35,668 nt of DNA from Actinomycetota bacterium. Its GTDB lineage: Bacteria > Actinomycetota > AC-67. Below, piece after piece: positions 1-35,668 of the stretch (position 1 is its first letter; every line of letters begins with the position of its first letter). The notes under the pieces are model-generated. The model made no database searches. It was given only the letters and a program-made list of their open reading frames with translations, and had not been told where the DNA came from. The position numbers and the translations under genes are program-made. The DNA is taken from the NCBI GenBank assembly GCA_040905475.1, contig JBBDRM010000069.1, forward strand, positions 1 to 35,668, written 5' to 3'.

Positions 1-1
1 C

Positions 2-721
2 CAGAACGGACACGAACCGCTCTACCGTCTGCGCGACGTCCGTCGCAGCTTCCGGGTCGGAGGATCCGAGGTGCGCGCCGTCGACGGCATCGACCTCGAG
101 ATCGACACCGGCGAGTTCGTCGCGGTGGAAGGTCCGAGCGGATCCGGCAAGACGACGCTCCTCCAGCTCCTGGGCGCGCTCGACAGGGCGTCCGGGGGGT
201 CGGTCGTCTTCGACGGGCGCGAGCTGACGGAACTGGACGACGAGGGCCTGACCCAGCTCCGCAGCCAGCAGATCGGCTTCGTTTTCCAAAGTTTCAACCT
301 GATCCCGACGCTCACCGCTCGCGAGAACGTCGAGATCGCGATGGTGCCGGTTACGCGCCGCAAGGCCGACAGACGGACGCGCGCCGGCGAGCTCCTGGAG
401 CTGGTCGGGCTCGCCGCGCGCGCCGACCATCTGCCGTCGCGGTTGTCGGGCGGCGAGCAGCAGCGCGTCGCGATGGCCCGCGCCCTGGCGAACTCGCCGC
501 GGGTGGTGCTCGCGGACGAGCCCACCGGCAACCTGGACAGCGCGACCGCCGAGGAGGTCATCTCGGCGCTGCGCGATCTCTCCACGTCGCAAGGCGTGAC
601 GTTGATCCTCGTCACGCACGCCGAAGAGGTGGCGCGTCGCGCCGACCGGCGGATCAAGATGCGCGACGGAAGGATGCTCGACGACCGCGTCTGGCGGCCC
701 GCGGACGGAACCAAGAACTAG
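2..721 (+). CDS. ABC transporter ATP-binding protein, LolD/MacB type (5' end outside window)
   Basis: This is the ATPase subunit of an ABC transporter of the lipoprotein/macrolide-export (LolD, MacB, FtsE-like) group; it would power a membrane permease that is not in the window. The reading frame is open to the left edge, and the codons before the GTG at 71 encode a normal ABC N-terminus (EPLYRLRDVRRSF), so the true start lies upstream and 71 is not the start. Walker A (GPSGSGKT) is at about 131-154, the Q-loop follows as FQSFNLIP, the signature LSGGEQQRV begins at about 443, Walker B (VVLADEP) at about 502-525, and the H-loop is VTHAEE. All catalytic motifs are intact. Its stop codon shares the bases CTAG with the stop of the convergent methyltransferase gene. 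The family call is firm; the transported substrate is unknown. Confidence 0.93.
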   Translation, partial: QNGHEPLYRLRDVRRSFRVGGSEVRAVDGIDLEIDTGEFVAVEGPSGSGKTTLLQLLGALDRASGGSVVFDGRELTELDDEGLTQLRSQQIGFVFQSFNLIPTLTARENVEIAMVPVTRRKADRRTRAGELLELVGLAARADHLPSRLSGGEQQRVAMARALANSPRVVLADEPTGNLDSATAEEVISALRDLSTSQGVTLILVTHAEEVARRADRRIKMRDGRMLDDRVWRPADGTKN

Positions 722-1449
722 GCCGGCGCCCGGCCGGCGAACATCTCGTGGAGCGTGTCGAATTCGCTGTGCTCGTAGGGAAGCGCGAGCGGCTCGAGCC
801 CGGCCTCCTCGATGAGGCGCAACCAGGTCGTCCGCGAGAACAGCCCGGAAAGGTGATCCTCCCACTCGACGCGTGCCGGGCCGTCGCCCTCGACGATGAC
901 GTACACGAAGGTCGTACGGATCGTGGTTCCTCGCGGCGGGTGGCTCCACATCAGGTACCGGACGCCGGCTTTCTCGCCATCGTTCCCACCGGACGAGTGC
1001 GAAGGGCGGTAGGTCTCCGCCAGGTCGTCGGGGACGAACAGCGCCATGCCACCGGGGTTCAGGTGCGCGGCGGCGGTCTCGATCGCCGCGCGTAGGTCCT
1101 CTTCGATCGTCATGTACGTGATCGCATCGTGGATCATGACCGCGTCGAACGTCCGGCCGAGCCGCACGGTTCGCATGTCGCCCTGATAGTGATCCAGCTC
1201 GGGGTTGAGCTTGCGGCTCACCTCGAGCATCTCGGGTGACAGGTCGACGAGCGTCATCTCGAGCCGCTGCTTCATGTGGCTGGCGTTGTTGCCGCCGCCG
1301 CTTCCGAGCTCCAGCAGCGTGCGGACCGGTTGGGTCGAATGCTCTTCGAACGCGCGCTCGTACGCGGCCGCCTCCTCCTCGTATTCGTCGGGGTGACTGA
1401 ACAACGGCCACAGAGGGGCGAGCTCGCGGTAGAGCTTGTGCGGGGTCAC
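718..1449 (-). CDS. class I SAM-dependent methyltransferase
   Basis: The 243-residue protein has a Rossmann-type methyltransferase core. Motif I is LLELGSGGGNNASH (about residues 46-59), followed by an acidic strand end (LVDLSPEML) that would hold the SAM ribose, and then QGDMRTVRLG and FDAVMIHDAITYM as motifs II/III. The rest looks like a small-molecule methyltransferase C-terminal half (EEAGLEPL near the end). The GTG start at 1449 has a GAGGAG Shine-Dalgarno sequence six bases upstream. The gene is divergent from the ketol-acid reductoisomerase-like gene with only 39 bases between them, and convergent with the ABC ATPase gene, overlapping it by four bases. Nothing in the sequence identifies the methyl acceptor. 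Confidence 0.88.
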   Translation of the reverse strand: MTPHKLYRELAPLWPLFSHPDEYEEEAAAYERAFEEHSTQPVRTLLELGSGGGNNASHMKQRLEMTLVDLSPEMLEVSRKLNPELDHYQGDMRTVRLGRTFDAVMIHDAITYMTIEEDLRAAIETAAAHLNPGGMALFVPDDLAETYRPSHSSGGNDGEKAGVRYLMWSHPPRGTTIRTTFVYVIVEGDGPARVEWEDHLSGLFSRTTWLRLIEEAGLEPLALPYEHSEFDTLHEMFAGRAPA

Positions 1450-1474
1450 CGGACGCTCCTCGGGTTGACTTGGG

Positions 1475-1480
1475 TAAGGT
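1475..1480 (+). promoter_or_regulatory. possible -10 element of a leaderless promoter
   Basis: TAAGGT fits the actinobacterial -10 pattern TANNNT and is separated by eight bases from the ATG at 1489. No convincing Shine-Dalgarno sequence precedes that ATG, so a leaderless or nearly leaderless mRNA is plausible. The same geometry is found before the CoA-transferase gene (TAGACT at 19465-19470 on the minus strand). The AAGG inside the hexamer could instead act as a weak ribosome binding site. Confidence 0.35.
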
Positions 1481-1488
1481 TACGGCCC

Positions 1489-2481
1489 ATGGCTCGCATC
1501 TTCCACGACACCGATGCGCCGCTCGAACCGCTGCGCGACAAGCGCATCGCGGTCGTGGGGTACGGGAACCAGGGCCGCTCGTGGGCGTTGAACCTGCGCG
1601 ACTCCGGTCTGGACGTCGTCGTCGGAACCGTGGCCGACGCTTCGCAGAAGACGGCGGCCGCGGACGGCTTCGCAGCACACCCGATCGTCGAGGCCGTCGC
1701 CGAGGCCGAAGTCGTTTGCCTCCTCATCCCCGACGAGGTGATGGGCCAAGCCGTCGCCGAGAACGTCCGCCCGTCGCTGCGGCCGGGCGCGGCGATCTGC
1801 TTCGCCAGCGGCTACGCGGTCGCGTACGGCGAGGTCGACCTCCCCGACGACACCGACCTCGTCATGGTGGCCCCGAGGATGATCGGCGTCGGCGTCCGCG
1901 AGACGTACGAGGACGGGACGGGCTTCATCGCGTTCCTCGGTGTCGAGCGCGACGCTACCGGCAACGCGTGGCCGCTCGCGCTGGGCATCGGACGCGGGGT
2001 CGGTGCGACGCGACGAGGTTGCGTCGAGATGACGTTCGCGCAGGAGGCGCTCATCGATCTTTTCGTCGAGCAAGGCATCGCCCCCGCGTTGCAGAAGGTG
2101 TGGCGCGACGCCGCGCTGGTGCTGCTCGAACGCGGGATCCCGCTCGAAGCCGTGCTCGCCGAGTTCTACCTCTCCGGCGAGATCGAGCGCACCTACCGCG
2201 CGATGCGTGAGATCGGTCCGACGAAGCAGTGGCAGTTCCACTCCCCGACCAGCCAGTACGGAACGATGTCGCGCGCCGACCGCTTCGAGGGCCTCGACAC
2301 CGCCGAGCGGATGCGCAGGGCCGCCGAGGAGATCGCCTCGGGTGCGTTCGCCAAGGAATGGGCCGCCGAACGCGACGCCGGCTACCCGCGCTTCACCGAG
2401 CTCAAGCAAGCCGACGGACGCGACGCGCTCATGGATCTCGAGGACAACACGCGCGCAGCGTTCGAACCCCCGACGGACTGA
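1489..2481 (+). CDS. ketol-acid reductoisomerase-like protein with altered active site
   Basis: The 330-residue length and layout match class I ketol-acid reductoisomerase (IlvC). The ATG at 1489 was chosen because it gives the classic N-terminus (MARIFHDTDAPLEPLRDKRI) followed by the dinucleotide loop GYGNQG (residues 24-29). In the C-terminal knotted domain, D190 and E194 (IDLFVEQ) occupy the usual Mg2+ ligand positions, and the substrate-serine motif survives as SPTSQYG (252-258). Two hallmarks are changed. The usual AHGF with the catalytic histidine reads ASGY (106-109), and the usual APKGPG reads APRMIG (128-133). The second acidic pair is also shifted (E225, S229, E231). The NADPH-phosphate loop is replaced by TVADAS. 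No other branched-chain amino acid gene lies nearby. The fold is secure; ordinary acetolactate isomeroreduction is doubtful. Confidence 0.85.
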   Translation: MARIFHDTDAPLEPLRDKRIAVVGYGNQGRSWALNLRDSGLDVVVGTVADASQKTAAADGFAAHPIVEAVAEAEVVCLLIPDEVMGQAVAENVRPSLRPGAAICFASGYAVAYGEVDLPDDTDLVMVAPRMIGVGVRETYEDGTGFIAFLGVERDATGNAWPLALGIGRGVGATRRGCVEMTFAQEALIDLFVEQGIAPALQKVWRDAALVLLERGIPLEAVLAEFYLSGEIERTYRAMREIGPTKQWQFHSPTSQYGTMSRADRFEGLDTAERMRRAAEEIASGAFAKEWAAERDAGYPRFTELKQADGRDALMDLEDNTRAAFEPPTD

Positions 2482-2536
2482 ACCCGGTCCCGGCAGTCCT
2501 CGTATCCCCGTGCGACCCCTATCCAGGGAGGCGCTG

Positions 2537-2608
2537 ATGCACCGTCGCTTGCTCCGTTCCACGAGGTTCCCACACGACCTAACTAAGGATGGAGGTGTCT
2601 CCGTATGA
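2537..2608 (+). CDS. possible 23-residue leader peptide, coupled to the lipoprotein gene
   Basis: A short frame starts at ATG 2537, five bases after an AGGGAGG sequence (2525-2531) that is a near-ideal Shine-Dalgarno. It encodes 23 residues, begins MHRRLLRSTRFPHD, and ends in a TGA that overlaps the ATG of the lipoprotein gene as ATGA (2605-2608). The ribosome binding site of the lipoprotein gene (GGAGGTG) lies inside this frame. This arrangement would allow translational coupling or attenuation. The peptide is basic and resembles no family I recognise. It could be chance, but the ribosome site plus exact stop/start overlap make it worth listing. Confidence 0.35.
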   Translation: MHRRLLRSTRFPHDLTKDGGVSV

Positions 2609-3096
2609 AGCGACTCGCGCTCCTCGGCTTCGTCGCGGCACTCGCGTTCACCGCCTGTGGCGGTGACTCGGAACCCGCGGCCCAGCCGAACACGCCGGCG
2701 CCGACGCAGAGCACCCAGGCCCCGACCCAGGGCTCGTCGCCGAGGGCGACGACCGTCAACGTCGCGACGTCACCGCTCGGCCAGATCCTCATCGACGCCG
2801 AAGGCCGGACGCTCTACCTGTTCATGAACGACACAGCGAACACGAGCGTCTGCACCGGCGGCTGCGCGCAGACCTGGCCGCCTCTGCTCGTGACCGGGCC
2901 CCCGACGGGCGGGCTCGGCGTCGAGGCGTCGAAGCTCGGCACGACGAGCCGGACCGACGGCGGAACGCAGGTGACCTACAACGGGCATCCGCTCTACCAC
3001 TTCGCGTCCGACTCGGCGCCGGGAGATACGAAGGGTCAGGGTGTCGGCGGGAACTGGTTCGTCGTGTCCCCCCAGGGCGAACCGATCCAGTCGTAG
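2605..3096 (+). CDS. secreted-repeat lipoprotein (COG4315-like)
   Basis: The 163-residue protein has a lipoprotein signal peptide with the lipobox FTAC, so Cys18 should be lipidated and the protein anchored outside the membrane. A low-complexity Pro/Thr/Gln linker follows (about residues 20-50). The rest holds two copies of the secreted-repeat module (Lipoprotein_15 type). The first contains ILIDAEGRTLYLF and then CTGGCAQTWPPLL; the second contains VTYNGHPLYHFASDSAPGDT. This family is common in Actinomycetota and its function is unknown. A strong Shine-Dalgarno (GGAGGTG) precedes the ATG. Two hairpins lie in the 97 bases between this gene and the acylase gene. Confidence 0.9.
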   Translation: MKRLALLGFVAALAFTACGGDSEPAAQPNTPAPTQSTQAPTQGSSPRATTVNVATSPLGQILIDAEGRTLYLFMNDTANTSVCTGGCAQTWPPLLVTGPPTGGLGVEASKLGTTSRTDGGTQVTYNGHPLYHFASDSAPGDTKGQGVGGNWFVVSPQGEPIQS

Positions 3097-3125
3097 GCGG
3101 TGCCGGCCTGCCGGTTCGAGCGATC

Positions 3126-3177
3126 GGGGAGGAAACCCCCGCCGGTGCGTTGAAGTAGGCGGGAGACAAGCCGCCTA
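3126..3177 (+). promoter_or_regulatory. two hairpins ahead of the acylase gene (unassigned RNA structure)
   Basis: GGGG (3126-3129) can pair with CCCC (3136-3139). TAGGCGG (3156-3162) can pair perfectly with CCGCCTA (3171-3177) around the loop GAGACAAG. The second stem ends 16 bases before the GTG start at 3194 and just before its Shine-Dalgarno GAGGGG (3182-3187). There is no U-run, so a simple intrinsic terminator is unlikely. I could not match the pair to a named riboswitch class. Confidence 0.35.
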
Positions 3178-3193
3178 TCCCGAGGGGTGACCC

Positions 3194-5821
3194 GTGCGCT
3201 CGTCGAACCGTCGGATCCTGGCAACGTCCGCCCTTCTCGCCGCGCTCGTCGCCACGCTGGCGCCGGCCCGCGCCGCCGACCCGATCACGATCGTCCGCGA
3301 CTCCTTCGGCGTGCCGCACGTTTACGGCGCGACCGCGGAAGACGTCTCGTACGGCGCCGGGTACGCGCTCGCGACGGACCGCCTCTGGCAGATGCATACG
3401 TTCCGCATGGTCGCGAAGGGCCGCCTTTCCGAGTTGCTCGGCATCGTCGACATCCTCGGCGTCGCGAACACCGTCGACATCGACAAGGACGTCCGGTTCT
3501 TCACCTACACCGCCGAGGAGCGCGCGCGGAAGTTCGCGACCTACCCGGCCGACATCCGTGCGAATCTCCAAGCGTTCGCCGACGGCATCAACGCGCGGAT
3601 CGCCGAGGTCCAGCTCGACCCGACACAGCTCCCACTCGAGTTCGTCGAGTTCGCGACGCCGCTGATCGAGGACTGGCAGGTCGACGACTCGATCGCGTTG
3701 TCCGACGTCTTGATCCTGTCCTTCGGGGCCGGCGGCGGCAGCGAGATGCGTCACGCGGCGCTCCTCGCCGAGCTCGTCGCGAAGCACGGCGAGGAGCTCG
3801 GCACCAACATGTTCGACGACCTGATCGTCACCGAGGATCCGGACGGGCCCATCTCGATCCCGCTGGACTACGACTACGCCAACGAGTCCACGTTCGCGCG
3901 TGTCGCCGAAGCCGAGTCCCGTCGCGCCCTGACCGAAGACGCACGGCTGAGCCTGTCTTCCGCCGCGACGGCGACGGCGGCGTCGGCTCGACCGCGAGCG
4001 GCGCGCACGGGCACCGCGGCGCAGCTGAACTTGGTTCCCGACGCCGCGAAGGTGCTCCCCGCCTTCGAACGTCTCGCTCATGTGCAAGAGGCGATCTCAT
4101 ACGTGTTCAGCTTCGGATCCAACGCGCAGATCGCCGGTGCCGCGCACTCTGAATCCGGCAACGCGGTTCAGACGGCTGGTCCGCAGGTCGGCTACCTGCT
4201 GCCGCAATGGCTGGCCGACATCGGGCTGCACTCGGCCGATGGGGCGCTCGACGCGATGGGGATGACCTTCGCCGGAGCCGGTCCGGCGGTGTTGATCGGC
4301 CGGGGGAACGGCTTCGCGTGGACGACGACCACCGGCTCATCGGACCTCATGGACACCTACGTCGAGCAGCTGAACCCTGCGAACAACCGCCAGTACCTCT
4401 TCAACGGCGTCTACGAGGACATGGAGTGCCGGACCGAGACCTACGCGTTCCGCAACCTGATCCCGATCGACGAGCAGGAGATCTGCCGGACGCGCCACGG
4501 CCCGGTCGTGGCCTTCGACGAGGCGAACGGCGTGGCGTACTCGATGCGGTACTCGTGGTTCGACCGCGAGGTGCAGACGGTCGAAGGATTCTTCTCCTAC
4601 AACAAGGTTCGGAGCCTGGAGGACTTCGCCACGTTCGCGAACTACCTCGGATCGAATCACAACATGTTCTACACGGACGACCAGGGTCACTACGGATACT
4701 GGCATCCGGGCAACCACCCCGTGCGCGCGGACGGCATCGACATCCGGTTGCCGCAGGACGGAACCGGCGGCTCCGAGTGGCAGGGCCTGCTACCGATACA
4801 GCAAGTGCCCCACGCCGTCGACTTCCCGCGTGGCTGGCTCGCGAACTGGAACAATCAGCCGGCGCTCGGCTGGAAGCGGGAGCGCGGCTGGGATGCCATC
4901 GACAACGCCAACGATCTGTTCCAAACGCTCGACCCGTCGAAGCCGGCAGTGAAGGATCCGCTCGCGGACGCGCTCATCAACGAGGACCGCAAGCTGAACT
5001 TCGAGGACTTGTCGGGAAATCTGAGATATTCGGCCTTCAAGGACCACCTCGACACGTACTTCCGCCCGTTCGTGCCCGAGGACGCCGACCTCGACGACTT
5101 CGTTTCGAAGGTCGCTGCGGCGGCGCTCCGCGCGTGGGACGGCTTCCGTACCGACCGCGACGACGACGGCACCTGGGACTCCCCCGGCCCGACGATCGTC
5201 GGCGAATGGGTGTCGGTGATGCGGAACATGGCCTTCGGCGACGAACTCGGCGGTCTCGCCGGCTGGGCAGACGAGAACCTCGTCTGGCATCTGCTCGCGA
5301 CCGACGACACCCTCGCGCAGCAGATCGATTGGCTGAACGGCAAGGCACCCAGCGTCTTCGCCGCCGAAGCCTTCACGGTGGCAGCCGCGAATCTCTCCAC
5401 AAGGTTCCAAAGTGCGGAGCCCGGCACCTGGAGGGATCCCGCACGCCTCGAGCACTACCAGCGGCTCAACGCCGACCTGGTGGCGGATACGTTGTTCGGT
5501 GCGCTCGGGCTCGACAACTCCGGCGACTCGGGGTTGCCCGGCGACGTGCGCGACCTGATCGAGATGGATCGCGGCACGTACAACCACGTCGTGGTCTACA
5601 CCGACGCGCCGACCGGATCCGACGTTCTCGGGCTGTCGGGCTCGCAGTCGGGCAGCGTCATCCCGCCGGGACAGAACGGGTTCGTCAGCCTGCTGCTGCA
5701 GGAGGGGCCGCACTACGAGGACCAGCTCGATCTCTACCTCGAGTGGCGCTACAAGCCGATGTGGCTGGCGATCGAGGACGCTCGCGCCGACGCGGAATCG
5801 GAGATCACGCTCACGCGGTAG
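3194..5821 (+). CDS. penicillin acylase family N-terminal nucleophile hydrolase, secreted
   Basis: The 875-residue precursor belongs to the penicillin acylase/cephalosporin acylase family, which cuts amide bonds in beta-lactams, acyl-homoserine lactones or lipopeptides after autocatalytic cleavage into alpha and beta chains. A signal peptide (residues 1-27, ending APARA) directs export. The alpha chain begins with the family hallmark ITIVRDSFGVPHVYG and has LATDRLWQM. The predicted beta-chain nucleophile is Ser309 in SFGSNA, preceded by a spacer rich in Ala and Arg (about 255-300). The oxyanion/active-site Asn region is LANWNNQPALGW, and RDDDGTWDSPGP is typical of the late beta chain. Length is normal for the family. 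The GTG start has GAGGGG upstream and gives a clean signal peptide. The substrate cannot be told; lactone-signal or lipopeptide hydrolysis are options. Confidence 0.93.
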   Translation: MRSSNRRILATSALLAALVATLAPARAADPITIVRDSFGVPHVYGATAEDVSYGAGYALATDRLWQMHTFRMVAKGRLSELLGIVDILGVANTVDIDKDVRFFTYTAEERARKFATYPADIRANLQAFADGINARIAEVQLDPTQLPLEFVEFATPLIEDWQVDDSIALSDVLILSFGAGGGSEMRHAALLAELVAKHGEELGTNMFDDLIVTEDPDGPISIPLDYDYANESTFARVAEAESRRALTEDARLSLSSAATATAASARPRAARTGTAAQLNLVPDAAKVLPAFERLAHVQEAISYVFSFGSNAQIAGAAHSESGNAVQTAGPQVGYLLPQWLADIGLHSADGALDAMGMTFAGAGPAVLIGRGNGFAWTTTTGSSDLMDTYVEQLNPANNRQYLFNGVYEDMECRTETYAFRNLIPIDEQEICRTRHGPVVAFDEANGVAYSMRYSWFDREVQTVEGFFSYNKVRSLEDFATFANYLGSNHNMFYTDDQGHYGYWHPGNHPVRADGIDIRLPQDGTGGSEWQGLLPIQQVPHAVDFPRGWLANWNNQPALGWKRERGWDAIDNANDLFQTLDPSKPAVKDPLADALINEDRKLNFEDLSGNLRYSAFKDHLDTYFRPFVPEDADLDDFVSKVAAAALRAWDGFRTDRDDDGTWDSPGPTIVGEWVSVMRNMAFGDELGGLAGWADENLVWHLLATDDTLAQQIDWLNGKAPSVFAAEAFTVAAANLSTRFQSAEPGTWRDPARLEHYQRLNADLVADTLFGALGLDNSGDSGLPGDVRDLIEMDRGTYNHVVVYTDAPTGSDVLGLSGSQSGSVIPPGQNGFVSLLLQEGPHYEDQLDLYLEWRYKPMWLAIEDARADAESEITLTR

Positions 5822-5960
5822 CTCGAGATCCCAGGTCAACGACGAGTACGGTTTCTCCGCGCTCAAATCTGGCTTGCTTCGCCAGGGATCCGGCGGGCCG
5901 GCTTGAAGAGGTACATCGGATCCGAAGCGGCGGCTGGGGGCCGACGAAGGGAGAACGCGC

Positions 5961-6350
5961 ATGCGTAAGTTGCTCGCTCTGCTGGTGATGGCCGTGACGG
6001 CGGCCGCCGGCGCGTCGTTCGCAGACCCAGGCCCCAACGGAGAGAACAACCACGGCCTATGCACCGCGTACTTCAACGGCTCGGCCAACGGCCAGGAGCA
6101 CAAGCGCGATGCCCCGCCGTTCGTCGCGCTCGCGCAGGAGGTCGGCGAGAACGACGGCGTCGACAACGACGGCGACGGCGACACGGACGAAGAAGGCGAG
6201 ATGGCCGACCCGATCGGTATCTGGGACTGGTGCAACGATCCCGCGAACAACCCGAAGGGGATCGGCGGTCAGCCGGACGACCCGAACACCCCCGAGGAAG
6301 ACCCGAACGGCGGCGGGAACGGGAACGGCGGCGGAGGCAAGAACGGCTAG
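5961..6350 (+). CDS. small secreted acidic protein, unknown function
   Basis: The 129-residue protein begins with a clear signal peptide (MRKLLALLVMAVTAAAGASFA, cut near residue 21). The mature part has a short conserved-looking block (HGLCTAYFNGSANGQEHK, then APPFVALAQ), an Asp-rich stretch NDGVDNDGDGDTDEE resembling thrombospondin type-3 calcium-binding repeats, and a second Cys in WDWCNDP that could pair with the first. It ends in a Gly/Asn tail with NGGGNGNGGGG. The ATG at 5961 follows GAAGGGAG. I do not recognise a functional family; calcium binding is inferred from the Asp pattern only. Its stop interlocks with the stop of the convergent tadG-like gene in the palindrome CTAG (6347-6350). 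The 139 bases before it hold no clear motif beyond a weak CTGGC/GCCAG hairpin at 5869-5885. Confidence 0.8.
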   Translation: MRKLLALLVMAVTAAAGASFADPGPNGENNHGLCTAYFNGSANGQEHKRDAPPFVALAQEVGENDGVDNDGDGDTDEEGEMADPIGIWDWCNDPANNPKGIGGQPDDPNTPEEDPNGGGNGNGGGGKNG

Positions 6351-7999
6351 CCGATAAGCCTGCGGTTCGCACAATCCTCGTCGAGGTTGGCGACGTCCGC
6401 GCCACCGATCTCGATGCCCAAGAACGCGAGCGCTTCTTTGAGCGGCGCGAGGAGCGTCGTGTCCAGCACGTTCAGCACCGGGTTGATGATCGCCAACAGG
6501 TCGTTCGCCACGGTCGTGGCGTTGATGCCGAGCCCGAGCACCTGCACCGTGAGCGCCAGGCTGGCCACGAGCTGATCGTCGACCGTGACGCTCGACGTCG
6601 ATCCGACGGAGCGAACGTCCTGCCACGGGATCACCAGGTCGGCCGTCGAGCTCGGCATGACGGCCGTCGCCGTTCCGGTGACGTTGACGAGTCCGGCGAT
6701 GCTGACGAGCTGCGCCGGGTTGACGACCGCCGGGATACTTCCGTCCGTCAGGGAGGCGTCGGTCGCCGTGCCGATCTTCGCGTTCAGCGCTTCGGCGACC
6801 GCGTGGACGGTTATGTCGCCGTCCGTCTGTGGGATATCGCACCGGATCGCGGTCAGCGTCCCGGTTGCGCCTGCCGTGTCGAGGTAGACGGGCAGGTGAA
6901 CCACTCCCTGCTGCAGGAGCACCGTCAGCCTTTGGAGCAGCGTCATGTCGAGCTGGATCCGCGCCTGCGCGGTGTGGGCCTCACCTCCGACCCGGCAGCC
7001 GATACACATCTTCGGGGGCTCGATCACCGACATCTTCAAGCTCGTCGACGTCACGCCCGGGATCGTGATCGGCGCCGTCAGGTTGAGCAGGTTCGTGCCG
7101 TTGGCCACCGAGGCGGCCATGCCGATCATCTCGAGCACGTTCATCTGGGCGTTCGCTGCGTCGCCCGGGTCGCCGGTCGCCAGCTCCAGCATGTCGCCGA
7201 ACTTGAAGTGCGCCGTGGAGCTGAGCTGGGCGGCGAAGGTTCCGAGGATCCCGGCCGCAGTGACGCTCGTCGGGTCGCCCTGGTTGTTGAGCGCCTGCGC
7301 GGTCGCGTTGAGAAGATCCTCGAATTGCACTTCTGAGTTGAGGATCTGGTCCGTCGACCCGAGCCCGAGTTCCGCGAAGACATCGCCGAGGGACACCGTC
7401 CCATCGGCCAAGCCGTTGTAACTCACGGCGTCGAGCGATAGAGAGCCGCCGAGCATCTGCCCGAGCACGCTGTTGAAGATCGGCGAGGTGCTCGTGTCCA
7501 GCCGTGCGAGCCGCGACCCGACCGAGAACGAAGCAACCTGATCGACCATGGCGACCGCTTGGGTCGTCAGTCCGATGTTCCCGGGGATGAAGCGGTTGTC
7601 GCTCCGGTGCGTGGCGGTGACCCGAACCGCGTTCGCCGTCGCATACGCCGTTGAAACCACCGGCGTGAAGACCTTGGTCGCCGAGTCCGCCGAACCGAGC
7701 TCGACCACCAAGCTGTTCCCGGCGGCCGTGTCCGCGTAGTCGAAGTCGTTCCGGGTGGCGGATTTCTGCGCGATGGCCAGGGTCTGGACGTAGTGGTCGA
7801 CGAGGGGGTCGCGCCGGTCGCCCAGGGCACGCACGGCGTCGAGGCTGACGACGTCGACGACCTTCTGCAGGCTGCGCTTCTGCCAGGCCGCGTGGCCGAT
7901 GTCGACCGACATCGCCGCCGACGCCATCACGAATACCAGCGAGAGCCCGGCGAGGATGCTGATAGCCCCTCGCTGCTCGCAGAGCAGGCGCTTGCGCAT
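6347..7999 (-). CDS. TadG-like pilus assembly protein
   Basis: The 550-residue protein is the last gene of the Tad operon. The ATG at 7999 was chosen because it lies eight bases after the TadE stop and gives the standard TadG N-terminus: EQRGAISILAGLSLVFVMAS as a membrane segment (about residues 8-33), then VDIGHAAWQKRSLQKVVD, which fits the Tad-type 'putative Flp pilus-assembly' N-terminal domain. The remainder is a large extracellular region rich in Ala, Thr and Val with a CIGC pair (MCIGCRV) and no clear von Willebrand MIDAS motif. TadG-like proteins are envelope components needed for Tad pilus assembly or surface display. Its C-terminus ends in CANRRLIG. Operon position supports the call; the extracellular region itself is not diagnostic. 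Confidence 0.82.
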   Translation of the reverse strand: MRKRLLCEQRGAISILAGLSLVFVMASAAMSVDIGHAAWQKRSLQKVVDVVSLDAVRALGDRRDPLVDHYVQTLAIAQKSATRNDFDYADTAAGNSLVVELGSADSATKVFTPVVSTAYATANAVRVTATHRSDNRFIPGNIGLTTQAVAMVDQVASFSVGSRLARLDTSTSPIFNSVLGQMLGGSLSLDAVSYNGLADGTVSLGDVFAELGLGSTDQILNSEVQFEDLLNATAQALNNQGDPTSVTAAGILGTFAAQLSSTAHFKFGDMLELATGDPGDAANAQMNVLEMIGMAASVANGTNLLNLTAPITIPGVTSTSLKMSVIEPPKMCIGCRVGGEAHTAQARIQLDMTLLQRLTVLLQQGVVHLPVYLDTAGATGTLTAIRCDIPQTDGDITVHAVAEALNAKIGTATDASLTDGSIPAVVNPAQLVSIAGLVNVTGTATAVMPSSTADLVIPWQDVRSVGSTSSVTVDDQLVASLALTVQVLGLGINATTVANDLLAIINPVLNVLDTTLLAPLKEALAFLGIEIGGADVANLDEDCANRRLIG

Positions 8000-8007
8000 C
8001 AACGGGG

Positions 8008-8442
8008 TCAGGTGAGCTCGATGACGGCGGACGCGATCAGCTGGTTCGGCGTGGGCAGCCCGACGAACTTCGGAACGATCGGCTTCGTGTCCCACGGATA
8101 CGTGATCGTCACCGTGATGCAGTCGACGGACGTGTCGTTGACGCACGGATCCACGGTCGCCGCGATGTCGCCCAGGGTGATGCTCCCGCCCATCCAGGAC
8201 AGCCGTTCGAGCGCGGTCGTCCGCGCGTGCGTTATCGCGTCGGCCGAGGTGGTCTTGGAGATCGCCGCCCGGGCACCCTCTTCGGCCGCGTGGTTCATGC
8301 TCTGATCGAGCCCGTAGATGAAGCCGTACGTGAGGATCCCGTAGAGCAGCACGAGGAACACCATGGACACGATCGCGAACTCGAGCGCGGCGACGCCGTC
8401 CTGGCGCGCCAGTCGTTCTCGCAGCCGCTGCGTGATGCTCAC
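8008..8442 (-). CDS. TadE-like pseudopilin
   Basis: The 144-residue protein has the TadE signature: a short basic N-terminus, then DGVAALEFAIV leading into one hydrophobic helix (about residues 14-44), followed by DQSMNHAAEEGARAA, the usual start of the periplasmic or extracellular part. In known Tad systems TadE is processed like a type IV pseudopilin; the Glu in ALEF occupies the place of the conserved pilin Glu. The GTG at 8442 was chosen because it overlaps the TadC stop as GTGA (8439-8442). Two Cys (DPCVNDTSVDC) could form a disulfide. The TadG gene follows after eight bases. Confidence 0.9.
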   Translation of the reverse strand: MSITQRLRERLARQDGVAALEFAIVSMVFLVLLYGILTYGFIYGLDQSMNHAAEEGARAAISKTTSADAITHARTTALERLSWMGGSITLGDIAATVDPCVNDTSVDCITVTITYPWDTKPIVPKFVGLPTPNQLIASAVIELT

Positions 8443-9362
8443 TTGAGCACGTTCCCCATGATCGAGCTGACCGCCGGGCCGAGGACCACGACGAACAGCG
8501 CCGGGAAGATGAACAGGAACATCGGGAACAGGATCTTCACGGGCAGCTTCGCGGCCTTCTCGCGCGCCCACTGTCGCCGCTTGGACCGCATCTCGTTCGC
8601 CTGAGCGCGGAGTACACGACCCAGAGGCATGCCGAGGCCGTCGGCCTGGATCAGCGACAGGACGAAGTTGGAGACCTCGGGAAGGTCGACGCGCCGGCGA
8701 AGGTTCTGCAGCGCGGTGCGCCGCGGAACGCCCAGCTCCATCTCGCGGAGTAGCCGGTTGAGCTCGTGCGAGAGCGGCGAGTCGAAGTGCTTGCCGACGA
8801 CCTCGATCGCGCCCTCGAGCCCCACGCCTGCTTCCACCGAGATCACGAGCAGGTCGAGAACGTCGGGGAGGTCGCGACGGATCGACGCGTGCCGGTCCTG
8901 GCGCTTGCTGCCGAGTCGAGACTCCGGGAGAACAACGCCGATGATCCCCAGGAAGGCGGCCATCCGGACCGTGCCGGTGCTCGAGAAACCCATCACGGAC
9001 CCCATCGCGTAGCCGAGGCCGAAGCCGAGGACCAGCGTGACGACCTGGATGACGATGAACTCTTCCGGACGCAGGCGCTCCGCCAGTCCCGCGAGCATGA
9101 TCCTGCGGCGAAGCCCGTCGACGTAGTTGCTCGGAAGGATCGACTGCAGCAGGGCGCCGAGGCGGCCGCCGAGTGGCGTGAGGATCCGCGCCGAAAGTGG
9201 TTGCGCCATGCGCTCCGAATACTCGTCGAGATGAACGTCCGCGCCTTCCAGGTCGGCGAGCACCGCGGCCGCATCGATGGCAGGCCGTCGGATCGCAGAG
9301 ATCGCCAGCGCGAGGCCGAACGCGACGCCGGCGAGACCGAGGGGGATCGCGAGATTCTCCAT
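8439..9362 (-). CDS. tadC: TadC, type II secretion F-domain inner-membrane platform protein
   Basis: The 307-residue protein is the second of two T2SF-domain platform proteins of the Tad machine. An N-terminal membrane helix (IPLGLAGVAFGLALAIS) is followed by a cytoplasmic part, two helices around residues 95-145, and the T2SF core with RRDLPDVLDLLVISVEAGVGLEGAIEVV, which is split here into RRDLPDVLDLL and VEAGVGLEGAI. It ends with a pair of helices (LPVKILFPMFLFIFPALF). The ATG at 9362-9360 shares its A with the TadB stop (TGATG), which fixes the start. The protein should sit beside TadB and couple the TadA ATPase to pilin assembly. Confidence 0.92.
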   Translation of the reverse strand: MENLAIPLGLAGVAFGLALAISAIRRPAIDAAAVLADLEGADVHLDEYSERMAQPLSARILTPLGGRLGALLQSILPSNYVDGLRRRIMLAGLAERLRPEEFIVIQVVTLVLGFGLGYAMGSVMGFSSTGTVRMAAFLGIIGVVLPESRLGSKRQDRHASIRRDLPDVLDLLVISVEAGVGLEGAIEVVGKHFDSPLSHELNRLLREMELGVPRRTALQNLRRRVDLPEVSNFVLSLIQADGLGMPLGRVLRAQANEMRSKRRQWAREKAAKLPVKILFPMFLFIFPALFVVVLGPAVSSIMGNVLK

Positions 9363-10317
9363 CAGACGTCCACCCGAGCCATCTTCCGGATGATCCCGAC
9401 CCCGATGGCGACCGACATCCCGGCGGCGCCGAGCACGGCAGGCCCCCAGCCTCGGAACATCGGCTTCATCCATTCCGGGTTCATGAGCTGCATGATCAGC
9501 ATGAAGAACAGCGGCAGCGCCCCCAGGATGTTCCCCGACAGCCGACCCTCGGCGGTGAGGACCTTCACCTCCCGGCGGATCTCTTCACGCTGGCGCATGA
9601 ACTCGGCAAGCGTCGTCAGCAGTTCCGCGAGGCGGCCCCCCACCGATTGCTGGATCCGGAGGGCCTGGATCACCCAGGCGAGGTCGGGGATGCCGAGCCG
9701 GTGGCTCATCCGGTCGAGCGAATCCATGAGCGGGTCGCCGAGGCGCGTCTCCGAAAGGACGCGCTCGAACTCCTCCGACATCGGGGCCTCGCTCTCCTCG
9801 ACCATCATCTCGATGGCCTTCAGGAACGTGTGCCCTGCCTCGAGCGATCCGGCGATCAACGACAGCGCCTCCGGCAGCTGGCGCTCGAACGCCGTACGGC
9901 GCTTCGCGACTTTGATCAAGACGACACGCCACGCCAGGAACGGCATCGCGAACAGGGCAACGAACGCGATCACGGGGCGACCGGTGAGCAGGAGCCCGAG
10001 AGCCCAACCGAGGATCCCCGAGGCGGCGGCAACGATCACGAACTCGCCCGGGCGGAGCGGCACGCGACTGCGCTCGAGCTCTGCTGCGAGCCGGGTCTGC
10101 ATCTTCATGCGCTCGAGCGCGCCGTGGACGAGTTGAACGCCGGACTCGAGCAGTGCGGAGTTCCCTTCCGCGATCACCTCGGGAGGAACGTCGTGCTCGC
10201 CCGACGGCAGGTCGAGGATGCGGGCGAGCTCCTCGTCACGCTCGCGGAGCCTGGTCAAGAATCCCACGACGAGCAACGAAAGCCCTGCGCCGGCGGCGAG
10301 GGCCGGCAGCAGCATCG

Positions 10318-10321
<4 letters not shown>
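9362..10321 (-). CDS. tadB: TadB, type II secretion F-domain inner-membrane platform protein
   Basis: The 319-residue protein has an N-terminal membrane segment (MLLPALAAGAGLSLLVVGFL), two central helices (FVIVAAASGILGWALGLLL and VIAFVALFAMPFLAW), a T2SF core (RQLPEALSLIAGSLEAGHTF; IQQSVGGRLAELL) and a C-terminal helix pair. The order and length fit TadB. The GTG at 10321 overlaps the TadA stop as GTGA; an ATG two codons later (10315) is an alternative. In known Tad systems TadB and TadC form the inner-membrane platform driven by TadA. Confidence 0.93.
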
Positions 10322-11792
<1,471 letters not shown>

Positions 11793-11796
<4 letters not shown>

Positions 11797-13097
11797 CGAT
11801 CAACCCCCGCCGGTGTCGGCGCCGGCTGGCGCCTCAAGAATCGGAACATGCCGGTCTTGCGCTTCGCCGCTGCCGCAAGCTCGGCCATCTTGGTGCGTGC
11901 TTCCGGCGGCAGCAGGTCGTCCATGCCCTTGATGAGACCTCTCGATACGTCGGCGTCGGGGTACGAGACCAGCACCGGCTTGCCGAGGTTGATCGACCGC
12001 GAAACCTCCTTGGCGTACGGGAGCGTCGCGCGGAATCCCTGCGGGAATAGCTTGGTGATCTGGTCCACGGAGATGCCGAGGTCCTTCTCGACCTTGTTGA
12101 GAACCAGCGACACGGCGTCCGAGGAGATCCGGAGCTTCTGCAGGGTCTGCAGGAACATCCCGAGGTTCCGCACCGAGGGAAGATCCAAGGTGCACATCAC
12201 GAACAGGCGCTCGGAGAGATCGAAGGCCGCGAGCACCGTCTCGGCGAGCGCGGTCGGGGTGTCGACGACCACGTAGTCGTAGCGAGCGCGGAGCGCTTCG
12301 ATCACCCTCGTCACCTCGACCGGCGTGATGCGGTCGGCTTGGGAGGGATCCTTCGGCGCCGCGAGCACGTCGAACCGGTTCTCGTAGCTGACGACGTACT
12401 CCTGGATGTGCGAAGCGAGGTCGACGTCGGCCTCCGCCTCGTCCGCGTTCAAGACGTCGAAGATCGTGAAGTTCGGGTGCAGGCGGAGCGCGGTCGTGAC
12501 TTCACCGAACTGAAGGTCGAGGTCGACGAGCACGACGCGCGCGTCGGCCTGCTGCGAGAGCAGCAGGGCCATGTTGGTGGCGTAGAAGGTCTTCCCGCAG
12601 CCGCCGGTCGCGGAGCTGACCGTGAACACCTTCGCCGGGGTCCGCGCGGCCATGGTCGAGACGGCCGGCACGTGGGTGACCGTGGGGGCGGCCGACATCC
12701 GACGCTCGCCGATCTCCATCGCCCGCCGGATCGCTCCCCGGATCGACGTATCGTCCGCGGGGAGCTCGAGCACGTCGTCCGCTCCGACCTGGATGATCTC
12801 GCGAAGCGGTGCGTCGGGCCGGTCCTGGAACGACATGACGACCGACGTGGACGGCCACTCCTTGTGGAGCAGAGCCAGGCGTCGCAGCCCGGTCTTCGTC
12901 GCCAGAGACGGCCCGGCGAGCAGAACCGTGAACGGGCCCTCGTGCTCGTGATTCACGTGGCTGGCCGAGCCCACCTTCGTGCAGGAGACGATCTCCGGCA
13001 CCGGATTCATGTCCGCGGTCAGCGCGCGGACGCGCTCCGCCAGCTCCTCGTTCCGGTCGAGGACCAGGATCTTCGGGGTTTCCACAGCGTCCCTCAC
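11793..13097 (-). CDS. TadZ/CpaE pilus-localisation ATPase-like protein
   Basis: The 434-residue protein joins an N-terminal receiver-like domain (about residues 8-130, ILVLDRNEELAERVRAL through a GADDVLELP motif) to a ParA/MinD-type domain. The phosphate loop reads SSATGGCGKT (161-170). The lysine at the start of the normal KGGxGKT deviant Walker A is replaced by Thr164, while Lys169 is kept. Switch motifs VVLVDLDLQFGEV and YDYVVVDTP are present. TadZ/CpaE places the Tad machine in the cell, and atypical Walker A boxes are known in the family. The GTG at 13097 overlaps the cpaB stop as GTGA; a second GTG at 13085 is possible. Confidence 0.92.
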
Positions 13098-13669
13098 AGG
13101 AGGTTCTGGTACGAGCGGCCGGGCGTGACGACCGGTCGCTGATCCGGCGCGGTCAGGGCGACCCAGAGTGACTCGAACTTGGCGTAGAAGATGACCTTCT
13201 CGGCCTCGTTGACGTCGAGCGCGAGCAAGTAGGTCGCGGTGCCGGCCGTCCCCGCTGCCGGCGCGCGCACGTCGAGCACCTTGACGCCGGTGAGCACGAG
13301 CTTGGAGAGCGGGGTCTTCAGCTTCGTGTTCGGCTGGTCGGCGTCGGCGCCGTCCTTGATCGTGGCGTACAGGTTGATCGTGTCGCCCGGCTTCGCGTAT
13401 CCCGCGAGCCCGGCGACCCCGGGCAGCTCGATGGCGACCGCCTGCTTGCCCTTCGGAACCGTGAACGTGGTCACGCCGGAAACCCCGGCGGGACCGACCT
13501 CGACGGTGCGAACGTTCGGGTCGGGCGTTACGGCCGTGGCGGGCTGTTGCTGCTGCGGGGTGGCGACCGCCTTATCGCTCGAGCGCAAGCCGAAGAAAGC
13601 GAGAGCCGCGCCGACGGCGAAGACCGCGACGCCGATGATCAGGATGTTGTTCGACTTGCGATTGTTCAT
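13094..13669 (-). CDS. cpaB: CpaB/RcpC-like Flp pilus assembly protein
   Basis: The 191-residue protein is the first gene of the Tad operon. It has a short basic N-terminus, one membrane helix (ILIIGVAVFAVGAALAFFGL, 9-28), a Gln/Pro/Thr linker, and an extracellular beta domain matching the C-terminal part of CpaB/RcpC (TVPKGKQAVAIELPGVAGLAGYAKPGDTINLYA, split here into KGKQAVAIELPG and GYAKPGDTINLYA). It is shorter than classic CpaB because the N-terminal SAF repeat is missing or reduced; short forms are usual in monoderm Tad loci. The ATG at 13669 has a GGGGAG site upstream (about 13676-13681). The downstream tadZ gene overlaps as GTGA. Confidence 0.85.
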   Translation of the reverse strand: MNNRKSNNILIIGVAVFAVGAALAFFGLRSSDKAVATPQQQQPATAVTPDPNVRTVEVGPAGVSGVTTFTVPKGKQAVAIELPGVAGLAGYAKPGDTINLYATIKDGADADQPNTKLKTPLSKLVLTGVKVLDVRAPAAGTAGTATYLLALDVNEAEKVIFYAKFESLWVALTAPDQRPVVTPGRSYQNLL

Positions 13670-13919
13670 GTCATCTCCCCGGCGAACTGGCGGCTGCGAA
13701 CCGATGGTCGCCGGCTCGTAAACAGCCGCACGTCAGCGTGCTTACTGGACAGAACATCGGCAGAAGGACCGACCCATCAATAGTCCCGACGAGCTATTTC
13801 GCCGAGACAATCCGGGTCACTGTCGCGTAATTCCAGGTCAAAGGGTTTGTTCGCCCGACCGTGACTTTGGGATCGAGCCTCACGCCGGTGTCCGGTTGGA
13901 GCCGAAGTATCCGGGTGTC
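13670..13919 (-). promoter_or_regulatory. 250-base intergenic region, presumed tad promoter region
   Basis: This is one of the two largest non-coding gaps in the window. On the minus strand it must hold the promoter of the seven-gene tad operon, and its last bases carry the GGGGAG ribosome site of cpaB. I looked for a cyclic-di-GMP riboswitch, a hairpin terminator for the methyltransferase gene at 13920, and the TGAC-N6-GTCA operator, and saw none. No convincing -35/-10 pair stands out. Its more AT-rich middle (about 13770-13860) is the likeliest place for the promoter. Confidence 0.4.
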
Positions 13920-14720
13920 TTAGGGTTTGGTCCCGACGGTAAGCAAAACCTCGCGCGTGTCTTCGACCTGGTCACCGAACCGTTCCGCGAACGTCTTGCG
14001 GGCGCGCTCCTCGAACGAGGTCCACCCGCGGTCTCCGAGCATCCCGTGGACGAACCGCCCGAGCGCGCGCGTCCCCTGCTCTGCTACGTAGTCGTCCCGA
14101 GCCATCCGGAACCGATAGGCGCGCCGTTCGATCTTGATGCCTCTCAATCCCATGTCGTACAGGGTGTCCTTGAGCGTGTCGGCGGCGCCGAACCGGTCCC
14201 ACCAGGGCGCCGCATCGGCGCGGGCCGAACGGAGCATCTCCCTGCCGACCGTCGCCTCGACCAGTGTGCGCCAGGTCCCTTGCAGCTCGTCCTCCTCCGT
14301 CGTCCAGGTGGAGGTCGCGAGGCGGCCGCTCGATCTCAGCACACGGAGGAGGTCGAACAGCGCCGTGTCGTAGCGCTTGAACTCCTGCAGGACGAAGTTC
14401 GCCGTGACGACGTCGAACGTGGCGTCGCGGAAAGGAAGCTGATTCGCCTCGGCGCCGGCGAGACGGAGACCCGGCCGGGCATGACGAGCGACGCCGAGCA
14501 TCGCGGGCGCGATATCGACTCCGACCGCAAGCCCCTCCGACCCCACGGCCCGGGTCGCCGCGTCGACCGCCACGCCGGTACCGGTCCCGACGTCGAGGAT
14601 CCGCGCGCCCGGCCCGGCCGCGGCGAGGGCGATGAGGTCGGCCGCCACGGCCGCGGTCAACGGCGCGCGGACGCGCTCGTAGATGTCGGCGACGCGGTCG
14701 TAACCCTTCCAGTCGGTCAT
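13920..14720 (-). CDS. UbiE/COQ5-type class I methyltransferase
   Basis: The 266-residue protein has a full methyltransferase core: motif I ILDVGTGTGVAVD (about 41-53), acidic strand end VGVDIAPAML, ANQLPFRDATFDVV as motif II, and VLQEFKRYDTALFDLLRVLR followed by a glycine turn (SSGRLA). The start YDRVADIYERVRAPLT is usual for UbiE-like enzymes. The ATG at 14720 overlaps the upstream SDR stop as ATGA, so the two are translationally coupled. It is the last gene of the CoA-transferase operon. A similar enzyme at 27066 sits in another operon of the catabolic region. The methyl acceptor is unknown; the conserved-core match is firm. Confidence 0.9.
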   Translation of the reverse strand: MTDWKGYDRVADIYERVRAPLTAAVAADLIALAAAGPGARILDVGTGTGVAVDAATRAVGSEGLAVGVDIAPAMLGVARHARPGLRLAGAEANQLPFRDATFDVVTANFVLQEFKRYDTALFDLLRVLRSSGRLATSTWTTEEDELQGTWRTLVEATVGREMLRSARADAAPWWDRFGAADTLKDTLYDMGLRGIKIERRAYRFRMARDDYVAEQGTRALGRFVHGMLGDRGWTSFEERARKTFAERFGDQVEDTREVLLTVGTKP

Positions 14721-15496
14721 TTGGTCGGGAGCTGGTCCTTGAACGCGCGGATGGTTCCGGCTTTGAACAGCGGAGGGAACAGTACCCGCGAGACGACGGC
14801 CTGACGCAGCCAGCGCGGGAGATAGGTCTCGAGCTTGTCTCGTTCGACGACGGTGATGACGTCGCGCGCGACCCGCTCTGCCGAGATCGGCTTCGGCGTC
14901 TTGCGCTGGTAGGGGTGCCCTCGGGCCGCGAAGAACTCGGTCGCGACCGGCCCGGGATTCACCATCGACACGCCGATGCCGCGCGGAGCGAGCTCGATCG
15001 CGAGGGCCTCGGTGAGCCCGGCGACCGCGAACTTCGAGGCGGAGTAGGCCGCCTCGAGCGGCGCGCCGATCCGTCCCGCGATCGAGGCCACGTTCACGAT
15101 GTGCCCTCGTCCGCGCTCCAGCAGGCCGGGGAGGACCGCCTTCGTGGCGTAGACCGTGCCGAGGTAGTTGACCCGCATGAGCCGTTCGAAGGTCTCGACG
15201 TCGGTATCGGCGAATGCTCCGAATGCGCCGATGCCGGCGTTGTTGACGAGGATGTCGGCCGGCCCGAGCTCGGCGGTGAGCTTCGCGACGGCGCGTTCGG
15301 TCTGATCCCGGTCGGAGACGTCGGCCGACGCGACCGCGCCGCGGCCGCCGACCATTTCGAGGAGCGCACGGAGCTCATCTTCGGACCGGGATATGAGACC
15401 GACCTGAGCGCCCCGCTTCGCTGCGGCGCGTACGACCGCCTCCCCGATGCCGCGAGACGCGCCGGTGACGAACGCGATCGATCCTTCCCATCTCAT
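14717..15496 (-). CDS. short-chain dehydrogenase/reductase
   Basis: The 259-residue classical SDR has the cofactor loop TGASRGIG (residues 11-18), NNAG (about 88-91), a catalytic Ser in NVASIAG, and the YSASK catalytic motif, followed by NPGPVATEF. After the core the C-terminal part is basic with LPRWLRQAVVSRVLFPPLF, which is a hydrophobic surface often seen in membrane-associated SDRs of lipid metabolism. The start at 15496 is supported by AGGAGG six bases upstream. It oxidises or reduces a hydroxyl/keto group with NAD(P); SRSEDEL after beta-2 (basic Arg) suggests NADP(H). Operon context suggests a lipid or CoA-linked substrate, which is inference. Confidence 0.93.
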   Translation of the reverse strand: MRWEGSIAFVTGASRGIGEAVVRAAAKRGAQVGLISRSEDELRALLEMVGGRGAVASADVSDRDQTERAVAKLTAELGPADILVNNAGIGAFGAFADTDVETFERLMRVNYLGTVYATKAVLPGLLERGRGHIVNVASIAGRIGAPLEAAYSASKFAVAGLTEALAIELAPRGIGVSMVNPGPVATEFFAARGHPYQRKTPKPISAERVARDVITVVERDKLETYLPRWLRQAVVSRVLFPPLFKAGTIRAFKDQLPTK

Positions 15497-15555
15497 GGAG
15501 GACCTCCTGGCCGACGGGCCACCCGGCCCGGCGCGGGAGGCATCCTACGCGGCGC

Positions 15556-16881
15556 TCAGGCCGGGCAGGGAGTCGCGGTGCCGGGCCCGAACGGGGTCGT
15601 GACCACGTCGCCGGTGAGCTGGATGATCGTGGACGAGCAATTGTCCGCGGCCGTCGTCTCCAGCACCGACGAGGTGGGGTTGGCCTTCTGGACGATCTCG
15701 TAGATCCCGTCGGGAACGTTCGTGATGTTGATGTACTGGTCGGCGAGGTTCCAGCCGTAGACGTCGGCCCACCCGACCGCGACGCCCTGCTCGACCCACA
15801 TCTGGGGTCCGGCCGGGTCGAGCTCGTCGGGCACGATGCAATCGAAGGGGAACACGTGTGCGCGCGGGCCGTTGCCGGTCTCGCCCCAGTACTCGTCGAG
15901 CAACAGCACGTCGATGACGCAGAAGCCGACCTTCTTGCCGATGCTGATCGGGGTCTCCGACCGTCCGCCCTGCTCGCTCCACGGATACAGGATCGACTGG
16001 CCGAACCCCTTGTAGTGCAGGTGCGCGTGCACCTTGTGGAACTGGTAGGTCTCGTTCAGCGGCGTGTCGACGTACGACCCGTCGCTCGAGAAGATGCGCT
16101 GCACGATGATGTTGTCCTTGCCGCCGGGCGTCACGATGCCGGCGAGCCCGAAGCGAAGGATCAGCGGCCCCGTACCGACGTTCGCGATCGTCTGGTTGAA
16201 GCGCAGGCATCGCGTCGGATGGTCCGGGTTCTGCAGCGTCTCTTCCGCGTAGCAAGACAGCAGCGGGTTCTCCGGGAACGGCACCAGGTTGAGAGCGGAC
16301 GACACGTGGAAGCCGTCGGGAGCCGTCGGCCGGAGGTTGGGCAGCAGCGCCTCGCCCTGCCCCGGCGGATCGAGGACGGGGACTTCGACCTGAACCAAGC
16401 CGCCGTACGGGACGGGGCCCGGCTCCGCGTCCGGGTTGAACGTGTTCGACGGGATCACGCGCGCCGTGTAGACGCCGTCGGCCAGGTTCGCGACGAACAC
16501 GCTCTCGGCGTTGGAGTCGACCGCCGCGGACTGGGCGATGACCGTGCCGCTCGAGTCGAGCACCTGGAGGTCGAGATCGATCACGCCGTCGTAGACCCAC
16601 TTGATCGCGAACTCGACGGCGCCCTTCGGATTTGCGGCCCAGTAGCCGGCGCCGAGGGCGACGGTCACCTTGAAGGTGTCGCACTCTGCGACGAGACACC
16701 GGAGCTCGGGAACCGGGCTGACGAGCAGCAGCGGGTTGATCTCGCCGCCGGGCGCCTCGCCCGCCCAGGTCAGGAGCGGCGTCCCAGGCGTCAAGGTGCC
16801 CTGGTCGGGAACCGCGGCCTGTGACGGGATGAGCCCGGCCGCCAGGACGGCGAGCGCGGCGAGAGCGGGACGGATCCTCAT
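15556..16881 (-). CDS. secreted lysyl oxidase family copper amine oxidase
   Basis: The 441-residue protein has a signal peptide (1-23, IPSQAA), an N-terminal beta-rich region (about 60-145; AIKWVYDGVIDLDLQVLDSS resembles pre-peptidase C-terminal or CUB-like folds, split here as KWVYDGVIDLDLQVLD), and a lysyl oxidase domain (about 180-400). The copper site HAHLH has His at 285, 287 and 289, like HQHYH in human LOX. Lys317 (KVGFC) and Tyr375 (WADVY) line up with human Lys320 and Tyr355, which form the lysine tyrosylquinone cofactor. GVAVGWADVYGWNLADQYI matches the LOX C-terminal block. It should oxidise primary amines outside the cell. It starts five bases after the upstream SDR stop, in a catabolic operon, an unusual place for this family. 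Confidence 0.9.
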   Translation of the reverse strand: MRIRPALAALAVLAAGLIPSQAAVPDQGTLTPGTPLLTWAGEAPGGEINPLLLVSPVPELRCLVAECDTFKVTVALGAGYWAANPKGAVEFAIKWVYDGVIDLDLQVLDSSGTVIAQSAAVDSNAESVFVANLADGVYTARVIPSNTFNPDAEPGPVPYGGLVQVEVPVLDPPGQGEALLPNLRPTAPDGFHVSSALNLVPFPENPLLSCYAEETLQNPDHPTRCLRFNQTIANVGTGPLILRFGLAGIVTPGGKDNIIVQRIFSSDGSYVDTPLNETYQFHKVHAHLHYKGFGQSILYPWSEQGGRSETPISIGKKVGFCVIDVLLLDEYWGETGNGPRAHVFPFDCIVPDELDPAGPQMWVEQGVAVGWADVYGWNLADQYINITNVPDGIYEIVQKANPTSSVLETTAADNCSSTIIQLTGDVVTTPFGPGTATPCPA

Positions 16882-16886
16882 CGGAG

Positions 16887-17711
16887 TTACCTATTCTCCG
16901 GCTCGGCTGGTGGGTCCTGCCCCTCAGCGTTTCGGGCGAACGCCAAGAAGTAGTCGAGCAGCCCGTCCGTCCCGGCGCCGTGCAGCGTCATCCCGCCGTC
17001 GATCACGATGTTCTGGCCGGTCACGAACCGCGCCAGGTCCGAGCAGAGGAACACCACCACGTCGGCGATCTCCTCCGGCGTGCCGATGCGGGCCAGCGGG
17101 GTCTTGGCCACGAAGTGCTCCATCCGGTCGGGGAACATCTTCAGCGGCTCGGTGAGCTTGGTGTCGATCATCCCCGGCGAGACCGCGTTCACCCGGACCG
17201 TCGGCGCGTACTCCAACGCCGCGACCGCCGTCAGCGCGACGATCCCCGCCTTCGCCGACGCGTAGGGCGCCTCACCGGCCGACGGGCGCGTCCCCGAGAT
17301 CGAGGCGGTGTTCACGATCGCTCCCCCGCCGGCCTCGACCATGAGCGGAGCGGCCGCGCGGATCCCGTTGAACACGCCGGTGAGATGCACGCCGATGATG
17401 TCGCCCCACGCCTCGGGCGTGTACATGTGCAACGGCCCGAAAAACGAGGTGCCGGCGTTGTTGAACATCACGTCGAGCCCGCCCATCGCCGTGGCGGCCC
17501 GAGAGACCACGCTCGCGACGGCTTCGGTGTCGCGTACGTCCGCGGTGAACGCGTGACCGTCGAGCTCTTTCGCAACCGCTTCGGCCGCGTCTGCGTCGAT
17601 GTCGAGCACGCACACCTGCGCGCCTTCCTCTGTCATACGGCGCGCGGTCGCGCGTCCGATGCCCGATCCACCGCCGGTGATAAGCGCCTTGCGTCCCTCA
17701 AGAAGTCCCAT
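16887..17711 (-). CDS. short-chain dehydrogenase/reductase
   Basis: The 274-residue classical SDR shows TGGGSGIG (residues 12-19), an Asp-ending second strand (VLDIDADA), which predicts NAD rather than NADP, NNAGTSFFG, a catalytic Ser in NTASISG, YASAKAG as the active-site Tyr/Lys pair, and NAVSPGMIDTKL followed by ARFVTGQNIVIDGGMT near the end. The C-terminal 20 residues (EGQDPPAEPENR) are a hydrophilic extension. The ATG at 17711 was chosen because it starts the first beta strand and lies five bases after the CoA-transferase stop. It belongs to the CoA-transferase operon and likely oxidises a hydroxyacyl-CoA or alcohol intermediate; that substrate class is inferred from the neighbours. Confidence 0.93.
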   Translation of the reverse strand: MGLLEGRKALITGGGSGIGRATARRMTEEGAQVCVLDIDADAAEAVAKELDGHAFTADVRDTEAVASVVSRAATAMGGLDVMFNNAGTSFFGPLHMYTPEAWGDIIGVHLTGVFNGIRAAAPLMVEAGGGAIVNTASISGTRPSAGEAPYASAKAGIVALTAVAALEYAPTVRVNAVSPGMIDTKLTEPLKMFPDRMEHFVAKTPLARIGTPEEIADVVVFLCSDLARFVTGQNIVIDGGMTLHGAGTDGLLDYFLAFARNAEGQDPPAEPENR

Positions 17712-17716
17712 GCGAC

Positions 17717-19456
17717 TCAGCTCCTGAACCAGCCGTGCGGGTCGAAGATGCGGAGCGTCCGAAGCTCTTCTCTGGTCGGGGGAGATTCGACGCGAAGGTC
17801 TCGCGCGACGCGAAGGGCCCAGCCGCACCGCTCGCGACACTCGCGCGCGATCGCGTCGCGGTCCTCGCCGAACACGCCGGTCAGCACGAACTCGCCCTGG
17901 TCTTTCTCGTAGACACCCAGAGTCGATACCAGCGTCGTGACCCGCTCCCCCGGCCCGGTGATGTACGGCACCTTATCGAGCATCCGCTCTTTCGACTGCG
18001 CGACTGCGACCACGCTTTCGGTCGCGCACGTCGCGACGTCGTTCGCGCCGCCGGAGCCCATCAGCAGCTGCTCGCCGGGGATCTCGGTGGAGTTGATGTT
18101 GCCGAAGCGGTCGACCTGTGCGGCGCCGAGCGAGCCGACCGACCGGGCGTTCGCGCCGCCGATCACGATCGCGAGCGTCGTGTCGATGTCGGCGAGCATC
18201 GTGCAGGTGGGGAAGTTGCGCTGGTTGAACAGCATCGGCTCGCCGGGCCGGGGCCAGTATCCGACGAGCCCCATCTCCGCGACCAGATCAACGATCGTCC
18301 CCTCGGCCGCGAGGTCGTAGGCGGCGAGCCAGGCCGCGAGGTTGGCCATCCCCGCGCCGGCGAGCATCGCCGTGGCATCCGTTGCGCGGACCTTCTCCTT
18401 GAGCGCCCGCGAGGCGGCGACGATCGCCGTCTCGATCGCGTTCGGCGGCTCGTCGAGCTTGACCTCGGGCAGCAACGCTTCCAGGTCCTCGCGCCACGAG
18501 TCGGGCTGCGCGCGGCGTCGGAGCTCTTTGATCCGATCCGCGCCGAGGCGGTCGAGATAGCGCTCGTGCGTGTCGCAGTCGAGCACCCACTCCTTGATCC
18601 ACGTGTCCATCTGCGCCGGGTCGCGCGAAGCGCGGCGGATGTCGACCCAGAAGTCGTAGTCCTCGCCGTACCCCTCGATGCCCTCGATGCCCGCCGGACG
18701 CATGCCGCCGGGATGGCCGCCGAGCGGCGCCTCGACGACGGCGCGAACCGCAGCGGCCGGGAGCCGGGTGAGGTGCGCGTGCTCGCGCACGAATGCGGCG
18801 TCGACGACCTTGTCGACGGTGACGATCGCACCCCGCCGGGCCGCGAGCGCGCCCGAGAGGTTCTCCATCAAGGGCGGTGAGACGAGCACGTTGCCCTGCG
18901 GGTCCGCGGCCGGCGCGTGGAAGATCGACACGTCGGGCACCAGCGCGCGGATCGCGAGCGTCCCATCGCCGAGATCCTTGATGAGCGCGGCATTGTCTTT
19001 TTGCATGCTCGAGCCGGCGAGCGAGCGAGTCGTCGCCCATCCGAGCCCGCGCGCGCCGGCGGCGAGCCGCTGCGCGAAGGTCAGGATCGACCAGTGCTCG
19101 AACTCGACGCCGTTCGACCACGCGCGCTGATAGACGGGGTTCGGGCCGGGAGTCAGATAGGAGTCGCCCGCCCAGGAGGTCACGATCTTGCGCGCAAGGC
19201 CCGCGTGCACGAGCGGCGCATAGCCGCTGGAGACCTGAACGGCCTGGAGCTCGAAGCCGGGGTCGGTGCCGTGGAAGCGGCGAAGCACCTCCCACACCGC
19301 GGCGCTGCCCCGCGTGTGCGTCATCCCGAGATGGAGCGCGTCGCCGGGCCGGACGGCGTCGGCGACCGCGTCGGCCAGCGAGCGGACCTTGTCCATGCTC
19401 GGCTCGGGCACGGCGAACCGCCGCTCGATCCACTCGCGGATCTCCGGGTCGGTCAT
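17717..19456 (-). CDS. family I CoA-transferase-fold enzyme, fused alpha and beta subunits (IpdAB/GctAB-like)
   Basis: The 579-residue protein carries both subunits of a family I CoA-transferase in one chain: alpha about 1-330, beta about 340-579. In alpha, DALHLGMTHTRGSAAV takes the place of the usual glycine-rich GGF loop, followed by VSSGYAPLVHAGL and PAADPQGNVLV. In beta, AEMGLVGYWPRPGEP (393-407) matches the position of the catalytic Glu segment, with Glu394 as candidate, and GSGGANDVA (467-475) is typical of IpdB/GctB-like subunits. IpdAB acts as a ring-opening hydrolase in steroid breakdown; other members transfer CoA. Which applies here is open. The ATG at 19456 lies eight bases after a TAGACT -10-like hexamer. 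It is the first gene of the minus-strand operon, divergent from the TetR gene. Confidence 0.85.
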   Translation of the reverse strand: MTDPEIREWIERRFAVPEPSMDKVRSLADAVADAVRPGDALHLGMTHTRGSAAVWEVLRRFHGTDPGFELQAVQVSSGYAPLVHAGLARKIVTSWAGDSYLTPGPNPVYQRAWSNGVEFEHWSILTFAQRLAAGARGLGWATTRSLAGSSMQKDNAALIKDLGDGTLAIRALVPDVSIFHAPAADPQGNVLVSPPLMENLSGALAARRGAIVTVDKVVDAAFVREHAHLTRLPAAAVRAVVEAPLGGHPGGMRPAGIEGIEGYGEDYDFWVDIRRASRDPAQMDTWIKEWVLDCDTHERYLDRLGADRIKELRRRAQPDSWREDLEALLPEVKLDEPPNAIETAIVAASRALKEKVRATDATAMLAGAGMANLAAWLAAYDLAAEGTIVDLVAEMGLVGYWPRPGEPMLFNQRNFPTCTMLADIDTTLAIVIGGANARSVGSLGAAQVDRFGNINSTEIPGEQLLMGSGGANDVATCATESVVAVAQSKERMLDKVPYITGPGERVTTLVSTLGVYEKDQGEFVLTGVFGEDRDAIARECRERCGWALRVARDLRVESPPTREELRTLRIFDPHGWFRS

Positions 19457-19464
19457 GGCGGGAG

Positions 19465-19470
19465 AGTCTA
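19465..19470 (-). promoter_or_regulatory. possible -10 element of the CoA-transferase promoter
   Basis: On the minus strand TAGACT is followed by eight bases and the ATG at 19456. This matches the TANNNT -10 pattern with a leaderless or very short 5' end, the same geometry as before the gene at 1489. No clear -35 is seen. The operator cluster at 19537-19580 lies about 70 bases upstream. Confidence 0.35.
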
Positions 19471-19536
19471 GTGAGGAGAGCGCTCTGGACCGGAACCGGC
19501 TGGCCCGATTGGTCCGCTGGGTCTTCGCCTGTACCA

Positions 19537-19580
19537 TGACGTGACCCATGCGTCACGTGACGGAAATGGCGTCAGGTGAC
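19537..19580. promoter_or_regulatory. operator cluster in the tetR/CoA-transferase divergent promoter
   Basis: This 44-base stretch is packed with GTGAC/GTCAC half-sites. GTGAC (19541-19545), six bases, then GTCAC (19552-19556) form the TGAC-N6-GTCA arrangement also present at 21945-21958 and 25432-25445. Overlapping it is the perfect 12-base palindrome CGTCACGTGACG (19551-19562), and a further near-palindrome GTCAGGTGAC lies at 19571-19580. The site is 18 bases from the tetR start codon, so autorepression and repression of the divergent operon are likely. Confidence 0.7.
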
Positions 19581-19597
19581 ACGGGGCGAGGGGGATC

Positions 19598-20296
19598 ATG
19601 GCCAAGGGCTCGAGCAAGAAGATCGCCACCCGCAGCGCCGGTCCCACCAACGGCAGCCAGACCGGCCGCACCCGGGGCGAGGGAGCGGTCCGCGTCCTCG
19701 GCGAGCAGGGGGAACGGACGCGCCAGCGGCTCCTGGACGCTGCCAAGAAGGTCTTCCGCGAGCGCTCCTACCCCGAGACGCGCGTCGACGACATCACCCA
19801 GGAGGCCGGCACGAGCCACGGCGCCTTCTACCTCTACTTCTCGAACAAGGCCGAGGTTCTCGAGGCCCTCGCGATCGGCACCGCCGAGCGCATGTACGTG
19901 CTCGCCGACCAGCTCGAGGGGATCCAGAAGGGCGAAGCCGGCTACGAGCAGCTGCGCCGCTGGATGGAGTTCTTCATCGACAACTACGAGGAGAACTCGC
20001 CCGTCGTCGTCGCGTGGATGTCGGCCCGCCCCCAGGACGAGCGGTTCGACAAGCTCGGCCGCGAGGTGCTGGCGAAGTTCGCCGGCCGCATCGCCCAGGC
20101 GATCCGGCATTCCCGGAGCCAGGAGGGTCGCGACGGGATCCACGCGGGGATCGCCGCCGTCTCGCTCGTCGCGATGATCGAGCGCTTCTGTTACTACTGG
20201 CTCGTCCGCGGCGCCGACTTCAAACGGGCCGACGTCGCCGAGACGATGGCCGCGATCTGGCACCAAACGATCTTCGGCGCCTCACACCGCGACTGA
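19598..20296 (+). CDS. TetR family transcriptional regulator, likely local repressor
   Basis: The 232-residue protein has an N-terminal DNA-binding domain typical of TetR: RTRQRLLDAAKKVFRERSY, then VDDITQEAGTSHGAFYLYFSNKAEVLEAL (about residues 40-90; the recognition helix is around GTSHGAFYLYF). A basic, Ser/Gly-rich tail of about 38 residues precedes it. The C-terminal ligand domain has aromatic residues (FCYYWLVRGADF) and could bind an acyl-CoA or hydrophobic ligand. The ATG at 19598 follows GAGGGGG with very short spacing. It faces the CoA-transferase operon and leads the acyl-CoA dehydrogenase and cupin genes. The palindromes upstream of it and at two other operons suggest it represses the whole catabolic region; that is inference from shared sites. 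Confidence 0.93.
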   Translation: MAKGSSKKIATRSAGPTNGSQTGRTRGEGAVRVLGEQGERTRQRLLDAAKKVFRERSYPETRVDDITQEAGTSHGAFYLYFSNKAEVLEALAIGTAERMYVLADQLEGIQKGEAGYEQLRRWMEFFIDNYEENSPVVVAWMSARPQDERFDKLGREVLAKFAGRIAQAIRHSRSQEGRDGIHAGIAAVSLVAMIERFCYYWLVRGADFKRADVAETMAAIWHQTIFGASHRD

Positions 20297-20310
20297 CGCC
20301 GGCACAGCCG

Positions 20311-21393
20311 ATGGAGCTCGAGCTCTCCGACGAACAGCGGGCGCTTCGCGAAGCGGCGCGCGCGTTCCTCGAGCGGGAAGCGCCGGTCTCGTACGCCCGC
20401 GAGATGATGGACGACCCGCGCGGATGGCGCGACGACGTCTGGCGAAAGATGGCCGCGCTGGGCTGGATGGGCCTGCCGTTCCCCGAGGACGCCGGCGGAG
20501 TCGGCATGGGGTTCTCGGCGCTCGCGATCCTGCTCACCGAGATGGGTCGGGTCGTGCTGCCGGGCCCGTACTTCTCGACCGTCGTGCTCGCGGGCCACGC
20601 GGTGCTCGAGGCCGGATCCGAGGAACAGCGGAAGGAGTTGCTCCCGGCGATCGCGAGCGGCGAGATCACCTGGGCCGCGGCGCTGTCCGACACCGGCGTC
20701 GAGGCCCGGCCCGACGGCGATGCGTTCGTTCTGAACGGCGAGGCGCGCTACGTGCTCGACGGCGCGACCGCCGACCGGATCGTGGTCGAGGCAGGCGGCG
20801 AGCTGTTCGTGCCGGATGGCGCCGGCCTCTCGGCGACTCCCGTCGAGCTGATGGACTCCACCCGCAGGGTCGCGCACGTCCGCTTCGACGGCGCGCGGGC
20901 GGAGCGCCTCGGCGACGGTGATCACGGCGCGCTCGACCGCGTGCTCGACCGCGCGTACGTCGGGCTGTCCGCGGAGATGCTGGGCGGAGCGGAGCGGGTC
21001 GTCGAGCTCTCCGTCGAGTACGCGAAGCAGCGCGTGCAGTTCGACCGGCCGATCGGCTCCTTCCAGGCCGTCAAGCATCGCGCGGCCGACATGCTCCTCG
21101 ACGTTGAATCGCTCCGGAACGCCGTCTCATTCGCGGCATGGGCGATCGAGCGCGGCCACCCGGACGCCTCGATCGCATCCTCGATGGCGAAGGCGTACGC
21201 ATCGGACGCCTACCGGCGCGTCGCCTCGAGCGGGATCCAGGTGCACGGCGGGATCGGGTTCACCTGGGAGCACGACATGCACCTGTACTTCAAGCGCGCG
21301 AAGGCGTCGGAGGCGGCGTTCGGTTCCGCGGACTGGCACCGGGAACGGCTGGCGCGCCTGCTCGAGACGCGGTACGGATCGGGAGGCCACTGA
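20311..21393 (+). CDS. acyl-CoA dehydrogenase
   Basis: The 360-residue flavoprotein introduces the alpha-beta double bond into an acyl-CoA. The N-terminal helical domain begins LELSDEQRALREAARAFLE, the middle beta domain has ITWAAALSDTG (about 119-129), and the C-terminal helical domain has RVQFDRPIGSFQAVKH (241-256) and HGGIGFTWEHDMHLYFKRA (312-330). The GFTWEHD block is typical of the FadE26/FadE28-like acyl-CoA dehydrogenases of actinobacterial steroid and branched-chain breakdown, where subunits often pair as heteromers. No second dehydrogenase lies beside it. The classic catalytic Glu is not obvious, so it might act as a homodimer with a non-canonical base or need a partner encoded elsewhere. 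It starts 14 bases after the tetR stop. Confidence 0.93.
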   Translation: MELELSDEQRALREAARAFLEREAPVSYAREMMDDPRGWRDDVWRKMAALGWMGLPFPEDAGGVGMGFSALAILLTEMGRVVLPGPYFSTVVLAGHAVLEAGSEEQRKELLPAIASGEITWAAALSDTGVEARPDGDAFVLNGEARYVLDGATADRIVVEAGGELFVPDGAGLSATPVELMDSTRRVAHVRFDGARAERLGDGDHGALDRVLDRAYVGLSAEMLGGAERVVELSVEYAKQRVQFDRPIGSFQAVKHRAADMLLDVESLRNAVSFAAWAIERGHPDASIASSMAKAYASDAYRRVASSGIQVHGGIGFTWEHDMHLYFKRAKASEAAFGSADWHRERLARLLETRYGSGGH

Positions 21394-21395
21394 TT

Positions 21396-21761
21396 ATGGA
21401 ACACGTATCGAGAGTCATCCGGAAGGAAGATGCGGAGCTGCGCACGGCCGACGGCGTCGAGGTCGTCGTTGCGATCTCGAAGGAGACCGTCGGCTCGCCG
21501 ACGCTGTGGTTCGGCAGTTTCGCTACCGAACCGGGCGTCAAGGTTCCGCCGCATTACCACACAGCCGACACGGGGGCCTATGTGGTCAGCGGGCGGGCAG
21601 CTTTCGAGATCGACGGGGAGCGGCACGAGGTGATCGCCGGGGAGTATCTCTACGTCCCGAAAGGTGTGGTCCACACGGAGGAGACCGTCGGGAACGAGAC
21701 GGCGTTCGGCATCTTCGCCCGCGACGAGGCCGGCGGGGAGACCGTCTACCTCGAGCAGTAG
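21396..21761 (+). CDS. small cupin-domain protein
   Basis: The 121-residue protein is a single cupin barrel. Motif 1 reads VKVPPHYHTADTGAYVVSG with HxH kept, but the usual Glu four residues on is replaced (TADTG). Motif 2 reads GEYLYVPKGVVHTEE with the metal-binding His. With two or three His ligands and no Glu it may bind metal weakly or serve as a ligand-binding or isomerase cupin. The ATG at 21396 lies two bases after the acyl-CoA dehydrogenase stop, so it is in the same transcript. After it come 257 non-coding bases ending in the amidohydrolase promoter. Confidence 0.85.
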   Translation: MEHVSRVIRKEDAELRTADGVEVVVAISKETVGSPTLWFGSFATEPGVKVPPHYHTADTGAYVVSGRAAFEIDGERHEVIAGEYLYVPKGVVHTEETVGNETAFGIFARDEAGGETVYLEQ

Positions 21762-21940
21762 GGCTCGCTCGACCCAGAGCGCGCCGCCAGTCCGGGAGCG
21801 GGTGGGAGGTCGGCCAGGGGCTCGATGCCTTTCTTGCGGCGCCAGCGGACACTGTGTGTACTCCTCCGCAGCAAGAACCGCGCCGCAGCGGGACCGGCTA
21901 CGAGCGGGCGGGCGGCCACCATGGATCCGCGGCCAGGACT

Positions 21941-21983
21941 GACCTGACGCGCTTGTCAGGTCGGGGGGGTTCGGGTTTATGCT
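21941..21983 (+). promoter_or_regulatory. operator and promoter of the amidohydrolase operon
   Basis: A perfect inverted repeat has arms GACCTGAC (21941-21948) and GTCAGGTC (21955-21962) around the spacer GCGCTT. It includes TTGTCA (21953-21958), a -35-like hexamer, and is followed 19 bases later by TATGCT (21978-21983), a good -10. The ATG at 22019 is 35 bases downstream. A repressor bound here would block RNA polymerase. The rest of the gap from 21762 shows no gene or clear structure. Confidence 0.75.
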
Positions 21984-22018
21984 TGGCCCACGCCGCTGGA
22001 ACCGCCAAGGGGGTCGCG

Positions 22019-23188
22019 ATGGGTCGCAGGAAGTACGAGATCGTCTCCGCCGACGTTCATATCCTCGAACCGCCCGACATCTGGGAGAAGCACCTCCCCA
22101 AGAAGTACGCCGAGCACGCCCCGAAGCTCGTGAAGGACCACGAGGGCGGCGACGCGTGGCAGTTCTCGGTCGGCGCTCCCGATCCGATCGGCCTCGTCTC
22201 GACGCCGGGCCGCCGCTTCGAGGAGTTCAAGTGGTTCGGCGTCTCCTACGACGAGACGCGACCCGGCTGCTGGGACGGCAAGGAGCGCCTCCGCGACATG
22301 GACATCGACGGGATCGATGCGGAGATCATCTTCCCGCCGCAGCGCACGATGGGTCACTGGCTCTCGATGCCCGACGAGGAGATCTCGTTGGCCGGGATCG
22401 ACGCCTACAACGAGTTCATCTTCGACGAGTTCGCCGCCGCGGACCCCGAGCGTCTCATCTCCTGCTACCAGATCCCGAACCTCGGCATCGATACCGCGCT
22501 CAAGTATCTCGACAAGGCCATCAAGAAGAAGGCGCACACGGTCGTCATCTCGTCGTGGCCGTCGGGTGGCGAGAACATCTCGCCGGAGGACGACGCGTTC
22601 TTCCAGGCCTGCGTCGACGCGAACATGCCGCTGAACATCCACATCTCGCTCATGAGCCGCGCGTCGGGCGTGAAGTCATACGAGTCGGGCCAGAAGGTGA
22701 CCAGCGGCGTGAAGAAGGGCGGCGGCGCGGCGAACCAACGAGCGGTCGGCGCGATGTCGGGCGTGTTCACGCGGACGACGCCGGTCTTCACCGGCTTCCT
22801 GTTCTCCGGCGTGCTCGACCGGATCCCCGATCTGCAGATCGTCCTGACCGAGATCGGCGTCGGCTGGATCCCTCATTACCTGGAGCAGCTCGACGACCGC
22901 TACTGGCGGAACCGCGGCTGGGGCGAGATCACGATCAAGGAGCCCCCGAGCTACTACTGGCGCAAGAACTTCGCGGCCACGTTCATGATCGACTTCACAG
23001 GCGTGTACCAGCGGCACCTCGTCGGCGTGAAGAACATGATGTGGTCCACGGACTATCCGCACCACGGGAACGACTGGCCGTACTCGCGGATGCGGATCAA
23101 CGAGCAGATGGTCGGCGTATCCGACGAGGACCGGTACGACATCCTCGCGGGCAACGCGGTCCGGATCTTCAAGCTCCCGGAGAAGTAG
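22019..23188 (+). CDS. amidohydrolase-2 family metal-dependent hydrolase or decarboxylase
   Basis: The 389-residue TIM-barrel protein belongs to the amidohydrolase-related (ACMSD-like) superfamily, whose members hydrolyse amides, esters or lactones or decarboxylate cyclic acids. The first metal motif is ISADVHILEP near the N-terminus, where the typical family form is DxHxxE/P. Later motifs are the barrel His in PLNIHISL, then the C-terminal STDYPHHGNDWP with the conserved Asp, and NAVRIFKL. Many close homologues in Actinomycetota sit in steroid or terpenoid degradation clusters. The ATG at 22019 is 35 bases after a -10 hexamer; no strong Shine-Dalgarno is seen, so translation may depend on AAGGGGG at about 22007-22013. 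It is first in a two-gene operon with the luciferase-like gene. Confidence 0.9.
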   Translation: MGRRKYEIVSADVHILEPPDIWEKHLPKKYAEHAPKLVKDHEGGDAWQFSVGAPDPIGLVSTPGRRFEEFKWFGVSYDETRPGCWDGKERLRDMDIDGIDAEIIFPPQRTMGHWLSMPDEEISLAGIDAYNEFIFDEFAAADPERLISCYQIPNLGIDTALKYLDKAIKKKAHTVVISSWPSGGENISPEDDAFFQACVDANMPLNIHISLMSRASGVKSYESGQKVTSGVKKGGGAANQRAVGAMSGVFTRTTPVFTGFLFSGVLDRIPDLQIVLTEIGVGWIPHYLEQLDDRYWRNRGWGEITIKEPPSYYWRKNFAATFMIDFTGVYQRHLVGVKNMMWSTDYPHHGNDWPYSRMRINEQMVGVSDEDRYDILAGNAVRIFKLPEK

Positions 23189-23202
23189 CGACGTCGGCGT
23201 CC

Positions 23203-24084
23203 CTGCGGTTCGGGCTGGGGACCATCCCGCTCGGCCAGATGGGGGTACGGCTCGGCGACTCGCCGGCCGAGACCGTCGTCGCCTTGGCTCGGGCCGCGGA
23301 CGAGCTCGGCTTCGACTTCATCACCGCGCAGGATCACTCGGTCGCGCCGCGGCAGTGGGCCGCCGACGGCGGCGGGCAGACGTGGTACGAGCCGTTCGTG
23401 GTGCTGTCGTACGCGGCGGCGGTTACCTCGCGTGTGCGTCTGCTCACCGACGTGCTGATCGTGCCGTACCGCTCGCCGTTCCAGATCGCGAAGATCGCCG
23501 CCTCACTGGACCAGCTGTCGGGAGGGCGGCTGATCCTCGGCGTGGGGTCGGGCTATCTCGAGGAGGAGTTCAACATCCTCGGTGCGTCGTTCGCCGAGCG
23601 CGGCGCGGTCACCGACGAGTCGCTCGAGGTCCTGAAGCGCTGCTGGGCCGAGGAGTGGCTCGACGTCTCGACGCCGCACTTCGAGGCGAACGACGTCTCG
23701 ATCTCACCCCGGCCGCTCCAGTCGCCCCGGCCGCCGATCTGGGTCGGCGGGAACTCGTGGCGGGCGCTCCGAAGGGCCGTCGAGCACGGAGACGGATGGA
23801 CGCCGTTCTTTCGCGAGGATCCCGAGCGCGTGCGGGAAGGTGTGCGCCGGGCGCGGGACGACTACGGCTTGGCCTTCGATCGCACGTTCGACATCGCCGT
23901 GCCGATCCGCCGGGGGTTACACAACGTGGACGGCTCGGTGAACGTGAACTCCGCTCGGCGCCAAGCCGACGCGATGCACGAGGCCGGCGCCACGCACATC
24001 AAGGTCGGGTTCAAGGCTTCTACGCCGGACGAGTACGTGTCGAAGATGGAGACGTTCGCGCGCGGCGTGATCGACCGCTCCTAG
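23203..24084 (+). CDS. luciferase-like (LLM) F420- or FMN-dependent oxidoreductase
   Basis: The protein has the LLM TIM-barrel pattern: FGLGTIPLGQ as strand 1, ELGFDFITAQDHSV, then SRVRLLTDVLIVPYRSP, LDQLSGGRLILGVGSGYLE (a hallmark of F420-dependent members) and PPIWVGGNS. The start is a problem. The amidohydrolase stop is at 23186-23188, and in the right frame no ATG, GTG or TTG occurs before ATG 23239, which would delete strand 1. CTG at 23203 gives the natural N-terminus RFGLGTIP and is proposed here (293 residues); ATG 23239 would give 281. The enzyme probably oxidises or monooxygenates an intermediate of the catabolic pathway. The family is firm, the start uncertain. Confidence 0.85.
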   Translation: MRFGLGTIPLGQMGVRLGDSPAETVVALARAADELGFDFITAQDHSVAPRQWAADGGGQTWYEPFVVLSYAAAVTSRVRLLTDVLIVPYRSPFQIAKIAASLDQLSGGRLILGVGSGYLEEEFNILGASFAERGAVTDESLEVLKRCWAEEWLDVSTPHFEANDVSISPRPLQSPRPPIWVGGNSWRALRRAVEHGDGWTPFFREDPERVREGVRRARDDYGLAFDRTFDIAVPIRRGLHNVDGSVNVNSARRQADAMHEAGATHIKVGFKASTPDEYVSKMETFARGVIDRS

Positions 24085-24188
24085 AGCGACCGCCAGTATC
24101 GGACAAATCAGACACTTAAGCTTAGCCGCGCTTCGTTTTCACTGCGGGATCAAGTGATAAGCCACGTGCACCTAAGTTTCCAGGAGAG

Positions 24189-24230
24189 ATAAGGATGCTG
24201 TGATATCCTTATGACTCGTGAAAACGAGTC
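24189..24230. promoter_or_regulatory. two adjacent inverted repeats before the fic gene
   Basis: ATAAGGAT (24189-24196) and ATCCTTAT (24205-24212) form a perfect inverted repeat with an eight-base spacer. Immediately after it, GACTCGT (24213-24219) and ACGAGTC (24224-24230) form a perfect hairpin with a GAAA tetraloop. The pair ends 12 bases before the fic ATG. They may be an operator for the Fic protein's own winged-helix domain, or an RNA hairpin in its leader. The 158-base gap here (24085-24242) is visibly more AT-rich than its surroundings. Confidence 0.5.
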
Positions 24231-24242
24231 AAAGGGACAGAT

Positions 24243-25391
24243 ATGAGCACCAGAGCAGGCAGGTACGAAAAGCAAAGTGGAGGCTATCAGGCATTCTTAC
24301 CCGAGTTACTTCCGCCGAAGGACCTCGAGGTAGACGAGCAACTTCAAGATCTTCACTCAAAGGCGGACCAAGCGATTGGTCGCCTCGATGGGGCCGTCGC
24401 GATCCTTCCCGACGCTGATCTGTTCGTCGCCATGTATGTCCGCAGAGAGGCCGTTCTCTCGAGCCAAATCGAAGGGACTCACGCCTCGATGATGGACATC
24501 CTCGAGTACGAGGCTGCACAGGAACAAGCAGCAACGTCGGTCGACGTTCGGGAAATCTGGAACTACATCAAAGCCATGCGCCACGGTCTCGAGCGCCTCC
24601 CGGCCCTGCCCCTGTCACGTCGACTCCTGTGCGAGGTCCACAAGGTCTTGATGGATGGTGTACGCGGTGGGGAGCCTCACAAGACACCTGGCGAGGTGCG
24701 AAAGACACAGAACTGGATCGGCGGCGCTTCGCCTGCAACCGCGCGCTTCGTGCCGCCGCCTCCCGACGTTGTGGGACCTGCCTTCGCCGACCTTGAACGT
24801 TATCTCCATGAGAGGCCCGGAACGCACCTACTCAAAGCAGGGATCGCTCACGCGCAGTTCGAAACGATCCATCCATTCCTCGACGGCAACGGTCGAACAG
24901 GACGCCTGCTTATCACTTTTTGGTTAGTCGAACAGGGTGTCCTACAGCGGCCGCTTCTGTATCCCTCGCTGTTCTTCAAACAGCACAAGGACGAGTATGT
25001 CGATCGCCTTCAGGCGATCCGTGATGAGGGCGCGTGGGAGGATTGGTTGAAGTTCTTCCTCGATGGCATGGCGCAGACCGCCGTCGAGGCAACAGACACG
25101 GCCATGCATATCCTCCAACTGCGAGATGAACACCGGGTTCTGATCTCATCTCGTCTTGGACGGAGAGCCCACAACGGCCTGGAGCTCCTCGACCTTCTGC
25201 TCGGTCAGCCCACCGTGACCGCCCGGATCGTGCAGAAGCGCTTGAAGGTGTCACAGCCGACCGCTTCGGCACTCGTCGCCGATCTGGCCGAGTGCGGAAT
25301 CCTGCACGAAATGACCGGACGCAAGAAGTGGCGAGTCTTCTCCTACACGAAGTATCTGGCACTCTTCTCCGGTTATCAGAGTAGGACATAA
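24243..25391 (+). CDS. Fic-domain AMP-transferase with N-terminal inhibitory helix and winged-helix C-terminus
   Basis: The 382-residue protein has the Fic motif HPFLDGNGRTGR (210-221), complete with catalytic His210. Family members transfer AMP from ATP to protein hydroxyls. An inhibitory motif SSQIEG (73-78, pattern S/T-x3-E-G/N) precedes the Fic core, placing it among class II Fic proteins whose Glu blocks ATP. Residues about 322-356 (VTARIVQKRLKVSQPTASAL) form a helix-turn-helix, as in many Fic/DNA-binding fusions that may regulate themselves. The ATG follows AAAGGGA. Its codons are less GC-rich than those of neighbouring genes, and it separates two catabolic operons, so recent acquisition is likely. 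No partner antitoxin is visible, as expected for class II. Frame is intact. Confidence 0.94.
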   Translation: MSTRAGRYEKQSGGYQAFLPELLPPKDLEVDEQLQDLHSKADQAIGRLDGAVAILPDADLFVAMYVRREAVLSSQIEGTHASMMDILEYEAAQEQAATSVDVREIWNYIKAMRHGLERLPALPLSRRLLCEVHKVLMDGVRGGEPHKTPGEVRKTQNWIGGASPATARFVPPPPDVVGPAFADLERYLHERPGTHLLKAGIAHAQFETIHPFLDGNGRTGRLLITFWLVEQGVLQRPLLYPSLFFKQHKDEYVDRLQAIRDEGAWEDWLKFFLDGMAQTAVEATDTAMHILQLRDEHRVLISSRLGRRAHNGLELLDLLLGQPTVTARIVQKRLKVSQPTASALVADLAECGILHEMTGRKKWRVFSYTKYLALFSGYQSRT

Positions 25392-25430
25392 CCAGGGAAC
25401 ACAAACTTCAAGGACCCACTCGGTCCTCGG

Positions 25431-25449
25431 TTGACACGCGCGTCAGGTC
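25431..25449. promoter_or_regulatory. operator and -35 of the first thiolase/DUF35 operon
   Basis: TTGACA (25431-25436), a consensus -35, overlaps TGAC (25432-25435), which is followed by six bases (ACGCGC) and GTCAGGTC (25442-25449). The right arm is identical to that of the site at 21955-21962, and the spacing is the same. A -10 is less clear; GACACT at 25455-25460 is the best candidate. The site lies about 40 bases before the gene start. Confidence 0.7.
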
Positions 25450-25487
25450 ACCGGGACACTTAACCTTCTGCCGATCGGGGAGGCCCT

Positions 25488-26642
25488 CTGAACGACTATC
25501 CGCGCGACGCCGCAGCCATCGTGGGCGTCGGGCACACCGAGTTCTCGAAGAACATCGGGCGGCCCGAGCGGACGATCGCGCTCGAGGCCATCAAGATGGC
25601 GCTCGACGACGCCGGCCTGACCGCGAAAGACGTCGACGGCCTGGTCAAGTTCTCGCTCGAGAACACCATGGAGGTCGAGATCGTCCGGAACCTCGGCATC
25701 CCGAACCTCTCGTTCTTCGGGGACGTCGGTTACGGCGGCGGCGCGGGCTGCGGCGCGGTCGGGCACGCGGCGATGGCGATCGCGACCGGCGTGGCGGAGA
25801 CCGTCGTCGTCTGGCGTGCCCGGAATCGCGGATCCGGCGGGCGGCCGTGGGCGACGCGACCCACGAACAAGCAGCCCGGCGAGATGCAGTGGTTCCTGCC
25901 GTTCGGCCTGTCGCGTCCGGTGGATCAGATCGCGATGCTGACGCGCCGCCACATGATCGAATACGGCACCACCCAGGAGCACCTCGGCCATGTGGCGACG
26001 TCGGTCCGCGAGCACGCGACCCGGAACCCGAACGCCATGATGCGCAAGCCGATGACAATGGATGACTACCTGGCCGCGCGCTGGGTGTCCGAACCGCTGC
26101 GCCTCTTCGACTGCTGCCTCGAGTCGGACGGCGCGCTCGCGTTCGTGCTGACCACGCCCGAGCGGGCCGCGGCGCTGAAGCAGCCGGCCGTGTTGGTGCG
26201 GGCGGCGTCGCAAGGGATCGGGCCCGACCACCTCGTGATGGCGAACTACTTCACGGCGAACCCGCTTGACACGCCGGCCCGGTACGCAGCGCAGGAGCTG
26301 TGGCGGCTCGCCGGGATGGGGCCCGACGAGATCGACTGCGCCCAGTTCTACGACGCGTTCTCGCCGCTGATCGTGATCTCGCTCGAAGAGTACGGCTTCT
26401 GCAAGCCCGGCGAGGGTGGGCCGTTCGCGGCCGAAGGCAATCTGAAGCTGGGCGGTGCGTTGCCCTCGAACACCAGCGGCTCGTCGCTGTCCGAGGCGTA
26501 CGTTCACGGGATGAACCTGATCCTCGAGGGCGTGCGCCAGCTGCGCGGCACGTCGACGTCGCAGGTCGAAAACTGCGAGAACGTGCTCGTCACGAGCGGC
26601 AACGGTGTGCCGACGTCGTCGCTGGTATTGAGGAAGCCTTGA
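25488..26642 (+). CDS. thiolase-fold lipid-transfer-type protein (Ltp2/SCPx-like), first copy
   Basis: This protein of about 384 residues has the thiolase superfamily fold, closest in pattern to actinobacterial lipid-transfer proteins. In steroid side-chain breakdown Ltp2 is a retro-aldolase that works in complex with a DUF35 protein. A Cys codon at 25749-25751 (GGAGCGAVGH) stands near the nucleophile position, FYDAFSP and SEAYVHGMN supply the family Tyr/His motifs, and EGVRQLRGTSTSQV leads to the C-terminus. No ATG, GTG or TTG exists between the in-frame stop at 25461 and GTG 25521; that GTG would truncate the first strand (AAIVGVGHTEF). CTG 25488, preceded by GGGGAGG, gives the natural start and is proposed. 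The DUF35 gene overlaps its stop. Thiolytic activity cannot be excluded. Confidence 0.85.
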   Translation: MNDYPRDAAAIVGVGHTEFSKNIGRPERTIALEAIKMALDDAGLTAKDVDGLVKFSLENTMEVEIVRNLGIPNLSFFGDVGYGGGAGCGAVGHAAMAIATGVAETVVVWRARNRGSGGRPWATRPTNKQPGEMQWFLPFGLSRPVDQIAMLTRRHMIEYGTTQEHLGHVATSVREHATRNPNAMMRKPMTMDDYLAARWVSEPLRLFDCCLESDGALAFVLTTPERAAALKQPAVLVRAASQGIGPDHLVMANYFTANPLDTPARYAAQELWRLAGMGPDEIDCAQFYDAFSPLIVISLEEYGFCKPGEGGPFAAEGNLKLGGALPSNTSGSSLSEAYVHGMNLILEGVRQLRGTSTSQVENCENVLVTSGNGVPTSSLVLRKP

Positions 26643-27052
26643 GTTCCCAGCCGCTCCGTCCCGTGCCGGGCCCCGACGATGCCTCGGAGCCCTTCTGGGA
26701 AGCGTGCGCGCGGCACGTGCTCTTGCTGCAGGCGTGCGGGGGATGCGGCACGCTGCGGTTCCCACCGCGCCCCATGTGTCCCCGGTGCAACTCGTTCGAG
26801 CAGGCGTGGGTGCCGGCTTCGGGTCGTGGACGGGTCTGGTCCTGGGTGATCGCCCACCCGCCCGTGCTCCCGGCGTTCGCCGACCGCGCGCCGTACAACG
26901 TGATCGTCGTCGAGCTCGACGAAGGGGTGCGGATGATCGGCAACTTGCTCGAAACGCCGAACGAGGAGATCGCCGAGGGCATGCCCATAGAGGTCGCGTG
27001 GGAGGACGTCGAGGACGGCGTTAGCCTTCCGCAATGGAGACCGACTCAGTGA
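26639..27052 (+). CDS. DUF35/OB-fold acyl-CoA-associated zinc-ribbon protein (ChsH2-like), first copy
   Basis: The 137-residue protein has an N-terminal rubredoxin-like zinc ribbon, CGGCGTLRFPPRPMCPRCN (two CxxC pairs), followed by an OB-fold domain (GRGRVWSWVIAHPP through VVELDEGVRMIGNL). Such proteins partner thiolase-fold enzymes; in the ChsH2/Ltp2 case the DUF35 domain is needed for the aldolase. The TTG at 26639 overlaps the thiolase stop as TTGA, supporting tight coupling and a complex with that protein. The preceding helix, EPFWEACARHVLLLQAC, is also typical for the family. Confidence 0.9.
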   Translation: MSSQPLRPVPGPDDASEPFWEACARHVLLLQACGGCGTLRFPPRPMCPRCNSFEQAWVPASGRGRVWSWVIAHPPVLPAFADRAPYNVIVVELDEGVRMIGNLLETPNEEIAEGMPIEVAWEDVEDGVSLPQWRPTQ

Positions 27053-27065
27053 AGGGGTGCCGACG

Positions 27066-27893
27066 ATGACCGACGACGCGACGAGGGATAGCCTCAAGAT
27101 CTGGGATGCGCTCGCACCCGCTTACGAGCAGTACCGCGTGTTCATGAAGGTGACCGAGAATCCCGTCACCGAGCGGATGATCGCCGCGATGGAAGCCAAG
27201 CCCGGCGACACCATCCTCGAGCTCACCGCCGGGCCTGGGGAACTCGGCCTGACGCTCGCCGAGGACCGGCCAGACGTAAACGTGATCATCAGCGACTTCG
27301 CGCCGAGCATGGTCTCGATCGCCGAAACCAACACCAAGGAGCGTCGGGTGTCGAACGTCGAGACGCGCGTCATCGACGCGCAAGCGATCGACCTCCCCGA
27401 CGCGTCCGTGGACGGAGTGCTGTCGCGCTACGGCCTGATGCTCGTCCCGGACGTGGCAAAGGCGTTCGCGGAGATCCGGCGCGTCCTCAAGCCGGGCCGC
27501 ACGCTGGCGTACGCGGTGTGGGGTCCCTTGGAGACGAACCCGTGGATGATGATGCTCGGCGCGGTCCTGATGCAGCGCGGGCACTTCACGCCTCCTCCCG
27601 GCGGGGGGTTCTTCCCGCTGACCAAGGAGGAGGACAACAAAGCCGCCGCGTCGGCGGCCGGCTTCGCGCACGTAGAGGTCGAGACGATCGACCATCCCCA
27701 CGAGCATCCGAGCTTCGAGAGCTACTGGGAACTCTCCACAGGTTGCTCGGGACCTCTGGTGCCGATCGTCGAGAGCCTCTCCGAAGATGAGCGCAAGGCC
27801 GTGCGCGCTCAGATCGAGGAATACACCGCGTCGTTCCGTTCCGGCAATGGGATGAGTTTCCCGTCCCGGCGACTCTTCGTGCGAGCGTCGTGA
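27066..27893 (+). CDS. SAM-dependent methyltransferase (UbiE-like)
   Basis: The 275-residue protein has a methyltransferase core: PGDTILELTAGPGELGL as motif I, VIISDFAPSMV as the ribose-binding acidic strand end, ARDLP-like QAIDLPDASVDGVLSRYGL as motif II/III, and RRVLKPGRTLAYAVWGP. ATG 27066 was preferred to GTG 27057 because GAAGGGG lies eight bases before it. The gene starts 13 bases after the DUF35 stop, and its own stop overlaps the acyl-CoA synthetase start as GTGA. A methyltransferase inside a thiolase/CoA-ligase operon is unexpected for a purely degradative pathway; it may modify the substrate or act as an accessory. Acceptor unknown. Confidence 0.9.
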   Translation: MTDDATRDSLKIWDALAPAYEQYRVFMKVTENPVTERMIAAMEAKPGDTILELTAGPGELGLTLAEDRPDVNVIISDFAPSMVSIAETNTKERRVSNVETRVIDAQAIDLPDASVDGVLSRYGLMLVPDVAKAFAEIRRVLKPGRTLAYAVWGPLETNPWMMMLGAVLMQRGHFTPPPGGGFFPLTKEEDNKAAASAAGFAHVEVETIDHPHEHPSFESYWELSTGCSGPLVPIVESLSEDERKAVRAQIEEYTASFRSGNGMSFPSRRLFVRAS

Positions 27894-29962
27894 CGGCCGG
27901 GCTCGATCGCTTCTTCCACCCGCGCACGATCGCGGTGATCGGCGCGACCGACGACAAGCGCAAGCCCGGCTACGCGCTGCTCATGAAGGTCAAGGCCCGC
28001 GCCGATCGCGACGGCGCCACCGTTTACGGAGTGAACCCGCGCCTCACCGACATAGACGGGATCGCGTGCTACCCCACGCTCGAGGAGGTCCCTGCCGACA
28101 TCGACGTCGCCGTGATCATGATCGGCGACGCCGAGAAGGGCCTCCGCGACGCCGTCGCCAAGAAGGCGCGCTTCGCGGTGATCTTCACTGCCGGCTTCCG
28201 CGAGGTCGGCGCCGAGGGCGCGAAGCGCGAGGAGGAGCTCGCCAAGATCGCACGCGACGGCGGGGTGCGACTCTTCGGCCCCAACACGAACGTCAACGCG
28301 TTCGAGATGTTCCCCGAGACCGACGGGAAGAAGCTCGCGCTGATCACGCAGTCGGGTCACCAGGGTCGGCCGATCGCGCAAGGCGTCGAGCTCGGCATCG
28401 GCGTGAAGTACTGGGCACCGACCGGGAACGAGGCCGACCTCGAGTCGGCCGACTTCATCGAGTACTTCGTCGACCTGCCCGACGTCGCCGTGGTCTCCGC
28501 GTATATCGAGGGATTCAAGTCGATCCCCCGCCTCAAGGCCGCGGCCGAGAAGGCCGCGCGCGCCGGCAAGCCGATCGTGCTCGTGAAGATCGGGCGGACC
28601 GAGGCCGGGCAGCGGATGGCGATGGCGCACACCGGGCACCTGACCGGATCGGACGATGTGATGAGCGCCTTCTTCCGTCAGTACGGGATGGTGCGGGTGG
28701 ACGACCTCGACGAGCTGCTCGAGACCTCGGCTCTGTTCACGCGGCTCCCGCGTCCGAACGGCGAGGGCTTGTGCGTCTACGCGATCTCCGGCGGGACGGG
28801 AGCGCACATGGCCGACCTCTGCGCATGGGGCGGGCTGACGCTTCCAACGCTGACGGAGGGATCGCAGCAGAAGCTCCGCGAGGCGATTCCCGACTATCTC
28901 ACGGTGTCGAACCCGGTCGACAACGGGGCGCAGGTCGTTCGGAAGGGCGGGCTGAACAAGCAGTGCATCGACATCTGCCTCGACGACCCGAACGTCGACA
29001 TCCTCGTCTGTCCGATCACCGGGATCCTGCCATCGATGTCGAAGGTCGTCGCCGGCGACATCGTCGACGCGTACAAAGAAGCGAAGAAGCCGGTCATCGT
29101 GATCTGGGGTTCGCCGGTGACCGACGAGGAGGGCTATCGGATCCTCGTCGATGGCGGCGTCCCGATGTTCCGCTCGTTCCGCTCCTTCGTGGTCGGCCTG
29201 CGCCGGTACCTGGACTACTGGAAGTTCCTCTCGACCTTCGAGGAGCGCGTCGCGCCGGCGCCGCGAGTGCCGAGCGGCTTCGAGACGATGCTCGCCGGTT
29301 CGGGGGCGCTGTCCGAGTACGACTCGGCGTCGCTCGCCGCGCAGTTCGGCGTTCCGTTCGCGCGATCGGCCTTGTGCGAGACCGAGGAGAAGGCGGTCGA
29401 CGCGGCTTCGAAGCTCGGCGGGCGCGTCGTGATGAAGGCGTGTGGGTCCGGGATCCTGCACAAGTCCGACGCGGGACTCGTTCGCATCGGCGTGACCGAC
29501 CCAGCGGCGACCTTCCGTGAGCTCGACGCGGCCGGACGGGAGCACGCCGGCGACGCCGGCTACGACGGCGTGCTCGTGCAGGAGCTCGCGGACGACGGCG
29601 AAGAGGTGATCGTCGGGTTCACGAACGATCCCCTGTTCGGGCCGGTCGTCCTGTTCGGGCTCGGCGGGATCTTCGTCGAGGTCTTGAAAGATTTCGCGCT
29701 CCGCGTCGCCCCGCTGACCCGGCGCGACGCCGAAGAGATGATCCGCGAGGTCAAAGGCTTCCCGCTGCTCGACGGCGCACGCGGCCGCCCGAAAGCCGAC
29801 GTCGACGCGCTCGCCGACCTGCTCATGAAGGTGTCGCAGATGGCGTGCGAGGTCGGCGGCCGGGTCTCCGAACTGGACCTGAACCCGGTGCGGGTCCGGC
29901 CTGCCGGGCAAGGCGTTATCGCACTCGACGCCCTGGTGGTGCGTGCTCTCGGGAGCGTCTGA
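27890..29962 (+). CDS. ADP-forming acyl-CoA synthetase (fused CoA-binding and ATP-grasp)
   Basis: The 690-residue protein has the NDP-forming acyl-CoA synthetase layout: CoA-binding Rossmann domain (about 5-130, TIAVIGATDDKRKPGY), succinyl-CoA-ligase-like domains (about 145-450, LITQSGHQGRP, then IGRTEAGQRMAMAHTGHLTGS) and an ATP-grasp domain (about 465-690, GFETMLAGSGALSEYDSASL, VVMKACGSGILHKSDAGLV, ELDLNPVRVRP). His247 in AHTGHLTGS matches the place of the phosphorylated His in this family. It would activate a carboxylic acid with CoA and ATP, giving ADP. The GTG at 27890 overlaps the methyltransferase stop as GTGA. It likely primes the substrate for the thiolase-fold enzymes; the acid is unknown. 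Confidence 0.93.
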   Translation: MTAGLDRFFHPRTIAVIGATDDKRKPGYALLMKVKARADRDGATVYGVNPRLTDIDGIACYPTLEEVPADIDVAVIMIGDAEKGLRDAVAKKARFAVIFTAGFREVGAEGAKREEELAKIARDGGVRLFGPNTNVNAFEMFPETDGKKLALITQSGHQGRPIAQGVELGIGVKYWAPTGNEADLESADFIEYFVDLPDVAVVSAYIEGFKSIPRLKAAAEKAARAGKPIVLVKIGRTEAGQRMAMAHTGHLTGSDDVMSAFFRQYGMVRVDDLDELLETSALFTRLPRPNGEGLCVYAISGGTGAHMADLCAWGGLTLPTLTEGSQQKLREAIPDYLTVSNPVDNGAQVVRKGGLNKQCIDICLDDPNVDILVCPITGILPSMSKVVAGDIVDAYKEAKKPVIVIWGSPVTDEEGYRILVDGGVPMFRSFRSFVVGLRRYLDYWKFLSTFEERVAPAPRVPSGFETMLAGSGALSEYDSASLAAQFGVPFARSALCETEEKAVDAASKLGGRVVMKACGSGILHKSDAGLVRIGVTDPAATFRELDAAGREHAGDAGYDGVLVQELADDGEEVIVGFTNDPLFGPVVLFGLGGIFVEVLKDFALRVAPLTRRDAEEMIREVKGFPLLDGARGRPKADVDALADLLMKVSQMACEVGGRVSELDLNPVRVRPAGQGVIALDALVVRALGSV

Positions 29963-29990
29963 CGTGTCAGACATGTCTGACGTGTTTCAG
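29958..29990. promoter_or_regulatory. palindromic repeats after the acyl-CoA synthetase gene
   Basis: An 11-base direct repeat GTCTGACGTGT occurs at 29958-29968 and 29976-29986, 18 bases apart. Between and across them is a perfect 16-base palindrome, GTCAGACATGTCTGAC (29966-29981). The first repeat includes the stop codon of the preceding gene. The site uses the same CTGAC/GTCAG words as the operators at 21941 and 25432 but with different spacing, so it may bind the same or a related TetR protein. It lacks the loop and T-run of a terminator. Confidence 0.5.
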
Positions 29991-30022
29991 AAACCCTTGC
30001 GAACACATCGCCTCCTCCCGAT

Positions 30023-30051
30023 GTGACAGTTGTGACTGCCGTGACTGTCAC
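30023..30051. promoter_or_regulatory. GTGAC direct and inverted repeats before the second thiolase operon
   Basis: GTGAC is repeated three times with a nine-base period (30023, 30032 and 30041). The outer words GTGACAGT (30023-30030) and ACTGTCAC (30044-30051) form a perfect eight-base inverted repeat around 13 bases. The cluster ends 36 bases before the GTG start at 30088. It is a good candidate for an operator of the second thiolase/DUF35 operon. Confidence 0.5.
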
Positions 30052-30087
30052 CTGCGGGAAGAGGGTTCGCTCCCCGGGTGAACCGGC

Positions 30088-31275
30088 GTGAACGCGACGA
30101 TCGTCGGGATCGGCGAGACCCGATACACGAAGTGGGGCGGGATCTCGGATCAGAGCGAGTTCTCGCTCGCGTGCGAGGCGATCCTCAAGGCCCTCGACGA
30201 CGCCGGGCTGACGGCCGACGATGTCGACGGCCTCGCAAGCTTCGCAGGGGATCGCAACGAGGCGATCCTCGTCGCGCAGGCACTCGGCATCCCCGAGCTG
30301 CGATTCGCCGACATGGTCTGGCTCCCCGGCGGCGGCGGCGCTCCGGCAAGCGTCGGCCACGCGGCGCTCGCGATCGAATCCAAACGTGCCGAGGTGGTCG
30401 TCGCCTACCGCTCGCTGTGTCAGGGGCAGTTCGTCCGCTTCGGCGCCGGGCCCGAGCAGGTCTGGCCGAAGGTCGAGCGCGGTTTCCTAGTCGCGCGCGA
30501 TCTGGTCGAGGCCGAGTTCGGCTGGATGGTGCCGTACGGCGTCTACAACGCGACGACCGGCATGGCGATGATCGTCCGCCGGCACATGCACCTCTACGGG
30601 ACGACGACCGAGCAGATGGGCCTCGTCGCGGTGCAGACGCGCGCGCACGCGAACCGCAACCCGCGGGCCGTGATGCACGGCCGCCCGATGACGCTCGAGG
30701 ACCATGCCTCCTCGCCGATGGTCGCCGACCCGCTGCGCCGGTTCGACTGCTGCCTCGAGTCAGACGGCGCCGCGGCGGTGGTCGTCACGACGACCGAGCG
30801 CGCGCGGAACGCAAAGTCGAAGCCCGTCGAGCTGCTCGGGTACGAGGAGGCGGTCGGTCCTCGCTACGGCTACGCCGGGTTCGCGAACCACAACATGCCG
30901 GAGGAGGACTACACGACCGGCGGCGGCACCCGCGTCGCGAGCAGACTGTGGGAGTCGACCGGCGTGAACCCAAGCGACGTCGACGTCGCGCAGATCTACG
31001 ACCACTACACGGGGATGGTGCTCATCGCGTTCGAGGACTTCGCCTTCTGCGAGCGCGGCGAGGGCGGCCCGTTCGCCGAAGATGGCTCGCTGCCTTTCAA
31101 CACCGCCGGCGGGTCGTTGTCCGAGGCGTACGTGCACGGCCTCAACCATGTGGTCGAGGGGGTGCGCCAGCTCCGTGGAGAATCCACGAGCCAGGTCGAC
31201 GGCGCCGAGCTCTGTCTGGTGACCGGCGCCGCAGGCGTCCCGGGCAGCGCGCTGTTGCTGGGGCGGACGCGATGA
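30088..31275 (+). CDS. thiolase-fold lipid-transfer-type protein (Ltp2-like), second copy, no nucleophilic Cys
   Basis: The 395-residue protein resembles the one at 25488 along its length (NATIVGIGETRYTKWGG at the N-terminus, DCCLESDGAAAVVV, FCERGEGGPFAEDG, SEAYVHGLN, EGVRQLRGESTSQV). At the position of the Cys in the first copy it has Pro (GGGGAPASVGH), so ordinary thiolysis is ruled out. This fits the aldolase-type Ltp2 enzymes, which lack the Cys and use Tyr; candidate Tyr are in IYDHYTG and SEAYVHG. GTG 30088 was chosen because it gives a natural first strand. Its stop overlaps a DUF35 gene (ATGA), the expected partner. It heads a four-gene operon. Confidence 0.9.
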   Translation: MNATIVGIGETRYTKWGGISDQSEFSLACEAILKALDDAGLTADDVDGLASFAGDRNEAILVAQALGIPELRFADMVWLPGGGGAPASVGHAALAIESKRAEVVVAYRSLCQGQFVRFGAGPEQVWPKVERGFLVARDLVEAEFGWMVPYGVYNATTGMAMIVRRHMHLYGTTTEQMGLVAVQTRAHANRNPRAVMHGRPMTLEDHASSPMVADPLRRFDCCLESDGAAAVVVTTTERARNAKSKPVELLGYEEAVGPRYGYAGFANHNMPEEDYTTGGGTRVASRLWESTGVNPSDVDVAQIYDHYTGMVLIAFEDFAFCERGEGGPFAEDGSLPFNTAGGSLSEAYVHGLNHVVEGVRQLRGESTSQVDGAELCLVTGAAGVPGSALLLGRTR

Positions 31276-31688
31276 CCTACTTCCCCGACGGGATGATCCC
31301 GCCGCCGGTCTCGCTCGACACGGCGCCGTTCTGGGATGCGGCGAAGGAGCACCGGTTGGTGCTGCAGCGCTGCAGTACCTGCGAGCGCTTCCAGCATCCG
31401 CCGGGCCCGGTGTGCCATCGGTGCCGCGGCTCGAACCTCGCCTGGCGCGACGTCGAAGGACGCGGAACCGTCTACACCTACACCTGGGTGCACAAGGCGT
31501 TCGTGCCGGCCCTGCAAAAGCAGCTCCCGTACGCCGTCGCGGTGATCGAGCTCCCCGGCGCGGAGAAGACCCGATTCGTCTCCAACGTCGTCGAGGTGAC
31601 ACCGGACACGCTGACCGTCGGCCTGCCGGTCGAACTGGTCTGGGACGACTACGCCGAGCTATCCGTGCCACGCTTCAAGCCGGTATGA
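31272..31688 (+). CDS. DUF35/OB-fold zinc-ribbon protein (ChsH2-like), second copy
   Basis: The 138-residue protein has the DUF35 arrangement: SLDTAPFWDAAKEHRLVLQ as the N-terminal helix, a zinc ribbon CSTCERFQHPPGPVCHRCRG with two CxxC pairs, and an OB-fold (GRGTVYTYTWVHKAF to VAVIELPGAEKTRFVSNVV). It partners the thiolase-fold protein encoded just upstream, with which it overlaps as ATGA. It shares the domain order but not close sequence with the copy at 26639, so the two pairs probably act on different substrates. Its stop overlaps the SRPBCC gene start, again as ATGA. Confidence 0.92.
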   Translation: MTYFPDGMIPPPVSLDTAPFWDAAKEHRLVLQRCSTCERFQHPPGPVCHRCRGSNLAWRDVEGRGTVYTYTWVHKAFVPALQKQLPYAVAVIELPGAEKTRFVSNVVEVTPDTLTVGLPVELVWDDYAELSVPRFKPV

Positions 31689-32152
31689 GGGAGCACCGGT
31701 TCACGCTCGACATCCCGCACCCGCCCGAGCGGGTCTGGCGGCTCTTCCAGCGCTACGACCTGTGGACGCAGTACGCGCCGATGGTGATCGGGGTCGAGGT
31801 CGTCCACCCCGGCGACGCGAACGGCAACGGGCTCCTGCGGCGCGTGATCTACAAGATGCCGTTCGGCCGCAAGGGGGCGGCGCTCGAGCTCGTCACCGAC
31901 GTCGAGCCCGACCGCGGCTACACCTACACGATGCTCTCGAAGAAGCCGGGCAACGATCAGACCGGACGGGTGCGGCTCGACCCGGTCGGCGCGAACGCGA
32001 CCCGACTGCATTTCGAGGAGCGCTACAACCTGACGAGCCCGGTCTTCAAGCACTTCGAGGCGCAGATCTACCGCTTCATCAACAAGCAGAACGAAACGTC
32101 GATGCGCCGGGCGTCCGCGTTCCTGACGGCGCACCCCGACCTCGAACTGTAG
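31685..32152 (+). CDS. SRPBCC (START/polyketide-cyclase-like) ligand-binding protein
   Basis: The 155-residue protein looks like a helix-grip SRPBCC domain: it starts with HRFTLDIPHPPERVWRLFQRYDLW, the usual first strand and helix, continues with VIGVEVVHPGD and LELVTDVEPDRGYTYTML, and ends in a long helix (SPVFKHFEAQIYRFINKQNE). Proteins of this fold hold hydrophobic ligands such as sterols, lipids or polyketides in a deep pocket. Located between the DUF35 and enoyl-CoA hydratase genes, it may carry or present a hydrophobic intermediate. The ATG at 31685 overlaps the DUF35 stop. No catalytic residues can be named. Confidence 0.85.
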   Translation: MREHRFTLDIPHPPERVWRLFQRYDLWTQYAPMVIGVEVVHPGDANGNGLLRRVIYKMPFGRKGAALELVTDVEPDRGYTYTMLSKKPGNDQTGRVRLDPVGANATRLHFEERYNLTSPVFKHFEAQIYRFINKQNETSMRRASAFLTAHPDLEL

Positions 32153-32162
32153 AGTCCCGCCC

Positions 32163-32966
32163 ATGTCGTTCGTGAACATCGAGAAGCCGCGCGAGGGCGT
32201 CACGCTCGTCACGCTCAACCGGCCCGAGCGTATGAACGCGATGGCGTTCGACGTGATGATCCCGTTCCGCGAGGCGCTCGAGGCGGTCGCGGTCGACAAC
32301 GAGACCCGCGTGGTCGTGGTGACCGGCGCCGGAGACGCGTTCTGTGCGGGTGCGGATCTGGAAGACCCGGGGATGGTGCCGAACATCGACGGGTTGACCG
32401 TCACGTCGATCGCGCGCCGGGCGCTGGGGCTCCTCGACGACGTGATCCTCGCGGTTCGGAAGATGCACCAGCCGGTGATCGCCGCCGTGAACGGACCCGC
32501 GATCGGCGGCGGATTCTGCCTCGCGCTCGCGTGCGACATCCGGCTCGGCTCGGAGCGCGCGTTCTTCCGCGCGGCCGGGATCAACAACGGCCTGACCGCG
32601 AGCGAGCTCGGGATCAGCTACCTGCTGCCGCGCGCGATCGGCGCGAGCCGCGCGTTCGACATCATGCTCACCGGGCGAGACGTGGACGCCGAGGAAGCCA
32701 ACCGCATCGGACTGCTCTCCAACGTTTACGCGCGCGAGCACCTGCTCGACCGCGCATACGCGCTCGCCGAGCGGATCATGGGCTTCAGCCGCGTCGGGAC
32801 CGAGATCACCAAGCGCATGCTGTGGTCGAGCATGGAGACCGGCAGCCTCCAAGCGCACATGGATCATGAGGGCATCGCGCAGCTCTACGTCCGGATGACC
32901 ACGCAGAACTTCGAGGAGTCGATCCGGGCCCGGAAAGAGAAGCGCCCGCCGATCTTCCGCGACTAA
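32163..32966 (+). CDS. enoyl-CoA hydratase/isomerase family protein
   Basis: The 267-residue crotonase-fold protein has the start VTLVTLNRPERMNAM, the oxyanion-hole segments DAFCAGADLED and AAVNGPAIGGGFCLALACD, and ASELGISYLLPRAIG. The Glu in SELG stands at the first catalytic Glu position. AEEANRIGLLSNV follows, where the usual second Glu region lies. It would hydrate or isomerise an enoyl-CoA made by an acyl-CoA dehydrogenase. It starts ten bases after the SRPBCC gene and ends the operon. Its TAA overlaps the stop of the convergent Old Yellow Enzyme-type gene in CTAA (32963-32966). Confidence 0.93.
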   Translation: MSFVNIEKPREGVTLVTLNRPERMNAMAFDVMIPFREALEAVAVDNETRVVVVTGAGDAFCAGADLEDPGMVPNIDGLTVTSIARRALGLLDDVILAVRKMHQPVIAAVNGPAIGGGFCLALACDIRLGSERAFFRAAGINNGLTASELGISYLLPRAIGASRAFDIMLTGRDVDAEEANRIGLLSNVYAREHLLDRAYALAERIMGFSRVGTEITKRMLWSSMETGSLQAHMDHEGIAQLYVRMTTQNFEESIRARKEKRPPIFRD

Positions 32967-34120
32967 CCGTCCAGCAAGCAACGCGTGCCCGTGTAGATCG
33001 TCGGCACGCACTTGTTGCAGTGATCGCAGCGCGACTCGCTTCGAGTCCCCGACCGCATCTCGTTGACCAGCCCCGGGTCGGCGAGCAGCGCGCGTGCCAT
33101 CGCGACGAACGCGTAGCCCTCGTCGAGCGCCCAGCGGATCGTCTCGAGCTTGTTGATGCCGCCGAGCAGGATGATCGGGAGGTCGAGCTGCTCCTTGAAG
33201 CGGCGCGCGAGCGGCGACCAGTACGCCTCCTCGAACGGGTACGTCTTGAAGAACCGGCGGCCGACGATCTTGAAGCCGAGCCGCATCGGCGGCGGAAGCG
33301 TCGCACCGAACTCCTTCAAGGGGACACCGCCCCGGAACAGGTACATCGGATTCGCGAGCGACGACCCGCCGGTCAACTCCAGCGCGTCGAGGGTTCCGTC
33401 GGCCTGGAGCATCTTCGCGAACGCGAGCGACTCCTCGGGCCCGAAGCCGCCGCGCACGCCGTCGTCCATGTTGAGCTTGGCGGTGACCGCTACACCAGTA
33501 CCGACCGCCGCTCGCACGGCGCGCACGACCGCGCGTGGGAACCGCGATCGGTTCTCGAGCGACCCTCCGTGCGCGTCGGTCCTCTTGTTCAGCTTGAGAC
33601 TCAGGAACGAGCTGAGGAGATAGTTGTGGCCGAGGTGCACCTCGACCGCGTCGAACCCGGCTTCGGACAGGATCCTCGCGCCACGCGCGAAGTCGTCGCC
33701 GACCCGCACGAAGTCCGCGTCGGTCATCGCGCGGGTGCGGCGCAGGATCGGCGTCATGAACCGAGACGGCGCGAGTGCCGGGCTCTTCGTTCCGTCGGGA
33801 TTCGCGACCGGCCCGGCGTGGCCGATCTGCGCGCAGGCCGCGGCGCCCTCGGCGTGGATGGCGTCGGTGAGCTTGCGCAGACCTTCCAGCGCCTCCGTTC
33901 GCAGGACGATCTGGTGTCCGTCGGTACTGCCCTCGCGCGACACCGAGCAGTACGCGACCGTCGACATACCCACGCCACCGGCCGCGACTTCTCGATGGAA
34001 GGCGATCAGCTCGTCGGTGACGAGACGGTGAGGGGTTACGCCTTCGAACGTCGCGGCCTTGATGATGCGGTTGCGCAGCGTGATGGGACCGAGCTTCGCA
34101 GGAGCGAACGGATCGATCAC
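32963..34120 (-). CDS. NADH:flavin oxidoreductase (Old Yellow Enzyme type) with C-terminal Cys cluster
   Basis: The 385-residue FMN TIM-barrel protein has the family pattern: KLGPITLRNRIIKAATFEG, AACAQIGHAGPVANPDG, FDAVEVHLGHNYLLSSFLS followed by NKRTDAHGGSLENRSRFP (substrate and FMN contacts), and IILLGGINKLET then AMARALLADPGLV (phosphate-binding end). At the C-terminus are Cys365, 368, 371 and 381 (CDHCNKC, then TRC). That resembles the [4Fe-4S] motif that joins the FMN barrel to the FAD/NAD domain of 2,4-dienoyl-CoA reductases. Here the protein stops right after the cluster, so the FAD domain is missing. It would reduce an activated C=C bond. It starts nine bases after the GMC oxidoreductase stop. 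Confidence 0.92.
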   Translation of the reverse strand: MIDPFAPAKLGPITLRNRIIKAATFEGVTPHRLVTDELIAFHREVAAGGVGMSTVAYCSVSREGSTDGHQIVLRTEALEGLRKLTDAIHAEGAAACAQIGHAGPVANPDGTKSPALAPSRFMTPILRRTRAMTDADFVRVGDDFARGARILSEAGFDAVEVHLGHNYLLSSFLSLKLNKRTDAHGGSLENRSRFPRAVVRAVRAAVGTGVAVTAKLNMDDGVRGGFGPEESLAFAKMLQADGTLDALELTGGSSLANPMYLFRGGVPLKEFGATLPPPMRLGFKIVGRRFFKTYPFEEAYWSPLARRFKEQLDLPIILLGGINKLETIRWALDEGYAFVAMARALLADPGLVNEMRSGTRSESRCDHCNKCVPTIYTGTRCLLDG

Positions 34121-34129
34121 GCGCGGATT

Positions 34130-35668
34130 CTAGGCCGTGTCGCCTTCCCGGGCCCGCCGGCGCAGCGTCGACGCCAAGGCGCCCGCCGTCGCGATCAGCG
34201 CACCGCCCGCCGCGGCTTCCGATCCGGCTCCGGTCGCCGGCAGCTCGTCCGGACGCGTCACCTTCACGCCGCCCGCCTGCGAGCCCGAGACCGCTACCAG
34301 GGCACGCGCGTTACGCAGCGCCGTCGCCATGATCGTGAGCGTCGGGTTGTGCGAGCCCGAGCTGACGAACACCGAGCCGTCCGCAACCAGCACGTTGTCG
34401 AGCCCGTGCACGCGGCCGTGCGCGTTCGTCACGCCCTTGGTGGGATCGGTCGACATCCGCATCCCGCCCATCACGTGATAGTTCGAAGGCACGTCGCCTC
34501 CCCCGCCGACCGGGAACGCGTCCGAGGACATCGTCGGGACCGCCGCCGTCACGTCGGCGCCGGCGGCCTTGAGCAACGCCATGATCAGCGGGATGTAGAA
34601 GCGCTGGGCGATTATCTCGTGGTTGTGCGGGTGATAGGTGACGCGGGCGACCGGCAAGCCGCGGAAATCCTTCAGCGTGGGGTCGAGGTCGACGACGTTC
34701 GTCCATTGAGAAAGGTCCTCGCCCACCATCTCGATCCCCATCAGACGGTCGCGGAGCAGGCTCGCGCGCATCAGCTGCTTGAACGGCCGGCCGAACCCCT
34801 TGCCGGGCGACAGCAGCGGCATCAGCCCGCGATAAGTGTTGGCCTCCGAGATCGGGTCCTGGGTTCCCCCGAGCTCGAGCACGCCGCCGCGGAAGTACGG
34901 AAGCCCCGACGCCTGTGCGACGAGCCGCGCGCCGGGGAAGTCGGGATCGGAGAAGTCGTCCACCGCGTGCGACGTCGAGCGGCCGCGCCATGCGTGGTAG
35001 CGCTCCTTCAGCGATGCGCCGAACCCCGAGGTGAACCAGTGGAACATCATGAACCGGCCGATCAGCTTGCTCGGATCCGGGAACGCGGACAACAGCCCCA
35101 GCCGCGCGCTCTCGATCGCCGAGCCGGCGAGCACGACCACGTCCGCGGACTCGGTCCGCCGTCGCCCGGCCGCGTCGATCGTCGTGACGCCCGTGGCTCG
35201 CTTCCCGTCGTGCACGATCCGCTCGACGAACGTGTTCGCGCGCAGCTCGGCGCCGGCGATGAGCGCGCGACGCAGGGGTGCGAGCGCCCCGACCCGCGCG
35301 TGGATCGGGCAACCGTAGCGCGAGCAGAACCCACAGTTGTTGCACGCCGGCCGGCCGTCGTAGGTTCGCGAGTTGATCGCCATCGGCACCGGATACGGGT
35401 GGAGCCCGAGCAACGAGGCGCCCTGCGAGAGCAGCATGGACGAGTACTGCGCCGGGCCCGGCGGCATCACGAACTGATGCGCTCGCGGCGCGTGCCGCTT
35501 CAAAAGGTCCGGTAACGCGTCGACGTCGCCGGCGACGCCGATGAGGCGCTCGATCTCGTCGTAGAACGGCGCGATCTCCGCGTAGTCGAAGGGCCAATCC
35601 TGGACGTCGGCCTCGTCGACCGGCCCGAGCATGGACAGCTTCGAGAAGTCGATGTCCCAGAACCGCGG
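34130..35668 (-). CDS. GMC family oxidoreductase with C-terminal LPATG sorting signal (N-terminus outside window)
   Basis: The visible part has about 512 residues; the frame is open through the right edge (FWDIDFSKLSML before the ATG at 35632), so the FAD GxGxxG motif and any export signal are off-window. The kept part has DWPFDYAEIAPFYDEIER, CNNCGFCSRYGCPIHAR, ADVVVLAGSAIESARLGLLS, the catalytic-His region NYHVMGGMRMSTDPTKG, and VFVSSGSHNPTLTIMATALR. These are typical of GMC-type alcohol/sterol oxidases. At the end comes LPATG (bases 34243-34229), an Ala-rich hydrophobic stretch of about 18 residues, then RRRARE: the three-part pattern of a sortase cell-wall signal. A flavoenzyme with such an end would be exported and wall-linked, which is unusual. 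It precedes the OYE-type gene in the operon. Confidence 0.9.
   Translation of the reverse strand, partial: PRFWDIDFSKLSMLGPVDEADVQDWPFDYAEIAPFYDEIERLIGVAGDVDALPDLLKRHAPRAHQFVMPPGPAQYSSMLLSQGASLLGLHPYPVPMAINSRTYDGRPACNNCGFCSRYGCPIHARVGALAPLRRALIAGAELRANTFVERIVHDGKRATGVTTIDAAGRRRTESADVVVLAGSAIESARLGLLSAFPDPSKLIGRFMMFHWFTSGFGASLKERYHAWRGRSTSHAVDDFSDPDFPGARLVAQASGLPYFRGGVLELGGTQDPISEANTYRGLMPLLSPGKGFGRPFKQLMRASLLRDRLMGIEMVGEDLSQWTNVVDLDPTLKDFRGLPVARVTYHPHNHEIIAQRFYIPLIMALLKAAGADVTAAVPTMSSDAFPVGGGGDVPSNYHVMGGMRMSTDPTKGVTNAHGRVHGLDNVLVADGSVFVSSGSHNPTLTIMATALRNARALVAVSGSQAGGVKVTRPDELPATGAGSEAAAGGALIATAGALASTLRRRAREGDTA

What the first reader, a model, noticed from the sequence alone, without database searches (positions are those of the whole stretch)
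19537..25449. Shared TGAC-N6-GTCA operator points to a TetR-controlled catabolic regulon
Three promoter regions carry TGAC, six bases, GTCA: 19542-19555 (tetR/CoA-transferase), 21945-21958 (amidohydrolase; perfect eight-base arms) and 25432-25445 (thiolase/DUF35; right arm identical to that at 21955-21962). At the last two the site overlaps a -35-like hexamer. By base composition I expect fewer than one such match in the window by chance. The TetR gene at 19598 beside the first site is the obvious regulator, so scattered operons would form one regulon.
Basis: partly seen in the sequence, partly recalled or inferred. Interest (0 to 1): 0.8.

Follow-up and report, generated by a model that had tools for sequence, protein, structure and literature searches.

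The report
TetR regulon for CoA-linked catabolism
A short mirror-image DNA tag in front of scattered breakdown-pathway genes is almost certainly the docking site of a nearby TetR-type switch protein, and the same tag-and-switch pair recurs across a large, poorly studied class of soil and water bacteria (Acidimicrobiia).

Summary
TGAC-N6-GTCA lies at exactly the three stated places. The window-only statistics are modest (0.70 expected; 3 of 100 shuffles give three or more), but comparison makes the case. The genome holds 37 such palindromes, and 13 lie within 100 nt upstream of genes (1.6 expected, p=3e-9). Those genes are mostly CoA-ester or oxidative catabolic genes. Sites recur before orthologous genes in three sister genomes.

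Around 49 homologues of the TetR at 19598, this arm and this spacing alone are enriched: 57 intergenic copies, against at most 6 for any other arm or spacer. In 148 Acidimicrobiia genomes, all 27 with at least 10 sites carry the TetR subfamily, which only 38 of 148 have. 15 of 28 orthologues have an exact site, and 21 of 28 a TGAC-N6-GTC[AG] site, in their own promoter. The divergent CoA-transferase/tetR pair with an operator between recurs in distant relatives.

Binding, repression and ligand (an acyl-CoA is my guess) are inferred.

The parts
19540..19557 (.). Operator site 1, CGTGACCCATGCGTCACG, between the divergent CoA-transferase and tetR genes
   Evidence: PWM score 17.7; same position carries an operator in L112, L119, L121, L122, L124, L127, L133, L135
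21941..21962 (.). Operator site 2, GACCTGACGCGCTTGTCAGGTC (8-bp perfect arms), 61 nt upstream of the amidohydrolase
   Evidence: score 27.0; conserved upstream of the orthologue in G001, G003, G004, L103, L105
25430..25449 (.). Operator site 3, GTTGACACGCGCGTCAGGTC, 76 nt upstream of the thiolase-like/ChsH2-type OB-fold operon
   Evidence: score 23.0; conserved upstream of the 78%-identical orthologue in G004 and in the matching G003 promoter
19598..20296 (+). TetR-family regulator (232 aa), PF00440 HTH plus EthR-type C-terminal domain; proposed regulator
   Evidence: subfamily-to-operator link
17717..19456 (-). Fused two-domain CoA-transferase, divergent from tetR; likely target of site 1
   Evidence: PF01144; 72% identical, also divergent from tetR, in G001
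20311..21393 (+). Acyl-CoA dehydrogenase, probably co-transcribed with tetR
21396..21761 (+). Cupin-domain protein, same apparent operon
22019..23188 (+). Amidohydrolase (PF04909), target of site 2
23239..24084 (+). Luciferase-like monooxygenase, downstream in the same apparent operon
25521..26642 (+). Thiolase-like protein (PF22691), target of site 3
26663..27052 (+). ChsH2-type zinc-ribbon/OB-fold partner of the thiolase-like protein
   Evidence: PF01796, PF12172
27066..27893 (+). Methyltransferase-like ORF, possibly in the site-3 operon
   Evidence: ORF and gene call only; name read from sequence, not searched against a family library
27890..29962 (+). Acyl-CoA synthetase (ADP-forming type), possibly in the site-3 operon

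Best explanation
The three palindromes are operators of one regulon of about a dozen promoters. The TetR-family dimer encoded at 19598-20296 binds the roughly 18-bp sequence (A)CCTGAC-N6-GTCAGG(T), whose half-sites lie about one helical turn apart. At most targets the operator sits roughly 20-90 nt before the start codon, over the promoter, so binding should block RNA polymerase (repression). At the tetR/CoA-transferase divergent promoter it would give autoregulation and control of the CoA-transferase. A pathway intermediate, most likely an acyl-CoA thioester of the substrate degraded by these enzymes, would bind the EthR/FadR-like C-terminal pocket and release the repressor. This would switch on CoA-transferase, acyl-CoA dehydrogenase, amidohydrolase, thiolase/OB-fold, P450, acyl-CoA ligase, hydratase and aldehyde dehydrogenase genes together. 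Shown here: the sites, their promoter placement, their conservation, and their statistical and positional link to this TetR subfamily. Inferred: physical binding, sign of regulation, and ligand.
For: Exact sites. 37 in the genome against 2 for the reversed control; 13 in promoter zones, p=3e-9. Downstream genes: P450 with AMP-ligase, enoyl-CoA hydratase with MaoC-like protein, thiolase-like, amidohydrolase with acyl-CoA dehydrogenase, aldehyde dehydrogenase. Orthologous promoters in G001/G003/G004 keep the site for amidohydrolase and P450 (all three), thiolase-like and LmbU genes (G003/G004). TetR-homologue loci: 57 intergenic and 12 coding copies, against at most 5 intergenic for the 23 other arms and at most 6 for other spacers; 57 of 69 intergenic with 10% noncoding sequence, p about 1e-44. 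17 hits near tetR against 1.1 expected from the same genomes' own rate. Co-occurrence 27/27, Fisher 4e-21, while the control motif is equal in both groups (1.4 against 1.2). Orthologue promoters carry the site: 15 of 28 exact, 21 of 28 with GTC[AG]. CoA-transferase/tetR intergenic operator in 8 of 10 distant pairs. Recognition-helix residues S73-H74-G75 and F77-K84 invariant in the 27-sequence alignment. Of 26 TetR genes in the genome only this one sits directly at a site. Fold nearest EthR, then FadR, PfmR and FasR.
Against: No binding or expression data exist. The tetR promoter of the three nearest relatives has no exact site: degenerate in G003/G004, none in G001. G002 has a 49% orthologue with the same recognition helix but only one intergenic site among three matches. 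About half of the 37 genomic matches are in coding sequence and presumably incidental. Some promoter sites precede genes not obviously catabolic: DUF3179, DUF11, a sigma factor, a secreted protein. Co-occurrence is not corrected for phylogeny. Gene starts come from my own gene caller.
Confidence: 0.88

Rival explanations
1. The palindrome is a real operator, but of a different regulator (another TetR paralogue, or the LmbU-family protein whose gene lies 23-29 nt behind a site); the TetR at 19598 is a neighbour or mere target.
For: The LmbU-family gene (NF038070) is directly preceded by a site in G000, G003 and G004; another TetR gene (C52, L037:2118-2762) lies about 1.2 kb from that site; the tetR promoter site is not exact in near relatives.
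Against: LmbU is absent from G001, which has the regulon, and from all 56 tested genomes outside the family. Lincomycin LmbU is reported to bind CGCCGGCG (PMC6510168). The C52 TetR has a quite different recognition helix. Sites concentrate at loci chosen only by homology to the window TetR, and in its orthologues' own promoters.
Confidence: 0.08
2. Chance or promoter-linked sequence: TGAC is part of -35 hexamers, so the repeats merely mark promoters.
For: Sites 2 and 3 overlap -35-like hexamers; the window-only p is about 0.03.
Against: Both arms and exactly a 6-bp spacer are needed: other spacers and all other arm permutations are not enriched. Enrichment appears only in genomes with the TetR.
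Confidence: 0.02
3. The TetR binds the sites but acts as an activator or dual regulator (as FasR does) rather than a repressor.
For: TetR-family activators exist (FasR, PMC7382501), and FasR is among the structural neighbours.
Against: Most sites lie close to or over the presumed promoter, typical of repression; divergent TetRs under 200 bp from their neighbour are usually repressors (PMC3511530).
Confidence: 0.12

Closest known systems
KstR2 (TetR repressor of sterol-derived CoA catabolism in mycobacteria; PMC3068626)
   Same: TetR regulator next to CoA-thioester catabolic genes, palindromic operator in its own promoter and in divergent promoters, operators mostly 22-82 nt from starts
   Different: Operator is AnCAAGnnCTTGnT with N2 spacing, not TGAC-N6-GTCA; 15-gene local regulon, whereas here the sites are scattered over many contigs
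BkaR (mycobacterial TetR repressor of branched-chain keto-acid genes; PMC3920632)
   Same: Autoregulatory TetR with a palindromic operator and a few additional sites near CoA-linked genes
   Different: Operator GTTA(N)T(N4)A(N)TAAC; smaller regulon
EthR (M. tuberculosis)
   Same: Closest solved sequence (profile E 2e-20) and fold (TM-score 0.83 by target length); Pfam EthR_C
   Different: About 22% identity; its operator is described as larger, multi-copy and not a classical palindrome (PMC4482099); no ethA-like neighbour identified here
Bacillus FadR / M. tuberculosis FasR (acyl-CoA-sensing TetRs)
   Same: Sequence and fold relatives; plausible model for ligand sensing
   Different: NCBIfam scores 44 and 38 bits, far below the cut-offs of 200 and 330
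MftR (mycofactocin TetR, acyl-CoA responsive; PMC8728441)
   Same: Actinobacterial TetR with acyl-CoA ligands and a palindromic operator
   Different: Operator T-N2-GGCA-N5-TGCC-N2-A; NCBIfam score 28 against a cut-off of 225

Membership tests
TetR family of regulators | N-terminal TetR helix-turn-helix (PF00440) | tested here: met
   PF00440, 55.6 bits over a 24-bit cut-off, residues 45-91
TetR family of regulators | All-helical fold with a C-terminal ligand domain | tested here: met
   AlphaFold2 model pLDDT 84.6, nine helices; EthR, FadR, FasR, PfmR as nearest folds; PF21313 EthR_C
TetR family of regulators | Palindromic operator in its own promoter and in target promoters | tested here: met
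   Site 1 here; 15 of 28 orthologues exact, 21 of 28 with GTC[AG]
TetR family of regulators | Dimer binds the operator; ligand releases it | not testable with these tools
   Needs purified protein
KstR2 | Operator AnCAAGnnCTTGnT | tested here: not met
   Operator here is CCTGAC-N6-GTCAGG; KstR2 motif from PMC3068626
BkaR | Operator GTTA(N)T(N4)A(N)TAAC | tested here: not met
   Motif differs
FadR (Bacillus type), FasR, MftR equivalogs | Score above the NCBIfam equivalog cut-off | tested here: not met
   44/200, 38/330 and 28/225 bits
EthR | Orthology to EthR, with a divergent ethA-type monooxygenase target | tested here: not met
   About 22% identity; the divergent gene is a CoA-transferase
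LmbU as regulator of this motif | Present wherever the regulon is | tested here: not met
   Absent from G001, which has the regulon

The most novel reading that the evidence does not exclude
This TetR subfamily is a major, previously undescribed regulator of CoA-thioester catabolism across much of Acidimicrobiia and a neighbouring uncultured actinobacterial lineage, with up to about 37 perfect CTGAC-N6-GTCAG sites per genome. In the window's family it also places an LmbU-family regulator under its control, making a two-tier cascade.
Probability: 0.5. Interest if true: 0.62.

Novelty: new member of a known kind. Interest (0 to 1): 0.52.

Why it matters
The window lies in an uncharacterised actinobacterial lineage with only four other family members among the genomes held, and many catabolic genes there and in Acidimicrobiia have no assigned role. 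A reliable operator sequence groups scattered genes into one pathway. It predicts which P450, amidohydrolase, thiolase/OB-fold and ligase genes act together, and names one protein to purify and screen with acyl-CoAs to learn the substrate. No paper in the library searched holds any of the motif spellings tried. It does not change how TetR regulation is understood.

Tried and rejected
Autoregulation in the closest relatives: looked for and not found as an exact site. LmbU as the common regulator: rejected because it is absent from G001. Site at L039 (FadA-like thiolase, conserved in G003/G004): rejected as a coding artefact, because the site encodes the start of the protein (T-D-A-A-V-I) and moves with it. 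L057, L050, L030: sites 147-177 nt from any start, not counted in the promoter set. First PWM comparison of tetR promoters with neighbouring promoters gave only p=0.014 because the neighbours also carry sites; replaced by permutation and genome-rate controls. The sigma-70 scan gave no promoter and is uninformative. Literature searches for the motif spellings gave nothing; the known mycobacterial TetR operators read here (KstR2, BkaR, MftR) do not match.
Full report
What was checked. The pattern TGAC-N6-GTCA occurs in the window at 19542, 21945 and 25432 and nowhere else. All three are intergenic: site 1 lies between a divergent CoA-transferase and the tetR gene, site 2 is 61 nt before an amidohydrolase, site 3 is 76 nt before the called start of a thiolase-like/OB-fold operon. 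From the window alone the case is weak: 0.70 matches are expected and 3 of 100 shuffles reach three.

Genome scan. The window is contig 69 of a 4.24-Mb, 173-contig genome. The genome holds 37 palindromic sites, against 2 for the reversed control; with a GG flank the count is 14 against 0. That zone is 4.4% of the sequence, so 1.6 are expected (binomial p=3e-9). Genes behind these sites: cytochrome P450 and, divergently, an AMP-binding ligase (L031); DUF3179 behind a perfect CCTGACGCGCGCGTCAGG (L033); enoyl-CoA hydratase with a ligase behind it, and divergently a MaoC-like protein (L036); an LmbU-family regulator (L037, named by NCBIfam); a second thiolase-like protein (L040); amidohydrolase and, divergently, an acyl-CoA dehydrogenase whose called start is 166 nt from the site (L041); aldehyde dehydrogenase and a carotenoid-synthesis-like protein (L059); a secreted protein without family (L047); a DUF11 protein (L045); a sigma factor (L035). 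The remaining matches are mostly inside coding sequence and presumably incidental.

Sister genomes. Four genomes of the same family were available. In G001, G003 and G004 most CTGAC-N6-GTCA sites are intergenic and promoter-proximal. Orthologous promoters share them: the amidohydrolase of site 2 in all three (63% identity), the P450 in all three (54-56%), the thiolase-like gene of site 3 in G004 (78%; about 84 nt upstream when the start is set as in the window) with the matching promoter site in G003, the second thiolase-like gene in G003 (90% over the aligned part), and the LmbU gene in G003 and G004. The promoter alignments show the site as an island in otherwise diverged sequence. G002 has a 49%-identical TetR but only three matches, one of them intergenic.

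Which regulator. Of 26 TetR genes in the genome only the one at 19598 sits directly at a site, and it has no close paralogue (next hit E 7.5e-10). The strongest evidence comes from its homologues elsewhere. In 49 loci chosen only by homology to this TetR (653 kb, mostly Acidimicrobiia MAGs), TGAC-N6-GTCA is found 57 times in intergenic and 12 times in coding DNA. None of the 23 other orderings of the arm exceeds 5 intergenic, and no other spacer from 2 to 12 exceeds 6. With 10.3% noncoding sequence the intergenic bias has p about 1e-44, and the median distance to a gene start is 41 nt. In eight of those genomes the tetR locus holds 17 GG-flanked matches, where 1.1 would be expected from the same genomes' own rate.

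Co-occurrence. In 148 Acidimicrobiia genomes the subfamily (E below 1e-35 against L101's TetR) is present in 38. Genomes with it have a mean of 16.3 CTGAC-N6-GTCAG sites, those without 1.6, while the reversed control motif averages 1.4 and 1.2. All 27 genomes with ten or more sites carry the TetR (Fisher 4e-21). This is not corrected for shared ancestry.

Autoregulation and the CoA-transferase pair. Of 28 subfamily members whose upstream region could be read, 15 have an exact site and 21 a TGAC-N6-GTC[AG] site within 300 nt upstream of the aligned start (the second figure counted from its listing). In ten distant loci with the same CoA-transferase (39-45% identical) near tetR, eight have an operator between the two genes, which is the arrangement of site 1. 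Against this, the three nearest relatives keep the divergent pair but not an exact site. Site 1 also has the lowest score of the three window sites (17.7 against 23.0 and 27.0).

The protein. It has a TetR HTH and an EthR-type C-terminal domain. The recognition-helix segment SHG[A/T]FYLYFSNK is nearly invariant in the subfamily; one homologue has R for H (L127), one has S at the A/T position (L102), and sister genomes have N (G001) or A (G003, G004) in place of the later S. The nearest solved relatives by sequence profile and by fold are EthR, then acyl-CoA regulators such as FadR, PfmR and FasR. It falls far below the cut-offs of every named NCBIfam regulator. The symmetrised motif from 28 regulon sites outside tetR promoters reads A-C-C-TGAC-G-C-G-C-G-C-GTCA-G-G-T, with an information-bearing A/T three bases outside the core.

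Mechanism. Established by computation: the site, its exact spacing, its promoter placement, its conservation, and its association with this TetR subfamily. Inferred: that the dimer binds it, that binding represses (from the close placement at promoters and from the general behaviour of divergent TetRs under 200 bp from their neighbour, PMC3511530), and that the inducer is an acyl-CoA (from target genes and relatives). The substrate is unknown. Thiolase-like/ChsH2-type OB-fold pairs, P450, CoA-transferase, acyl-CoA dehydrogenase and ligase suggest stepwise breakdown of a hydrophobic carboxylic acid or terpenoid/steroid-like side chain, but this is a guess. In Acidimicrobiia loci the sites also precede periplasmic binding proteins of branched-chain transport type, SMP-30-like proteins and type III CoA-transferases, so the regulon content varies.

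Comparison. It works like KstR2 or BkaR but its operator matches neither, nor MftR. No paper in the library held any of the motif spellings searched. I file it as a new member of a known kind: a TetR-controlled catabolic regulon with its own subfamily and operator.

Noticed in passing
29955-29995: A second dispersed intergenic element, GCGTCTGACGTGTCAGACATGTCTGACGTG (9-bp periodic TCTGACRTG/TCAGACRTG), lies upstream of the second thiolase-like ORF at 30088. The genome has 24 matches to TCTGACNNGTCAGA with up to one mismatch, against 1 for the control, and nearly all inspected copies are intergenic. It may be a REP-like repeat or a second operator.
   Followed up: partly
L037:3991-4764 (own genome, C52): An LmbU-family transcription factor gene sits 23 nt behind an operator, with a further CCTGAC-N5-GTCAGG palindrome just upstream; its G003/G004 orthologues are likewise behind a site and near an AGTGTTAAGT-AGC-ACTTAACACT inverted repeat.
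   Followed up: partly
24243-25391: A Fic/DOC-family protein with a C-terminal HTH lies between the amidohydrolase/LLM operon and site 3, without an operator of its own.
   Followed up: no
8008-13669: A minus-strand block reads as Flp/tad-type pilus assembly genes (TadE-like, TadB/TadC-like, CpaF ATPase, CpaE, CpaB), judged from ORF translations only.
   Followed up: no
L091 (JACQXY010000003.1), probably the same record as G002:C2: A MAG titled Acidobacteria carries a TetR 50% identical to the window's; it appears to be the same contig (102,841 bases) as the same-family genome G002, so the title looks wrong.
   Followed up: no
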